A stretch of 64,000 nt of DNA, taken from positions 1-64,000 of the forward strand of contig NZ_RQYW01000002.1 in assembly GCF_003932895.1 (NCBI RefSeq). Reading direction: 5' to 3'. The position numbers and the translations under genes were made by a program. How positions within the stretch are numbered: the first letter of the stretch is position 1; every line of letters starts with the position of its first letter. This stretch comes from Leptotrichia sp. OH3620_COT-345. Its GTDB lineage: Bacteria; Fusobacteriota; Fusobacteriia; Fusobacteriales; Leptotrichiaceae. The notes beneath the pieces were generated by a model. It saw only the letters and a program-made list of their open reading frames with translations, was not told the DNA's origin and did no database searches. Of the stretch, positions 1 to 64,000 are shown piece by piece.

Positions 1-254
1 GTCATGAAAAATAATAATACCCCTCCACATAGCTGACTTAATTTTAAAGATACTCCGCGATACACTATCAGCATTCCGTAATATAATGCATTTACTACCC
101 TGCCTATTATACTCCCTCCCTGCTTTGATGCTTCTTTAAATACTTGGGCAAAGGCATCTGAATTGGCATCTGCAAAGGAAACTGCACTCAGTAGCATAAA
201 CATTATTAACACAAGCCTGCCTGTACTTAGCAGACTCTTTCTTTTTATTTTCAT
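1..254 (-). CDS. N-terminal part of a small secreted/membrane protein (cut by window edge)
   Basis: This open frame starts at the ATG ending at 254 behind a clear AGGAGG site and runs off the left edge, so only 84 residues are seen. Residues 1-28 form a signal peptide (KRK, then a hydrophobic stretch, ending SAVSFA before DA). The mature part begins with a polar stretch and then a hydrophobic segment. This layout resembles the VirB2-like pilin at 9.7-10.0 kb, and the gene lies downstream of a VirB6-like gene, so a second pilin-like subunit is possible. That assignment is inference; the C-terminal half is needed to decide. Confidence 0.6.
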   Translation of the reverse strand, partial: MKIKRKSLLSTGRLVLIMFMLLSAVSFADANSDAFAQVFKEASKQGGSIIGRVVNALYYGMLIVYRGVSLKLSQLCGGVLLFFM

Positions 255-477
255 TCTCCCTCCTTTTTATGCAAAATATATTCTCTAAAAATACTTATCA
301 ATTACCCATAATGAAAATTTCCTTTAATTATTTTAATTAATTATACCTTATTCAAAAGGAAAAAGCAATTTTCAAAAAATATGATATTTATTATTATTTC
401 CCTTTATTTTTTAAAGAATTTCTTTCATTTTTCACTAAATTTATATATTTTTTTATATCAAAAATTTTGTAATTTTT

Positions 478-2445
478 TTAGAAGTTAATTGCAATCGATA
501 CTCCTACCTGCTTTACTACACTCTGAATGATACTTATACACAAAAAGACTTTAATGGTATTAACAAAATTAAACGGTGTCAATATTACTCCCAATGAAGA
601 CTTACCTATCATTTCTATTATCATTGCAAGAACAATAATTACTCCGAAATTCACAAGATACTGTAAAAATCCGCTTATAATTATCTGCAATGTATTCAAA
701 GCTTTTGATTTTGTTATATCATTCATTCCGAATATCATATAAAACAAACCTACTGATGTAGAAATTATGAATGTCAATGAACTTAAAAATATATTAAGTG
801 CAATGTTAAGTAGCGTTATTATAGTCATAAGTCCTGCAAGGGAAGTAATAGGTCTGAATATTACTGCCTGCATTATCACTCTCGATATCGAAAAAAGAAG
901 ACCAAATGTTTCCCATGCTTTTTCAAGTACTGAAACATCTCCTGAAAACCATCCTCCTATAACTTTCCATATTGTACTGAAAAATCTGAATAATCCACTT
1001 ATAGATTCTTTCTGTTTCATAACTCCCGCTCCGAATGTCCCTATGATAAGCGGCATTCCTTTCTTTACAATATGTACTATCAAATCGGAATACGTCACAT
1101 ATTTACCGTTTTCCACGGGGATTTTACTTGCATTTATAAAACTTCCGAAAAGATGTGTTGGCAGTTTATGAAGAAATAAAGGCATTACTACATTTTTCAT
1201 CAACACGGGATAAAGTGCCACAAAAACAAAATATGGAGCTTTCTGAGCTATCTGCCCTAAAATGCTTTTGATAATTTCTTCTAATGAACCGTGAAGTCCT
1301 CCTTTAAAGACCGTCCATAAAACATTTATTGTAATCAGAAACACCATAATAGCCATTATTAAAGTTGAAAATCCCGCCATTCCTTTATTGGCAGTTGAAA
1401 AGAAATTCCCCGTCATTCCTGTAATCTCTTTTATTATATTTTCCTGATTAATATTTTCTGTAGCTTCGGCTAAAGGATCCGCAGAAGTAAATCCGTTATA
1501 CGCCAAATAAACTTGATTTCTCGGCATACTATATGTAGTTATTTTAGGATTCACCGACGGAAGATTCAATATTTTCCCCCTGCTGTATACACTTTTTTTT
1601 ATGTCCTCCCGTTCGGCTATATTTGTTTCATCATCAATGAAATAAGCTTTACTTATAACAGTTTCAAAAGGTACTACATATGCTGTATTATTTGCATCCG
1701 TCATCGGTACAAAAGATTTTACACTTGAACCTTCTTCATACATATTTCCTCCCATTTCGAGCATTTTCAGCTGACCCCCTGTATCCTGATAAACTAATCC
1801 AACTGTATCAATAGAACTGTTATTTTTATAGTTCATAATGATAAGATCTCCAGGTCTTAAAGGCATTCCCTGTTTCAGTTGATATTTTGTCATGGCTGCA
1901 AAATCTTCCAAATCAAGTTCATTAAAAGCAGCTGTTGATATTCCCGCAATACCGTACATGTATTTTATAAGTCCCGCATGGTCTGTTCCTTCCAGTGCCG
2001 TATTTGATTGTTTTTTTTCCGTAGTATATGTATTCCCTGACGAATCTTCGATATCACCCCGTTTTATTTCATATTCATATTCATGTCCGTTATACGTATA
2101 ATTCTGATTATAGGGAATCTGTCTTTTCCCGTTAAAATTGTTATTAATCTGACTATTCAACGTCTGCTGAATATTTTTTATCTTATTAATTAAATTAAGA
2201 TGATTTACCACATTTAAATGACAACTTACACTTTTTCTGCCAAAAATTGCCAGATTATAATTGTTCACTATTGTATCGTATGATTTATATGACTGATCCA
2301 TATTCCCCCGCCGTCCGTAATTAAGTTCTGCCAAAAGTTTTATTTTCATATCTGACAACTGATTTTCACAATTGTCCTGGCTATCCGAAGTTGAAAATGT
2401 CATTATATTTATAATAAGAAACAAAATAGTTAAAATTTTTTTCAA
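478..2445 (-). CDS. VirB6/TrbL-like membrane protein with an inactive NlpC/P60 domain
   Basis: The likely start is a TTG at 2445, with GGAG ten bases upstream. An in-frame TTG at 2469 would place the ribosome site inside the gene. Numbering here is from the longer form (663 aa). There is an N-terminal signal segment. Residues 160-270 have the layout of an NlpC/P60 cell-wall peptidase: GTDHAGLIKYMYG (161-173) in place of the usual DCSG box, LRPGDLI (204-210), and DTVGLVY (221-227) in place of the HVGIY box. The catalytic Cys is replaced by His and the catalytic His by Thr, so the fold is probably kept without activity. From about residue 360 to the end there are multiple membrane segments with spacing like VirB6/TrbL channel proteins of type IV secretion systems. 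Infer a trans-envelope channel subunit whose periplasmic part may bind peptidoglycan. Confidence 0.6.
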   Translation of the reverse strand: MKKILTILFLIINIMTFSTSDSQDNCENQLSDMKIKLLAELNYGRRGNMDQSYKSYDTIVNNYNLAIFGRKSVSCHLNVVNHLNLINKIKNIQQTLNSQINNNFNGKRQIPYNQNYTYNGHEYEYEIKRGDIEDSSGNTYTTEKKQSNTALEGTDHAGLIKYMYGIAGISTAAFNELDLEDFAAMTKYQLKQGMPLRPGDLIIMNYKNNSSIDTVGLVYQDTGGQLKMLEMGGNMYEEGSSVKSFVPMTDANNTAYVVPFETVISKAYFIDDETNIAEREDIKKSVYSRGKILNLPSVNPKITTYSMPRNQVYLAYNGFTSADPLAEATENINQENIIKEITGMTGNFFSTANKGMAGFSTLIMAIMVFLITINVLWTVFKGGLHGSLEEIIKSILGQIAQKAPYFVFVALYPVLMKNVVMPLFLHKLPTHLFGSFINASKIPVENGKYVTYSDLIVHIVKKGMPLIIGTFGAGVMKQKESISGLFRFFSTIWKVIGGWFSGDVSVLEKAWETFGLLFSISRVIMQAVIFRPITSLAGLMTIITLLNIALNIFLSSLTFIISTSVGLFYMIFGMNDITKSKALNTLQIIISGFLQYLVNFGVIIVLAMIIEMIGKSSLGVILTPFNFVNTIKVFLCISIIQSVVKQVGVSIAINF

Positions 2446-2474
2446 GTTTATTCTTCTCCTTTCTTTCAAAAAAT

Positions 2475-2996
2475 TTATATTCCCTTTTTCTGTTCTTTAG
2501 TTACTTTTTTCGCTTCTTCATAAACTTTTTTCATTGTTTCTTCTTCAAATTTTTTAAATTCCTCCGCCTGTCTCAACATTTCCTCTTCACTCTTAGGCAT
2601 ATTCTTTCTCACTTCTTCTCTGAACTTGACTATATCCTCATCTGAAATAAACATATTCTGCTCTTTCAGAAGCTCTTTTATTTCTTCATTGGACATTGAA
2701 AGTACTTCATTTATACTTTGTTCGTAAGTTTTGACTCCTTCAGGTTTTTCTTCAAACGATTTCATTTCCTCTTCGATTACTTTTCCCTGCTCACTTACAA
2801 TTTCTCTACTTTCCAGTTCTCTTTTTTCTCCTGTATTTGTAATTCTCACAAAATTTGCATTAAACAGTGAAATAATAATATATATTGCTATTCCGAGTAT
2901 ACCTATAAAAACATATTTTTTCTGCACTATATATTTACCTAAAGTCATTTCTTCTTCCAGTGACAGTATAAAATCCGTAAATTTATTCCTTTTCAT
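2475..2996 (-). CDS. single-pass membrane protein of the secretion cluster, function unknown
   Basis: A 173-residue protein starting at an ATG behind a perfect AGGAGG site. A short cytoplasmic N-terminus (1-27) is followed by one membrane helix (about 28-47) and a long, highly charged Glu/Lys-rich segment likely to be helical or coiled coil. It lies six bases upstream of the VirB6-like gene and closely follows the 171-aa gene, so it is probably co-transcribed with both. The bitopic layout is like VirB8 or VirB10-type bridge proteins, but I see no motif that allows a family call. Confidence 0.6.
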   Translation of the reverse strand: MKRNKFTDFILSLEEEMTLGKYIVQKKYVFIGILGIAIYIIISLFNANFVRITNTGEKRELESREIVSEQGKVIEEEMKSFEEKPEGVKTYEQSINEVLSMSNEEIKELLKEQNMFISDEDIVKFREEVRKNMPKSEEEMLRQAEEFKKFEEETMKKVYEEAKKVTKEQKKGI

Positions 2997-3006
2997 TTTT
3001 CCTCCT

Positions 3007-3522
3007 TTATTTATCCTGCTTTCTAAAAAGTCGGTTATAATTCAATTTTTCGGCAAAAGTTCTGAAATCACTTTCTTCAAGTTCTATAATATCTAGTTCC
3101 AACATTTCCCTTATTAAATTTTTCAATTCCGTTTCGGGAAGAAATCTGATAGAAAGTCTTTCAAATGCAGGAATGGAGTCTCTTAAATATATCACGGCTT
3201 TTTTTCTGAAATCAAAAAGACCGTCGGCCTCCACCTCTCTTAAAATATATTCCTGATTTTTCAGTACAATATCAAAATAACTTTCTATTTCTTTAATGCT
3301 ATTTTTTATTTTTACATATTTCAGTTCATAAGTTTTTTCTCTGTCAAATATTCCGAATATTTTTTTTCTGATTGTAATTAAAATTTTTCTATTTTCATTT
3401 TCAGTTACTTTTATATAACCTTTTATTTTCCTCTTCATTCCATAAATTGTAAATCCTGATTTTTTTAATATAAAAATCATAACTAACATAAGTAAAATCT
3501 GTATTATATCTCTAAACATCAT
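3007..3522 (-). CDS. small membrane-anchored protein of the secretion cluster, function unknown
   Basis: A 171-residue protein with one hydrophobic segment at residues 5-22 and a basic stretch after it. The remainder is a mixed alpha/beta, charged cytoplasmic-looking domain with no motif I recognise. It sits 10 bases before the 173-aa gene and 23 bases after the 803-aa gene on the same strand, so it belongs to one transcription unit. The start chosen is the first of two adjacent ATG codons, preceded by an AAGGAAAGGG purine run. Confidence 0.55.
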   Translation of the reverse strand: MMFRDIIQILLMLVMIFILKKSGFTIYGMKRKIKGYIKVTENENRKILITIRKKIFGIFDREKTYELKYVKIKNSIKEIESYFDIVLKNQEYILREVEADGLFDFRKKAVIYLRDSIPAFERLSIRFLPETELKNLIREMLELDIIELEESDFRTFAEKLNYNRLFRKQDK

Positions 3523-3545
3523 TTTTTCCCTTTCCTTAAAATATA

Positions 3546-5957
3546 TTATATTCCTGAAAGTATGTTTTTCATTCTTTGCTCAACTGTTTCAATTCTGTAT
3601 GTCTCACTATTTACATCGAGATTGTAATGAGTCGTTTCAATATATTCTTCATTTACATAAATATCAAAACTGTTACTGTTCGGAATAAAATTTCTGAGTA
3701 TTATTTCCTTTCTCTTTTCTTCATTCTCATATCCGAGAACTTTGTTGCCTAGGTTTATTATCCCATCCAGTATAAGCATAATATTTATAAATTTCCCATA
3801 ATTTTTAAACAACGGACTGCTTATTTTAAGTTCTTTATTAGAATTTATATTAATAAACAGATATTTTATATTCTCTCCTAATATCCTATGGTACTTAAAT
3901 ATGTTAGGCGGCATAACTTCATAATCAAAATCAGTTTCAAAAGGATTTTTCCTGTTTATTTTATATTTCATTTTATATTTATAGTTAAGATATTCTGAAT
4001 AAGTCACCTTTTTTCTTTCTATTTTCCCTTGTGGGTTAAGAAAAAGCATTTCTCTCTTTATATTACTTTTCCTGAAAATTTTGTACTTGTCTTTTATAAT
4101 ATGTATATCGACCGCATTATATACGATGTTGTCAAGAAAAGAGTTCACATTATTCATATTATTAAAAAAAGCTACTGTAACAAATTTATCACTTTTTTTT
4201 TCACCATATTCACCAAGCAAAGGAATGACAAAGTCAAATTTTTCCCAAAGCTCCATAAAAATCTTTATAAACAGAAAGTCTTTATCTATATGTATAATAC
4301 TTTTATCATATTCTTCCATTGTTGTTACTCTATTTTCATTTAAAATGTTTTCACTTTTAAAATAAAAGTTTTTATATCTGTTCAAAATATTATATATATC
4401 ATCAAGAAATATTCCTGTAACTCTGTCTTTTACTCCAAGTTTCATCTCTTCTTTTTTTCTCAGGTTCTTTACTTTAAAATTAAAAGAAAAATCTTTGTTT
4501 TTCCTCTCTAACTCAGCAAGATTAGCGTTCATTTTCTTTTTAATCTCTCTAACAGTCTGAAAATAATTTTCTTTTTCCTTTTTTATATTCTCACTGATAT
4601 CATATTTTACTTTTTTCTTTATTTCTTCATTTACTTCATTTTCCATATATTTTTTTTCAAGTTTTAAATATTTTCTTTCTATCTTCTTGAAAAAATTTCT
4701 TTCTTTATTTTTAAAAAGAAGCTCAATCTGTTCTCTTTTATAATCCGATATTTGGGAAATTTTCTCCATATCGTTCAGCTTTATACTTTTTCTCATATTT
4801 TTTCCGTCTTTGTTATAAGCTCCTATAATATACGGTCTAAGCTCATCGGTAATTTCCTTGAACACTACATTTTCTACTATATTAATAAGCGTTATACTCT
4901 CTGTATCAATATTGTATAAATCTGTATTTACAGCATAATATTTTATCGGCTGTCCCTCTTCTGTCCGTATAGTCAGATTTTTCCCCATCATTTTTTTAAA
5001 TTTTTCAAATATAAGTTTTCTAAAAAGCTCTTTTTTAGAAACTTCATTTTTTACAAGTTCTCCATTTTCAGAGATATATCCTGTTATCCTGTATACACCG
5101 TTATCATTTCCGAAAAAAGACTCAGGAATTAAAATACTTTTATTTCCCCTATCAAAAGTCAGTCTCGCTTTAATGACCTTTTTCTCAATTAATTCAAGTT
5201 TTTTTTCATCATTAATATTAATTTTATTTTCGGAAAAATTAAGTTTAAGACTCTTCATTACAGGTATCTCAGCTAAAAAACTTTCTTTTTTATATTTTAT
5301 TTCACTGTTTCCTTTTTCATCTTCAGAAAGATAAGGTATTTCATACTGAAAATTCTTTTTTATAAAGTTGAATATTTTCATTAAAATATACGACTGATTA
5401 ATTTCCCTTTTCTGGTTTTTAATTTTTTTATTTATACTGTCCCTTTTTTTATTGTATTCATCTTTAGCATTCCGTTTTTTATAACTGTCACATCTTTTTA
5501 CATATATACTGTAAAGTCTATCGGCTATTTTTTTTGAAATTTCATTATAATTTTTTTCAAGTTCATCGTCATTTACTTGAACTGTAATATTCTCTTTTCC
5601 GAAAAAATTGTAAAAATCCAGTACACTTATTATATAGTCGGTTTCCTTATTATCATTTCTATTTTCGAGAAAACTGTCTTTTCCCTTTATAAAAGTTTCA
5701 AAAATCACCTTTTTTCTTTTTTGAATTTTTATTATCTGTTCAGAAAGAAAACCGTTTACTTCCTTCTGTTTTTCACTGTCACTTATTTCATAAGTTAAAT
5801 CAGGATTGGAATTTATTACGATTTTTCCTGTCTTTTCTATGTTTACATCACTGTTAAGTATATTTCTTACATCATTGAAATTAAGACTTATATTATTAAG
5901 CTCATTTATATTTCTAAAACTGAGATTATAGAGTCTTTTTACCATTTTTTTCACCAC
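3546..5957 (-). CDS. large unknown protein (803 aa) of the secretion cluster
   Basis: I do not recognise this protein. It has no signal peptide and no membrane segment, and is very rich in Lys, Glu, Asn and Ile. Residues about 395-500 look like a long coiled coil. The flanking regions look globular, with alternating hydrophobic strands. The start overlaps the end of the 540-aa gene by 32 bases; a second Met four codons in (start at 5945) would reduce the overlap to 20 bases. The overlap indicates translational coupling and a shared role with the 540-aa protein. A cytoplasmic factor for the secretion apparatus, or a large exported substrate, are both possible; no ATPase motif (Walker A) is visible. 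Confidence 0.6.
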   Translation of the reverse strand: MVKKMVKRLYNLSFRNINELNNISLNFNDVRNILNSDVNIEKTGKIVINSNPDLTYEISDSEKQKEVNGFLSEQIIKIQKRKKVIFETFIKGKDSFLENRNDNKETDYIISVLDFYNFFGKENITVQVNDDELEKNYNEISKKIADRLYSIYVKRCDSYKKRNAKDEYNKKRDSINKKIKNQKREINQSYILMKIFNFIKKNFQYEIPYLSEDEKGNSEIKYKKESFLAEIPVMKSLKLNFSENKININDEKKLELIEKKVIKARLTFDRGNKSILIPESFFGNDNGVYRITGYISENGELVKNEVSKKELFRKLIFEKFKKMMGKNLTIRTEEGQPIKYYAVNTDLYNIDTESITLINIVENVVFKEITDELRPYIIGAYNKDGKNMRKSIKLNDMEKISQISDYKREQIELLFKNKERNFFKKIERKYLKLEKKYMENEVNEEIKKKVKYDISENIKKEKENYFQTVREIKKKMNANLAELERKNKDFSFNFKVKNLRKKEEMKLGVKDRVTGIFLDDIYNILNRYKNFYFKSENILNENRVTTMEEYDKSIIHIDKDFLFIKIFMELWEKFDFVIPLLGEYGEKKSDKFVTVAFFNNMNNVNSFLDNIVYNAVDIHIIKDKYKIFRKSNIKREMLFLNPQGKIERKKVTYSEYLNYKYKMKYKINRKNPFETDFDYEVMPPNIFKYHRILGENIKYLFININSNKELKISSPLFKNYGKFINIMLILDGIINLGNKVLGYENEEKRKEIILRNFIPNSNSFDIYVNEEYIETTHYNLDVNSETYRIETVEQRMKNILSGI

Positions 5958-7548
5958 CGGTTATTTTTCTGTAAAGTTCTTGATATCCCCGATTTTTCTC
6001 AATATTTTCAGCTTTTATTATTTTCTTTATAAAAAACGGCTCTTTAAGTAATTTGATCATAATCAATTTAAAATCTTCAGTTTCATTTTCTGTTTTCTCA
6101 AGCAGAGTGAAAATAAACTTCCTTTCAGTCGAAATTAATCTCATTCTTTTTATAATAAGTTCTTTTTCAATTTCGCTCACTTTCTCAATTCTTCTTAAAA
6201 CATTTTCTCTTTCAGACATAAATTTACTTTTAAGTTTAAATTTTCTGTTTTCATAATATCCTTCATCCTTATAAAGAAAAGTCAGAAAATCTTTCTGTGT
6301 ATCTTCTTCTTTGAGTTTTTCTATTAATTCCAGTGCATTTGAAATTTGTATAAAGTCATTTATGTTACAGTTTAAAGTTACTTTGTCTCCACTAATTATA
6401 ATTCCTGGATTATCCGTTTTCAGGTCTGTTTTATAATTTCTCTCTGTACTGTCAAGATTTTCAAATGTCAGAAAACTTTTTTTGTCTTCATTCTCCCTGT
6501 TATACTGAAGATAAAGTAAATCATAAAACAAAGGATCACTGTAATTTTCCATCATTTCATCATCAATTTTTACATTATCACGATAAGTCAGACTGTTTCT
6601 GTGATGACTTAGAATTTCATATTTCAAAAACTTTATCTCCTGCATAATATTTGAATTTTCCTTATATTCTTGAGAAATTAAGGGAAACTTCATTATATTG
6701 TTTCTTATAAGAATATTGGCATAAGTAAAATGTCTCATTAAATTTATTATGTCATTTTCTTTACGAAATGCATTCAAAATATTTTCAATACTGTTATTAG
6801 TATCATTTTTTTCATTTATATGAAAATCAAACTGTTCTATTTCTTCCAAATAGTTTTCCAGTTTATTTCTAATATCTATGGAATTTTCAAATATATTTAC
6901 TTCATCCAGCTCTTCAAATGAACTGTTGAGTTCAGCAAGTTCTCCAAGTATTACAAGATTTTCTTCTTTTCGGATAAAACTTTTGAATTTTCCATAATCT
7001 TCCCAAAGTTCGCTTAATAATACATTTACAAACTGTGTCATTTCTTTTCTAACTGTATCTGTTTGAGCATCTATTCTTCTTATTTCAGCTTCATACTGTT
7101 TTGTTTCTATATCTGTAGCATATTTTTTATTATACTTGTTATAATTTTTTCTTTCAGCTTTTAATTCATTGTATTTTCTGATTTTATTTTTAAATTCAAG
7201 AAGCTTGTTATTACTTTCAGTCTTTTCAGTAAAATTTACCTTTTCCAAATGTTCATAAAGTACAAAAGCTATCATTATCATATCATAGAACTCTTCAAGT
7301 GTTGTAATTTCTCCTTCTTGAATTTTTTCATAATACTTTCTATATATATTATTAAGCTTTTCATTAATATTTCTATAGTCACTTTCTTTTACTTTTATAT
7401 TCTTACGGTATTTTTTACCAATATTATGTAAACTTCCGTCTGTAAATTTTTTTCTTTTTCCCCTGTCTTCTATTTTTTCTTCCTGTAATTTTCTTATTTC
7501 ATCATTTGTGAGAACTCTATCTATAAAAGTTTCTCCATATTCTTTCAT
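5926..7548 (-). CDS. large unknown protein (540 aa) of the secretion cluster
   Basis: I do not recognise this protein. It is hydrophilic, Lys/Glu/Asn rich and predicted helical over much of its length, with coiled-coil-like stretches near residues 100-170 and 430-490 and no signal peptide or membrane helix. Its ATG overlaps the stop of the upstream signal-peptidase gene by four bases (ATGA), and its end overlaps the start of the 803-aa gene, so three genes are translationally coupled. The tight coupling argues for a multi-subunit assembly or a sequentially acting set of proteins. Confidence 0.6.
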   Translation of the reverse strand: MKEYGETFIDRVLTNDEIRKLQEEKIEDRGKRKKFTDGSLHNIGKKYRKNIKVKESDYRNINEKLNNIYRKYYEKIQEGEITTLEEFYDMIMIAFVLYEHLEKVNFTEKTESNNKLLEFKNKIRKYNELKAERKNYNKYNKKYATDIETKQYEAEIRRIDAQTDTVRKEMTQFVNVLLSELWEDYGKFKSFIRKEENLVILGELAELNSSFEELDEVNIFENSIDIRNKLENYLEEIEQFDFHINEKNDTNNSIENILNAFRKENDIINLMRHFTYANILIRNNIMKFPLISQEYKENSNIMQEIKFLKYEILSHHRNSLTYRDNVKIDDEMMENYSDPLFYDLLYLQYNRENEDKKSFLTFENLDSTERNYKTDLKTDNPGIIISGDKVTLNCNINDFIQISNALELIEKLKEEDTQKDFLTFLYKDEGYYENRKFKLKSKFMSERENVLRRIEKVSEIEKELIIKRMRLISTERKFIFTLLEKTENETEDFKLIMIKLLKEPFFIKKIIKAENIEKNRGYQELYRKITGGEKNGKKTL

Positions 7549-8141
7549 GCCTTTTTTCCTTTCGCTACTTTATTTATAAATTTCTCAAGGATTTCTTCTT
7601 TTATTAAAAGTTTCATTTCATATTTAAAGTCTCTTTTATTTAAAATACCTAAATAGCGTGAATCAAAGGATGTTTCGGTATCTCCCATAAGATAATACTC
7701 ATCTTTTTTTAAAATATATTTTGTATTTTCTATAGTATCGGTAATTCCTTTTATTTTCAGTATTTTCCCTTTTTTCTCACTGTTAATAAACAGCATTCCG
7801 TCATTTTTTATTTCTATAATATCTCCTTCCACAGCTACGATTCTTTTTAGCAAATATATGTTTTTCATTTTGTCTTTATTTGGAAAATTTTCTATATATT
7901 TTGAATATTTTTTATCCATTATAAAAAGTACCAAATTTCCTTTTCTATAATCAGGAAAAAACTTTTTCAGATATACGCCTTTTGTTAAACTGTCTGTTAC
8001 ATTATATGTTATTCTGCTAAGGCAAAATGTTATACTGAAAAAAATAAAAAACAGTGTAACAAGCTTTGTTGTAAATTTATGTTTTTTCATTATTTTTAAA
8101 ATTTCCGTTATTTTTCCTTTGGATATATTTAAAATATTCAT
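7545..8141 (-). CDS. TraF-like S26 signal peptidase
   Basis: A 198-residue serine protease of family S26, closest in layout to TraF, the conjugation-specific peptidase that matures or cyclises pilins. There is one membrane anchor (about residues 24-44). The nucleophile Ser51 lies in NVTDSLTKGVY, the general-base Lys99 in LLKRIVAVEGD, and the structural box GDTETSFDSR at 153-162. It overlaps the next gene by ATGA. A VirB2-like pilin gene lies about 1.5 kb upstream on the same strand, which fits a role in pilin processing. The family is clear from the motifs; the substrate is inferred from context. Confidence 0.85.
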   Translation of the reverse strand: MNILNISKGKITEILKIMKKHKFTTKLVTLFFIFFSITFCLSRITYNVTDSLTKGVYLKKFFPDYRKGNLVLFIMDKKYSKYIENFPNKDKMKNIYLLKRIVAVEGDIIEIKNDGMLFINSEKKGKILKIKGITDTIENTKYILKKDEYYLMGDTETSFDSRYLGILNKRDFKYEMKLLIKEEILEKFINKVAKGKKA

Positions 8142-8463
8142 TATTTTCCCCTAATAATTTATTTTTATTTTATTATATCACTTATTTTTTCTTTAGACAA
8201 ATTTCACCAAAAATTATCCATAGAGTAATAAAATCAATTATTTCAATGTATTTTTTCGGAAAAAAATTTTTATATATGTTTCTATAATATTTTTGGAAAA
8301 ATAATATAAAAATTTTGATATATTTCATAAAAATTTCATCTACTCTGTTAGACTCACAATTTTCTCTCTTATTATTAAAAAAAATCCTTAACTAAATTTT
8401 TTATTTTTATCTTTTATAAACAAAGACAAAAAAATCAATTGAAAAAAGTAAAATTTCTAAAAT
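8142..8463. other. AT-rich non-coding stretch between divergent genes
   Basis: No convincing reading frame is seen on either strand. It separates the minus-strand signal peptidase gene from the plus-strand pair starting at 8529. The sequence is dominated by A/T runs; promoter elements for the plus-strand unit begin at its right end. Confidence 0.5.
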
Positions 8464-8494
8464 TTGACAAAGTGTATAATTCCTATGATATAAT
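8464..8494 (+). promoter_or_regulatory. promoter for the plus-strand two-gene unit
   Basis: A consensus TTGACA (8464-8469) is followed after 19 bases by TATAAT (8489-8494), preceded by TG one base upstream (extended -10, TGATATAAT). The spacer is longer than ideal, but the extended -10 compensates. Its position rules out the ATG at 8439 as the true start of the following gene. Confidence 0.6.
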
Positions 8495-8528
8495 TATTTA
8501 TCTTATAAAAATGAAAGGAGAATACATT

Positions 8529-9046
8529 TTGAATAAAAAAGAAAAAATAAGGAAAATTTTAATTCTGTTAATGTTCATAATAGGAATAAATATATATTCA
8601 TTTGACGGACAAAACTTAATATACAAGCGAATACTTGATGAACATGATCCCAATAGTAAAAGCATAAAAATCGAACTTCGAGAAAATGATATGACTTTTA
8701 CGGGAAAAAAGGAAGTGGAACAATCATCTTTTCAGATAACAAAATAGAAAGTCTCATAATAAAACACCGTGTAAGAACAAATGAAGACATAATGATTATG
8801 GAAAATTTTATAAATATTATTATGTACTATACAAACGGAGATAGAGAACTCGTAAAAGGAAAAGCTTCCGATGATACTTTAAGAGAATACGAAGTCGACA
8901 TAAGCAGCAAGCTCAGCGAAAAAGGAATAGTCACTAAAATAATTGACATTGTTACTTTAAACAGGTTCAGGGGAATATTAACAGACGACAAAAGGGAAAA
9001 GGAAATTAAAATAACTCTCATAAGAAAGCAAAGGAGAATACAATGA
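8529..9046 (+). CDS. secreted/membrane-anchored protein, split by a -1 frameshift at A_AAA_AAG
   Basis: Translation probably starts at TTG 8529, eight bases after GGAG (8517-8520). The zero frame encodes a hydrophobic signal or anchor (IRKILILLMFIIGINIYSF) and ends at 8747. The -1 frame is open from 8690 to 9046 and continues protein-like sequence, so the two halves appear to be one gene of about 172 residues. The frames meet at A_AAA_AAG (8705-8711), the classical slippery heptamer, in the correct phase: after the slip, reading resumes at 8711 with Gly-Ser-Gly-Thr-Ile-Ile. It may be programmed frameshifting, a true frameshift mutation, or a miscounted A-run. The family is not recognised. The end overlaps the next gene by four bases. 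Confidence 0.55.
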
Positions 9047-9336
9047 GTGAAATAACGCAATTTATTATAGCTGCCATTTCGATTTTTATATTTTATCAGT
9101 ATTATAGTAAAATTTCAGAAAATGTACCTTTATTTTTTTCTTTCATTCTTATAAATATAATAAAAATGACTAAAGTAAATTTTGTTACAGATTATATATC
9201 ACGAATTTTATACTATAATATTTTTATAATATGCCTCATAAATATAATATTGTGTTTTAAGGGAAAAGTAAATCTGATAAGAGTATTACTTATCGGTATT
9301 GCCTTTATAACTGTAACATACCTTATAGCATATTAA
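9043..9336 (+). CDS. small integral membrane protein, unknown
   Basis: A 97-residue, very hydrophobic protein with about three to four membrane segments (near residues 5-20, 27-42, 56-70 and 77-95) and almost no soluble parts. Its ATG overlaps the stop of the upstream frameshifted gene by four bases (ATGA) behind AAAGGAG, so the pair is translationally coupled and probably functions together at the membrane. Its opposite orientation to the surrounding secretion cluster suggests separate control, as seen for entry-exclusion or immunity genes, but no family is recognised. Confidence 0.55.
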   Translation: MSEITQFIIAAISIFIFYQYYSKISENVPLFFSFILINIIKMTKVNFVTDYISRILYYNIFIICLINIILCFKGKVNLIRVLLIGIAFITVTYLIAY

Positions 9337-9387
9337 GTTTTTTTTAATTATCTTTATACAATATAATCGTTTTTTATTTTTTATTAG

Positions 9388-9513
9388 AAAAAGAGTTGTT
9401 CCATAAGGTAAAAATAATTCTATAAAATTAATATTTTTAATATTTCTATAAAAAAGTATAATATAAAAAATTCAAGTTTGATATATTTTTTATTTTATAA
9501 AACGACTCTTTTT
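9388..9513. repeat. imperfect 19-bp inverted repeat enclosing 88 bp
   Basis: The left arm 9388-9406 (AAAAAGAGTTGTTCCATAA) pairs with the right arm 9495-9513 with three differences, one of them a possible G-U pair. The arms lie in the 335-base non-coding stretch 9337-9671, between converging genes (plus-strand unit and minus-strand pilin gene). It may act as a two-way terminator with a long loop, or be a small non-autonomous mobile element. Nothing else was recognised in this gap. Confidence 0.45.
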
Positions 9514-9671
9514 ATTATTTTTTCATATTTTATTATTTTTAAAAAATGGTTTCTAATTTCTTTTCCGAGTTAATAAATGTTTTATTTTTTAAATAATTTT
9601 GCACAATAACTCAACCCATATCAATCTACTTTACAATTAAAACAATTTAATTATAAAGTCAACAAAAGATA

Positions 9672-10046
9672 CTACACTATCAGATATAAATTCCGAACCA
9701 TCATCTCAGGATCTATGTTTGCACCAAAAATCCAGTAAATAAGATCTCCCACTGCCCACGTAATTCCGATAATGACAGCTGCCTGAATAAATTTCATGAA
9801 CATTCCTGCCAAATCAGGCGGACGACCTGCCGTAAAAAGTTCCGGAAAAATTCCCAAAACTGCTATAAAAAGCACTACTCCCGTTATTATCCATTGAAGA
9901 AACTGGATATATCCGAAAAGTGTACCGTTAACATCCTGTGTTATTTCCAGTGCATTCTTATCTATATCGGCAGCATATCCCTGAGCCGATAAAAAAAACA
10001 TAAAAATTATCATTACAAATATTGTCACTATTTTTCTGTTACACAT
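9672..10046 (-). CDS. VirB2/TrbC-like pilin
   Basis: The protein is 124 residues from the Met at 10046, preferred because GAAAGG lies nine bases upstream; an in-frame ATG at 10073 gives 133 residues. It has a long signal peptide ending near SAQGYA-AD, then two hydrophobic helices (about residues 50-72 and 88-108 of the long form) joined by a short polar loop (ELFTAGRPPDLAG). This is the hallmark of the VirB2/TrbC pilin family, which builds the extracellular filament of type IV secretion systems. The TraF-like peptidase in the cluster could mature it. The call is strong on topology and context, but pilin sequences diverge fast. Confidence 0.65.
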   Translation of the reverse strand: MCNRKIVTIFVMIIFMFFLSAQGYAADIDKNALEITQDVNGTLFGYIQFLQWIITGVVLFIAVLGIFPELFTAGRPPDLAGMFMKFIQAAVIIGITWAVGDLIYWIFGANIDPEMMVRNLYLIV

Positions 10047-10131
10047 ATTCCTTTGCCTTTCTTTTTTATTCATATTAATTTCAAAATTACAACTTTTTCA
10101 CTGTTTTAAAAATCGCAAAAACAAAAGTTTA

Positions 10132-10163
10132 AAAACAAACCACCCATAGAGGGCGGTTTTTAT
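10132..10163 (-). terminator. terminator after the LprI-like gene
   Basis: The hairpin AAACCRCCC / GGGYGGTTT pairs with one mismatch and a short loop (ATAGA region), and has T-rich tails on both sides. It lies directly after the stop of the LprI-like gene and before the pilin start. Confidence 0.65.
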
Positions 10164-10164
10164 T

Positions 10165-10587
10165 TTATTTACGCATGCTGTCATATAATCTTGCCAATTC
10201 TATTGTCCTTTTTTCAGTGAACTTCAGTTCAGTCTGACTGTAAATCAAACTTTCAAAAGTTCCTCCTTCAAATTTTTTTGCCGCCTCTGATGCAGCTTTT
10301 TCTTTCTTTTTAATCCAGGCACGTTGAGTATTGAGCAATTTTTCCTTTTCACTTTTTGAAGCTTTAGCTATAATCAATTTATAAACTTTATTTAATTCTT
10401 CATCCCATGCTTTCTGTAACTTGAATGTTGCATTTTTCATTTCCGCTGTCACTCCTGAATCCAGTCCTGCTTGCACTTCTTTTTGTAAAACTTCCATTCT
10501 CTTTATTAAAGCCGCTTCATAACTCCCGGCTGCTGAAAATCCTATAACACCGAATAAAAGTATCATAATAAATAATATTTTCTTCAC
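10165..10587 (-). CDS. LprI-like periplasmic protein (DUF1311)
   Basis: The likely start is GTG 10587, eight bases after GGAG; an ATG at 10623 gives 152 residues but lacks a good site. A signal peptide (VKKILFIMILLFGVIGFSAA) is followed by a helical domain with the DUF1311 pattern: LQKAWDEELNKVYKLI, then LLNTQRAWIKKKEKAA, then an ARLYDSMR tail. This family includes LprI, described as a lysozyme inhibitor in mycobacteria. It lacks the conserved Cys pairs of some members. It lies next to a live and a dead muramidase gene, so a role in protecting the cell from a muramidase is an attractive inference. Confidence 0.7.
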   Translation of the reverse strand: MKKILFIMILLFGVIGFSAAGSYEAALIKRMEVLQKEVQAGLDSGVTAEMKNATFKLQKAWDEELNKVYKLIIAKASKSEKEKLLNTQRAWIKKKEKAASEAAKKFEGGTFESLIYSQTELKFTEKRTIELARLYDSMRK

Positions 10588-10653
10588 ATTATCATCTCCC
10601 ATTTTTTTCATTTCTAGTTTCATTTATAACATATTCTCAATTTAAAATCAACT

Positions 10654-11301
10654 TTATCTTATTTTCATTTTAGTAATTTTTCCCTTATTTTTTTCATCTG
10701 AATCTATTTTTATTTCAGAAGAAAATTCATTCTTAAATAAAACATTATTTTTCAAAGTTCCAATTCCTTTTTCATTTACATTATTTTCTATATAACTTTC
10801 TTTTTTTATTCATATTATTCAGCATTCTTTCAGGGAAATCCTCCGTTCAGGATATTTTTCAGTATCTATATTATTTAAAGCTTCCAATGTATGCTTTCCC
10901 ACTATCCGATCTACATCTAAATCACTACTGTCATTAAGTACATTCAATACTTTCAGTGTTTTAATTAACCAATAACCGCTATTAACTGACCAATTATAAA
11001 TTGACAGTAATATTCTGCTATCGATTATCCTATCAAGTTTATTCTTGTAAAAACAATCCTTTTCATAAATCTCCTTTACAAGAGCTTATAATTCTTTATA
11101 TCTCTATTTTCTTTTCTTTTATAATACCGTATTTCATCTCACCTCCGCTATCACCTTTATCGTTTAAATACTTACCTTCTACTTTCAGTAAATATTCAAA
11201 TATTTTTTCAAATTTCTATTTTTTCTTTTCTTTGTTAATTTTCCTATTTTCCCCTTAATCTTACTAAAACTCCTCGTTAATTTTTCCATATTTTCAAACA
11301 T
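10654..11301 (-). pseudogene. decayed GH108 muramidase paralogue
   Basis: In the minus strand, 10850-11040 translates to text clearly related to the intact hydrolase next door: KLDRIIDSRILLSIYNWSVN and RIVGKHTLEALNNID against KLDKINDDRIALSICDWIVN and GIIGKHTLEALNSVD. Farther upstream, DKGDSGGEMKYGI matches DKGGATKYGI. Stops and frame changes break it several times. A plausible original start is ATG 11301 behind GAGAGAG, and a C-terminal tail ends at 10654. This copy contained the GH108 and peptidoglycan-binding part only, without the NlpC/P60 half. Confidence 0.8.
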
Positions 11302-11330
11302 AGAAATCTCTCTCTTAACATTATTTTTTA

Positions 11331-11500
11331 TTTGAAAAATTTTTCAGTTTTTAATTAGCTGTTCTATATTATATAAATATTCTATAACAGTGGTTCACAC
11401 TTTGTCAAATTTAGACATTATACCTTCAAACCTTTAAATTATCTCATTTTAAACCTATTTTTATCCTAAAAAAACTGATGTATTATCAGTTTTTTTAATT
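11331..11500 (-). repeat. upstream copy of a duplicated non-coding segment
   Basis: This segment resembles 13050-13230, which lies upstream of the intact hydrolase gene: shared TTTTTGAAAAATTTTTCAGT, CTGTCAAATTT/TTGTCAAATTT with GACATTATA, and an A-run/ACTGAT/ATCAGT/T-run hairpin at the right end (11467-11500 and about 13193-13222). It shows that the muramidase gene was duplicated together with its upstream region. Confidence 0.7.
11467..11500 (-). terminator. terminator-like hairpin (copy in duplicated segment)
   Basis: AAAAAAACTGAT and ATCAGTTTTTTT form a perfect stem with a five-base loop and T-runs on both strands. It corresponds to the terminator that follows the lipoprotein gene at 13.2 kb and was carried along by the duplication. 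Confidence 0.65.
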
Positions 11501-11556
11501 TTTATTTATTTTATCATTACATTATCCACACCTGAAAAATTACATTTTATTTATTA

Positions 11557-11606
11557 ATAAAGAAACTGTCTCTTTAATCATTTTTTAAATAGACAGTTTC
11601 TTTTAA
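11557..11606 (-). terminator. terminator of the NlpC/P60-GH108 gene
   Basis: A 13-base perfect stem, AAAGAAACTGTCT (11559-11572) with AGACAGTTTCTTT (11591-11603), with T-runs on both strands. It lies about 50 bases past the stop of the hydrolase gene. Confidence 0.75.
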
Positions 11607-11655
11607 AAATAATATTTTAATTTTCTAATTTTTCACAAAATACGACAAATACTTT

Positions 11656-12912
11656 TTATCTTACAATATTTTTCATATTGTTTTCATTTTTTTGTTCTTT
11701 CAAATTCGGACTTAATTCAGAAACAGCTTTATCAATCCATTCCGAAAGATTTTTTAAAGGTTCTTTATTATTAATATTTAGATTATTTTTAATGAAGTCT
11801 TCCTTTTTACTTACCCTATTTTGCCAACCTTTTAAAAAAACTCCCTGTTCAGGATTTCTTTTAACTATATTATTATAATATTCCCTCTGTGAAATATGAT
11901 AAGCTTTGAGAAACTTTTCAGGATCTACACTGTTTAATGCCTCTAATGTATGTTTTCCTATTATTCCATCTACTGTCAGATTACTATTTTCATTAAGGGT
12001 ATTCAACACTTTTTGGGCTTTTTTGACTCCATTTGCCCCACTATTAACTATCCAGTCGCAAATCGAAAGAGCTATTCTATCATCATTTATTTTATCAAGT
12101 TTATTTCTGTAGAAATATTTATTTTTGTAAATTTCTTTTGCAGATTCCAGTGGGAAATTACGCATATCCCCTTTATATCCGTATTTTCTTGCTTCTATTT
12201 CTATAATTCCGTACTTTGTTGCTCCACCTTTATCATTTTTATGATTGGAATATCCCCCTTCCACATCTATAAGATATTTAAATATACTTTCAAATCTTTC
12301 TATATCTTTTTTCAGCTTTTCCTTATTTTCGACAGTAACTGCCTTGTCAGAAGTATCTATTCCTTTTTTTATAGTTTCCTTACTTTTTGTAACTATATTA
12401 TTTTTAACTGCTATTTTTTCAAGAGAAGATCCTCCTAAAAATCTTTTTTGCCACTTTTCACTGTCCAAATTCGAAATTCTGACTCCGTGTCCTGCGGTTG
12501 CAACAGTTTTATTACGCTCTCCTCCTCCTCCGGAATCTATAAATTTACCTTCTCCTATATATATCCCCACATGACCTACTTTACCTTTCTTTTTCGCTGT
12601 ATCAAAAAAAACTAAATCTCCCGGTTTTAAATCTTTTCTTTTTAAATTATGGTTCACATATTCTGATTGATTTACAGAACCCTCAGGAATTTTTAATCCC
12701 GTTTTTTTAAAAACATATGAGGAAAATCCTGAACAATCAAAATAATCAGGCCCCTTTTTCCCCCATACATAGTTGTTTCCTTTTCTTTTTGCCAATATTT
12801 CTTCAGCCATTTTCACAACATCATTTCTTAAATCATCCATTGAAATAATACTTTTCTTTTCTACTTTTTTTCTACTATTAAGATTTAATAATTCTTCCAT
12901 ATTATTAGACAT
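11656..12912 (-). CDS. two-domain peptidoglycan hydrolase: NlpC/P60 endopeptidase plus GH108 muramidase
   Basis: The 418 residues hold two cell-wall-cutting domains. At 30-160 is an NlpC/P60 cysteine peptidase with Cys60 in FDCSGFSSYVF, PGDLVFF at 97-103 and His114 in KVGHVGIYIG. At about 205-300 is a GH108 N-acetylmuramidase, with the likely catalytic Glu218 in DVEGGYSNHKNDKGGATKYG. A PG_binding_3-type region follows (GKHTLEALN). Both active sites look intact. There is no signal peptide and no membrane helix, so it must leave the cell by another route, such as the type IV apparatus, or act after lysis like an endolysin. It lies between a lipoprotein gene and an LprI-like gene. Local wall opening for secretion (VirB1-like) or an anti-bacterial effector are the main options. 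Confidence 0.85.
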   Translation of the reverse strand: MSNNMEELLNLNSRKKVEKKSIISMDDLRNDVVKMAEEILAKRKGNNYVWGKKGPDYFDCSGFSSYVFKKTGLKIPEGSVNQSEYVNHNLKRKDLKPGDLVFFDTAKKKGKVGHVGIYIGEGKFIDSGGGGERNKTVATAGHGVRISNLDSEKWQKRFLGGSSLEKIAVKNNIVTKSKETIKKGIDTSDKAVTVENKEKLKKDIERFESIFKYLIDVEGGYSNHKNDKGGATKYGIIEIEARKYGYKGDMRNFPLESAKEIYKNKYFYRNKLDKINDDRIALSICDWIVNSGANGVKKAQKVLNTLNENSNLTVDGIIGKHTLEALNSVDPEKFLKAYHISQREYYNNIVKRNPEQGVFLKGWQNRVSKKEDFIKNNLNINNKEPLKNLSEWIDKAVSELSPNLKEQKNENNMKNIVR

Positions 12913-13049
12913 AAAAACTCTTCCTCTCTGATTTTAATTTTTTTCTTTAATAATGATAACGCTTGAGTTTGGATTTTTGAAAATATTTACAAAAGCATTG
13001 TCATTATTTTTTTAAAATTTCTGTAACTTATTTATTTCTCCTATCATTT

Positions 13050-13230
13050 TTTTGAAAAATTTTTCAGTTTTTTATTTAGATCAGCTAATCTATTTTACAC
13101 AGATATTTTATAATATAAACTCAAAATCTGTCAAATTTCGACATTATATTATCAAAGCTTTAATTTATAAGGATTTAAAGCTATTTTTCTACAAAAAAAA
13201 CTGATAATATATCAGTTTTTTATTTTTATA
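13050..13230 (-). repeat. second copy of the duplicated upstream segment, with terminator
   Basis: The counterpart of 11331-11500. Its right end (about 13193-13222) is an A-run/ACTGAT/ATCAGT/T-run hairpin that serves as terminator for the lipoprotein gene ending at 13235. The rest is the leader region of the hydrolase gene. Confidence 0.7.
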
Positions 13231-13234
13231 TTTT

Positions 13235-13756
13235 CTATTCCGGTTTTTCCGCTTCATAAATTATTCTGAAATTATCCCGTGCATTTAAAATTACCACATT
13301 TTTCAGTGCAGTATCATAACCGTAGGCATGTATTCCTTCTTCATCAATCAAATATACATTTTTATGCAGTTTCAATCTTGATTTTTCAACCTTTTCAGTA
13401 TATTCTTCTTCTGAATTGGAAGACTCTTCAATATAGTAATATGTTATAAAATACCCTTTTTTGTCTTTTTCTATTTTAAAGCTGTTTCCATTACTATCAG
13501 GATACATAAACTGTTTATTTAAAAATTTTTCTTCATGAAGTTTTCCATCTGTTTTAAATTCCTTGTTTATTCCTAATCCGGTAAATTCCTCCTCAGTGTT
13601 CTTTTCTCCCGCCTGTTCTTGAGCACTTTGTTTTTCAATCTTTTCAGCATTTAGGCTATTTTTAACTTTATTATTTTCCTTACCGCAAGATAAAACACCC
13701 ACCAGCATAACTGATATTATAACAGTCAACAATAATTTACTTTTATTTTTTTTCAT
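13235..13756 (-). CDS. lipoprotein of the secretion cluster, unknown
   Basis: The start is taken at ATG 13756, with AGGGAG upstream; the ATG at 13765 abuts the ribosome site. An N-terminal signal ends in the lipobox VGVLSC, so the protein is probably lipid-anchored. The mature part is charged (Glu/Lys rich) and contains a region with alternating hydrophobic residues (KGYFITYYYIEE) that may form a small beta domain. It is encoded just upstream of the signal-less peptidoglycan hydrolase, with its own terminator between them. Small lipoproteins in this position serve as immunity proteins in other type IV effector pairs, but no homology to one is claimed. Confidence 0.6.
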   Translation of the reverse strand: MKKNKSKLLLTVIISVMLVGVLSCGKENNKVKNSLNAEKIEKQSAQEQAGEKNTEEEFTGLGINKEFKTDGKLHEEKFLNKQFMYPDSNGNSFKIEKDKKGYFITYYYIEESSNSEEEYTEKVEKSRLKLHKNVYLIDEEGIHAYGYDTALKNVVILNARDNFRIIYEAEKPE

Positions 13757-13935
13757 TAAAATCATCTCCCTTTTTATTTATTTTTATTTTTTTACTATAT
13801 TTAAACTATAATTTTATCGAAATCGGAATAAAATTTTTAAAAATCAAATCTATTACTTTCAACATAAAATTTAAAAATAAATAATAGACTTAACATAAAA
13901 GATCTTGATAAATATTAATAATACAGTATTAAAAA

Positions 13936-16900
13936 TTAATAATTCATCATTTCTCTCACATATTCAGTAGCTTCCTCCTTTTCTTCTCTGATTTTTTCCA
14001 TATCTTCTTCATGCTCTCTTTCAGCTTCGGTTCTTTCTTCTTCTTTCTTAATTTCTACAGCTTTCATTACAGTAATTTTTTTATTGTTATTTAATTTTTC
14101 TTTGGTTTTCTCCTGATTTTGAAGAGATTCTTTCCTATCCTGACCAATTTTTCTCATATCTTCTTCGTACTCTCTTTCAATTTCACTCAAAATTTCCTTT
14201 ATTCTGGACTTTACTTCTTCAATTTCCTCATTCAACTTTTTCCGATTATTTCTAAATCTTTTTATTTCATTATTTTCAAAAACTTTTCTTCCTGTCAGAT
14301 TTGATTTTCTAAGTGTATTAATTTTCATTTGCCCTCTGTAACGAGCAAATCTGTCACTTATATTCAGCTCCTGAAAACTTTGATTGTGATAATCCGTTTC
14401 AACAAAAGTTCCTTCACCATCTATTGCAAGAAGTTCCCTTATATAGCTGTTATCCACATTTTCATATTTTATAATATAATCTATAAATTCCCTGTCACTG
14501 AATTTATTAAGAGAAAATTTTTCAGAAAAATCACCGTCTTCGGATTCGCTTTCAAGCCTGTTTATAAACCTGTCTGCAAACCTGTTTACAGTTTTTTTCG
14601 TTTCTTCATCCATTTTCTCAAGTTTTTCTATATCTCTGTTCAAAAGTGCATGCATTTTTCTATTGTTTTCATTAAGTTCCGTCTGGTTTTCCCTAAGTAA
14701 TTTTTTCTCTAAATTTGCAGCTTTTTTACGTTTTTCATTTAAAAAATCTTTATTAATTCTTTTTATATCAAGATTCCCCATTATCCTATTTAGTACTTCT
14801 ACTTTTTCTTCAACACCAGCAGTATTATAAAATCCGAAACTGTATTCTATTTCTCTTTTAAGCTGATAATTCAATTTAGGATTTATTACTATATCATTTC
14901 TGAGCAGTTCCGTATCAGTATAATAATCTCTAAGTAGTACTTCCCATTTTTCTTTTATCAAATCTTTTAAAACTTCAATATAAAACCTATCTGTAACCCT
15001 CAATATATCTTTATATTTTTCTTCAATAATTTTATTTTTCATTAATATTTCCACTGCCATTGTGGAAGTAAGCTTATTTTCCATTGTACGAAGCTTGGTT
15101 TTCAGAAGATTACTTTTTTTCATACTTTCTATGTTCTGTCCGAAAAATTTTATATTTTCAATGTCAATTTTCGTTTTTTCTATTTCTTTAATAAGATTTA
15201 TTTTACTCTTATTTTTGATTATATTATCAAAATTCTCATTAAAAATTTCCTGATTTTTTAAATTAAAAAAATCTATTTTCTCCTGAGCTTCTTTTATCAT
15301 TTCAGAAAATTCCAAAGCCTTATTCTGAATATAATTACTCTGCCCTCTTAAAATCTTCAGATCCGGTTCATCTTCAAAGAAACTATCTTTAAAAGAAACG
15401 TCAAGGTTCTCATTACCATCTACGCTTCTCCTGAAGCTACTTTCTCTCACTTCCTCTACTTTTAGATTATCCTTAAAAATTTTACCGTCTCTGTTCACAC
15501 TGAAACTTTGCTTAAATGCTCCTAATATAAAAGCCATATTACTTTTATCTTTAAATTTATATTTTTCGACAATATCACCAGCAGGAACATGCCGACTTAT
15601 CATTTTATTGATTTGATTCTTATTTTGTTTAAGTTTGTATAGATCAGCTTTTTCTATTTTAAAATAAGGATTTTCAGAAATATTTTCCGAAAATTCTTCA
15701 AGGTCATCATCACAAATATCTCTACTTTCTTTAATTATCGAATTTTCATTTATATGGGAAACTACTTTCTCAATGTTTTCATGATTCGTTGTAAGAAGAG
15801 GATCAATAATTTTTATTACAGCCCTGTCAAGTCTCGAGCTAAATTCATAATTTATCCCGTTAAATATATAATCAGATGAATTTTCATTAAGTATATTTTC
15901 TAATTCTTCGATATTTGTAATTATGTCCTCTAAAACTTCTTCAGGTTCAATCCCTATTTTATTGAAAATCAAATTTCTAATTTCATCATCAGTATCATTA
16001 AAATCAAAAATTCCATCTTCTGTTTTTATGAGTTGATTTACAATTCTTCCTCTATTATCGGCAAATCTTTCAGCTGTTTTTATTAAATTACTTCTACTCT
16101 CCTGATTTAATATATCAAATTCCATATTAATAAAATCAACATTAATTTTTCCGTTTATAACGGGAACTTTAAGTCCGAAAAAAGGATTTTCCGTATCATC
16201 AATTACTATATACGTTTTTCCTTTCATCTTTTTTTTCATAAATTCATTTATTATCAGCTTATTTAATATCATATTTTTGGTAGTATCGGATGGAGATTTT
16301 CCAAGCTTTTTTTCAAGATTTTTAAATAATCTTTCATTATCTTTATATAATTTTTTTAAATTACGACTTGTCATTTTTTTCATATTATACCTATCAAGAA
16401 AAGGTTTTAACTGTCTATACTCCTTTAAATAATCATTTGAATTAAAATCCAGAATCTCTGTATAAGTATCCAAAGTTTTTATTTGAAAATTATCCTTTAA
16501 TTTATCAATTCTATTTATTTTATCGAAATCTGTATAATAAAATTCCTTTTTTAGATTTCTTTTTACATTATCATATTCAAATTTAAAATCTTTTTTGTCT
16601 TTTATTATATTATACAGTCTTTCATTTTCATATATTTTAAATACCGTATCGGTTAAATCGTCAGAAGAACCTTCACAGAAAAGAATTTTTTTCGGAAAAC
16701 TAAAAAAAGGAAACATGTAAGATTTCAGAATATTTTCTGCTCCATGTTTCAAAACATCTGATACAAATTCTTCAAAAAAAATTTTATTAAACATTTTCAC
16801 CTCTGATGAATAAAGTTTTTGAAGACTCATTATTTCTTTATTTTTCATTTCCTGCCGTTTTTTTTCATAATTATCTGCAAGACTGTCATAGCTAAGCATT

Positions 16901-17430
16901 TCTGTTAATATTATTTTATCCGACTTTTCCTGGCTTTCATTTAATATAGTATAAAGTTTATGAGGATATAATGTACCCATAAAATATCCTATATTTTTAA
17001 AATCCATTTTCAAAAACTTATTTCTTTCGCTATACAGTTTTTCCAAATTTTTATCAGTAAATTCCTCTTTCTGATTCTGATAATACTCTTCCTCTCTTTC
17101 AAAATATGAATCTCCATTTCTTCCTCTTTTATTTTCTTTAATATTATTGCTTTCATATTTTATTACTTTATTATATCCTTTATTTTCCGACAATATTTTT
17201 AGATTACTAAAAAAAGGACCGAGCTGTTCATATTTCCCTTCGGAAAAATTTATATATATTGTTTCAAATATATTTTTTGAAATAATATATTTTTGAGCTT
17301 TAAAATTATATTCTAAATCAATATCTTCTTCATTATAACTTTGTATTAAATTTTTTTTATCCACACAAAAAGTTTTCCTGAAATATTCCCGAAATTTTTC
17401 GTCAATATTTTTTACTTTTCCTTCTTTCAT
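13936..17430 (-). CDS. very large unknown protein (1164 aa) of the secretion cluster
   Basis: I do not recognise this protein. It has no signal peptide, membrane helix or Walker motif. The sequence is Lys/Glu/Asn rich; a globular-looking middle (about residues 390-540, containing KGKTYIVIDDTENPFFGLKV) is followed by long helical stretches. The last 100 residues form a charged coiled coil with a repeated unit: REYEEDMRKIGQDRKES and REHEEDMEKIREEKEEA. It lies between the secreted NlpC/P60 gene (24-base gap) and the lipoprotein gene. With the 540- and 803-aa proteins it makes a set of three large unknown soluble proteins in one cluster. Confidence 0.6.
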   Translation of the reverse strand: MKEGKVKNIDEKFREYFRKTFCVDKKNLIQSYNEEDIDLEYNFKAQKYIISKNIFETIYINFSEGKYEQLGPFFSNLKILSENKGYNKVIKYESNNIKENKRGRNGDSYFEREEEYYQNQKEEFTDKNLEKLYSERNKFLKMDFKNIGYFMGTLYPHKLYTILNESQEKSDKIILTEMLSYDSLADNYEKKRQEMKNKEIMSLQKLYSSEVKMFNKIFFEEFVSDVLKHGAENILKSYMFPFFSFPKKILFCEGSSDDLTDTVFKIYENERLYNIIKDKKDFKFEYDNVKRNLKKEFYYTDFDKINRIDKLKDNFQIKTLDTYTEILDFNSNDYLKEYRQLKPFLDRYNMKKMTSRNLKKLYKDNERLFKNLEKKLGKSPSDTTKNMILNKLIINEFMKKKMKGKTYIVIDDTENPFFGLKVPVINGKINVDFINMEFDILNQESRSNLIKTAERFADNRGRIVNQLIKTEDGIFDFNDTDDEIRNLIFNKIGIEPEEVLEDIITNIEELENILNENSSDYIFNGINYEFSSRLDRAVIKIIDPLLTTNHENIEKVVSHINENSIIKESRDICDDDLEEFSENISENPYFKIEKADLYKLKQNKNQINKMISRHVPAGDIVEKYKFKDKSNMAFILGAFKQSFSVNRDGKIFKDNLKVEEVRESSFRRSVDGNENLDVSFKDSFFEDEPDLKILRGQSNYIQNKALEFSEMIKEAQEKIDFFNLKNQEIFNENFDNIIKNKSKINLIKEIEKTKIDIENIKFFGQNIESMKKSNLLKTKLRTMENKLTSTMAVEILMKNKIIEEKYKDILRVTDRFYIEVLKDLIKEKWEVLLRDYYTDTELLRNDIVINPKLNYQLKREIEYSFGFYNTAGVEEKVEVLNRIMGNLDIKRINKDFLNEKRKKAANLEKKLLRENQTELNENNRKMHALLNRDIEKLEKMDEETKKTVNRFADRFINRLESESEDGDFSEKFSLNKFSDREFIDYIIKYENVDNSYIRELLAIDGEGTFVETDYHNQSFQELNISDRFARYRGQMKINTLRKSNLTGRKVFENNEIKRFRNNRKKLNEEIEEVKSRIKEILSEIEREYEEDMRKIGQDRKESLQNQEKTKEKLNNNKKITVMKAVEIKKEEERTEAEREHEEDMEKIREEKEEATEYVREMMNY

Positions 17431-17453
17431 TTTTTTCCCGCTTTCTGCTACTA

Positions 17454-18107
17454 TCAGGATATATCTACTATTCTTTTAATAGCTACCATTTTTGACATAA
17501 AGTATCCCTGATTAAGAGGAACAATAACTACTTTATCGCTACTACTGGAAGCATGAATCATTTTTCCGTTTCCAAGATACATTCCTACATGAGAGACGGT
17601 ATCAGGTCTTTTCGGATCAGTTTCAAAAAATATGAGATCTCCTTTTCTTACAGCTGCAAGGCTTACACTTCTTCCCACCTTTGCTTGATCTCTTGATACT
17701 CTCGGAAGTACAATTCCTATAGATGAATACACATTTTTAACAAAAGCTGAACAGTCAAGACCTTTTCTTGTAGTTCCTCCCCACAAATAAGGTATTCCAA
17801 GGTAGGTACTTGATTCACTTACCAATTTATTAAGAGCTTTATTAAGCATAACATATTTATTTGATTTTGAACCTGTAAGTTTTAAATTTATATTTAATTT
17901 TTCTTTTGTAGATTTTATATTACCGTCTCCTATTTCATAATTACGTGAAGCTGCAGGTATATCAGGATTTTCTCTATTTACAGAGTTACCTGCTTCTACA
18001 TTCGATTGATTTTTTTCGACTTTTCTGTTTTTTTCCATCGTAAATCTCATTCTGCTGGCAAAAGTAAAAGACGGAATAATCAACATGATAAATAGTATCT
18101 TCTTCAA
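17454..18107 (-). CDS. secreted NlpC/P60 peptidoglycan endopeptidase
   Basis: A 217-residue protein starting at TTG, six bases after AGGAG. Its signal peptide (MKKILFIMLIIPSFTFA) is followed by a low-complexity linker and a complete NlpC/P60 domain at 90-215: Cys119 in KGLDCSAFVKNVY, KGDLIFF at 155-161, His173 in SHVGMYLGNG, and the third polar residue His185 in MIHASSSS. These enzymes cut the stem peptide of peptidoglycan. Its place right after the VirB6-like gene suggests a VirB1-like job, making room in the wall for the transport complex. Confidence 0.88.
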   Translation of the reverse strand: MKKILFIMLIIPSFTFASRMRFTMEKNRKVEKNQSNVEAGNSVNRENPDIPAASRNYEIGDGNIKSTKEKLNINLKLTGSKSNKYVMLNKALNKLVSESSTYLGIPYLWGGTTRKGLDCSAFVKNVYSSIGIVLPRVSRDQAKVGRSVSLAAVRKGDLIFFETDPKRPDTVSHVGMYLGNGKMIHASSSSDKVVIVPLNQGYFMSKMVAIKRIVDIS

Positions 18108-18156
18108 ATTTTTCTCCTTTTTCTTTATTTTTTGTAAATATATTATCTGATTTTTT

Positions 18157-19911
18157 TTATACTTTAATATTTTCCTTTTCAGAATTTTTATTTCTTGAAT
18201 CTCTATTTATATTCTGACGTATTTGCTCAGAATTTTTCTCAGTATTCATATTCTCGTTTTTTCCTTTCTCTTTTTCATTTTCTTTTTTTCTCATTTTTTC
18301 CCTTACAATTTCATTTACTGTTTCTGAATATTTTTCTCCATAACCGGTTACAAAATCTTTAGTAATATTTCTCAAATCGGAAAAATTCATTTTTTTTGTT
18401 GCCTTACCAATATCATTTCCTGAATTTCCTGCATTTTCGACATTTTTTACTGCAGCAGAAAGAATATCTCTTCCTCCTTTACTTTCTATACCACTTTCAA
18501 GAGGATTTTTTCCACCACTTTTTCCTCCTGCCAGAGAACTGCCTTTGCTGAAAGTATTTCTCAAGAAATTTGCACCTATGAGCATATTAAATCCCCCGTC
18601 AATAACTTCAGTAGTAATTGAGCTTCCTTTAATATATGCTGCATTTCCTGCATTGAGAAATTGACCTATTGTCTTTATCTGCATAATAAGACCGTTTACA
18701 ATAAAAACTCCTATTATCATTCCTATAAGTTTACTCACATCCGAGCTACCGTTTCCATCAAGCCTGTCAATGAGGTTAAAAGCAAAACCCATAAGAGCAA
18801 ACATAACTATAACGTTCACTATTGCAGCTGTGACTCCTCCTATTGCACCTACTCCTATATTTTTAGTAAATCCAAGAGCCATAAAAATCATAACTACCAT
18901 TGCAAAACATCCTATAATCAAATAATCTACCAATACTGTCATTATTTCAATTGCCGCTTTTATACATAGCCATAAAAGTACAAATCCTGAAAACAATATA
19001 ACAATAGGAAGAATATTATTTACTATTCCTTTTACACTGAACATCATTTTTACTCCTGAAACCATAACAGCAAAGGGAACATTAAACAGCTTGGTTAAAT
19101 AATCAGGAAGATTATATATACTGAAATTTTGCCCTGAAATCATACCTCCGATTTTCATTGCAAGATTAAATAACGGACCTGTATAAAAATTCCAGAAAAA
19201 TCCGTTTGCAAGTATCATAACAAGTGTCCCCATTACTACAAGCTGAGGAAACATATCTTTCATAACCATTAATATAGTTTTAGAATCTTCAGTATTAGGA
19301 TTAGTTACTCCTTTAAATATATTAATAAGTATTTCCAAAGTCCCCATAAGCAGAAGAAATACCGCCAAAACATTGGAAAGTACTCGTCCGATCTTATCCG
19401 TTATATTTCCTGTAACTTTAAACAGATTCACCACAACTTTACTTCTTATGTCGTATGTGTCTTTTATTTTTCCTATAGGAGATTTTTCATAATTCGGATT
19501 ATTTACCGAACCGTTACTTCCTCCACCTGACTTCAGTTCTCTCAGTTCATTTGCCATAAATATTACAGCAAGAATTATTTGCCATGGTTTCAGTTTTACT
19601 TTTTTCCATGTTGAAGGATTTGTACTCGTATCATTTTCCGAGCTGAGAGATGACGAATTCATTCCTTTAACAGCATTTCCAAGATTATATAAATTCGTAC
19701 CACTTGCAGCTGAAGACATAATTTTTCCAATATTAAACATAACAGGATCATCATTAGACTGTTTATTCTTATTCTGTATTTCATTATACAAAGCATTCCG
19801 AACCTGTGCATTTTTTGCATCCTGAAGAGCATTTGTAGTAGTTGTAGCAAAAAGTCCTATGTTCAGTATAATGAAAATTATTCCTACTATTCTTTTTATA
19901 TTCATAATCAT
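18157..19911 (-). CDS. VirB6/TrbL-like channel protein
   Basis: A 584-residue polytopic membrane protein. A signal or first helix (residues 5-25) is followed by a polar stretch, then about six to seven membrane segments between residues 105 and 420, including the Gly/Ala-rich GVGAIGGVTAAIVNVIVMFALMG-like region (each hydrophobic run about 20 residues). A polar, Asn/Lys/Glu-rich cytoplasmic tail runs from about 440 to 584. This layout matches the TrbL/VirB6 family, the inner-membrane channel of type IV secretion systems. It is the first gene of the cluster, with about 600 non-coding bases upstream holding terminators of the neighbouring operon. Confidence 0.7.
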   Translation of the reverse strand: MIMNIKRIVGIIFIILNIGLFATTTTNALQDAKNAQVRNALYNEIQNKNKQSNDDPVMFNIGKIMSSAASGTNLYNLGNAVKGMNSSSLSSENDTSTNPSTWKKVKLKPWQIILAVIFMANELRELKSGGGSNGSVNNPNYEKSPIGKIKDTYDIRSKVVVNLFKVTGNITDKIGRVLSNVLAVFLLLMGTLEILINIFKGVTNPNTEDSKTILMVMKDMFPQLVVMGTLVMILANGFFWNFYTGPLFNLAMKIGGMISGQNFSIYNLPDYLTKLFNVPFAVMVSGVKMMFSVKGIVNNILPIVILFSGFVLLWLCIKAAIEIMTVLVDYLIIGCFAMVVMIFMALGFTKNIGVGAIGGVTAAIVNVIVMFALMGFAFNLIDRLDGNGSSDVSKLIGMIIGVFIVNGLIMQIKTIGQFLNAGNAAYIKGSSITTEVIDGGFNMLIGANFLRNTFSKGSSLAGGKSGGKNPLESGIESKGGRDILSAAVKNVENAGNSGNDIGKATKKMNFSDLRNITKDFVTGYGEKYSETVNEIVREKMRKKENEKEKGKNENMNTEKNSEQIRQNINRDSRNKNSEKENIKV

Positions 19912-20215
19912 TCATACCACTAACTTTCATTGGTTTATTCAGTTTGTTTCTCTCAAATCAGCGGTTCATCCACTCCTTTGTTTTAATTTTTTTTATCTGA
20001 ATATTTAATTTATTATTTTTCACTTTTATTTTTAAATTTATTTTATCATAATAATTAAAATTTTTCCAATTTCGGTAAAAATATAATCAAAGCATTATTA
20101 TTAATAGGCTTTCATTCATTTTTTACAATAATTTTTTTTGTTTAATATATAATTTTTTTAATTTTTATTTTAACTAATAAAAACTCCTTTTAATTTGAAA
20201 AAATAAAATATATTA

Positions 20216-20244
20216 AAAATAAAACAGAGGATAATTCCTCTGCT
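20216..20244 (-). terminator. terminator hairpin
   Basis: The stem CAGAGGA/TCCTCTG (20225-20242) has a four-base loop and, on the minus strand, is followed by TTTTATTTTT. With the next hairpin it isolates the secretion cluster from the dsbD-like operon. The rest of 19912-20514 is AT-rich with no gene seen. Confidence 0.7.
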
Positions 20245-20307
20245 TCTAAATTCTCTTCATATTTCTGTAGTCAATTACAAAATTTCCGACTCTTATCTTC
20301 AATATTC

Positions 20308-20352
20308 AAATTTTACAACGTAAAAGTGCTTAAAGTGAGCGTTGTAAAAACA
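20308..20352 (-). terminator. terminator hairpin after the CcdA/DsbD-like gene
   Basis: TTTTACAACG (20312-20321) pairs with CGTTGTAAAA (20340-20349) across an 18-base loop. It lies downstream of the gene ending at 20515, with A/T runs on both sides. Confidence 0.5.
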
Positions 20353-20514
20353 TTTTTTTATTTTTACGGTGAACAGGTATTTTCGAGTACCTGTAAAATT
20401 TGGATTGAATTATTTCTTTGGCACAACTTTTTTTACAAAAAATTGAAAATATTTTATTAAGTTTTTTCAAAATTATAAGAAATTTTTTAGTCGGCTCTTT
20501 TAAAAAAATAACAC

Positions 20515-21786
20515 TCACAAAACCAATAAACTCGGTTTCAGCAACAATATCAATCCAAGTATAATCATCAAAATTCCTCCGAAAAGATTCATCCATTTAG
20601 AATATTTTGATGTCAATTGTAATTTATTTACACTTAATAACGCAAAACCGAATACTATAAAATCATCTATCATATACCCTAATATGTAAATAAATGTGTA
20701 CAAGTGTTTCTGTACAAAAGATATATTGTTTATTTGAAGTATTTTAGTAAAAGTCTGGGGTATTCCTACAGAACAGGCAAACTCTATTACATTTACAGAC
20801 AGGGCAAGCCCTATTATTCCGAGAACAGTTAAAAATGTGAACGGTTTATCAGCTATATTTCTTATTTTTCCTGAAATTTCAGCCCTCTTTTTAAAATCCG
20901 TAACTTCACAGGACAGCTCATTCCCTTTTTTCAAAAAGTTCCTCATGAAAAATATTCCGCCTATTATCCCTATAATTCCGACGGCAGGAGTTATCCATTT
21001 GTCAAGACCCACAAAATCCCAAGTATATAACCATACATTAAGTATAAGATAGTACATTACCGCTTCAGCAAATATAAAAAGTCCCGCCACTCTGAACATT
21101 TTCACTTTATTTCCCACTGCAACAAGAGCTGTCAAAAATAATACAAGAACCCACATTGCACAGGGATTAAAACCGTCTATCGTTCCTAAAACGGCAGCCA
21201 TTAACGGCAGTGAATAATTTGACAAATCTATAGTCTTATTTATAAACGGAATATTTACGATAATCTGTTTATTATAAGTCCCGACAGCTCCGGGTACTTC
21301 ACATACTCCGTCAATTTCACAAACTGCACCATCTTTAGCTACACTGGAAAAGTTGCCTTTTTCCATAAACTCAATTAATGTAGGTATGCTTTCTTTCTTT
21401 TTTCCCTTATTAATTTCCTTTACAATTTCTTTCCCTGTTGTATCGGCAGTGTTATAACCTTGTATTACACGCTCATTCACATAAATTATGGGAGTTCCTT
21501 TGACTAACTTCAACTTATCGGTAGTCTCATTGAAAAATTTTCTATTTTGAACATCTTTATCAATTTTATACTCTACATATGTAAAGTCATTTCTCTCAGT
21601 AGACAACTCTTTCAAAAATTTTTCAAGATTTGCACAATTTTTACAATCTTCTCTCCCAAAATATTCAATTTTTACTTTATCTTCTCCGAAAGACGGAAAC
21701 CCTGTCCAAAATAGAGTAGTGAATATAATCATTACTCCCGATACCGTTTTAAATTTCCCCATTTTTTTTATAATTGATTTTATCAT
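20515..21786 (-). CDS. glutaredoxin/thioredoxin-CcdA (DsbD-like) transmembrane thiol reductase
   Basis: This 423-residue fusion moves electrons across the inner membrane. After a signal anchor comes a periplasmic glutaredoxin-like domain with CKNC at 48-51 and a TPIIYV cis-Pro region near 98. A linker carries a further Cys pair (156/162), and a six-to-eight-helix CcdA/DsbD-type domain contains the two buried cysteines, Cys209 in NPCAMW and Cys338 in EFACSVG. Reducing equivalents would pass from cytoplasmic thioredoxin to the membrane Cys pair and then to the fused domain. It lies 19 bases after acpS on the same strand. The fused domain is at the N-terminus, opposite to the classical DsbD C-terminal domain. 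Confidence 0.82.
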   Translation of the reverse strand: MIKSIIKKMGKFKTVSGVMIIFTTLFWTGFPSFGEDKVKIEYFGREDCKNCANLEKFLKELSTERNDFTYVEYKIDKDVQNRKFFNETTDKLKLVKGTPIIYVNERVIQGYNTADTTGKEIVKEINKGKKKESIPTLIEFMEKGNFSSVAKDGAVCEIDGVCEVPGAVGTYNKQIIVNIPFINKTIDLSNYSLPLMAAVLGTIDGFNPCAMWVLVLFLTALVAVGNKVKMFRVAGLFIFAEAVMYYLILNVWLYTWDFVGLDKWITPAVGIIGIIGGIFFMRNFLKKGNELSCEVTDFKKRAEISGKIRNIADKPFTFLTVLGIIGLALSVNVIEFACSVGIPQTFTKILQINNISFVQKHLYTFIYILGYMIDDFIVFGFALLSVNKLQLTSKYSKWMNLFGGILMIILGLILLLKPSLLVL

Positions 21787-21805
21787 ACATTTCTCCTGAC
21801 TTTTC

Positions 21806-22174
21806 TTATTCCTTATAAATGACTACAGTAGAAACTGCATATTCTCTACTATGGGAAATACTTATCTGAATTTTCAGAATTTTTGCCGCTTCTTTTATCC
21901 TGTTGTAAAGTGTAACACACGGTTTTCCCAATTCATCATTTAATATCTCCACATCATTTAAGGAAAATCCTCTTACTCCCGTCCCCAAAGCTTTTGAAAT
22001 AGCCTCTTTTGCAGCAAATCTTCCTGCATAACTGGCATAAGGATTTTTTTTCTTTTCAATGTGTTCTATTTCTTTTAAAGTATACACTTTCCTTCTGAAA
22101 GACGGAGTGCTGTTAATCGCTTTCTTTATTCTTTCTATTTCAATAATATCAGTTCCTATCCCATATATTTCCAT
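21806..22174 (-). CDS. acpS: holo-[acyl-carrier-protein] synthase
   Basis: A 122-residue enzyme that transfers 4'-phosphopantetheine from CoA to acyl-carrier protein. Both family signatures are present: GTDIIEIERIKKA near residues 7-19, with the Mg-binding Asp, and FAAKEAISKALGTG near residues 53-66, with Glu and Lys. Length is normal for a single-domain AcpS. It is followed closely by the dsbD-like gene and preceded by about 250 non-coding bases, where I see nothing else. Confidence 0.93.
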   Translation of the reverse strand: MEIYGIGTDIIEIERIKKAINSTPSFRRKVYTLKEIEHIEKKKNPYASYAGRFAAKEAISKALGTGVRGFSLNDVEILNDELGKPCVTLYNRIKEAAKILKIQISISHSREYAVSTVVIYKE

Positions 22175-22423
22175 AATTTCTCCTTTTATGTAAATTTTAC
22201 ATTTACACAGTCAGTTTCAATTTTCCATATTCAAATTATACAACAATAAAAATCTTTTATTTTATATTCCCTGTCATTTTTAAATATATAGAATTTCCGT
22301 TGAATAGTTTTTATAATTATTATATTGTAAAAACTCAGTTTACTCTTGAATTTCCCGTTATTTCTTATTTTAATACTTTCTTTATCTGACTGTTTCGATA
22401 TAGAAAACTAATGTAAAATAAAA

Positions 22424-23182
22424 TCATAATCTATATATTTTCTTTGCATTTTGAGTGGTTTTTTCTATCACCTTTTCAACGGGAATTTCTTTTATACGCG
22501 CTATTTCTTCAGCTATATATTTTGTATAAACAGGTTCATTCCTTTTTCCTCTGAAAGGAACAGGAGTTAAATACGGACAGTCTGTTTCCAATACTATTTT
22601 ATCCAATGAAAGAGCATGTACAAGTTCTTTCGTTTTCCTGTTATTTTTAAAAGTCACCGTTCCACCCACACCTATATAATATCTTTCCAGAAATGGTTTC
22701 ACAGCCTGAAAAGAACCCGGATAACAATGCAATATACCTCCCACACTAGGAAATTCGCTTAAAACATTCAGTGTATCTTCAAGTGCTTCCCTTGTATGAA
22801 TTACAACAGGAAGATTCACTTTTTGAGCTAACTTCATCTGTTTTCTGAAACCGTCTTTCTGGATTTCTTTAGGATCTTCCATCCAGTGATAGTCAAGTCC
22901 GATTTCACCTATTGCCACAATCTTTTTTTCAGTTAATGCCAATTTTTCAAGCTCTTTTTCAGTATTATCGTTATACTTTTTTATGTCTACAGGATGTACA
23001 CCTACTACTGCATAAACAAAAGGGTACTTGTGGGCGAGTTCTATACTTTTTCTTGAACTTTCCAAATCAAAGCCTACACTGATAATTCCCTCCATCTGTT
23101 CTTTTATATTTTTCATTACAGTATCAAAATCAAGTTGAAATTTTTCATCATATATATGTGTATGTGTATCTATTATTTTCAT
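22424..23182 (-). CDS. tatD: TatD family metal-dependent hydrolase (DNase)
   Basis: The start is taken at ATG 23182, behind GAGG; an upstream in-frame Met at 23212 precedes that site. The protein begins with the metal-binding HxH motif (IDTHTHIYDEKF) and contains GEIGLDYHW, VIHTREALEDTL, a GILHCYPG-type His motif and LETDCPYLTP. All are hallmarks of TatD hydrolases, which remove nucleotides from damaged or degraded DNA. The 253-residue length is typical. It is a stand-alone gene between luxS and acpS. Confidence 0.92.
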   Translation of the reverse strand: MKIIDTHTHIYDEKFQLDFDTVMKNIKEQMEGIISVGFDLESSRKSIELAHKYPFVYAVVGVHPVDIKKYNDNTEKELEKLALTEKKIVAIGEIGLDYHWMEDPKEIQKDGFRKQMKLAQKVNLPVVIHTREALEDTLNVLSEFPSVGGILHCYPGSFQAVKPFLERYYIGVGGTVTFKNNRKTKELVHALSLDKIVLETDCPYLTPVPFRGKRNEPVYTKYIAEEIARIKEIPVEKVIEKTTQNAKKIYRL

Positions 23183-23332
23183 TTTCCCTCTTTCACAATA
23201 CATTGTAATCATTGTTATACATATTTCTTTAATCTTGATTAAATCATAATTAAAGAAAGCTTTTTCTTTACATTTTTACTAATAAATATATAAATTATAA
23301 CAGCTGAAAACACAAAGATATTTTATCTTTTA

Positions 23333-23812
23333 TTATTCAGGATAACTCATATTTTCTTCTTTTAAATTATTTAAAGTTTCTTCAAGATATTTCTTAGCTT
23401 CAAAATTCGCCATAGGTAAATTCTGATCCAGATAATTCCCACATTCTATTGCTAATGCTCCGGGTATTTCTCCTCTAAAATCAGCCATAAATATAAATGT
23501 TTCTTTCACAAGCTCTTTTATATCCTGTGATTTCAAATTTCCTTTTAAAATAAGATAAAACCCTGTTCTGCATCCCATAGGCCCGAAATATATTATTTTA
23601 TTTTTCCATTCAGGATGATTTCTTAAAAATGTCGCTCCCAAATGTTCCATTGTATGAAGTTCAGCTATATTAATTACAGGCTCTCTATTAGGAAGTTTCA
23701 TTCTTATATCAAAACTTGTCAGATAACTTCCGTTTATTTCATCAATTCTCGACACATAAATTCCTCTTTTCAGTTTTACATGATCTACCTGAAAACTTGC
23801 TATTTTTTCCAT
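23333..23812 (-). CDS. luxS: S-ribosylhomocysteine lyase
   Basis: A 159-residue LuxS, which cleaves S-ribosylhomocysteine to homocysteine and the AI-2 precursor in the activated-methyl cycle. The metal ligands are seen in HTMEH (His53, His57) and Cys124 (AIECGNY). The catalytic Cys81 lies in GPMGCRTG. N-terminal VDHVKLKRG is also typical. It has an AAAGGAG-like site upstream. No pfs or methionine gene is adjacent, so it appears monocistronic. Confidence 0.96.
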   Translation of the reverse strand: MEKIASFQVDHVKLKRGIYVSRIDEINGSYLTSFDIRMKLPNREPVINIAELHTMEHLGATFLRNHPEWKNKIIYFGPMGCRTGFYLILKGNLKSQDIKELVKETFIFMADFRGEIPGALAIECGNYLDQNLPMANFEAKKYLEETLNNLKEENMSYPE

Positions 23813-23940
23813 ATTTATTCTCCTTTCACGTCTTTTATATATTCCATTATTAATAATCCTATTTTGTCGTTCCTTTTTCCTTAATTTCCCTCTTCTTTTA
23901 TAGTGTTTTAAATAATAGAAATATAACGAATTTTATTTAT

Positions 23941-24876
23941 CTATCTTTTTATTTTTATGGATGATTCTATAAGCAAATCCAATGTCTGGCTGTAATTATA
24001 TCCTTTTGATGCTGTACTTTTCGGCAATAAACTTGCAGCCGTCATCCCCGGTAGAGTGTTTACTTCCATAAAATACGGCTTATTTTCTACCACCATAAAA
24101 TCCACTCTTGCAAATCCTTCACATTTCATTGCATAATAACTGTCTTTTGCAAATTTATCAATTTCTTCCTGTATTTTCTTTTCAAATTCAAATACAAATT
24201 CTCTTGCTCCTCCGGTTGAATATTTCGATTTATAGTCAAAATAATCTCCTGCTACAGCCTCTATTTTAAGAGTAGGGTACACTTTTCCGTCAATAACGGG
24301 AACACTTATTTCAGTTCCTTTCAACATTTCTTCAATTAATGCTTCTTTATCCATTTCAAATACAAGTTCAAGTGCTTTTTCAAGTTCTTCCTGATTTTCC
24401 ACAAAACTTACTCCTATACTCGAGCCTCCGGAATTAGGTTTGACAACTACTTTGTTTCCCAGTTTTTCACTTATAAATTTAAAATCTGCCGTTTCTCCCT
24501 TTCTTACACTTACTCCCTTTGCCACTCTTACACCATAGGAAGAAACTACTTTTTTCGTCATTTCTTTATCCATACACACTGCACTTGACATAACTCCCGG
24601 TCCACTGTAAGCTATTCCCATACTTTCAAGTATAGCCTGTATTCTCCCGTCTTCTCCGAAAGCTCCGTGTAATGCTATATATACAAAGTCTGGATTAATA
24701 CTTTTCAGTTTTTCAAATACTTCTTTTTCCGAATCTATTACAATATCAAAAATTTCATATTTTTCTTTATTCAAATTTTTTACAATTTCACTTCCTGTAT
24801 TCAAAGAAACTTCCCTTTCAGTTGATACTCCTCCTCTTATAACTCCTACTTTTAACAATTTTGACATTTTAAACAC
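23941..24876 (-). CDS. ddl: D-alanine--D-alanine ligase
   Basis: A 311-residue ATP-grasp enzyme joining two D-Ala for peptidoglycan synthesis. Visible signatures are GGVSTEREVSLNTG (residues 15-28), HGAFGEDGRIQ, VVKPNSGGSSIGVSFV, EMLKGTEISVPVI and MEVNTLPGMTAASLLPKS. It lies 21 bases after hslO, probably in the same transcript. Both ends and the length fit the family. Confidence 0.95.
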   Translation of the reverse strand: MFKMSKLLKVGVIRGGVSTEREVSLNTGSEIVKNLNKEKYEIFDIVIDSEKEVFEKLKSINPDFVYIALHGAFGEDGRIQAILESMGIAYSGPGVMSSAVCMDKEMTKKVVSSYGVRVAKGVSVRKGETADFKFISEKLGNKVVVKPNSGGSSIGVSFVENQEELEKALELVFEMDKEALIEEMLKGTEISVPVIDGKVYPTLKIEAVAGDYFDYKSKYSTGGAREFVFEFEKKIQEEIDKFAKDSYYAMKCEGFARVDFMVVENKPYFMEVNTLPGMTAASLLPKSTASKGYNYSQTLDLLIESSIKIKR

Positions 24877-24897
24877 CCTTTCACATTTTATACATTA

Positions 24898-25836
24898 TTA
24901 CATATCTTTAAAATCTTCTTTTATAAATATATATTTTCGTCCGCAGAAATGACACTCCACTTCAATTTCTCCTTCTTCTTTAAGAATATGCTCAATTTCT
25001 TCTTTTCCTAAAGTTATTATTCCTTTATAAAATTTTTCTTTTGTACAGTTACATTTATATTCAATTGAGCTTTCTTCCAACACTTCATAATCTTCCACAT
25101 ATTTTTTTACATGATTTCCCGATACTTCAGCCTCATCTTCGGCAACCGATATGTCTTCATACAAAAGTTCCACTATTTTTTCAAGGGAAAGTCCACCTAT
25201 TAGAAGCTCCGTTATGCTCCTTATCTGTTTCAGCTTATCTTCAAGTTTGTCTATAAAACTGTCTTCCACTCCCGGAAGAAGCTGGATAATATATCCTCCC
25301 GCCTTTTCCACATCTCCATTGTCTTTCAGTTTAACTCCCAAAGTTACTACTGACTTTATCTGCTCGGAAATCAGGAAATAGTATGCCATTGTATCTGAAA
25401 TATCTTCTCCATCGAGTTTTGTAAGACCTACAAAAGGTTCTTTCAACCCCATGTCTTTTATTACTTGTAAAGTTCCGTTTCCTATAAATCTTACTTGTCC
25501 TGTTTCATCAGTGATAAATTCTTTGTTTTCATTTATTATTTTATGAAATTTCTCTTCGGGATTGCCTGTATAACCTTTTACTTCTCCTTTTTTATTTGCT
25601 GTGGCAAGCATAGTTCCATACGGTCCTTCTCCCGATATTCTCAGTGTCAAAAGATCATTTTCTCCTTTTAAGTCTTTTCCCATCATTACTGCCGCTGTAA
25701 GAAGTTTCCCAAACAAAGTTGTAGCAACAGGATCCAGATTATGTATTTTTTTTGCCTCTTTAACAATTTCCGTCGTATCACACAAAAAAAATCTCGCACA
25801 TTTACTTGTTCCTCTTATTAATCTTGATTTTTTCAT
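24898..25836 (-). CDS. hslO: redox-regulated chaperonin Hsp33
   Basis: A 312-residue Hsp33, which prevents aggregation of unfolded proteins under oxidative stress. The C-terminus carries the redox zinc centre: CNC (in YKCNCTKEKF) and CHFC (in VECHFCGRKY). The N-terminal part has the usual Hsp33 features, including TTLFGKLLTAAVMMGKDLK and GYTGNPE. Expected length. It shares an orientation with ddl downstream. A terminator lies between it and the upstream lipoprotein gene. Confidence 0.94.
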   Translation of the reverse strand: MKKSRLIRGTSKCARFFLCDTTEIVKEAKKIHNLDPVATTLFGKLLTAAVMMGKDLKGENDLLTLRISGEGPYGTMLATANKKGEVKGYTGNPEEKFHKIINENKEFITDETGQVRFIGNGTLQVIKDMGLKEPFVGLTKLDGEDISDTMAYYFLISEQIKSVVTLGVKLKDNGDVEKAGGYIIQLLPGVEDSFIDKLEDKLKQIRSITELLIGGLSLEKIVELLYEDISVAEDEAEVSGNHVKKYVEDYEVLEESSIEYKCNCTKEKFYKGIITLGKEEIEHILKEEGEIEVECHFCGRKYIFIKEDFKDM

Positions 25837-25867
25837 TATCTTTTCCTTTTCGTTCTATGTATTTATT

Positions 25868-25893
25868 TAAAAAAGGCACTTTTGACGTGCCTC
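25868..25893 (-). terminator. terminator of the DUF4878-like lipoprotein gene
   Basis: The stem AGGCAC/GTGCCT (25874-25892) with a seven-base loop is followed on the minus strand by TTTTTT. It lies 10 bases past the lipoprotein stop, before hslO. Confidence 0.85.
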
Positions 25894-25903
25894 TATATTT
25901 ATT

Positions 25904-26545
25904 TTATTTTTTATCCAACTTAGGCTCGGTAAGCTTCTGATCTTTTCCTGCACCCGGCCCTTCCTGAGGCAGCTGAGTTTCATTTCCCTCTTCAGAATCA
26001 ATTCCCAAAGTGTTCAAATTTGACAATGTGGTATTTATTTTACCAAATAAAACATCTATATTTTCAGCCGTTACATTTACTTTACTTCCTTCTTTTGTTT
26101 TTACAACAATGAATTTCGTAGTATTTTTTTCTTTAGGTACATCATTTGACTCCAATATCTTTTTAAATTCCTCTTCTATAGGAGGAGTTTCACTGTTTTC
26201 AGAAAATGTATCTTTAAGAAGTCTCTGAAATATCATCAAAAATACTTTTTCCGTATCGACATTTTCAACTGAAACTGTAACTGCAGAAAAGTCGTCCTGC
26301 TTTTCACTGCTGATGATTTCATACTTCATATTTTTAAATAACGTTTCAAAAAATAACTGCTGCATCTTGTTGTTATACTCCAGTTTCAAATCTTTTGTGA
26401 AATCTTTATTAGCAGAGTATTTAGATGCTTCTTCAATTTTCTTCTCTCTTACACTGTCTATAAATTTTGATACCACGGCTTCAGGTTTAGAACTGCAGCC
26501 GATTACCAGAGTAAATACTAAAATGCCCAATAATATTCTCTTCAT
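25904..26545 (-). CDS. lipoprotein with a DUF4878-like domain
   Basis: The 213-residue protein has a short signal and lipobox (VIGCSS). Residues 25-140 read like DUF4878/NTF2-like lipoproteins: PEAVVSKFIDSVREKKIEEA, followed by charged helices and strands (FSAVTVSVENVDTEKVF). A Thr/Gln/Gly/Pro-rich tail (about 190-213) looks unstructured. The function of this family is unknown. It is monocistronic, closed by a strong terminator. Confidence 0.65.
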   Translation of the reverse strand: MKRILLGILVFTLVIGCSSKPEAVVSKFIDSVREKKIEEASKYSANKDFTKDLKLEYNNKMQQLFFETLFKNMKYEIISSEKQDDFSAVTVSVENVDTEKVFLMIFQRLLKDTFSENSETPPIEEEFKKILESNDVPKEKNTTKFIVVKTKEGSKVNVTAENIDVLFGKINTTLSNLNTLGIDSEEGNETQLPQEGPGAGKDQKLTEPKLDKK

Positions 26546-26639
26546 TTTATGGCTCCCATCTTATTTCTTATTTTCTTAATTTTACATTATTTAAAATAAC
26601 AAGTCAAGTAGTTAAATTTGTATAGTAAATCAATATTTG

Positions 26640-27510
26640 ACAATAACTCTCCTACCCAAATATCTTAAACATAAAGGAGGAAAATTCAAATCATATTTTG
26701 AATGTATTTCTCCATTTTCTTTCTTTAGCTATATATTTTTCCCATACTTTTTTATATTTATTATATATTTTTTCTGTTCTCCCATTTTTAAAATGTTTTC
26801 ATACTTTTCACCAAAACCTGTTATTTTCCGAGCAGCTTCTTTCATTCTTGAAGTTTTAATCGGGCATTATAAATTTTTCTTTTTCAAATTTCCTACTTTT
26901 ATTAACTCCTCAACTTACATATTTGTAAAGTTAATTCCGGCTTCCGGTACGAAATTTTATTTGGTCTCACAACACTTGATATTATCGGTTTTCTTTTCAT
27001 TAAAATCTATAAATTTTTTCTAAATCAATATTTTAGTGAATATGTTCCATTTTCTGCCTTTATCCGATAAAGCTTTTTCAGGAAAAATCCATTCTAAAAT
27101 CATATCCCCATTTTTCAGCATTTTTATATCTATTATATGAACTTTTACCGTTGTTACCGAAACTTCATAAGCTATATTGCCTATTTCAGCAATATTCAGT
27201 TTAATACCGCTGATTAAATTGGTATCTTTTGTTGCATAAATTATATAAAAAAGTAAATACTCTTTTCCAAGAAAATTTAATACACTACAAATTCTGTTTT
27301 CTTTCCATTAAATTCATAACTAGACTTTCCAACTCAACTCCATTTTCCAAACTAAATTATATTTCTTTGTATCAACTTTCAGCTTTATCTCATTATCCAT
27401 AGGATTACTTAAAAAAATACCGAACTGTTCAGTTGATATGCTGTAAGAAAAATAAGAAAATTCAAGAACAATAATAATACATTTTTCTTAGTTTTTTTCA
27501 TAATATCTTT
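26640..27510 (-). pseudogene. decayed secreted-protein gene(s)
   Basis: On the minus strand a start with signal-like residues (MKKTKKNVLLLLFLNF, near 27490-27510) is followed by protein-like text in changing frames. An example is a stretch about 27020-27240 reading FYIIYATKDTNLISGI and then KVHIIDIKMLKNGDMILEW. Several stops and frame shifts interrupt it. Left of 27020 further short open stretches are seen. I cannot name the family. The plus-strand reading frame over 26637-27023 is not supported by codon pattern or start signals. Confidence 0.5.
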
Positions 27511-27527
27511 TCTATTTTTTGACTTTT

Positions 27528-28541
27528 TCAGCTTTTCTTTAAATTTTCGATTTCCTTTTCAAGATATTTTATCTTTTTCACCATATCCGGAACTTTTCCC
27601 ATAGACATTTTTATTCTTAAATCTTCCATATGCTCCCTCAAAGGATACCCCGACATTTTCTTTCCGTCGGAAACGTCATTTGTAACTCCCGATCTTGCAG
27701 CGATTACAACATTATTTCCTATTTTCAGATGCCCTGCCACTCCTACCTGACCCGCGAGAATAGTATTATTTCCCACTTCCACACTTCCGGAAATACCTGT
27801 CTGCGCTACAATAAAGCAGTTTTCACCAATAATGTCATTATGTGCAATATGGACAAGATTATCAATCTTAGTTCCTTTTTTTATTATCGTATCTCCAATA
27901 GTTCCTCTATCTATACATGTATTTGCACCTATTTCAACTTCATCTTCCAAAATAACATTTCCTATCTGTTCTATTTTCACATTATTTCCATTTACTTTAA
28001 CAAAACCGAAGCCGTCAGAACCTATAACCGCACCGGGCTGAATTATAGACCCGTTTCCTATTTTTGTAAATTCTCTTATTGTCACATTGGAATAAATAAT
28101 ACAGTTATCTCCTATTTCAGCTCCTTCAAATATGGAAACATTAGGATAAATAACGGTGTTTTTTCCTATTTTCACATTATGTCCTATATATGTGTTTATT
28201 TTAGACACATTTGCCGTCGGGTCTATTTCCGATGAAATTTCTATCTGTTTTTCAAAAGACTTTATTTTCGGTTTAAAATAATTAAGTAATATCGGCATAA
28301 GCTCTCTCGGATTGTTTTTTACAATAATATAAGTTCTGTTCCCAGGAAGCTCTTTCAAAGGAGGAACTATTATTGCTCCTGCATTGCATTTATCAATACT
28401 TTTCAACATTTTTTCATCTGCTGCAAAAGTAAGTTCATTTTCTGTAGAATGAAAAAAAGGTGATAATCTGAGAAAACTCAAATTATCGTCTCCTTTTATT
28501 TCACCTTTTATTAATGCAGCTACTTCTTTAATATTATACAT
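27528..28541 (-). CDS. lpxD: UDP-3-O-acylglucosamine N-acyltransferase
   Basis: The start is taken at ATG 28541, eight bases after AAGG. LpxD adds the second acyl chain in lipid A synthesis. The N-terminal domain (uridine-binding) is followed by a left-handed beta-helix of hexapeptide repeats, including IGHNVKIGKNTVIYPNV, GAVIGSDGFGFV and VHIAHNDIIGENC with the catalytic His. A C-terminal helix closes it. The length of 337 is normal. It shows that the organism makes lipid A. Its usual neighbour bamA is separated from it here by an acetyltransferase gene. Confidence 0.95.
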   Translation of the reverse strand: MYNIKEVAALIKGEIKGDDNLSFLRLSPFFHSTENELTFAADEKMLKSIDKCNAGAIIVPPLKELPGNRTYIIVKNNPRELMPILLNYFKPKIKSFEKQIEISSEIDPTANVSKINTYIGHNVKIGKNTVIYPNVSIFEGAEIGDNCIIYSNVTIREFTKIGNGSIIQPGAVIGSDGFGFVKVNGNNVKIEQIGNVILEDEVEIGANTCIDRGTIGDTIIKKGTKIDNLVHIAHNDIIGENCFIVAQTGISGSVEVGNNTILAGQVGVAGHLKIGNNVVIAARSGVTNDVSDGKKMSGYPLREHMEDLRIKMSMGKVPDMVKKIKYLEKEIENLKKS

Positions 28542-28599
28542 AAAGATTCCTTCCCGCATATTTTTATATACATTTTTATTAAATTCATTAAAATAAAAT

Positions 28600-29133
28600 T
28601 TAATGTTCTGTTAAATCTATCCAATATCGCTGTATGGCAATCCCGTCCTTAATAACTTCGTTTTCCAATACACCGCCGTTTTTGATTATTGATTTTGCAG
28701 AGCCGATATTATTTCTGTCACAAGTAAGTAAAACTTTGTATATTTCGAGTTTTCTGCATTCCCGCAAAGCTAATGAAATCATGGCAGTTGCATATCCTTT
28801 ACGCCTTTCTGTCGGACGGATTCCGTCTGCAATATGTCCGCCTGTATACAGTAACTCCTCTGTTAAGTAATGACGGATATTAACGGCACCGACAAAAATG
28901 TTTCTGTCTGTATCCAGACAGAACAGAGTTGTATCAGGAACGCGTCCGTCTGGTGTTTCTTCTTTTATTTCTAGGTTTTCAAGATAATAATCGAAATCAT
29001 GAAAGTCATTTCGGAAAATCATCCGCGGTGAGTGATTGGTCCTGTTTTCCTCAATATCCTTCTTCCATTCTTCAAGCATATCAAACAGCTGTTCCTTGTA
29101 TTCATAGGATAATTTTACCAGTTTTATGTTCAT
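28600..29133 (-). CDS. GNAT family acetyltransferase (probable recent insertion)
   Basis: The 177-residue protein has the GNAT acetyl-CoA-binding motif, with the Q/RxxGxG/A pattern in RRKGYATAMISLAL, and a C-terminal NGGVLENEV strand typical of the family. The substrate is unknown; relatives act on amino groups of small molecules or proteins. Its base composition is visibly higher in G+C than all neighbours (for example GATCC, CCGCGG and CGGACGG words), and it sits between bamA and lpxD, which are normally adjacent. Both points suggest acquisition from another lineage. Confidence 0.85.
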   Translation of the reverse strand: MNIKLVKLSYEYKEQLFDMLEEWKKDIEENRTNHSPRMIFRNDFHDFDYYLENLEIKEETPDGRVPDTTLFCLDTDRNIFVGAVNIRHYLTEELLYTGGHIADGIRPTERRKGYATAMISLALRECRKLEIYKVLLTCDRNNIGSAKSIIKNGGVLENEVIKDGIAIQRYWIDLTEH

Positions 29134-29228
29134 CTAAGACCAAATCCTCTCAAATTTTAATTTTTTTATAAAAAATTTAAACTGAAGAATATTTTATAAT
29201 TTTTTCTTATAACTTAAAATACCGTATT

Positions 29229-31298
29229 TTAGAATGTCTGACCGAAGCTGAAGTAGAATTTTCCTCCTGTTTTTGTTCCGCCTTTTACTTCAGGGTCAAG
29301 AGGCCATCCATAGTCAAATCTTAACGGACCTATAGGAGTATTAAGTCTTAATCCCACTCCCACACCTTTTTTAAGGTCAGCAAAGTTATTAGCATTTTTT
29401 CTGTCAGGAGAATATACTTTTTTTCCATTTACTGTAGTAACATTCTGCCATGCATTACCTATATCGAAAAATGCCACTAACTGTATATGTTTATTTATTT
29501 GTGTTCTATTTTCCACTGTTGCATGGAATTTATTAAATCCGTCATATTTTCCATAATCGTATCCTCTTAATGTTTCCGCTCCCCCTATGCTGAATCTTAA
29601 TGCCTCAGGTGTTCCGCTTCCTGTAGATCCCCAGACCACTCTGTATGCCATTACGTTTTTATCTTTAAAGAATGTTCTGTGATATCCTCTTAAATCTGCT
29701 TCAAACTGACTATATTTTCTTGAATCTTTTACTAAATCTCCGTATTCATATGCCAATGTCGAATAAATTCCTTTTGTAGGATTAAATGCATTATCTCTCG
29801 AATCATATATTAATGACGGTGAAATTGCTATAAGATTATATTTGTCATTAATCTTTTTTGAGCCTAAAATTTCTTTATAATGATCATATCTTAATGAACC
29901 TCTTACATATATCTTATCATTTAAACCTTTTCCGATAGTCCATCTTGTTCCTACTTTTCTTACTTTTTCGACTTCATCAGCCACCGCATCGTCATTAGCA
30001 GTTTCTTTCCAGTAAATCGCTCCTCCTCCTTGCACCCTTTCAGTTCCTCTGATCCAAGGATCAAAGAGACTTATTTCAAATGTTTTGTCTCCTTTATTGG
30101 ATGCCTCTATATTAAAAGCCGCTTCCTGCCCTTTCCCCAAGAAATTGGAGTCGGAAAGCTTAATCCCTCCTACAAGCCCCACTGATGTACCATAAGATAT
30201 ACTTCCGTTTATAGTAGTTGTCGGTCTTTCTTCCACAAGAAATTCAACCACTCTTGCATTAGGATCATTTTCTTTGCCGCTTAAAACAGGTTCTATAGAA
30301 GTAAATATACCTGTTCTGTAAAGTTCTCTTATTGTAGCTTCTACATTTTTCATCTCAAAAACTTCTCCCGGTTTTACTGACTGGGATCTTTCAAATATAT
30401 AAGGCTGTGTTCTCAGTTTTGAAGATCTCTCACTCGATCTTTCGTTATCTTTTTTAGATGCCACTTTTTTAAATGAAACTGAATCTACAATTCCTTCAGT
30501 AAGTTCAATATTTATATCTCCTGCAGGACTTACCGCTATAGTTTCAATTCTGGCAAGAGAATATCCAGCCTGGTTATAATGTTTTATAATTCCGTTTCTA
30601 TCAGGATCAAGTAAATTTCCGTTTAAAATTTCCCCTTCTTTTATGCCTAACGCCTTTTTCAGTTCTTCCTGAGTAAATAACGTATTTCCTTTTACCGTTA
30701 TGCTCTGCACTGTCGGATTTTCTTCTACAAGATATACTACAGAAATCGTATTATCGGTTTTTCTGTCGACTTTAGGCTCAACACTCGAAAAATAACCTGA
30801 CTGGAAAATTTTTGCAGCTCCATCGATTGCTTCCTGTGGAGTAAAATATTCCCCTTCCTTTACAGGTACATCTTTCAGGAAATCCTGCTTATTAAGAGTC
30901 TGTATACCTGATATATCAACACTTGAAACTTTAAATTCCGTTTTTTGATTCAAATCTTCAGCAGACTCTTCCCTTTTAGCAAGTTCTAATGCATTCCCCG
31001 CTTCATCCACTTCAATCATAAGATTTACAGTTTCTCCTTCGATTTTCGGATATACATTTACATTTGAAATATAGCTTAATCTTTTTAATGCCAGATATAT
31101 GTCGCTTAAACTTTTATTTGAATACACTTCTCCTGATCTAACAGGCAATTTTTCCAAAAGAAAGTCTTCAGGTAACTGATTCAAATGTGAAAATTGAATT
31201 GTCCCCACTCTTAAATCTTTTCCTTCAGCCATTACTAATCCGCTCATTGATAAAAACAGCGTAGCTGTCACTATTAAAGCGTAAATTTTTCTTTTCAT
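29229..31298 (-). CDS. bamA: outer membrane protein assembly factor BamA
   Basis: The 689-residue Omp85 protein inserts beta-barrel proteins into the outer membrane. A signal peptide (to about residue 24, ending VMA) is followed by POTRA repeats up to about residue 350, seen as repeated GN/G-xLFxxxEL and YxxxGYSLARIE-like patterns. The C-terminal barrel has the typical RGY motif (ETLRGYDYGK) and a final aromatic, QTF. It lies 15 bases after tamB in one transcription unit. Confidence 0.93.
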   Translation of the reverse strand: MKRKIYALIVTATLFLSMSGLVMAEGKDLRVGTIQFSHLNQLPEDFLLEKLPVRSGEVYSNKSLSDIYLALKRLSYISNVNVYPKIEGETVNLMIEVDEAGNALELAKREESAEDLNQKTEFKVSSVDISGIQTLNKQDFLKDVPVKEGEYFTPQEAIDGAAKIFQSGYFSSVEPKVDRKTDNTISVVYLVEENPTVQSITVKGNTLFTQEELKKALGIKEGEILNGNLLDPDRNGIIKHYNQAGYSLARIETIAVSPAGDINIELTEGIVDSVSFKKVASKKDNERSSERSSKLRTQPYIFERSQSVKPGEVFEMKNVEATIRELYRTGIFTSIEPVLSGKENDPNARVVEFLVEERPTTTINGSISYGTSVGLVGGIKLSDSNFLGKGQEAAFNIEASNKGDKTFEISLFDPWIRGTERVQGGGAIYWKETANDDAVADEVEKVRKVGTRWTIGKGLNDKIYVRGSLRYDHYKEILGSKKINDKYNLIAISPSLIYDSRDNAFNPTKGIYSTLAYEYGDLVKDSRKYSQFEADLRGYHRTFFKDKNVMAYRVVWGSTGSGTPEALRFSIGGAETLRGYDYGKYDGFNKFHATVENRTQINKHIQLVAFFDIGNAWQNVTTVNGKKVYSPDRKNANNFADLKKGVGVGLRLNTPIGPLRFDYGWPLDPEVKGGTKTGGKFYFSFGQTF

Positions 31299-31313
31299 TA
31301 TTTCCTCCCTGAA

Positions 31314-34300
31314 TTATTTAGTTAAAATGTCTAATTTCTTTTTTCGAAATATTTTTCTCATCAGATCTCTGAATGTATCCGCTCTTGCTGAAAAATCAAC
31401 TCCGATATAGTAATTCATTTCATTTTTTATATTTCTTATATTTGAACCGTAGTTTATAGACTTTTCACTTCTTTTCGTAACTGTTTCTCCCCCTATTTTT
31501 ATTTCAAAACCGTTAAATACGTTATAATTTACCCATGCATTATATCCTAAAGGATTTGATGTATTTGTTTCTTTATCTTTCGCTTGGAAAGGAAACTTCA
31601 CTTCCAGATTCCAGAACCATTTATCCTTATACAGATTATCCTGTATATATAATGTCGTTGCTCCACTGTATTTCCCGGTATTTTCCGACTTCTGAAAATC
31701 TGTTTTTACAGATACATTTGTCAGTCCCAATGTTTCTCCAATTTTATCAGTTACCGGAGAAAAAATCAACTGATTTAATGTAGTATTCAGAAGAGAGCCT
31801 ATTACCACCGCTCCATCCTGAGATGTTCCACCCTGACTGTTTTCATTACCCTGCCCTGTCGTATTAAAGGCAAGAAGAGATAAAATTTGTTCTTTTGCAA
31901 GTCCCGAATCGGATTTAAAAACCAAATTCGCATCTTTTAAATAACTGTTCATGGAAATTTCTATTCTTTCACCGTTTATTGAAGTATTTGCCTGAAAAAT
32001 TATAAAAGGATTCATGTCTGCTACTGTCGCCAAAGGATCCGTAAATCTGATTTCAACATTTTCCAGATTAAATTTATTATTATTCAATACAAATGAACCT
32101 TTTTTCAACGTATAGTTCCCTAATAGGTTGACATTACCCGAATCATAGAATATTCTGCTTCCCCCGACTATTTCTCCTCTTATATTTTTTACAAGACTTA
32201 CATTCTGTATATTTAATTTTAAATCTTTTGTCGTATGTATATTTATATCTACAGTATATTGTTTTACAATTTTGTCGATTACTTCTTCTATTATACCTTC
32301 TACTATTGTTTTTTCTTTCAACTGTTTTTCCTGAGCTTCTTGGGAAAGTTCCTGCTTTTCCCCTCCAAAATCAGGTATCTCCCTTATTTCTCCCGAATTT
32401 ACTGTCAAATTCCCAAACAGATTATTTTCAGTAAATTTGACATCCCCACTTAAAATGAGGTCTATTCCTGTTCCGTATCTTACTCCGACTTTATTTAAAT
32501 CGGCATTCAACTCAAATTTTCCTAACTCAAGTCTTTTCGTCCTCATAAAATCAGGCGGAATACTTGGGACATCAAGATCTCCATCAACTTTAAATGTTCC
32601 TCCGTTATATCCTCCATCAAGACGATTAACATTCAACTTTCTATTCACGACATTTATATCAGCATTTATATTTTCTACATTCGTAAGTTTATCCTTTGTT
32701 TTGTAATAAAAACTGTCAAGCAGCACTTTCCCGGTAGTCTGTTCATTTGAAAAAACTATATCTATATCGGCAACTCCTGAAGCTTTTTCAACGTCTTTTC
32801 CCACTTCGAGAAATGCTAAATTAAAGTCTTTTGCAAGAACCGACATATTATACTGAATAGGTACAAAATCAAGGTATCCGTTTATAAGTAAAGGATTTTT
32901 TTCATATTCAAGATAAAACTGTCCTATATTGACTCCTTTATTATTCGCCTGTATGTCTACATCAAGATTATCCACAGGAAATCCGCTAAGTACAAGTTTA
33001 TCCGACTTTATTTTCAAATCAGTAAAAAATTCTTCAGGTTTTCCTTTTAAAATAAAGTTTAAATCAATATCACCACTGTATCCTTTTTCTTTCAAATCCT
33101 GAACTGAATCCAAAGTAAATTTCTGATTTTCAAGTTTGTAGTCTATATCTATGTTTTCTAAATCAAACTTGGTATTTGTCCTGAACAGTTCCTCTCCGTT
33201 ATCTCCATACAATGTAAATTCTTTTATATCAAAAGTCCCGTATTTAAAGAGTTTATCCACATTTCCGTCTGAATATTCCATCTGTGCCGTTACTTGAGGA
33301 AGCTTAAAACTTTTATAACTTATATTATCAAAAATTACCTTTCCGGTCAAATCAAATTTATTTAAGTCACCCTTCAAATTAAGAACCGAAGAAGTTCCGA
33401 AAGTCAGATCTTTAAATTCAAACAGTTCAGGTATATCAGGCTCATTAAGATTGAGTACTATATCTGCAAGTCCTGTTTTTAAATCATACATTCCTCCTAT
33501 ACTGTTTTTTCTCAACTTAAAATCCATAAAATTAAGTACACTGTTTCTTATATCTACAGTCCCTCCTGTATCCCCTATATATTTGGAATGTATTGTAGTT
33601 TTTGCAGGAAGCATAGTTATATTTCCAGAAAGATTATCAAGTTTACCGCTTAAATTCGCAGTCAGACTATCTATATAGACATTAACTTCGGGCTGCACAG
33701 TATTGTATAAAACATAATTATTTAAACTCGAATTTATAGTCATATTCCCTGTTTTTAAATTATACTGTCCCCTTGCACTTAGTTTTCCGTTATGTAAATC
33801 TACAATATTTAAAATATTGTTTCTTATATCCAATTCTCCTGTTACATTTTTAAATCTCTGGTATCCTAACCACAACTCTTCCATTTTAGCATTTACATCT
33901 AAGTTTAGACTTAGTAAATTTCTTATTTTCCCCTTAGCATAAAGCTCTTCATATTCTATAATATACCGTCCGAAAGAGCTGTATATACTATAATTTCCAC
34001 TGAGCTTATCAGATTTCCCGCTTATATGCATATTCAGAGATACGGGAAGCCTTGCAGTGTCAAGTCCTTTTAACTTATAGCCATACTGTCTTAGCAACTT
34101 CGCGACATCAAAAGATGAATATTTTCCCGAAGTAACTGTATAAGAGTGATACATCTCTTTTGTAGTGCTTCCTCTGACACCTACCGTTTGTCCTCCTGTA
34201 TTTATATCGGCATTTACATTATAAGCTTTCTCTGTTATTACAATCTGCCCATTTATACTGTCGAAATATTTGTTCTGTCTACTTTTCAATTTTGCATTTA

Positions 34301-35909
34301 TAACCCCTGACTCAACTATACCTTTTGTCCCGAAATCAAGCACAAGATTTTTTATATCGGGATTCACTTCATATGACCGTCCTTCGTATTTTAAACCGAT
34401 GTAGTCTTTTCCTTTCGCATTTACCGTCATCAACTTTTTTAAAGGAACTATTATAAAATTTCCGTTTATTTTGGAGGATGTAAAATTCCCCTTTATATTG
34501 TTATTATTATCTATATTTCCCGTTCCTATTATTCTACCTATTTCATAATCGGAACCTTCATTTACAATTATATAATCTCCACTTCCATTTTTTTCTTTCA
34601 CATTATATATAAATTTTCCGCTACTTATATGATTTTTTATTTTAAATCCACCTATTGTTTCGTCAAAATAAAATTTTGTATTTCTGACGGTCAATATCTG
34701 ATTTCTTGTCATTGCTATTTCAGTTTCCAAATCTCTGAAATTATATCCTGCGAGTTCTATTCCTGAAGAAGAAAATTTACCTTGCAGTTCCGTTTCTTTA
34801 GATTTTGTATCTATATTTACATCCAAATTCCCTGTCACTTTTCCTGTAGCCTTTATTTTTGCTTCTTTAAAAAGTTTATACTTGGCGATTTCCTCAAAAG
34901 GAGTATTTTTTGCATTTAATTTAAAAGTCAGTATTCCTTTGTCAATATCCGAATCCAGTCTGAATGTCAGAGGATTGTCATCAAAGTTTTTTAAGGCATC
35001 TACGGAAACTGTATTTTTTTTCATTTCAATTACTGCATCTGCATTTTCAATATCTCCGTCATAATCCTCATAGAAAACTGTTCCATTTTTTACAATCAAC
35101 TTTCCTTCAGCCTTTATTTTTTTTTCGGAGTTTCCGTCACTTAAACTGAGCGTTCCGTTTAACAGTCCTTTTTTTACTTTTATCATATCAAGAGGCACAT
35201 ATTGTCCAAGTTCTTCATTTATATTAATATCTTTAAATATAAAACTCAAGTTAAACTCTTTTTTACTCACATCACTATTTTTTTTTATATCAAACAATGA
35301 TTTGAACGATTCTCTGTTATTCACAAGCTGTCCAAGCTTTATTCCTATTTTTTCCTGTCCATTCCCGTTTCCTTCCGCTTCCAAATAAAAACCTCTTGAT
35401 TTGGAAATATCCAGATACCCCGACACATTATCCAATTTTTTTTCTATTTTCTTTTCAAAACTTATATCCGAATAATGAAGTACTGAATTATGCACATATA
35501 TTTTCCCTATTCTGCTTACTCTGTCTATGTTTTTTTTATTCGGATCCCCAGGAGGAAGAATATTGAACATATTAAATTTATTGTTTTTATATCTTTCCAA
35601 AAATATTTCTCCTTTATACGCATCTACTCTGGGTAATCTTGAAGGAAGCATTAAGTTTACCGTAGCCGTAGCTTTTTCAGCTTTTATTACTACATTTCCC
35701 GTCTGATCTTTAATTATAAGATTATCTATACTGATTTTACTGAAACCATTCAATTCCACTTTATCAAATTCCACATTCAATCCTGTATTTTTCAAAATTT
35801 TCTGTAAATTCCCCTTAAAATTGTTTGTGGAAATATAAGCTTTTAATAAAAATAGAGATAATAAAAGAGGAACAAATACAAATAAGCTTTTTTTTAAATA
35901 TTTATTCAT
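31314..35909 (-). CDS. tamB: TamB-like inter-membrane lipid transport protein
   Basis: 1531 residues with one N-terminal membrane anchor (about 8-26), a very long region of repetitive beta strands, and a C-terminal DUF490/TamB domain (about 1190-1500: EIVGGSRIFYDSGNVNLLG, FTDPLATVADMNPFI). TamB-type proteins form a hydrophobic groove bridging the membranes and work with an Omp85 partner in moving phospholipids. It is encoded directly before bamA. No separate TamA is seen, so BamA or a distant gene is likely its partner. Confidence 0.88.
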   Translation of the reverse strand: MNKYLKKSLFVFVPLLLSLFLLKAYISTNNFKGNLQKILKNTGLNVEFDKVELNGFSKISIDNLIIKDQTGNVVIKAEKATATVNLMLPSRLPRVDAYKGEIFLERYKNNKFNMFNILPPGDPNKKNIDRVSRIGKIYVHNSVLHYSDISFEKKIEKKLDNVSGYLDISKSRGFYLEAEGNGNGQEKIGIKLGQLVNNRESFKSLFDIKKNSDVSKKEFNLSFIFKDININEELGQYVPLDMIKVKKGLLNGTLSLSDGNSEKKIKAEGKLIVKNGTVFYEDYDGDIENADAVIEMKKNTVSVDALKNFDDNPLTFRLDSDIDKGILTFKLNAKNTPFEEIAKYKLFKEAKIKATGKVTGNLDVNIDTKSKETELQGKFSSSGIELAGYNFRDLETEIAMTRNQILTVRNTKFYFDETIGGFKIKNHISSGKFIYNVKEKNGSGDYIIVNEGSDYEIGRIIGTGNIDNNNNIKGNFTSSKINGNFIIVPLKKLMTVNAKGKDYIGLKYEGRSYEVNPDIKNLVLDFGTKGIVESGVINAKLKSRQNKYFDSINGQIVITEKAYNVNADINTGGQTVGVRGSTTKEMYHSYTVTSGKYSSFDVAKLLRQYGYKLKGLDTARLPVSLNMHISGKSDKLSGNYSIYSSFGRYIIEYEELYAKGKIRNLLSLNLDVNAKMEELWLGYQRFKNVTGELDIRNNILNIVDLHNGKLSARGQYNLKTGNMTINSSLNNYVLYNTVQPEVNVYIDSLTANLSGKLDNLSGNITMLPAKTTIHSKYIGDTGGTVDIRNSVLNFMDFKLRKNSIGGMYDLKTGLADIVLNLNEPDIPELFEFKDLTFGTSSVLNLKGDLNKFDLTGKVIFDNISYKSFKLPQVTAQMEYSDGNVDKLFKYGTFDIKEFTLYGDNGEELFRTNTKFDLENIDIDYKLENQKFTLDSVQDLKEKGYSGDIDLNFILKGKPEEFFTDLKIKSDKLVLSGFPVDNLDVDIQANNKGVNIGQFYLEYEKNPLLINGYLDFVPIQYNMSVLAKDFNLAFLEVGKDVEKASGVADIDIVFSNEQTTGKVLLDSFYYKTKDKLTNVENINADINVVNRKLNVNRLDGGYNGGTFKVDGDLDVPSIPPDFMRTKRLELGKFELNADLNKVGVRYGTGIDLILSGDVKFTENNLFGNLTVNSGEIREIPDFGGEKQELSQEAQEKQLKEKTIVEGIIEEVIDKIVKQYTVDINIHTTKDLKLNIQNVSLVKNIRGEIVGGSRIFYDSGNVNLLGNYTLKKGSFVLNNNKFNLENVEIRFTDPLATVADMNPFIIFQANTSINGERIEISMNSYLKDANLVFKSDSGLAKEQILSLLAFNTTGQGNENSQGGTSQDGAVVIGSLLNTTLNQLIFSPVTDKIGETLGLTNVSVKTDFQKSENTGKYSGATTLYIQDNLYKDKWFWNLEVKFPFQAKDKETNTSNPLGYNAWVNYNVFNGFEIKIGGETVTKRSEKSINYGSNIRNIKNEMNYYIGVDFSARADTFRDLMRKIFRKKKLDILTK

Positions 35910-35938
35910 CTATTACCTACCTCCGTTCTATTTTATTT

Positions 35939-36796
35939 CTATTCAAATTCAATATCCATAAGTCCGACTATTCTTGCCAAATCTTCATAATCAAAAAAAT
36001 CAATCTCGATTTTTCCTTGCTTCTGTATATTTCCTCTTATATAAACTTTCGTTTCAAAAAATTCTCTCAGTTTATTTTCTAAAAATATTTTTTCATTGTT
36101 TTTTTCATCATATTCTTCATAATTCTGATTAATATCCTGTTTATACAATTTTACATCATTTTCATTATTTTTTTCTTTTTTTTCGAAATTTTTATTAACT
36201 TTTTTCGTATAATTTTTTACAATTCTTTCAGTTTCTCTGACAGAGTACTTTTTTTCAATTATTTTATATGCCAAATCTTCTATTTTTTCACTTTCCTGAA
36301 TACTCAGCAGTGTCCTTGCATGTCCGTAAGACAACTCATTTTTTTTTACCATTTCTTTTACCGTTTCAGGTAATTTTAAAATTCTCGTCTTATTTGAAAT
36401 AGACGACCTTGTTTTCCCCAGTTTTTCAGCCAGTCTTTCCTGAGTATACCCGTAAACTTCCATAAGCATAATATACGATTCAGCTTCTTCTATAGGATTC
36501 AGATTTTCCCTTTGAATATTTTCAAGCACTGAAATTTCATAACTTTTAGAATTCCCTGCATCCATCTTTATAACCTGCACGGTTTTCATTCCTAAATCCC
36601 TACATGCTCGATATCGTCTTTCTCCTGCTATTATTTCATATTTCCCCGTATCAAGCTTTCTGACTACTATTGGCTGTATAAGACCGTTATTTTTTATAGA
36701 TATTTTCAATTCTTCCATTTTTTCATCATCAAAATATTTTCTCGGCTGATTACTGTTAGTAATTATTTTATCTATATCCAAAGCCAGTAATTTCAT
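35939..36796 (-). CDS. parB: chromosome-partitioning protein ParB
   Basis: The 285-residue ParB/Spo0J family protein. The N-terminal CTPase/ParB box is seen as NSNQPRKYFDD, GLIQPIVVRKLD and AGERRYRACRDLG. A helix-turn-helix (YTQERLAEKLGKTRSSISNK) and HARTLLSI follow. The C-terminus (about 250-285) is the dimerisation domain. It binds parS sites near the origin. It lies 27 bases after rsmG, in the common order mnmG-rsmG-par, but no parA is present here. Confidence 0.93.
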   Translation of the reverse strand: MKLLALDIDKIITNSNQPRKYFDDEKMEELKISIKNNGLIQPIVVRKLDTGKYEIIAGERRYRACRDLGMKTVQVIKMDAGNSKSYEISVLENIQRENLNPIEEAESYIMLMEVYGYTQERLAEKLGKTRSSISNKTRILKLPETVKEMVKKNELSYGHARTLLSIQESEKIEDLAYKIIEKKYSVRETERIVKNYTKKVNKNFEKKEKNNENDVKLYKQDINQNYEEYDEKNNEKIFLENKLREFFETKVYIRGNIQKQGKIEIDFFDYEDLARIVGLMDIEFE

Positions 36797-36823
36797 TTTT
36801 TTCCTTTCATGTTAAAACAATCT

Positions 36824-37573
36824 TTACAAAGGTTTTTTTGCAGGTATTCCTGTTTTTCTCGGATATTTAGTGTCAGTTTTCTTTATTTTCCTTATTCCAA
36901 ATATAATTCTCTCATCACCGCATTCAGGAAGAGAAAGTTTATATATGTCTTCAACTGATGAATTTAAAATTTTCAGAGCATTTTCAGACTCTTCCAATTC
37001 ATTTAAATTAAGTTTCTGAGGGAGAAATCTTCCTCCTGTTTTCACAAAAGGTATCATATATTCAAGTATAACTCTTAAATTTGCGACTCCTCTGCAAAGA
37101 GCGATATCAAAAGTTTCTCTATTTCCGTTTATCAATTCTTCAGCTCTTTCAAAACTTGTCTTCACATTTTTCAGTTGAAGTTTTTCAACTACTTCGTTTA
37201 TAAAATCTATTTTTTTCCTCACCGAATCCACAAGAAGAAATTCTTTTTCGGGATAATAAATTGCAAGCACAAGCCCCGGAAAACCTGCACCTGTACCTAT
37301 ATCTACAAGTTTTTTTTCATCTTTTCCTATTATTTTCGTCAAAAGAAGAGAATCTACAAAATGTTTTTCTGCCATTCCTTTTTTATCTCTTATTGCAGTA
37401 AGATTCACAACCTTATTTTTTTCATAAAGAAAGTTTAAAAACTCTGTCATTTTATCAATTCTATCATTTTCTACAGAAATTTCCGATTTTAAAAGCAAAT
37501 TACAGAAATAATCTTTAATATTTTCTTTCATTTCAACTGTTTCAATACTTTTCATAACTTCCCATACTTTCAA
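36824..37573 (-). CDS. rsmG: 16S rRNA (guanine527-N7)-methyltransferase
   Basis: RsmG methylates the N7 of G527 in 16S rRNA with S-adenosylmethionine. Signatures are NKVVNLTAIRD, HFVDSLLL, LVDIGTGAGFPGLVLAI (SAM-binding) and a C-terminal KYPRKTGIPAKKPL. The frame begins with TTG at 37573, three bases after the mnmG stop; ATG at 37555 or 37531 are alternative starts, and none has a strong site. It is translationally close to mnmG. Confidence 0.94.
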   Translation of the reverse strand: MKVWEVMKSIETVEMKENIKDYFCNLLLKSEISVENDRIDKMTEFLNFLYEKNKVVNLTAIRDKKGMAEKHFVDSLLLTKIIGKDEKKLVDIGTGAGFPGLVLAIYYPEKEFLLVDSVRKKIDFINEVVEKLQLKNVKTSFERAEELINGNRETFDIALCRGVANLRVILEYMIPFVKTGGRFLPQKLNLNELEESENALKILNSSVEDIYKLSLPECGDERIIFGIRKIKKTDTKYPRKTGIPAKKPL

Positions 37574-37576
37574 TTT

Positions 37577-39463
37577 TTATTTTAATATGCCCTCAAGATA
37601 CATAAGCAATACAGAAACATCTGCCGGAGTCACTCCTGATATTCTTGAAGCTTGTCCTACATTATAAGGTCTTTTTTCCTTCAATCTCTGTTTTGCTTCA
37701 CGTGTAATCCCTTTCATTGTATCATAATCAAAATCCTCAGGTATTTTTTTATCATCAAGTTTTTTCTGCCTATCCATTATCTGTCTTGCCTTTACTATAT
37801 ACCCCTCATATTTCACCTGAACTTCTATCTGATATTCAGTTTCATCATCAAATGAAAGTTTCGGTATATTTTCCATAATTTCAGCAATGTATTTTATATC
37901 CTGATAGGTGACTTTCGGACGTCTTAATATTTCTTTCAGAGTAGTTCCGCTTTTCAGAGATTCATCATACTTGTCGAGTATTTCTACCAATCTTTTGTTA
38001 CTTATACCAAGTTTTATATTTTCAAGTTTTTCTATAGTTTCAATTACATTTTTTTTCTTTTCTTCTATCCTGTTATAATATTTTTTATCTAACAAGCCTA
38101 TTTTATAAGCTTTTTCCGACAGTCTCATATCGGCATTATCTTCTCTTAAAATAAGTCTGTATTCCGACCTTGCAGTGAACATTCTATATGGCTCAAATAA
38201 CTCCTTATTTATAAGATCATCTATCATTGTTCCGATATATGAACTTTCCCTGTCAAGAATAAGAGGTTCTTTTCCTTTTATTTTCAAAGCTGCATTTATT
38301 CCCGCTATAATACCCTGAGCAGCAGCTTCTTCATATCCGCTCGTTCCGTTAATCTGCCCTGCAAGATAAAGCCCCTTTATTTTTTTTGTTTCAAGAGTAT
38401 AATTCAATTCCCCCGGATTTACGATATCGTACTCCACTGCATATCCGTATCTCATTATATGAGCATTTTCAAGTCCTGCTATAGTATTTACTATTTTTTG
38501 TTGATATTCTGCGGGATAACTGGTAGACAAACCGCTTATATACACTTCCGCTGTATCAAATCCCTCAGGTTCCAAAAATAAATGATGACTGTCTTTTTCA
38601 TGGAACTTGACTACTTTATCTTCTATTGACGGACAGTATCTCGGTCCCGTACTGTCGATACTTCCGTTATACATAGGGGCTTTGTCGAGATTATCCAGTA
38701 TTATTTTGTGGGATTTTTCATTTGTTCTTGTGAGATAACATGATAATTGAGGTTTTGCAAGAACTTCCTCATCAGGAGTTCTCATAGAAAACTTTAACGG
38801 TACTCCTATTTCTCCTGGCTGTTCTTCCAGTTTAGATAAGTCAAGAGTTCTTATATCTATTCTTGGTGATGTTCCCGTTTTAAATCTCCCCATTTGAAAC
38901 CCGAGAGCTTTTAAAGAATCCGAAAGCTCTTCTGAAGAAAGTTCCCCCATTCTTCCTCCTTTTATTCTTTTTTCACCAATATATAAAAGACCTTTTAGAA
39001 ATGTCCCCGTTGCTGTAATTACAGCTTTTGCCTTAAAATCAAGACCTGTTTTGGTTCTTATTCCTTTTACTTCTCCGTTTTCAATTATAAATTCCGTAAC
39101 TATATCTTGAATAATTTCAAGATTTTCCTGATTTTCAAGAACTTTTTTCATTTCCCTTGCGTATATTTTTCTATCCGACTGTGCTCTTAATGATCTCACG
39201 GCAGGTCCCTTTTTTGTGTTCAATATTCTCATCTGAACAAAGCTTTTGTCCATATTTCTTCCCATTTCTCCGCCTAATGCATCAACTTCTTTCACCAGAT
39301 GACTTTTTGCCGGACCTCCTACTGAAGGATTACACGACATTACTCCTATATTATCAAGAGTTATTGTAAAAACGGCAGTTTTCATACCTAACCTTGCCGA
39401 AGCCAACGATGCTTCAATTCCTGCATGTCCCGCTCCTATTACAATAACATCATACTCTCTCAT
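37577..39463 (-). CDS. mnmG: tRNA uridine 5-carboxymethylaminomethyl modification enzyme
   Basis: The 628-residue FAD protein modifies the wobble uridine of several tRNAs with MnmE. The dinucleotide-binding motif [18 protein letters not shown] (10-27), [36 protein letters not shown] and [18 protein letters not shown] are all present, and the C-terminal helical domain is complete. It starts the run mnmG-rsmG-parB-tamB-bamA. A parS-like sequence lies within its 3' part (37694-37709). Confidence 0.96.
37694..37709 (-). promoter_or_regulatory. candidate parS site inside mnmG
   Basis: On the minus strand this reads GATTACACGTGAAGCA, matching the Spo0J/ParB site TGTTNCACGTGAAACA at 12 of the 15 defined positions, with the CACGTGAA core intact. 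It is about 900 bases upstream of parB. It is the only CACGTG core I noticed here, and function is unproven. Confidence 0.35.
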
Positions 39464-39562
39464 TTACTTATTTCTCCTTGTATTTTTATCTTAAATTTAT
39501 TTTCATATATTTTTTTATCAGCATTTTATATTATACAGCATTAATTTATTTTTTTCAATCAA

Positions 39563-39614
39563 AATAAGGAACCTTACTTCTTTTAAAAACCAAAGTTTAC
39601 AGCTCCTTATTTAT
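39563..39614 (-). terminator. possible terminator left of the nitroreductase remnant
   Basis: AAATAAGGA and TCCTTATTT arms enclose a loop of about 30 bases, with AT-rich flanks. It would end the decayed nitroreductase gene; the remaining bases between 39464 and 39660 hold nothing I recognise. Confidence 0.35.
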
Positions 39615-39659
39615 TATTCTATTTTTTTATTTAATTATTTTAAATATTTCAGAAAGTTC

Positions 39660-40290
39660 ATATCTGAACTTTGCCGTTTACTCTTCATCACGATAACTGA
39701 AACTCACCATATATTGAAGTCCATATTCATGTAAGAGTATAATCTCTTTATTACTTAAATATTTTTTAACTTTTTCTTTTTCAAACTCTTCTATGGCACA
39801 ACTGTCTATTTTTAAAAATGGCTATCGTCATCATATTTTTCAAATCTATATAAATCTGTTTTAATCCTCAGCCAAATAACATTCTTCCACTTTCAAGAAC
39901 TTTAAAATATTTTCCTTAAAATCCGTAAAACTCCTCTTTCATTATACTTTGCATTTCTTCTGCTATATCTTTTACATTTTAATATATGATTTACATGATC
40001 ACTTTCAGCTGTAATTCCTTTTTTTGAAAGTATAATTACGATATGACGCATGTTCAAACTATTATAATTCCCTATGCAAATTCTTTAAAATTCTCTTTCA
40101 TCTTTCTATTTTTCAAAAGCAGGAATTTTCATGGTTCAAATCCAAAAGAACTTGGTGACAGTCTTGCAGATTCCATGTATAGCGGAAAATCCTCATCACT
40201 TACTTTTTTCTCTACTGTTCCTCCTGCAAGTTTTACATCCCTCCCCCTTTTTATCTTTCCTACATGATTTTGAATTAATGGTGCTTTTAA
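39660..40290 (-). pseudogene. decayed nitroreductase-family gene
   Basis: On the minus strand, broken frames give recognisable pieces of an NfsB-type flavin nitroreductase: ARLSPSSFGFEPWKFLLLK (about 40135-40185), an EEMQSIMKEEFY stretch, an IDSCAIEEFEKEKVKKYL-type stretch read with a frame change, and a final EYGLQYMVSFSYRDEE (about 39680-39730) ended by a stop. At least six stops or shifts separate them, so it is dead. The N-terminal part was probably near 40290-40330. Confidence 0.75.
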
Positions 40291-40409
40291 GACTATTTCT
40301 TTTTAAAACAGTATTTCAGATTCATTGTTTACTATATTTTCTTGTTATTATCTCAAAAATAACTTTACATCCCTTTATATATATTATTCGTATCTACTTC
40401 TGCTTATAA

Positions 40410-40600
40410 CAAATCTCTTTTTTCTTCATTCTCCTTTCCCATTCTATAATTTGTCTTTTTTTAATTTGCCGCTGTTATTTATCAAATATTTTTTGTGCGT
40501 CACTTTTAGGAGTTCCGTTAAGTATTCCTGCACATAAAATCAAAAAAAGATAAAATCTTTTTTCTTCATTTATTTTCCTTTCATTTTTTTGAAAATTCAT
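40410..40600 (-). pseudogene. remnant of a small secreted-protein gene
   Basis: On the minus strand a start with signal-like text (MKKKDFIFF, a frame change, then ILCAGILNGTPKSDAQKIF) is soon stopped. A charged stretch (QRQIKKRQIIEWERRMKKK) follows in frame fragments. It is too broken and short to name. The rest of 40600-40942 is AT-rich and has no gene that I can see. Confidence 0.35.
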
Positions 40601-40942
40601 AGTAATTTAAAATATTTATATGAAAAAATATTGTCCTGAATTTTAATCATATAAGCATTATAAATAAATTCATATCAGTTTTGTCTTAGTGTAACTATAC
40701 TTTTATTTTGAAATAATATCGATTATTATAATATTATATACTTTAAATATTCATATTCGTTTTACATATATTTCAACAAATCCTATTCTATAAGAAATCA
40801 TTTTTCTTCAACATTCAAAATTTTATAAAAAATATGAACTATATTTTGCGGAAAATCAGTTGTTAAATAAAATATTGCCTTTTTCCAAGTATAATTCATA
40901 TTTTAAATTGAATATTCTTTTATTTAATTTTTTACAAAAAAT

Positions 40943-42538
40943 TTAATTTCCCATATAAAGTTCTCTTAAAAAGAATTCTCCTCCTATTGCCATAAATCCA
41001 AGTCCTTTTACTTTAGGATTTACAAGATACCTTTTCTGCCTTTGAAACAGAACTATTACCGGAGCTTCTTCAGAAATTATTTTCTCCATTTCAAGCATTG
41101 CTGTTACTCTTGTTTGAGGATCCGCTGTACTTTTTACAGTTTTCACAAGTTCATCATATCTCGAATTTGTAAAATCTCCTCGATTATTGGCATTTTTCGA
41201 ATCAAATAAATCCAGATATGTTATAGGATCTTGAAAATCTCCTACCCAGTTTGCCAAAGCCATTTGATAATCTCTCTGCTTTGATCTCTGTATTCTTTCT
41301 TTTCCTGTTACAATACTTAATTTTATTTCAATTCCAAGATTTTTTCTTAAACTTTCCTGAATATATTCAGCCATAATTTTTGTGTTTACTCCTTCAGCAA
41401 AAATAAGTTCCAGTTCGGGAAATTTTGTCAATCCTTCTTCTTTTAATCCCTCTGAAAGTAATTCCTTGGCTTTATCCAAGTTAAATTCAGGGATTGAAGT
41501 AGGTACTTCTTCTGAAAAATCTTTCTGAAGTCCTTTTATTCCAATTCCTCCCGGAACAAATGATTTTATATATTTTTCAGAATTACTCAATGCTTTTTCA
41601 ACTAATTCTTTTCTGTCTATTCCCATGAGCAAAGCATTTCTTATTTTTATATTATTTATCGGCTTTACTTTTGTGTTTAAAAGTATATACCATACCCCAC
41701 CATCATTTGCTTGCACCAATTCAGGTTTTCCTTTATATTCGGAAGACTGTTCCAATGTAACTGATGTCACATCCACTTCTCCATTTTTAAAAGCATTGGA
41801 TGCAGCTGTTGTATCTATAAGTTTTAATGTAATACTATCTGCCTTTATATTTGAAGCATCCCAATAATCGGGGTTTTTCTCAAATGTAAAATGTGAATCA
41901 TTTTTCCATTCTTTTAACAAATAAGGTCCTGATGATATCGTCGTTTCTGCTGAAGTAAAATATTTTTCACCAACTTCCTTAAAATACTTTTCATTTAAAG
42001 GCATATATGCCTTGAATGTTATTAAATCATCAAAATAAGGTGTAGGTGCTTCCAAAGTTACCTCCAAAGTCCTGTCATCAATAATTTTTATTCCCACTTC
42101 TTCAGCTTTTACTTTACCTGCATTAAATGCTTCTCCATTTTTTATAGGGAACAGGAGATTTGCATTACTTGCAGCTGTGACAGGATCTAAAGCTCTTATC
42201 CAGCCATCTCTGAAATCTTTTACAGTAATAGGATCCCCATTTGACCATTTTAATCCTTCTCTTAAATGAAAGGTCCATACTAATCCGTCAGAAGAGGATT
42301 CCCATTTTTCGGCAAGTCCTGCCACAGATTTTCCGTCCTTATCCTTTCTCAGCAAGCCTTCCATTATCAAGTCATCGACTGTTCCTCCCGCTACATCGGT
42401 AGTTATTTGCGGATCTATTGAAGAAGGTTCTGTCCTTAAATTCAATGATATTGTATTACTTTTTTTCAAATTTCCGCCGCAAGCCATTATGAAAATCACC
42501 ACAGCAAGAGTTAATAATATTTTTCTCATTTTCCACAC
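40943..42538 (-). CDS. oligopeptide ABC transporter substrate-binding lipoprotein (OppA-type, copy 4)
   Basis: The 531-residue SBP_bac_5 family protein has a signal with lipobox (IMACGG), so it is lipid-anchored. Family features include NLRTEPSSIDPQ, GLLRKDKDG, WTFHLREGLKWSNGDPITV, TISSGPYLLKEWKNDS and a C-terminal PVIVLFQRQKRYLVNPKVKGL. It would capture peptides for an Opp permease. It is separated from its three relatives by the CRISPR array. The upstream TATAAT lies in an AGGTATAAT context that is shared with the copy at 44.2-45.8 kb. Confidence 0.9.
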   Translation of the reverse strand: MWKMRKILLTLAVVIFIMACGGNLKKSNTISLNLRTEPSSIDPQITTDVAGGTVDDLIMEGLLRKDKDGKSVAGLAEKWESSSDGLVWTFHLREGLKWSNGDPITVKDFRDGWIRALDPVTAASNANLLFPIKNGEAFNAGKVKAEEVGIKIIDDRTLEVTLEAPTPYFDDLITFKAYMPLNEKYFKEVGEKYFTSAETTISSGPYLLKEWKNDSHFTFEKNPDYWDASNIKADSITLKLIDTTAASNAFKNGEVDVTSVTLEQSSEYKGKPELVQANDGGVWYILLNTKVKPINNIKIRNALLMGIDRKELVEKALSNSEKYIKSFVPGGIGIKGLQKDFSEEVPTSIPEFNLDKAKELLSEGLKEEGLTKFPELELIFAEGVNTKIMAEYIQESLRKNLGIEIKLSIVTGKERIQRSKQRDYQMALANWVGDFQDPITYLDLFDSKNANNRGDFTNSRYDELVKTVKSTADPQTRVTAMLEMEKIISEEAPVIVLFQRQKRYLVNPKVKGLGFMAIGGEFFLRELYMGN

Positions 42539-42692
42539 TCACTTTCTTTTAATTTTCATTTTCTTATTATATAATTATACCTTATTATTTTTGAAATTTC
42601 TACAATCAAATATTATTTTATATTCTTTATCATTTTTTCTTTCACTACTATTTTAATTTTTTATCTATTTCAATTAATTTTTTCAATTCCGT

Positions 42693-43903
42693 ATAAAAAT
42701 ACATCCTATGTTGATATTCAATGCTATCAATAAAGCAGCGAAGAAGGAAGTATTCCTTTGATTTAAATACATCCTATGTTGATATTCAATTTAAATTATC
42801 ATAATAGCCCTCTTTTAGACTTTTTCATTTAAATACATCCTATGTTGATATTCAATTGCTAACAATTATTTAGAAGTTATAGGAAATATATAATTTAAAT
42901 ACATCCTATGTTGATATTCAATATCCTGCTAGCTACTTTTCCATCTAAGAATAGAGTATTTAAATACATCCTATGTTGATATTCAATACATCTATAGAAA
43001 ATTCACCACTTTTATGTTTTATATTTAAATACATCCTATGTTGATATTCAATAATCTTCCGCAATAATAGCCAATACTCCAAAATGCTATTTAAATACAT
43101 CCTATGTTGATATTCAATGGCAGAATTGCCAGAAGCAATAAAATACGTATACAAATTTAAATACATCCTATGTTGATATTCAATACTTTTTGTAGAAAAA
43201 AGTCAACAAAACTAAGAGGATTTAAATACATCCTATGTTGATATTCAATCTTCATAAAATATTTTCTCTCTTAATTCCTTTCTTTATTTAAATACATCCT
43301 ATGTTGATATTCAATAATCTTAATATTGACCTTAGCGAACATCCTCATCTATTTAAATACATCCTATGTTGATATTCAATACAGTAGATAAAGGCTAAAA
43401 AGCATTACTACTGCCATTTAAATACATCCTATGTTGATATTCAATCGACTATTGAATCTATAGCGTCTTTCAATAAATCCTATTTAAATACATCCTATGT
43501 TGATATTCAATAGAGATTACATACCTCAAGAAGTTAAAGAGTGCAATATTTAAATACATCCTATGTTGATATTCAATACTACGGCATTGAATAGAGCAAT
43601 AGCGACTATTGAATTTAAATACATCCTATGTTGATATTCAATAATTTTTCTGGGTTTTCATTAAATTCATCTATTGTATTTAAATACATCCTATGTTGAT
43701 ATTCAATAACGTTTCAAGCCAGCTACGCTCATTCTTATATTCATTTAAATACATCCTATGTTGATATTCAATTTGCAAAACCAATCTGGGAAGTTCAAAA
43801 ATTTAGTTATTTAAATACATCCTATGTTGATATTCAATCCTCTCTTCAAGCTCTATAGATCCTCAGCTCGTCGATTTAAATACATCCTATGTTGATATTC
43901 AAT
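42693..43903 (-). CRISPR. CRISPR array, 19 repeats and 18 spacers, type I-B-like, no cas genes nearby
   Basis: The array has 30-base repeats; on the minus strand the unit begins ATTGAATATC, has ATAGGATG in the middle and ends TATTTAAAT, like type I-B repeats of Firmicutes and Fusobacteria. Spacers are 35-36 bases, except the leftmost (38). The leftmost repeat (42693-42722) carries two changes at its end, and all others look identical, so the old end is on the left and the leader on the right. Transcription from the minus strand fits this. Repeat starts: 42693, 42761, 42827, 42893, 42958, 43023, 43089, 43155, 43220, 43286, 43351, 43416, 43482, 43548, 43613, 43678, 43743, 43809, 43874. Confidence 0.97.
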
Positions 43904-44136
43904 ACCGATTAATCTTATATTTTTGATATACTTTATAATAATAAAACTCTGCTATATTTAATTATATACTTTTTTATCCCAACTTACAACTTATTTTTAT
44001 GTAAATTCTTTTGCAATATAATAAAACTTATATTTTCAGATATTTTTTATAACATTATGCTGGGAAATAATATTATTTTTAACACTAAATGCATAAACTG
44101 CCACCTATGTTTATTTTAATATTTTTTATGAAAATT
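43904..44136 (-). promoter_or_regulatory. probable CRISPR leader
   Basis: A 230-base AT-rich segment on the side of the array with perfect repeats. It holds no gene and contains several TATAAT-like words on the minus strand. Leader assignment rests on repeat degeneracy at the other end. Confidence 0.5.
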
Positions 44137-44180
44137 GAAAAAGACCCGAAAATAAAAATTCCATCGGGTCTCTATTTTTT
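44137..44180 (-). terminator. terminator of OppA copy 3
   Basis: The perfect stem AGACCCGA/TCGGGTCT (44142-44171) is followed by TTTTTC on the minus strand and by a T-run on the plus strand. It lies just past the stop of the copy-3 gene, so it shields the CRISPR leader from read-through. Confidence 0.88.
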
Positions 44181-44200
44181 TTAATATTAAATTTATTAAA

Positions 44201-45820
44201 TTATTTTTCTTCTATACTTAAATTTCCGAAGAAATATTCTCCACCTATTGCAGTAAACTGCATTCCTTTAACTTTAGGATTTACAAGATATCTTTTCTGA
44301 CCGTGTCTTAATGGTGCAACAGGCACTTCTTCCGCTATTATTTTTTCAATTTCTATCATAGCCGGAACTCTTACTGCAGGATCTGCCGAACTTTTAATTT
44401 TTCTTACAAGTTCATCATATCTCGCATTTGAATAAGATCCGTGATTATTTCCTCCGTTTGTCACAAATAAATCCAAATAAGTAATCGGATCATGGAAATC
44501 TCCCGACCATCCTGCTAATACAAAATCAAAATCTTTCTGCTTCATTCTTGAAACTCTTTCTTGGAATGTCATTGCCGACAATTGTAACTCAACTCCAAGA
44601 TTTTTTCTTAAACTTTCCTGTATATACTCAGCTATCAGTTTGTTATTTCCTGAATCATTGAATATCATTTCAAATGGAGGAAATTTATCCATTCCAAGCT
44701 CTTTTAAGCCCTCTTCAAGAAGTTTTTTAGCTTCTTCAGGATTAAATACAGGTATTGTTGTGGAAACTTCTTCTGCAAAATCTTTATTTAATCCTCTTAT
44801 CCCTATTTCAGACGGAACAAATGTTTTTGCAGTTTTTCCTGAACCGCTTAACACAGTCTGAGTCAATTCATCTCTGTTCACAGCCATAAGCAAAGCTTTT
44901 CTCACTTTTGCATTACTCAATGCTTTTGTTTTAGTATTAAACAGTAAATACCATACTGAACCGTCATTATTTGTAACTAATCTCGGATCATCTTTAAATT
45001 CTTTAGCCTGCTCCACTGTTATGGAAGTTACGTCAACTTCTCCGTTTTTAAATGCGTTAAATCCTGCCGCATTATCAGAAATAAGCTTAAATACGATATT
45101 ATCAACTTTTACATTTGCATTATCCCAATAATTAGGATTTTTTTCAAAAGTCATTTCAGAGTCATGTTTCCAAGTTTTCATTATATAAGGTCCTGAAGAC
45201 AATGTCTTATCCGCTTCAGTAAAGTATTTATCTCCCACTTCCTTATAAAATTTTTCATTCATAGGCATATATGTCTTAAATGTAATCAAATCGTCAAAAT
45301 AAGGTGTAGGCGCTTCCATTGTTACCTCAAGTGTCTTATCATCTACAACTGTTATTCCTACATCTTCCGCTTTAGCTTTTCCTGTGTTATATGCTTCTCC
45401 GTTTTTTATAGGATAAAGCATATAAGCATATTCAGCAGCGGTTTCAGGATTAAGTCCTCTCAACCATGCCGCTTTAAAATCATTTGCAGTTATAGGATCT
45501 CCGTTTGACCATTTTATACCGTCTCTTAAATGAAATGTCCATTTAAGACCGTCAGGAGTAGCTTCCCATTTTTCAGCCAGTCCCGCAACAGGTTTACCTT
45601 CTTTACTTCTTCTGAGTAACCCTTCAGTTATCAAATCATCTACTGCTCCTCCTACTATATCAGTAGATAATTGGGGATCTATTGACTGAGGCTCTGAAAC
45701 TGCATTCAAAGTAAATGTACTTCCTTTTTTTCCTGAATTTCCGCCTTCAGTACTTCCCCCTTTTCCTCCACAGGCCAGTATAAACATAAGCATTGTAAAT
45801 GCCAACAATATTTTTTTCAT
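44201..45820 (-). CDS. oligopeptide ABC transporter substrate-binding lipoprotein (OppA-type, copy 3)
   Basis: 539 residues, lipobox ILACGG, a Gly/Ser-rich linker, then an SBP_bac_5 domain: NAVSEPQSIDPQLSTD, WTFHLRDGIKWSNGDPITA, SGPYIMKTWKHDSEMTFEKN. It is closely related to copy 4 and less so to copies 1 and 2, suggesting local duplication and specialisation for different peptides. It has its own terminator, and AAGAAGGAGATAG precedes its ATG. Confidence 0.92.
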   Translation of the reverse strand: MKKILLAFTMLMFILACGGKGGSTEGGNSGKKGSTFTLNAVSEPQSIDPQLSTDIVGGAVDDLITEGLLRRSKEGKPVAGLAEKWEATPDGLKWTFHLRDGIKWSNGDPITANDFKAAWLRGLNPETAAEYAYMLYPIKNGEAYNTGKAKAEDVGITVVDDKTLEVTMEAPTPYFDDLITFKTYMPMNEKFYKEVGDKYFTEADKTLSSGPYIMKTWKHDSEMTFEKNPNYWDNANVKVDNIVFKLISDNAAGFNAFKNGEVDVTSITVEQAKEFKDDPRLVTNNDGSVWYLLFNTKTKALSNAKVRKALLMAVNRDELTQTVLSGSGKTAKTFVPSEIGIRGLNKDFAEEVSTTIPVFNPEEAKKLLEEGLKELGMDKFPPFEMIFNDSGNNKLIAEYIQESLRKNLGVELQLSAMTFQERVSRMKQKDFDFVLAGWSGDFHDPITYLDLFVTNGGNNHGSYSNARYDELVRKIKSSADPAVRVPAMIEIEKIIAEEVPVAPLRHGQKRYLVNPKVKGMQFTAIGGEYFFGNLSIEEK

Positions 45821-45959
45821 TTTACTATCTCCTTCTTTCTTTAGGTTTTTTCGACCTTTATTTTAAACTAGATAATTTATTATACCTCATATAACGATAA
45901 ATTTCTATTACAACTTTATAATATTTCATATATTTTATATATTCTTTTATTTACTAAAG

Positions 45960-45997
45960 AAATAAAAGAAAAGGTCCCAATATTTATGATCTTTTCA
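45960..45997 (-). terminator. terminator of OppA copy 2
   Basis: GAAAAGGTC (45968-45976) pairs with GATCTTTTC (45988-45996) with one mismatch, followed on the minus strand by TTTTATTT. It lies about 240 bases past the copy-2 stop. The rest of 45821-46232 is AT-rich and shows no gene. Confidence 0.5.
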
Positions 45998-46232
45998 GTT
46001 TTTTCATACTTTTGTGAAAAAATTTAATAAAAAACTGATATTTCAATTTATTTCTTACTCATTCTTCTTTTGTGATATTTCATTGTTCTCTCACTTTTCC
46101 GTTAACGACTACAAAACTTTTTCATAAAATTTTAGATATAATAACCGAATATTTTTAGTTTCGGCAAAATTTAAGTTAAATTATTTTTCGGTTCAACTTT
46201 TTTCAAAAAAACAACAAAACAAACTATAAAAT

Positions 46233-47831
46233 TTATTTCTGAATATAAGTTTCATCCAAATTATAATCTTTCCCTATAGCATTAAACTGAATTTCTTTTA
46301 CTCTCGGATTTACGAGTTTGATCTGCATTCTGTTATATAAAAGACCTACCGGCATATCTTCTCCTATTATTTTTTCCATCTGTATCATAGCTTCTACTCT
46401 TTCTTTCTGATTCGCCGATGTCTTCACTTTTTTAACGAGTTTATCGTACTCCGGATTTACATATTGGGAATAATTGTTACCATTTGTCGATTCAAATCTT
46501 TCCAAATAGGAAATAGCATCATTATAATCTCCCGCAAATCCTGCCAATACAAGATCAAAATCTTTCTGTTCCATTCTGGCAAGTCTTTCCTGAAATGTCA
46601 TTGAAGAAATTTTTATATTTATACCTAAATTCTTTCTAAAATTTTCCTGAATAAACTCAGTTATAATCTTATTATTACCCGAGTCATTAAATATCATATC
46701 AAGTTCAGGAAACTCAGTAATTCCAAGTTCTTTCATTCCTTCACTTAGCAGTCTTTTTGCCTCTTCTATGTTATATTTAGGAAATATTTCTCCCGCTTCC
46801 AAGGCAAAATCTTTATCTACTCCTATTATTCCTATATTTTTCGGAGTATATGTGTAAGCCGCACTTCCTATACCATTCAGCACCCCTCTTACCATTTCTT
46901 CCTTATCAATTGCCAACGATAACGCCTGTCTTATTTTTTTATTGGATAATACTTTATTTTTCATATTAAATATTACATACCATACTGAACCGTCATTAGT
47001 GTATTTTAAACGTGGATCTTCCCTGAACTCTTTCAACTGCTGAACAGATATATTCGTTACGTCAGTTTCACCATTTTTAAAAGCATTCAAATCCGCAGCG
47101 GCATCATTTATAAACTTCGCCTCAATTTTTTCAAGTTTTATGGCATCCTTATTCCAATAATTGGGATTCTTTTCAAATATAATGTCGGAATCCCGTGTCC
47201 ATGACTTTATAATATAGGCTCCCGAAGATATTGAAGTATCAACGGAAGTCATATATTTTTCTTTTACACTGTCATAAAATTTACTATTCAGCGGTAAATA
47301 TGTCTGGACTCTTACAAGGGAATCAAAGTAAGTTACAGGAGCTTTTAAAATAACTTCAAGAGTATAGTCATTCACAACTTTTATTCCGACATCTTCAACT
47401 TTTGTCTTACCTGTATTATATTCTTCGGCATTTTTTATAGGAAAGAGCATAAAAGCATATTCAGCTGCTGTTTCAGGCTTTAAAGCTCTCAGCCATCCCT
47501 CTTTAAAATCATTTGCCGTTATTGTATCACCGTTTGACCATTTGGCATTTTTTCTTAAATAAAACGTCCATACTAAGCCGTCATCTGAAGTTTCCCATTT
47601 TTCAGCTATTCCGGGAATAGATTTTCCATCTTTTCCCTGCCTTGTAAGTCCTTCTCCTACAAGAGAATCCACAAGTTCTCCTGTCGCATCATTTGCAAGC
47701 TGAGGATCATAAGACTTACCTTCCTCTTTCAGATTCAACAGTAATGTTTCACCGGTATTATTTACTGCGGCTTTATTTCCGCATCCTAATATGAACAATA
47801 CTGCCAGTACTGTAAATAAAAATTTTCTCAT
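46233..47831 (-). CDS. oligopeptide ABC transporter substrate-binding lipoprotein (OppA-type, copy 2)
   Basis: 532 residues; lipobox ILGCGN; SBP_bac_5 domain with EGKSYDPQLANDATGE, WTFYLRKNAKWSNGDTITA, SSGAYIIKSWTRDSDIIFEKN and the PVGLLYNRMQIKLVNPRVK tail. It begins 29 bases after copy 1 and so is probably transcribed with it. Binding-site residues differ from copies 3 and 4, pointing to a different peptide range. Confidence 0.92.
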   Translation of the reverse strand: MRKFLFTVLAVLFILGCGNKAAVNNTGETLLLNLKEEGKSYDPQLANDATGELVDSLVGEGLTRQGKDGKSIPGIAEKWETSDDGLVWTFYLRKNAKWSNGDTITANDFKEGWLRALKPETAAEYAFMLFPIKNAEEYNTGKTKVEDVGIKVVNDYTLEVILKAPVTYFDSLVRVQTYLPLNSKFYDSVKEKYMTSVDTSISSGAYIIKSWTRDSDIIFEKNPNYWNKDAIKLEKIEAKFINDAAADLNAFKNGETDVTNISVQQLKEFREDPRLKYTNDGSVWYVIFNMKNKVLSNKKIRQALSLAIDKEEMVRGVLNGIGSAAYTYTPKNIGIIGVDKDFALEAGEIFPKYNIEEAKRLLSEGMKELGITEFPELDMIFNDSGNNKIITEFIQENFRKNLGINIKISSMTFQERLARMEQKDFDLVLAGFAGDYNDAISYLERFESTNGNNYSQYVNPEYDKLVKKVKTSANQKERVEAMIQMEKIIGEDMPVGLLYNRMQIKLVNPRVKEIQFNAIGKDYNLDETYIQK

Positions 47832-47860
47832 TTGTCTTTGCCCTCTCTAACTTCATAATT

Positions 47861-49459
47861 TTATTTTTTTATAGATGCATTATAGAAATCTATAGGATTT
47901 CCCACAGCTTTTATTGAAACTTCTTTCAAATCAGGGTTTATAAGGTAAGCTGCTACCTGATAATAAAGCCCTGAAACATTATAATCTTCCATCAACATTT
48001 TTTCAGCTTTCTGCATTGCTTCTATTCTTGCTTTATGATCGTTGCTTGCTTGAGCAAATGCAACTAATTTATCATATTCAGGATTTGAATATCTTGAAAC
48101 GTTCAGACCCGTACCCGTAAGGAACAGCTCCATATATGTCATCGCGTCTGCATAATCAGGTCCCCACGCATATCTTATTATTTCGTAGTTTCCTTCGTTT
48201 CCTCTGGATAATCTTTCCTTATATGTTATTATTTCAACATTTATATCTATACCCAATTTTTCTTTCCATTGAGACTGATAAAATTCACTTTCTTTTTTTC
48301 CTGTCCCTTTTTCATCGGCAGTTAATGTCAATTTTACCTGATCAGGAGTAATCCCCAATTCTTTTAATCCTTCTTCAAAAAGTTTTTTTACATCCAAGTC
48401 TTTATACTGTGCATAAAGGTCACCTAATTCATCTCTGAAATCTCCTGAAACACCAGGCATCCCGTTTGCAACTATTCCTGAAGCTTTTACCCCTCCGTCA
48501 TTTAAAATATCTTTGACAAGAGCATCTCTGTTTATGGCAAGAGATAGTGCCTGTCTTATTTTTTTATTTTTCAATATCGGATTCTTCTGATTAAATGCCA
48601 GATAATAAACTCTTCCATCAGGAACTTTACGCAGTTCCGGCTTACCTTCAAATGAAATTATTTTTTCCACTGAAATTCTTGTCAAATCCAATTCTTTATT
48701 TTCAAACAGATTTGTCGCTGCTTCAAAATCAGTCACCATCATTGCTGTTAAAGTATCAATTTTGATATTATCTTTATTCCAGTAATTAGAATTTTTTTCC
48801 ATTACCACTCTATTGTCATGTATCCATTCTTTCATTGTATATGGACCATTGTATATGGATTTATCCGCTTCTGTAGCATATTTATCCTTATATTCGGTTA
48901 TAGCTTTTTCATTTAACGGAAAATAAATAGGCATTATGAGTGTTTTACCAAAATATGCGGCCGGTTTCGACAATGTTATTTCAAGTGTATAATCATCTTT
49001 CACTTTTATTCCCACACTGTTAAAATCTTTGGTTTTCCCCATATTATAATCTTCAGCCCCTTGAATATAATACATTATAAAAGCATATTCAGCTGCAGTG
49101 GCAGGTTCCAGACCTCTTTTCATTCCTCTGAAATAATCATAAGCATTAACTGTATCCCCATTTGACCATTTCATTCCCTGTCTTATTTTAAAGGTCCAGA
49201 TTTTTCCATCTTCAGAAATATCCCAGCTTTCAGCTCCTGCAGGAACAATTTCACTTTTTTCATTTAATCTTACCAGACCTTCATAAAGCATACCGGATAC
49301 CATAAATCCTCCCATATCCGTCAACAGTTGAGGATCAAGTGAAGCAGGCTCAGCTTCCATATTAAAAGAAACTGAATTTCCACTCATTTTTTTTCCTTGA
49401 TTTTCCCCGCATGATACGACTAAAATCATCCCTACTAAAAACAACAATATTTTTTTCAT
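47861..49459 (-). CDS. oppA: oligopeptide ABC transporter substrate-binding lipoprotein (OppA-type, copy 1)
   Basis: 532 residues; lipobox VVSCGE; SBP_bac_5 domain with EAEPASLDPQLLTDMGG, WTFKIRQGMKWSNGDTVNA and YNGPYTMKEWIHDNRVVMEKN. It is the first of the linked binding-protein genes downstream of oppBCDF, preceded by a strong AGGAGGGAAGG site. It is the most divergent copy, for example in its YRVAW-like centre (IIRYAWGPDYADAMTYMELF). The gene symbol is by best analogy; any of the four may serve the OppBCDF permease. Confidence 0.9.
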   Translation of the reverse strand: MKKILLFLVGMILVVSCGENQGKKMSGNSVSFNMEAEPASLDPQLLTDMGGFMVSGMLYEGLVRLNEKSEIVPAGAESWDISEDGKIWTFKIRQGMKWSNGDTVNAYDYFRGMKRGLEPATAAEYAFIMYYIQGAEDYNMGKTKDFNSVGIKVKDDYTLEITLSKPAAYFGKTLIMPIYFPLNEKAITEYKDKYATEADKSIYNGPYTMKEWIHDNRVVMEKNSNYWNKDNIKIDTLTAMMVTDFEAATNLFENKELDLTRISVEKIISFEGKPELRKVPDGRVYYLAFNQKNPILKNKKIRQALSLAINRDALVKDILNDGGVKASGIVANGMPGVSGDFRDELGDLYAQYKDLDVKKLFEEGLKELGITPDQVKLTLTADEKGTGKKESEFYQSQWKEKLGIDINVEIITYKERLSRGNEGNYEIIRYAWGPDYADAMTYMELFLTGTGLNVSRYSNPEYDKLVAFAQASNDHKARIEAMQKAEKMLMEDYNVSGLYYQVAAYLINPDLKEVSIKAVGNPIDFYNASIKK

Positions 49460-49748
49460 AATTCCTTCCCTCCTACATAATAATTGTTCTACAATTTACA
49501 CTTAACTTTTAATTTATAATACTGTATCTCTGATATAATTATTATATATTTTTTCAATTATTTATACAATTATTTATTATTTATATAATGATTAGTTTTA
49601 TAAATGGTAATTTTTTTATTTATCTGTTATAATAATAAAAAGAATTATCCCGAATCATTTAAATAGGGTCTTTCCGATTTTAATACCTAAATTGAAATTT
49701 AGATATTAAAAACCGGTATTCTCCCATCTGAAATAATTCATCTTTTAT

Positions 49749-50147
49749 TTATTTTTTTGCTTCCTTAATGTCTTCAGCTAAAGTTTTTCCTGAAATAAAA
49801 AGTATTTTTGATAAATTTTCTACTTTTATATAGTTCCTTGTATTTATAATATATTCCATTGTATATTGTATTCTTTCTTCTGAAGTAACAGGTAGTGTAT
49901 TACTCTTTTTGAATAAATTTATATCTGAAAATTTTTCTCTGTCATATATTTTCAAAATATAATCTTATCCCGATTTTGAAATTATAATTGCTCCGCTTTT
50001 TTCAAAAATTTCATTTAACTCTTTTAACGGTTTTCTTACTCTTTTACTGCTTATATTCAGCTTTTTAGATAAATTTTCAGCAGTTTTATATTTATCTTCT
50101 GATAATAAATCAAATATTTTCCTTATTCTACTGTCCAAAATATCCAA
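49749..50147 (-). pseudogene. truncated BglG/PRD-type regulator with an in-frame stop
   Basis: Two consecutive segments in the same frame (50147-49965 and 49955-49749) are separated by a single TAA. The first is a winged HTH_11-like domain: RIRKIFDLLSEDKYKTAENL, SKKLNISSKRVRKPLKELN, IIISKSG. The second matches the next part of BglG-type regulators (TSEERIQYTMEYIINTRNYI, ISGKTLAEDIKEAKK). Intact relatives usually read SGKGY where this has SG-stop-DY. The PRD and PTS domains that should follow are missing, so it is a dead stump. Confidence 0.7.
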
Positions 50148-50312
50148 ACTTCACTTTATATTTATCTTTTCTTATCTTAGTAATTAAAGTATAACTTTTA
50201 TTTTTAAAACATCAATTACTATTTTTTCTTTTATATTATGGCAAAAAATTTCTCCAAATATAATTTAATGTAAAAATTTGAAAAATTTTAACATCCATTT
50301 ATTTTAAAATAT

Positions 50313-50366
50313 TAAAAACCCGACAGTATATTTTATCTTTTTTGATTTAGATAAAATTTTACTATC
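50313..50366 (-). terminator. strong terminator left of oppF
   Basis: A long stem pairs CCGATAGTA-AATTTTATCT with AGATAAAAT-TACTGTCGG (one or two mismatches) and is followed by TTTTTAAT on the minus strand. It is about 240 bases beyond the oppF stop and probably ends the opp operon. A second small hairpin (50582-50600, TCGGTTTT/AAAACCGA) lies right after oppF without a T-run. The rest of 50148-50603 is AT-rich with no gene. Confidence 0.7.
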
Positions 50367-50603
50367 GGATTTTATTTACGGATTTTTTATTTTTATACAA
50401 TAAATAATATTTAAAAAATTTTAAAATAATAAATACTTACATATTATAATAAACTTTCCTAAAATCTATCTAAAATATACAACATAATAACTGTTTTAAA
50501 CATTCCAAAAATTAAAACTTATTTTCTTTTTAAAATACAACACAATATTTATTTTAAATTATAAATCAGTCTATTTTTGAATCGGTTTTACTAAAACCGA
50601 ATA

Positions 50604-51560
50604 TTATATCAGATTATGTTCCTCCAAAAAGGAAGTCTCTACAAAATGTCCCGGCCTATATTCTGTAAGTTCAGATTTTTCAGGTATAATTCCGATTTCA
50701 GAAACATCTCCCACGGGACTTCTCAAATATGATTCTTCCATTTCTATTTTTTCAGTCTTCTTATGTTCCGGATCTGCTACAGGCACTGCTGAAATAAGTG
50801 ATTTTGTATAGCTGTGTACAGGGTTGTTATAAACATCATCAGGATTTCCCAATTCTACAACTTTACCTCTATACATAACCGCCACCCTGTCAGATATATA
50901 TTTTACCATTGATAAATCATGAGCAATAAAAAGCAATGTCAAATTACGTTCTTTTTGTAAATCTTTCAAAAGATTTACCACTTGTGCCTGAATAGACACA
51001 TCAAGAGCCGAAATAGGTTCATCACATATAAGAACTTCCGGATCTACTGCAAGAGCTCTAGCTATTCCTATCCTTTGTCTCTGTCCTCCTGAAAACTCAT
51101 GCGGAAATCTGCTTGCGTGTTCTCTGTTAAGTCCGACTACTTCAAGGAGTTCATACACCTTTTCCATTCTTTCCTTTTTAGACGAAGCCAGTTTATGAAG
51201 GTCTATTCCTTCAGCTATAATATCTCCTACTGTCATTCTAGGATTAAGTGATGCCTGAGGATCCTGAAATATCATTTGAACCTTTTTAGTAAACTCTTTA
51301 TTGTTATATTCATCTGTCAGTTTCCCGTCCAATATGATTTTTCCTGCAGTTTTCGGATAAAGTATGCTCAATGTCCGTCCTAAAGTAGTTTTTCCTGAAC
51401 CTGATTCACCTACAAGACTTAAAACTTCCCCTTTATAAATATCCATTGTTATATTATCTACAGCCTTCAAAACCTGTTTTTTCTTCATAGGGAAATATTT
51501 TTTCAGATTTTTCATTTCTATCATTTTTTTTCTGTTATTTATGTCAGTCACGTTACTCAT
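50604..51560 (-). CDS. oppF: oligopeptide ABC transporter ATP-binding protein OppF
   Basis: 318 residues. Walker A GESGSGKTTLGR, signature FSGGQRQRIGIARAL, Walker B VLICDEPISALDVS and the C-terminal oligopeptide/dipeptide extension (NPVHSYTKSLISAVP). With OppD it powers peptide import through OppBC. Its start overlaps the end of oppD by eight bases, so translation is coupled. Confidence 0.95.
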   Translation of the reverse strand: MSNVTDINNRKKMIEMKNLKKYFPMKKKQVLKAVDNITMDIYKGEVLSLVGESGSGKTTLGRTLSILYPKTAGKIILDGKLTDEYNNKEFTKKVQMIFQDPQASLNPRMTVGDIIAEGIDLHKLASSKKERMEKVYELLEVVGLNREHASRFPHEFSGGQRQRIGIARALAVDPEVLICDEPISALDVSIQAQVVNLLKDLQKERNLTLLFIAHDLSMVKYISDRVAVMYRGKVVELGNPDDVYNNPVHSYTKSLISAVPVADPEHKKTEKIEMEESYLRSPVGDVSEIGIIPEKSELTEYRPGHFVETSFLEEHNLI

Positions 51561-52584
51561 CCCCCTTTTTCCTATTTACATTATTAAAAGGAGTGTTAAT
51601 CTCCGGTGCTCCGTCAACATATAACCACGATTTTACAAAATGATCATTTCCCATATTTATCATAGGCGGTTTTCTCTCATAATCAATTTTCATTGCATAC
51701 TCGGACCTCGGTGCAAAAGGGTCTCCCGCAGGAGGTTTTAACAAATCAGGAGGTGTTCCGGGTATAGACTCCAACTTTTCATTGCTTTTCATATCAAGTC
51801 TCGGAAGCGATTTTAAAAGTCCCCATGTATAAGGATGTTTCGGATTTTTAAACAATTCCTTAACAGGAGCTTCTTCCAACTTTTCTCCCGCATACATTAC
51901 CACTACTCTGTCGGCTGTTTCAGCAACAACTCCAAGATCATGAGTTATAAGTATTACTCCTATGTTCAGTTCTTTTTTCAGATTATTTATCAATTCCAGA
52001 ATTTGTGCCTGTATTGTAACATCCAGTGCCGTCGTCGGCTCGTCACATATTAATAAATCGGGTTCACATGATAATGCAATTGCAATAACCGCTCTTTGTC
52101 TCATTCCTCCTGAAAACTCATGAGGATACTGGTTGAATCTTTCTTTAGGTTTAGGTATTCCTACTTTTTCCAACATATCTATAGCCTGTTTTCTTGCTTC
52201 GGATTTACTTACTTTTTTATGTATCAAAATACCTTCCATTATCTGCTTTCCGACTTTTATTGTAGGATTCAGGGAAGTCATAGGATCCTGAAATATCATT
52301 CCTATTTTTCCTCCTCTTAGTTGTCTCATTCTTTCATCTGAAACTTTTACGAGATCCTCTCCTTCAAATAAAATTTCTCCGCTTTTTATTTCTCCCGGCG
52401 GCATAGGTATCAGTTTCATGACAGTCTGCACGGTAACAGATTTTCCTGAGCCTGATTCTCCTACTATTGCCAATGTTTCTCCTCTATTTACTGAAAAACT
52501 TATATTTCTAAGTGCTTTTACTTCTCCTGCATAAGTATTGAAAGAAACACTTAAATTTTTTACTTCTAAAATTTTTTCATTCAT
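51553..52584 (-). CDS. oppD: oligopeptide ABC transporter ATP-binding protein OppD
   Basis: 343 residues. Walker A GESGSGKSVTVQ, signature FSGGMRQRAVIAIAL, Walker B LLICDEPTTALDVT, and a C-terminal OppD-type region (KHPYTWGLLKSLPRLD; PPAGDPFAPRSEYAMK), which in relatives can carry an iron-sulfur cluster; only some of the usual Cys residues are evident here. It lies 37 bases after oppC. Confidence 0.95.
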   Translation of the reverse strand: MNEKILEVKNLSVSFNTYAGEVKALRNISFSVNRGETLAIVGESGSGKSVTVQTVMKLIPMPPGEIKSGEILFEGEDLVKVSDERMRQLRGGKIGMIFQDPMTSLNPTIKVGKQIMEGILIHKKVSKSEARKQAIDMLEKVGIPKPKERFNQYPHEFSGGMRQRAVIAIALSCEPDLLICDEPTTALDVTIQAQILELINNLKKELNIGVILITHDLGVVAETADRVVVMYAGEKLEEAPVKELFKNPKHPYTWGLLKSLPRLDMKSNEKLESIPGTPPDLLKPPAGDPFAPRSEYAMKIDYERKPPMINMGNDHFVKSWLYVDGAPEINTPFNNVNRKKGDE

Positions 52585-52621
52585 TTTTTTCTCCTGATAT
52601 TCTTTAATTATCTTTTTAAAC

Positions 52622-53581
52622 TTATGATCTCAGCTTCGGATTCAACGCATCGTTCAGTGCATCTCCCACTATATTAAATGCCAGTGTTATCAAAGAGATA
52701 ACAACAGCAGGTATTATAAAGAGATACGGATATGAATCCATATTTGTAAATCCATCAAATACTAGATTTCCTAATGAAGCCTGCGGTATAGGTACTCCAA
52801 GTCCGATAAAACTCAAAAACGCCTCTGTAAATATAATATTAGGTATATCAGTTGTCAACCTTATAATTATTACACTTAATGTATTCGGTATAAGATGTTT
52901 TAAAGTAATCCAGAAAAAGTTTCCTCCCAATGATTTTGAAGCTAAAACAAATTCACTTTCCTTTATTTTTAAAACTTCTCCTCTTACAAGTAAAGAATAA
53001 CCGACCCATCTTGTCAGGGACATTGCTATAATAATAGTCTTAACACTATTCCCCATTACTACCATTAATAATATTATATAAATCATTGAAGGTATAATCA
53101 TAATAATTTCAACTATTCTTGTCATTACACTGTCTACAATTCCTCCGAAATAAGCGGATACAGCTCCATAAACAGTTCCGAAAACAACACAGATTATTGC
53201 TGTTATTATTGACAGTTGCATTGATATTCTTATTCCTTGAGAAAGTCTCGCAAAAAGATCCCTCCCAAGGTTATCTGTCCCCAGATAGTGACCTGTCGCT
53301 ATTCCTTTCATAGGACTTAAAAATTTTATTGATAAATCCTGTGCCCTGTATGAATACTTTGTCAACATCTGTCCGAATACTGCCAGAAACAGAAATATTC
53401 CCATTATCCCTAAAAATGTCAATGCAAGTTTATTTTTCTTGAATCTTCTCCATCCGTCCTGCCAGAAAGTCAAACTCGGTTTATAAATTACTTCACTTTG
53501 AGCCGTATCAGGTCCGATAATTTCAAAATCGTCACCCACAGGTAAATACTCTTCCATATTTTCAGTTACTTTATCCGTCAT
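52622..53581 (-). CDS. oppC: oligopeptide ABC transporter permease OppC
   Basis: 319 residues with an N-terminal cytosolic tail, the OppC_N helix (about 54-75) and a five-helix permease core. The EAA-type loop is seen in EFVLASKSLGGNFFWITLKHLIPN. Signatures HYLGTDNLGRDLFARL and ISFIGLGVPIPQASLGN are typical of DppC/OppC. It begins directly at the end of oppB. Confidence 0.95.
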   Translation of the reverse strand: MTDKVTENMEEYLPVGDDFEIIGPDTAQSEVIYKPSLTFWQDGWRRFKKNKLALTFLGIMGIFLFLAVFGQMLTKYSYRAQDLSIKFLSPMKGIATGHYLGTDNLGRDLFARLSQGIRISMQLSIITAIICVVFGTVYGAVSAYFGGIVDSVMTRIVEIIMIIPSMIYIILLMVVMGNSVKTIIIAMSLTRWVGYSLLVRGEVLKIKESEFVLASKSLGGNFFWITLKHLIPNTLSVIIIRLTTDIPNIIFTEAFLSFIGLGVPIPQASLGNLVFDGFTNMDSYPYLFIIPAVVISLITLAFNIVGDALNDALNPKLRS

Positions 53582-54559
53582 TTACGCTTCATCTCCTTTC
53601 CCGAGCTTGATTTTCGGATCAACCATTGCATATACTATATCCATAATTATCATCATTCCTATTAAAAATGCAGCATAAAACACAGTTACTCCAAGAACCA
53701 TAGTATAATCCCTGTCATTTATACTTTGAATATAATATTTCCCCAGCCCCGGAATTGTAAATGCCTTTTCTATTACAAATGAACCCGTCAATACTGCTGC
53801 AATAGTAGGTCCCATTATTGTAACTATAGGCAAAATGGCATTTCTTAAAGCATGTTTCCAGACTATATTACGAGGCTTGACCCCTTTGGCTATAGCGAGC
53901 CTTATATAATCCTGTCCCATAACTTCTATCATTTTATCTCTTAAAAGTCTTGCTATCAATGCGACTGTATAAAGTCCCAAAGCTATGACAGGCAATATTT
54001 TCTTTTCAGGCTTATCCCATCCTGACAACAGTATTCTTACAAAAGGTAAATTAAACTTATCAATAAGAATTCTATTATGCACATCTACAAAGTATTTTTG
54101 CATAAGTCCTGCAAGGACAAAACTCGGGACGGATATCCCTATGACCGCTATTACCATAGCAATCTTATCCTGATATTTCCCCCTATTCAATGCTGCAATT
54201 ACTCCCAGCGGTAATCCTAAACATAATGCAAATATTATTGATCTCATTCCCAAATCAGCAGATACCGGAAAACTTTGGGCTATAGCTTCATTTACAGTTC
54301 TTCCTCTGATTTTCATTGATAATCCTAAGTCTCCTTTGGCAACACTTTTCAGATATTCCACATATTGAACTCCCAAAGGTTTATCCAGATGATATTTTGC
54401 CATTAAATTTTCTTTAATTTTCGGAGGGATTGCCTTTTCACTTTGAAACGGATCTCCCGGTAACAAATGCAAAAGAAAAAATGTGATTGTTATTACAAGC
54501 CATAATGTCACAAGTCCCATTGCTATTCTGTTTACCAAAAATTTTAAAACGTTTTTCAT
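53582..54559 (-). CDS. oppB: oligopeptide ABC transporter permease OppB
   Basis: 325 residues, six membrane helices. LLHLLPGDPF near residue 30, DYIRLAIAKGVKPRNIVWKH (EAA loop) and VIEKAFTIPGLGKYYIQSI are the OppB/DppB hallmarks. It is the first gene of oppBCDF, with an AGGGAAAGGAAG ribosome site, and is divergent from pepF. Confidence 0.95.
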   Translation of the reverse strand: MKNVLKFLVNRIAMGLVTLWLVITITFFLLHLLPGDPFQSEKAIPPKIKENLMAKYHLDKPLGVQYVEYLKSVAKGDLGLSMKIRGRTVNEAIAQSFPVSADLGMRSIIFALCLGLPLGVIAALNRGKYQDKIAMVIAVIGISVPSFVLAGLMQKYFVDVHNRILIDKFNLPFVRILLSGWDKPEKKILPVIALGLYTVALIARLLRDKMIEVMGQDYIRLAIAKGVKPRNIVWKHALRNAILPIVTIMGPTIAAVLTGSFVIEKAFTIPGLGKYYIQSINDRDYTMVLGVTVFYAAFLIGMMIIMDIVYAMVDPKIKLGKGDEA

Positions 54560-54593
54560 TTTTCTTCCTTTCCCTGTTTATTTTATATATATT

Positions 54594-54623
54594 ATTATAT
54601 TACAATTCATTTTACTTTTGCAA
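54594..54623 (-). promoter_or_regulatory. promoter of the oppBCDF operon
   Basis: On the minus strand TTGCAA (54618-54623) and TATAAT (54594-54599) are spaced by 18 bases, about 35 bases before the oppB start. Confidence 0.55.
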
Positions 54624-54738
54624 GTTATTCTATCCTTATCCCCTCATATATTTTTCTTATTGTTATATATATAAATATAATTTTTCAATATTTTCGTTGT
54701 TTTCCTGTCATTTTCAGCGATCAAATCATAATTATTTA

Positions 54739-54767
54739 TTGTAATATACTGTTAAATTATGTATAAT
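54739..54767 (+). promoter_or_regulatory. promoter of pepF
   Basis: TTGTAA (54739-54744) and TATAAT (54762-54767) are spaced by exactly 17 bases. The start codon is 42 bases downstream. Confidence 0.65.
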
Positions 54768-54809
54768 GAAATCAGATAAACCAATTAAACTTAAATGGAA
54801 AGGAGATGT

Positions 54810-56534
54810 ATGAATTTAATCCGTTCATACACAAATATTATGAATTTTAACGATTACAAATATGAAAGAGTTGAAATTGAACCTGTAAAAAAACAGTTTC
54901 ATGAACTGATTGAAAAATTTAAAAATTCTTCTACAGTTGATGGGCAGTGTAAATATATGAATGAAATTATTTCTCTTAGAAACCATATAGATACTATGAC
55001 TACCCTTGTTTCAATCAGACACAGCATTGATACTACAGATAAGTTTTATGACGAGGAAAATGAATACTGCGATGAAATAAATCCTATTTTATTCGGTTTT
55101 GTAACGGATTTCTACAAGGCACTTACAACATCAAAATTCAGAGCCGAACTTGAAAAAAAATACGGAAAATTTCTGTTCAATTTGGCTGAATGTTCATTAA
55201 AAACCTTCAATGAAAACATTATTCCTGATTTACAGGAGGAAAACAAACTGTCAAGTAAATATGACAAGTTAATTGCAAGTGCAAAAATTTTATTTGACGG
55301 AGAAGAAAGAAACCTTTCTCAAATGGTTCCTTATACTCAATCCAAAGACAGAAATATAAGAAAAAATGCAGCTAAAAAAGTTGCCGAATTTTTTGCCGAA
55401 AACAGAGATGAATTTGACAATATATACGATTCTCTCGTAAAGGTAAGAACTGAAATCGCTAAAAAACTCGGATTTAAAAACTTTGTGGAATTGGCATATG
55501 CAAGACTTTCGAGACTTGAGTACAATCCTGAGATGGTTGCTTCATATCGTAAACAAGTTTATGATAATATTGTTCCTCTCCATTCGGAATTAAGAAACAG
55601 ACAAGCTAAAAGACTCGGACTTGATAAGCTGAATTTCTATGACGAACCGATAAAATTCAACTCAGGAAATGCCAACCCTCACGGCGAACCCGAATGGATT
55701 TTAAATCATGGAAAAACCATGTATCACGAACTTTCTAAAGAAACTGACGAATTTTTCACTTTTATGACTGAAAATAATCTCCTTGATCTTCTTTCAAAAA
55801 AAGGAAAAATGAGCGGAGGATATTGCACATATATACCTAATTACAAATCACCGTTTATATTTGCAAACTTTAATGGAACGGCACATGATGTGGATGTGCT
55901 TACTCATGAGGCGGGACATGCTTTCCAAGTTTACGAGAGCAGAAAATATGAAATTCCTGAATACTTATGGCCAAGTTATGAAGCTTGTGAAATACATTCA
56001 ATGAGCATGGAATTTCTTACATGGCCATGGATGAATTTATTTTTTGAAAATGATACCGACAAGTACAAATTTATCCATCTTTCTGAAGCCCTCCTATTTA
56101 TACCATACGGAGTTACAGTGGACGAATTTCAGCATTGGGTATATGAAAATCCTGAAGTTACTCCTGAAGAAAGAAGAAAAAAATGGATTGAAACAGAAAA
56201 AAAATATCTACCTACAAGAAATTACGGAGAAATTGAAGAACTGAAAGAAGGTATATTCTGGTTCAGACAAGGACACATTTTTGGAAGTCCGTTTTACTAC
56301 ATTGATTATACACTTGCACAAGTGTGTGCTTTCCAGTTTTGGATTAAATCAAGAGAAAATAGGGAAAAAGCATGGGAAAAATATTTGCATTTGTGTAGAC
56401 TGGGCGGAAGTAAACCTTTCCTTGAATTACTTAAAGAAGTTGACTTAAAAAATCCTTTCATTGATGGAACTATAGCTTCAATTATTCCCGAAATAAGAAA
56501 ATTTCTTGACAATATTGATGATATGAAATTATAA
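54810..56534 (+). CDS. pepF: M3-family oligoendopeptidase (PepF-like)
   Basis: The start is ATG 54810, behind AAAGGAG; the ATG at 54795 precedes that site. 574 residues. The zinc motif HEAGHAFQVYES is at about residue 366, with the third ligand Glu in EIHSMSMEF downstream. The N-terminal helical part and the C-terminal FIDGTIASIIPEI region fit the oligoendopeptidase F branch of M3 peptidases. It degrades imported oligopeptides in the cytoplasm and lies divergent to oppBCDF, so import and breakdown are genetically linked. Confidence 0.93.
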   Translation: MNLIRSYTNIMNFNDYKYERVEIEPVKKQFHELIEKFKNSSTVDGQCKYMNEIISLRNHIDTMTTLVSIRHSIDTTDKFYDEENEYCDEINPILFGFVTDFYKALTTSKFRAELEKKYGKFLFNLAECSLKTFNENIIPDLQEENKLSSKYDKLIASAKILFDGEERNLSQMVPYTQSKDRNIRKNAAKKVAEFFAENRDEFDNIYDSLVKVRTEIAKKLGFKNFVELAYARLSRLEYNPEMVASYRKQVYDNIVPLHSELRNRQAKRLGLDKLNFYDEPIKFNSGNANPHGEPEWILNHGKTMYHELSKETDEFFTFMTENNLLDLLSKKGKMSGGYCTYIPNYKSPFIFANFNGTAHDVDVLTHEAGHAFQVYESRKYEIPEYLWPSYEACEIHSMSMEFLTWPWMNLFFENDTDKYKFIHLSEALLFIPYGVTVDEFQHWVYENPEVTPEERRKKWIETEKKYLPTRNYGEIEELKEGIFWFRQGHIFGSPFYYIDYTLAQVCAFQFWIKSRENREKAWEKYLHLCRLGGSKPFLELLKEVDLKNPFIDGTIASIIPEIRKFLDNIDDMKL

Positions 56535-56720
56535 AAAATTTTTAGAAAAATTTTAAATATCAAGAAAAATTTCGACATTCAAATTATTTCGGAGAAAAAA
56601 TGTAGGAATTAAACATAAAAAAATCTTTATTTAAGTGGAGCAGTGTTCACAACTTTTTAGCGATTAAAATATTTCCGAATAGAAAATAATCCAAGTTAGA
56701 TAGTTTTTTGATACGACTTT

Positions 56721-56772
56721 TAAAAAACCCTGTAAGGCCTTAATTATTAAAGCTTTATAGGGTTTTTCTTTC
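56721..56772. terminator. bidirectional terminator between pepF and the MliC-like gene
   Basis: AAAAAACCCTGTAAGGCCTTAAT pairs with an A/T-rich AAAGCTTTATAGGGTTTTT arm; several mismatches, but a strong base, with T-runs on both strands. It serves two converging genes. Confidence 0.7.
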
Positions 56773-56787
56773 CATTAATTAAAAAAT

Positions 56788-57243
56788 TTACTCCGTTACT
56801 TTACAAACTATATCTTTTGATTTTGCAGAAGCTTTATAAACAGCTTCATCACCTTTCATATGTATTGACAATCCTTTAGAATCTTTATACAATTCTCCGC
56901 TTCCCGAAACTGCCCTTTTTAGCTGATGAGTCCCTGTTCCGTTAGTTAATGCAACTTCCTCACCGCCAGCCATACTTTCAACCATTACTGTAATCTTCCC
57001 ACAAGTATATGTCTTTTTCATACTTTCTGTCATTTTATTCTCAGTCATTTCCATTTTATCGGTACTACTTTCAGATGTCATAGTATCGCTCATCTTATTC
57101 TCAGACATCATATTATCAGAAGATGTAACTGTTGTTGTAATATCTTTTTCCATTGCTACTGACTTCCCATTTCCACCTGATGAGCAACTTACTGCCAGTA
57201 TTGCAGAAAATAATCCCGCCATAATCTTTTTACTCATTTTCAA
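56788..57243 (-). CDS. MliC-like lysozyme-inhibitor lipoprotein
   Basis: The start is probably TTG 57243, eight bases after GAGG; GTG 57252 and ATG 57237 are alternatives. A lipobox (ILAVSCSS) is followed by a low-complexity Met/Ser/Thr/Glu-rich linker (ENKMSDTM, ENKMTESM) that may act as a tether. The C-terminal 75 residues match the MliC/PliC fold pattern: TYTCGKITVMVE, then GGEEVALTNGTG, then SGSGELYKDSKGLSIHMKGDEAVY, and a final Cys pair partner in IVCKV. MliC proteins inhibit c-type lysozyme and shield the cell wall from host enzymes. Confidence 0.7.
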   Translation of the reverse strand: MKMSKKIMAGLFSAILAVSCSSGGNGKSVAMEKDITTTVTSSDNMMSENKMSDTMTSESSTDKMEMTENKMTESMKKTYTCGKITVMVESMAGGEEVALTNGTGTHQLKRAVSGSGELYKDSKGLSIHMKGDEAVYKASAKSKDIVCKVTE

Positions 57244-57404
57244 TAAAATCACCTCTTTTCTAAGTTTTTTATTACAAATAATTTATACCCTTTTTTTCTT
57301 TTATCTATTTTTGTATTTTCATATAGATTATATAAACTTATCTTATAAAAAAATTAGTCTTAAAGAGGTAAAAATACTTTTAAAATATTAATTTTATCTT
57401 ATTT

Positions 57405-57965
57405 TTAAAAAACTTCTTTATATAAAATCCTGCTTCGATCATAAATATCATAAATTACTAAAGTTATTTTTCCCGGAACAGGATTAATTCCCCTTATTTT
57501 ACTTGCAACTTTTGTTCCTATGACTTTTATTTCACTTGAAATTATATGTTCCCTCGGATATAAAATGACATCAATACCTTTGGCATAAGTAGCTGCTTCA
57601 ATTTTCAATATTTTGCTATGTTCCTTTTTTATCTGTTCTAAAACATCATAATATTCTTTTACTATTGAATCTACGGTTACTACAACTCCACTTGCCTCAT
57701 CAGCTTTGACAAACAGTGTGTAAGTAATTCCGTTTTTTTCAGCTTCGATTTCTTTCACTTCTTCTTCCATAGTCTTGTCAGTTGTGTTTCTTATGTCCGA
57801 TTTTGGAGTATACCCTTCTTTTTTCACATAGTTTAAAATTGCTTTTTCCTCGTTAAACTTACCTTCTATTTCAACTTTCGGCAGCACTTTTATAACTGTC
57901 TTCTTTACTGCATAACCTGACACTGAAAATAACAGCAATAACGAAACTATTATCTTTTTCCTCAT
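57405..57965 (-). CDS. secreted protein of unknown function
   Basis: 186 residues; signal peptide MRKKIIVSLLLLFSVSGYA. The mature part mixes strands and helices (IEGKFNEEKAILNYVKKEGY; GITYTLFVKADEASGVVVTV) and ends with ITLVIYDIYDRSRILYKEVF. No family is recognised. It lies between the MliC-like gene and the CpdB-like gene on the same strand, with about 50 bases to the latter, so it may be read from that operon. Confidence 0.6.
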   Translation of the reverse strand: MRKKIIVSLLLLFSVSGYAVKKTVIKVLPKVEIEGKFNEEKAILNYVKKEGYTPKSDIRNTTDKTMEEEVKEIEAEKNGITYTLFVKADEASGVVVTVDSIVKEYYDVLEQIKKEHSKILKIEAATYAKGIDVILYPREHIISSEIKVIGTKVASKIRGINPVPGKITLVIYDIYDRSRILYKEVF

Positions 57966-58020
57966 CTCCGTATCTCCTTATAAATACACTGCATATTTGC
58001 AGTATTGTATTTAATTCCCG

Positions 58021-59763
58021 TTATTTCACTTCACTTTCTTTTACAGACTGTATATTTAAAGTTCTTCCATCTTTGGAAACAGGAATTTTCACCGTTCCTT
58101 TTTTCACTTTTTCTTCCAGTTTTTTTAATAAAGGATTTTTAAAATTATAATTTATAATTGTCCAATTTTTATCAAGTTTAGGTGTTACTTTTCTGTTTTT
58201 TTCCTCAGTAATATATTTTATTATTAAGTCTCTCATTCTTCCGTTATCCTGCATTTCCAAATAAGAATCATAATATTTATCTTTATCGGTTACTAATTTT
58301 AAAGTGGAAAGAGTCCCGTATCTATAATTGTTTACCGCCAACTTATAAATTTTATTTTTATCAATCGGCTGTCCGTTTATTTTCACATCTACTATTCTTT
58401 GTCCTTCAGGTTTTGTTATATCTATTTTGTAGTTTACCCCTGAAAACATATCATAGTTATATCCCCTTACATTTTCATTGAAACTTATTGTTAAATCTCC
58501 CGGTTTCAACTGATTATAGTATTTTGCCGACCATTCCATATATTTCAGAAGATTTTCTCCTGATATATTCACTCCTATAAGAGTATTTGTAAATTTGTAA
58601 ATAAATGCTACATCTTTTCTTTTAAACAGACCTTTTTTCAAATTCGATCCGAAATTAAATATTGCGGCAGCTGAAACATCAGCTTTTGCATAATGTTTCT
58701 GAACTTCATTAATTAACTGGATTATAGGTGTTTCCATAAGCATTGCTGTAGGCATTGTGGTAATTTTATCTTCTCCTGTTATAAAATCCGGTCTTGCTAT
58801 AAATGTCTCAGTTACTTCTCCCACAGTTTCATTAGCATATTCTTTCGATTTTTTATCTACATATGAATATTTTGTTTTTATTTCTTCATCTTCAGGAACA
58901 TTTTTAGAAGAAATATTTTCAGTTATTACTGTTTTTTTCTTTGTTGCAGTATTATAAGTTACCGTTCCTTTGGCAAGATACGCTCCATAAGCTCCCGGTT
59001 CTATTACTTTTACATTTCCCACCTCAGTATTATACACCGCATGCTCATGTCCTCCAAAAATTATATCAAACTGAGGAAATTTCTTGGCAAGTTCGAGAAT
59101 ACCGTCACCGCCTTTTTCATCTTCTCTCCCTAAATGAAAAGAACCGACAAGTACATCATACTTTCCTTCCAATTTTTTAAGAATATCTTTCAGAGATTCT
59201 TCTCCTGATAAAAATTTCAGACCTTCAAAATGCTCAGGAGTAGATGCTTCCCATGTGGGAATATGCGGCACAAGAAATCCTACTATAGCGACTCTCACTC
59301 CTTCTATGTTTTTGATTATATAAGGTTTTACAAAATGTTTTCCATTATCAGTTCTTACTACGTTAGCTGCAAGAACATCCCCCTTAAATGCCTTTATATT
59401 TTTTTCCAGAAAAGATTTTTCAAAATTAAATTCATGATTTCCCAATACAAAAACATCAAATTTCAAATCATTTATAGTTCTTATTAACGGATGAACTTTT
59501 TCGTTGTTGAAAAGCTCGGCACTGTTATCCTGCAACAAATCTCCATTATCTATTAAAATTACATTTTTATTTTCTTTTCTTTGCTGTTTTATAAGAGTAG
59601 CTATTCTTGTAAGACCATTATCACTTTTCTGCTCATCAACCGCATAATCATATGAAAAAAGTCTTCCGTGAATATCAGATGTTTCTAAAAATACAATTTT
59701 TACTTCTTTGGCAAATAAAGACATTGCCATCATTAAAAATAAACTTATCAGCCTCTTTTTCAT
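58021..59763 (-). CDS. CpdB-like 2',3'-cyclic phosphodiesterase/3'-nucleotidase
   Basis: 580 residues; signal peptide to about residue 18. The metallophosphatase motifs are LETSDIHGRLFSYDY (26-40), LIDNGDLLQDNS, VLGNHEFNF, SFHLGRED and GGHEHAVYNTE. The C-terminal 5_nucleotid_C domain follows from about residue 320. LFSYDYA and the NGLTRIATL spacing favour the CpdB branch, which salvages nucleosides and phosphate from cyclic nucleotides and 3'-nucleotides outside the inner membrane. It overlaps the MazG-like gene by ATGA. Confidence 0.85.
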   Translation of the reverse strand: MKKRLISLFLMMAMSLFAKEVKIVFLETSDIHGRLFSYDYAVDEQKSDNGLTRIATLIKQQRKENKNVILIDNGDLLQDNSAELFNNEKVHPLIRTINDLKFDVFVLGNHEFNFEKSFLEKNIKAFKGDVLAANVVRTDNGKHFVKPYIIKNIEGVRVAIVGFLVPHIPTWEASTPEHFEGLKFLSGEESLKDILKKLEGKYDVLVGSFHLGREDEKGGDGILELAKKFPQFDIIFGGHEHAVYNTEVGNVKVIEPGAYGAYLAKGTVTYNTATKKKTVITENISSKNVPEDEEIKTKYSYVDKKSKEYANETVGEVTETFIARPDFITGEDKITTMPTAMLMETPIIQLINEVQKHYAKADVSAAAIFNFGSNLKKGLFKRKDVAFIYKFTNTLIGVNISGENLLKYMEWSAKYYNQLKPGDLTISFNENVRGYNYDMFSGVNYKIDITKPEGQRIVDVKINGQPIDKNKIYKLAVNNYRYGTLSTLKLVTDKDKYYDSYLEMQDNGRMRDLIIKYITEEKNRKVTPKLDKNWTIINYNFKNPLLKKLEEKVKKGTVKIPVSKDGRTLNIQSVKESEVK

Positions 59764-60173
59764 TTTACTTTACCTTCTTTCTTCAATTTTTTATACTTTT
59801 CCCTTCCTTCTTCTATTGTAAATTCTCTACTGTATTTGATTTTATTCAATTCATCTTTTATATAAAAAATTTCTTCCAAATCAATACCGTAATCATTCGC
59901 TATTGCAGCAATATAATAAAAAATATCAAAAAGTTCCTCTTCAATAGTCCCTTTTATATTATTTCCGGTGTATCTGATATTTTTTCTTATATTTTCCGCA
60001 AGTTCTCCAAATTCTTCAATTAACTTTAATATAAGTCGTTGCCCATTCTCTTTTTTTCCATTGAGGTTTCTTTCGTCTCTTTTTTCTTCTTTCAGACTTC
60101 CCTGTTCTATATGTTTTATCAAAAATTGAAATTCTTTTATTGTCATATTTTCAGTTTTATCTTTACCTGACAA
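59760..60173 (-). CDS. MazG-like nucleotide pyrophosphohydrolase
   Basis: The start is TTG 60173, seven bases after a perfect AGGAGG; the GTG at 60182 overlaps that site. The 137-residue protein has the four-helix MazG fold signature, EEFGELAENI and EEELFDIFYYIAAIANDYGID, with acidic metal ligands. These enzymes hydrolyse (d)NTPs to (d)NMP and pyrophosphate. Coupled translation (ATGA) with the CpdB-like gene and the nearby NadN-like gene suggests a nucleotide-salvage or house-cleaning unit. Confidence 0.82.
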   Translation of the reverse strand: MSGKDKTENMTIKEFQFLIKHIEQGSLKEEKRDERNLNGKKENGQRLILKLIEEFGELAENIRKNIRYTGNNIKGTIEEELFDIFYYIAAIANDYGIDLEEIFYIKDELNKIKYSREFTIEEGREKYKKLKKEGKVK

Positions 60174-60195
60174 ATTTTCCACCTCCTTATAACAT

Positions 60196-60230
60196 TAACC
60201 GAGCCGCTTTTTTTGAGAGCGGCACGATTT
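60196..60230 (-). terminator. hairpin between the NadN-like and MazG-like genes
   Basis: CGAGCCGCT (60200-60208) and AGCGGCACG (60218-60226) pair with one mismatch and a T-rich loop. The run of T after it is weak, so it may only reduce read-through. Confidence 0.5.
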
Positions 60231-60248
60231 CTTTTATATATTTTCGGA

Positions 60249-62024
60249 TTAATATTTAAAAATTACATTTGCTGAATCAGGTTTTTCCAATTCTCCTTTT
60301 TCTTTCAGATATTCAATAAATGCAGTTTCCACTCCTAAGAATGTATTTACTCCCGGTCTTTCACTATTTACTTTTCCGAATGTGGCATATCCGTCTTTTC
60401 CTGCTGCTATATATGAGTTTGTTCCTACATTATACATTTTTTTCATATCAATAGGAATCCATTTATTTGTTTTTGCATCAAATACTTCAACTTTCTTAAC
60501 TCTTGTACCGAGACTTCCTTCCTTAGATGCTTCATATCTTATTCCCGCTCCATAAGGGAATGCTCCTGAAGATCCTCCTTCAAAAACAAAGTTCAATGCA
60601 TCTTCTATAACCTGTTTTATTTCAGCTCCCGACATTTTCAATATGTAAATTGTATTTGAAGTAAACGGTAATAATGTGTAAACATTATCGTAAGAAAATT
60701 CTCCCGGATCCAAAGTGATTCTTACTCCTCCCGAATTAAGTATAACAAGATCAATATCTCCTGTCCCCATATTTTTAAGTTTATGTAAAACTGATTCTGA
60801 AACAAGTCTTGTAGCCATAGAACCGTGAGGGTTTTTATCATTCGGAATTCTGTTAGCAGAACCTCCCGGTATTTCTCCCTTAATTTTCCCTACTGTTTTT
60901 TTACCTAATTCATTTTTTTCCGCTTTATATTTTTCCAACACTTTTTTAGAATTGGCTTCTTCTTTTACGAACTTTATATCTTTACGGCTTTTTACATATT
61001 TTATAACATCTTCCTTTTCTTTTCCTTCAAGTTTATATACTTCACCTTTTTCATTTTTTCTTTCAAATATTTCATCTCCGAGCATTATTGTAGGATTAGC
61101 TTCCATTTTTATAATTACACCTTTTTCGTCAAACCCGACTTTCAGATTTCCTACAAGATACGAATAACTCCATGCTTCCGCAACGTATACAGGTTCTCCT
61201 GCAGGAGAAATAACTTTTTTAGGATATTCGGCAACCGGATTTAATCCGTATTCCTTAAATCCTTCCCCTAATAAATAATGAGTATCCCCTGTAATTATAA
61301 TATCTACTCCTGACACTTTCTGAGCTATTTCAAGATTTTTTTCGTATCCTGCGTGAGATAAAAATATAATTTTGTTAATTCCTTTTGCTTCCAGTTCTTT
61401 TACAACTTTTTCAGCGGTTTCAACTTCATCAAAAAACTTGATATCTTTTCCCGGACTTGAAGACTGTACCGTTTTTCCTACTACATCAAGGCCTACTATT
61501 GCAACATCTTGTCCGCCTATTCTTTTTATTATATACGGTTTCCATTTTCCTTCAAGAATACTTCCCTTATCAGGAACTACATTTGCTGAAACTACGGGTA
61601 TTTTCAATTCATCGAGAAAATCTTTCAGTACTTTGTTTCCATCGTCAAATTCGTGATTTCCCAATGAAAATAAGTCGAATTTCCCCGCATTCATTAATGC
61701 CGCATCTGCTTTCCCTTTAAATAAAGTATAATAAAGTGTCCCTGACAGAGCATCTCCTGCATGAAGTACCAGATTATTTTTACCGTTTTTCATGAGATCC
61801 GATATCCTCTGATTCATTCTCGGAAATCCTCCAACACGGACAGTAGTTTTTTTACCGTCCAGAACAAGATCCATCTTTTCTTCTTCTAAATGAGAGTGAT
61901 GGTCATTTACATGTATAATATTTATTTCCAGTCCTCTCCCTTTTGAAGTGACTGCTTTTTTAGCCGGTTTTGCTAAAGCCGTCATACTTATAGCTATAGT
62001 AGCCAATATAAGTAGTTTTTTCAT
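60249..62024 (-). CDS. UshA/NadN-like 5'-nucleotidase
   Basis: 591 residues; signal peptide (to about residue 18, TALA). The metallophosphatase N-domain shows HVNDHHSHLEEE (38-49), LHAGDALSGTLYY, SLGNHEFDDG, FLSHAGYEKN and TGDTHYLLG. The C-terminal nucleotidase domain has VILNSGGVRITLDPGEFSYD and GGSSGAFPYG. The HVNDHHSHLE start resembles the NAD 5'-nucleotidase NadN branch, which degrades external NAD or nucleotides for uptake. It is the first gene of the salvage group. Confidence 0.87.
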   Translation of the reverse strand: MKKLLILATIAISMTALAKPAKKAVTSKGRGLEINIIHVNDHHSHLEEEKMDLVLDGKKTTVRVGGFPRMNQRISDLMKNGKNNLVLHAGDALSGTLYYTLFKGKADAALMNAGKFDLFSLGNHEFDDGNKVLKDFLDELKIPVVSANVVPDKGSILEGKWKPYIIKRIGGQDVAIVGLDVVGKTVQSSSPGKDIKFFDEVETAEKVVKELEAKGINKIIFLSHAGYEKNLEIAQKVSGVDIIITGDTHYLLGEGFKEYGLNPVAEYPKKVISPAGEPVYVAEAWSYSYLVGNLKVGFDEKGVIIKMEANPTIMLGDEIFERKNEKGEVYKLEGKEKEDVIKYVKSRKDIKFVKEEANSKKVLEKYKAEKNELGKKTVGKIKGEIPGGSANRIPNDKNPHGSMATRLVSESVLHKLKNMGTGDIDLVILNSGGVRITLDPGEFSYDNVYTLLPFTSNTIYILKMSGAEIKQVIEDALNFVFEGGSSGAFPYGAGIRYEASKEGSLGTRVKKVEVFDAKTNKWIPIDMKKMYNVGTNSYIAAGKDGYATFGKVNSERPGVNTFLGVETAFIEYLKEKGELEKPDSANVIFKY

Positions 62025-62165
62025 GATTCCTCCTTAAATTTTAATTATGTAATGACTCTTATGTCATTATTTTTCATTAAAGTATACCCCGATTTTGAAA
62101 AAAAGCCAGAAAAATTTTATTTATATTTATTTAAGACCTTTTCATGAATTTTTCATACAGTATAT

Positions 62166-62296
62166 AAAAAAGGTTACCTCAAATGAGAACATTTAATGTC
62201 CTATATTCGGTCGTTACTCCTTATTATTATAATTTCTATCTGCAATAATAAGATTTTTATTAAATAAAAACCGTTTTTATATTTTGAGATAACCGT
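62166..62296 (-). terminator. long-range stem after pgk
   Basis: On the minus strand GGTTATCTCAAA, just past the pgk stop, can pair with TTTGAGGTAACC about 100 bases on, followed directly by TTTTTTATA. The loop is long and may fold itself. It is likely the pgk terminator, with an unusual insert. Confidence 0.5.
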
Positions 62297-62304
62297 TTAT
62301 TCAT

Positions 62305-63531
62305 TTATTTACAACCACATCCGGAAGATTTTTTTTCAGAAATTGCAACTACTCCCGGAAGTTCTTTTCCTTCAAGATATTCAAGAGAAGCTCCTCCACC
62401 TGTAGAAATATGTGAAAATTTTTCAGCATATCCCAATTGAATTGCCGCTGCCGCCGAATCTCCTCCACCGATTATTGTTTTAGCCTCTTTTAATTCAGCT
62501 ATTGCTTCACATACACCGATAGTCCCTTTAGCAAAATTGGACATTTCAAATACACCCATAGGTCCGTTCCATACTACTGTTTTAGCACCTCTTAATTTAT
62601 CTTCAAATAATTTTATAGATTCAACACCTATATCAAGACCCATCCATCCGTCTTCTATATTATCCACGGAAACTGTTTTAAATTCAGTATCATTTTTAAA
62701 TTCTTTAGCTACAACGGTATCTATAGGTAGCACAAGTTCCACACCTTTTTCTTTTGCCTTTTCAATTAATGATTTTGCAAGCTCCACTTTATCTTCTTCA
62801 AGTAATGAAGCTCCTGTATTTTTACCTAATGCTTTAAGGAATGTAAACATCATTCCTCCTCCGATAATTACTTTATCGGCTTTATCAAGTAAGTTTTCAA
62901 TAACTCCTATTTTATCAGAAACCTTTGCACCTCCTAAAATAGCAACAAAAGGTCTCACCGGATTATCAACAGCTCCTCCGATAAATTCTATCTCTTTTTG
63001 CATCAGAAATCCTGCTGCGGATTCAGCAATATTTGAAGAAATTCCGACATTCGATGCATGTGCTCTATGTGCAGTTCCAAATGCATCATTTACAAAAACA
63101 TCTCCTAATGAAGCCCAGTACTTTCCTAACTCAGCATCATTTTTAGATTCTTTTTTCCCGTCCAAATCTTCATATCTTGTATTTTCAAACATTAAAATTT
63201 CCCCATCTTTTAATTCATTAATTGCAGTTTCCAAAGCTTCCCCTCTTGTTTCCGGAACAAATTTCACTATTTTACCCAATACTTCTTCCAATCTTTTAGC
63301 AACAGGAGCTAAAGTAGTTTTTGCTTTATCTTCCTCAGCTTTAACTCTTCCAAGGTGAGAAAATGCTATTACTTTCCCTCCATTATCCAGAATATAGTTT
63401 AATGTAGGCAAAGCCGCTTTTATTCTGTTATCGTCAGTAATAACACCTTCCTTGATAGGTACGTTGAAATCAACTCTTACTAATACTTTTTTCCCTTTTA
63501 CATCTAAATCTTTTAATGTCTTTTTAGCCAT
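62305..63531 (-). CDS. pgk: phosphoglycerate kinase with an unusual Cys tail
   Basis: 408 residues catalysing ATP formation from 1,3-bisphosphoglycerate in glycolysis. Signatures are [11 protein letters not shown] (16-26), [53 protein letters not shown] and GGGDSAAA. The normal end (GVVAIS) is followed by [10 protein letters not shown], an extra Cys-Gly-Cys. A perfect promoter and AGGAGG site precede it. It appears monocistronic. Confidence 0.97.
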
Positions 63532-63576
63532 TGCTTCCTCCTAAAATTAAATTATTTTTTTCTCTATTTAATTAGC

Positions 63577-63605
63577 ATTATAGCATTGTTTGAGTGTATT
63601 TTCAA
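63577..63605 (-). promoter_or_regulatory. strong promoter of pgk
   Basis: On the minus strand TTGAAA (63600-63605), a 17-base spacer and TATAAT (63577-63582) with TG one base upstream (extended -10), about 45 bases before the start. The remaining bases to 64000 are AT-rich and I see no gene in them. Confidence 0.8.
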
Positions 63606-64000
63606 GAGATATTTCAATATATAAAACAAAGTTCCGGTAAAATACTGAATATATATTTTCCGTTTTTACAGTTTCATTTTTATCTGTACTTTTCCAAGGA
63701 AACTTTTATTTCAGTGTAATATAAACATTTTTTATTTTTTGTACACTAATAAAAAATCTTGCCGGATTTATAAAAATTATCTGGTTGAGATAAACATATG
63801 ATTTAATAAATTAAAACAATTTCTTAGTATACTATGATCAATATTTTCAAAACTGTCTTTTTCTAACTATAAACAATATTTAAAAAATACCATATTCAAC
63901 TAATTTTATAAAAAATAAAAACATATAAAATTTATAATTTGACTTATTTTTCCTCTTATGATAAAATTTTTCAAAAAATAATCGAAATCGGAATATGTAA

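Follow-up and report, generated by a model that had tools for sequence, protein, structure and literature searches.

A VirB6-like protein with a degenerate NlpC/P60-like domain in a Leptotrichiaceae T4SS cluster

The window, that is, the whole stretch of 64,000 nucleotides analysed here, starts at the end of a contig (C2) and encodes near that end a VirB6-like protein that represents a catalytically dead version of a modular architecture, in which a wall enzyme is placed on VirB6. Extended VirB6 proteins and pseudoenzymes are both known kinds; the variant found here is that the domain added to VirB6 is a wall-enzyme domain, and a dead one. This domain is retained under purifying selection and is not decaying.

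The VirB6-like gene and its T4SS cluster

The sequence-only reading had placed an open reading frame at 478-2445. The frame is real, lies on the minus strand and is called from a TTG start as 478-2469, encoding 663 aa; the next TTG gives the shorter 478-2445 version. It is the sole long frame of the reported stretch, and the plus strand across it contains many stops. The layout of the protein is given in Table 1. The first hydrophobic segment is by its sequence a probable signal peptide, and is followed by a region (residues 28-110) without counterpart in the other fusions described below, where the NlpC domain comes directly after the signal peptide. A disulfide between Cys34 and Cys83 of this region is possible, given a DsbD-like gene (20515-21786) in the same neighbourhood.

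Table 1. Coordinates of the VirB6-like gene, its parts and its cluster (window positions), and of SLT fusions elsewhere (locus positions)
Feature	Location	Strand	Basis or remark
Start of next gene, third VirB6/TrbL-like protein	3..254	-	Begins at 254; cut by contig end
VirB6-like channel protein with N-terminal degenerate NlpC/P60-like domain	478..2469	-	663 aa; ORF, 84% ortholog, domain-less homologs
Residues 346-663, VirB6/TrbL-like membrane part, 6 hydrophobic segments	481..1434	-	Hydropathy, hhalign, synteny
Residues 276-345, linker	1435..1644	-	Colinear with linker of other fusions, identity low
Residues 111-275, degenerate NlpC/P60-like domain, catalytic positions His164, Thr222, Glu238	1645..2139	-	Pfam, shuffles, hhalign, dN/dS
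Residues 28-110, fast-evolving, probably helical, conserved Cys 34 and 83	2140..2388	-	Ortholog comparison, low-confidence model helices
Residues 7-25, hydrophobic N-terminal segment, probable signal peptide	2395..2451	-	Kyte-Doolittle peak 1.76
173-aa T4SS-cluster protein upstream of virB6b	2475..2996	-	Conserved in sister clusters
171-aa T4SS-cluster protein	3007..3522	-	Conserved
803-aa cluster protein	3546..5957	-	Conserved in sister clusters; homolog without Pfam match
TraF-like S26 signal peptidase	7545..8141	-	Pfam PF10502, E 6e-14
Probable VirB2-like pilin	9672..10073	-	Weak TrbC match, E 0.13; sister-cluster gene ~60% identical
NlpC/P60 + glycosyl hydrolase 108 + peptidoglycan-binding enzyme	11656..12912	-	Catalytic residues C-H-D intact
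Stand-alone NlpC/P60 enzyme	17454..18107	-	Catalytic residues C-H-H intact
Second VirB6/TrbL-like protein (VirB6a)	18157..19911	-	Pfam TrbL E 2.5e-5, slightly under cut-off
SLT lytic-transglycosylase-VirB6/TrbL fusion	L053:7215-8624	+	Adjoins NlpC-VirB6 gene
SLT lytic-transglycosylase-VirB6/TrbL fusion	L087:7474-8922	+	Adjoins NlpC-VirB6 gene
SLT lytic-transglycosylase-VirB6/TrbL fusion	L088:8519-9970	-	Adjoins NlpC-VirB6 gene

Besides the S26 TraF-like peptidase and the probable pilin, the genes of the cluster specify two VirB6-like proteins, a pair of NlpC enzymes and several further proteins that are conserved. In sister clusters the gene resembling the pilin adjoins virB11/virB8, and one such cluster runs on into VirB11, VirB8, VirD4, VirB4, VirB9 and VirB10; in the window's genome, contig C6 carries homologs of VirB4 (80% identical) and VirB10. 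Both NlpC/P60 enzymes, previously proposed to be active, have the catalytic residues that activity would require, and the stand-alone one is also kept where a sister cluster has no fused dead domain. The cluster further includes a very large protein of 1164 aa (13936-17430, minus strand). Elsewhere in the window (40943-49459, minus strand), four paralogous genes resembling oligopeptide-binding lipoproteins lie beside an Opp-type ABC transporter operon. Plasmid and phage records gave no match to the VirB6-like protein.

The C-terminal part contains hydrophobic segments at residues 370-388, 415-433, 544-562, 564-582, 596-614 and 641-659, so that the protein shows both the five or more membrane helices and the T4SS-operon location by which VirB6/TrbL proteins are recognized. 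It is assigned to VirB6 by synteny and by remote similarity of profiles, as Pfam TrbL (PF04610) does not match it at E up to 1, nor its sister-cluster homolog at E up to 0.5. In hhalign comparisons this part is nearest to the TrbL parts of the NlpC-TrbL fusions (E 9.6e-5; five unrelated membrane controls gave 0.2-0.5). The proposed order, a dead domain preceding a multi-helix VirB6-like part, is supported.

Resemblance to NlpC/P60, lost catalytic residues and conservation

The resemblance of residues 111-275 to NlpC/P60 is, at the level of sequence, weak but real. Pfam PF00877 aligns to residues 160-236 with 14.8 bits (E=0.028), under its curated cut-off of 23 bits, and scores 13.2 bits with the ortholog; the usual N-terminal Y-x-W-G-G segment is unrecognisable, and the alignment begins late. 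Two further profiles were made, one from the NlpC domains of relatives (the local profile) and the other from NlpC domains fused to VirB6. These gave 17.1 and 17.6 bits, respectively, whereas the best of 20,000 shuffles of the domain reached 11.9 and 15.6, and as no shuffle equalled the real score with either profile, the resemblance lies beyond chance. With the local profile, the window protein and its ortholog were the top two non-member frames among 613 (E=0.0009 and 0.0037). The profile search suggested by the sequence-only reading speaks for the domain by shuffling and by ranking, and falls short of it at the Pfam threshold.

Comparison of profiles points the same way. Against five NlpC-TrbL fusions, hhalign gave E 1.8e-5 with a two-sequence query and 5.7e-6 with a five-sequence query, and the match is colinear from the PGD motif, across the linker, to the first membrane helix, although identity in the linker is low and this portion carries limited weight. 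The AlphaFold2 models are of too low a confidence to be used as evidence of the fold (pLDDT 33 for the N-terminal half with two sequences, 39 for the full length with five), though the order of their helices and strands agrees with NlpC. A PDB sequence search with the single protein returned no match, and one with a two-sequence profile returned a single chance match (E 0.58).

The altered motifs are found as originally described, with DCSG replaced by DHAG (TDHAG, residues 162-166) and HVGIY by TVGLVY (DTVGLVY, residues 221-227). The catalytic Cys is thereby replaced by His164 and the catalytic His by Thr222, confirming loss of the Cys-His pair. The third catalytic His is also changed, probably to Glu238, when MLEMG is aligned by inspection with MIHAS of the neighbouring stand-alone NlpC. 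The only Cys of the protein are at positions 34, 83 and 644; none lies within residues 111-275, which excludes the alternative Cys-His pair that the sequence-only reading had named as the finding that would speak against it. Judged by these residues, the domain appears catalytically dead.

An ortholog that is 84% identical occurs in a Leptotrichiaceae metagenome-assembled genome (L006, also present as L002/L010) and keeps His, Thr and Glu at all three catalytic sites. By the Nei-Gojobori method on this single pair, dN/dS is 0.08 for the NlpC-like domain (90% identical) and 0.07 for the VirB6 part, while residues 28-110 show 0.30 and 49% identity. The replacements are kept and dN/dS is as low as in the channel part, and the dead domain is therefore considered to be maintained; just two orthologs carry it, and its conservation is read from this one pair. 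A pseudogene or sequencing error was rejected on the basis of the open frame, the identity of the ortholog at the key positions and the same dN/dS of 0.08. In three genomes of another genus (G004, G029 and G031), the syntenic T4SS cluster contains a homologous VirB6 (54-57% identical) without the domain, which is thus dispensable there.

Wall enzymes on VirB6 across the Leptotrichiaceae

The sequence-only reading had suggested that a dead hydrolase domain serving as a wall-binding part of a T4SS channel would be a new design. As an isolated case this does not stand, for the fusion of a wall hydrolase to VirB6 recurs in Leptotrichiaceae, in NlpC and SLT versions that mostly have intact catalytic residues. 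A search of relatives for NlpC/P60 gave several weak matches in long frames that on inspection proved to be NlpC-VirB6 fusions, and a profile of five of these was then used to find full-length matches. At least ten full-length NlpC/P60-VirB6(TrbL) fusions are present in the family, with matches in G000 (contig C3), G010 (twice), G011, G013, G019, G020, G021, G028, G030 and G032, and a split version in G004. Pfam assigns several of them both to NlpC (or the related CHAP/Amidase_5) and to TrbL, the TrbL match of L050 not being significant. Every fusion inspected keeps the catalytic Cys and His; in L050, L060 and L061 the automatic alignment ends short of the His, but the residue can be seen in the sequence GHVV.

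One of these fusions belongs to a second T4SS in the window's own genome (G000 contig C3, L047:9345-10919, minus strand), and others with intact Cys and His come from further genera. Like the window protein, this type consists of a signal peptide, NlpC/P60, a linker and a VirB6/TrbL membrane part, and genes for a TraF-like S26 peptidase and for a separate NlpC lie near it. The fused proteins differ from the window protein in keeping Cys and His, their VirB6 parts are only remotely alike, and their T4SS is of a different subtype (VirB4 38% identical).

Fusions of an SLT transglycosylase to VirB6 neighbour NlpC-VirB6 genes in three genomes (G004, G021 and G028; Table 1), and G018 encodes a close relative of the same fusion-type VirB6 that has a signal peptide but lacks any enzyme domain. 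Since related VirB6 proteins carry NlpC, SLT or no enzyme domain, the wall-enzyme module is exchangeable. Two large genomes of one genus (g9) also encode proteins that closely resemble the fused NlpC domain (L052:5473-6156 and L071:1498-2172); these end in one hydrophobic segment and have no VirB6 part. No plasmid record covered 80% of any of three tested enzyme-VirB6 fusions, so among the sequences covered here the architecture is seen only in Leptotrichiaceae. No contig was confirmed as viral, and no description of NlpC- or SLT-VirB6 fusions was found in the open-access papers searched.

The dead module and its possible role

Dead hydrolase domains in wall binding or in T4SS regulation have precedents. 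RipD (Rv1566c) of M. tuberculosis, whose triad is Ala83-Ser132-Glu144, is non-catalytic and binds peptidoglycan (PMC12067865). It has an NlpC/P60 fold whose triad is changed, as are the corresponding residues of the window domain (Ala-Ser-Glu against His-Thr-Glu); however, RipD is neither part of a T4SS nor fused to a membrane channel. PrgK of pCF10, a VirB1-like protein, has a degenerate LytM domain that regulates wall cutting within the T4SS (PMC11323569). It is likewise a T4SS subunit with a degenerate hydrolase domain, but its LytM/CHAP domains sit on VirB1, the same chain also contains an active muramidase domain, and the system is Gram-positive. The extended VirB6 proteins of Rickettsiales and of Gram-positive MPF-FA systems also join a large extra hydrophilic region to a VirB6 core; by contrast, their extensions are central or C-proximal and are not described there as wall-enzyme domains (PMC12857230). 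CwlT/Tn916 Orf14 and TcpG are NlpC/P60 enzymes serving T4SS, but as active, separate VirB1 proteins and not within VirB6.

The reading we favour, with moderate confidence, is that of a VirB6 subunit with a degenerate periplasmic NlpC/P60 module, which does not cut, holds the wall or a partner, and anchors the channel or controls a separate NlpC; as part of the same explanation, the protein would descend from, or parallel, the NlpC/P60-VirB6 fusions that keep their catalytic residues elsewhere in the family. The N terminus of VirB6 is periplasmic (PMC6536674; PMC6120205), and the VirB6 of R388 builds a periplasmic structure of five subunits (PMC12857230). The module would thus be periplasmic and lie around the base of the stalk of VirB6, displayed several times with the wall within reach and no longer cutting. 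Through its retained NlpC groove it may bind either stem peptides of the peptidoglycan or a partner protein, and so position the channel in the wall, or restrain or recruit the separate hole-making NlpC enzyme. A fused enzyme that retains its residues would serve as a VirB1 built into the channel. In the window's system, separate NlpC enzymes are present with or without a module on VirB6, so cutting is provided for elsewhere and the dead module most likely binds the wall or a partner.

Alternatively, the dead domain might make no contact with peptidoglycan and act in the periplasm as an architectural protein-binding module for VirB10, VirB8 or VirB5. In B. suis and A. tumefaciens, VirB10 is bound by the N terminus of VirB6, on which pilus assembly also depends (PMC6120205), and the extension with its two conserved Cys is absent from the enzyme fusions. 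We nevertheless consider this role rather unlikely, since the same syntenic system persists in sister clusters without the domain, and the NlpC core is more strongly conserved than the added region.

That the domain has a non-NlpC fold, its DxxG...PGD...VGLVY pattern arising by chance or convergence, would suit the weak score, the unrecognisable N-terminal segment and the unconfident model, but is improbable in view of the shuffles, the ranking among the 613 frames, the profile-profile match with the same domain order, and the order of strands and helices in that model. We give least credence, and very little, to a different catalytic or metal-dependent activity through His164, Glu238 and neighbouring acidic residues; the three replacements are invariant in the two orthologs, but this says little because the pair is so similar over the domain, and we know of no NlpC/P60 enzyme that uses a His-Thr-Glu set.

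Returning to the favoured reading of a non-cutting module, a broader and more tentative proposal, which we think somewhat doubtful, is that VirB6 of Leptotrichiaceae serves as a docking platform for exchangeable modules (NlpC, SLT or none), the one described here being a non-catalytic wall receptor that would couple assembly, the state of the peptidoglycan and the separate NlpC cutter. According to a 2025 review, the contribution of the extra domains of extended VirB6 to T4SS structure and function is not yet known (PMC12857230), and how channels come to be fitted into the peptidoglycan is also poorly understood. A family with intact, alternative, dead and absent versions of the wall enzyme in VirB6 offers a comparison set for both the role of such domains and the fitting of the channel into the wall.
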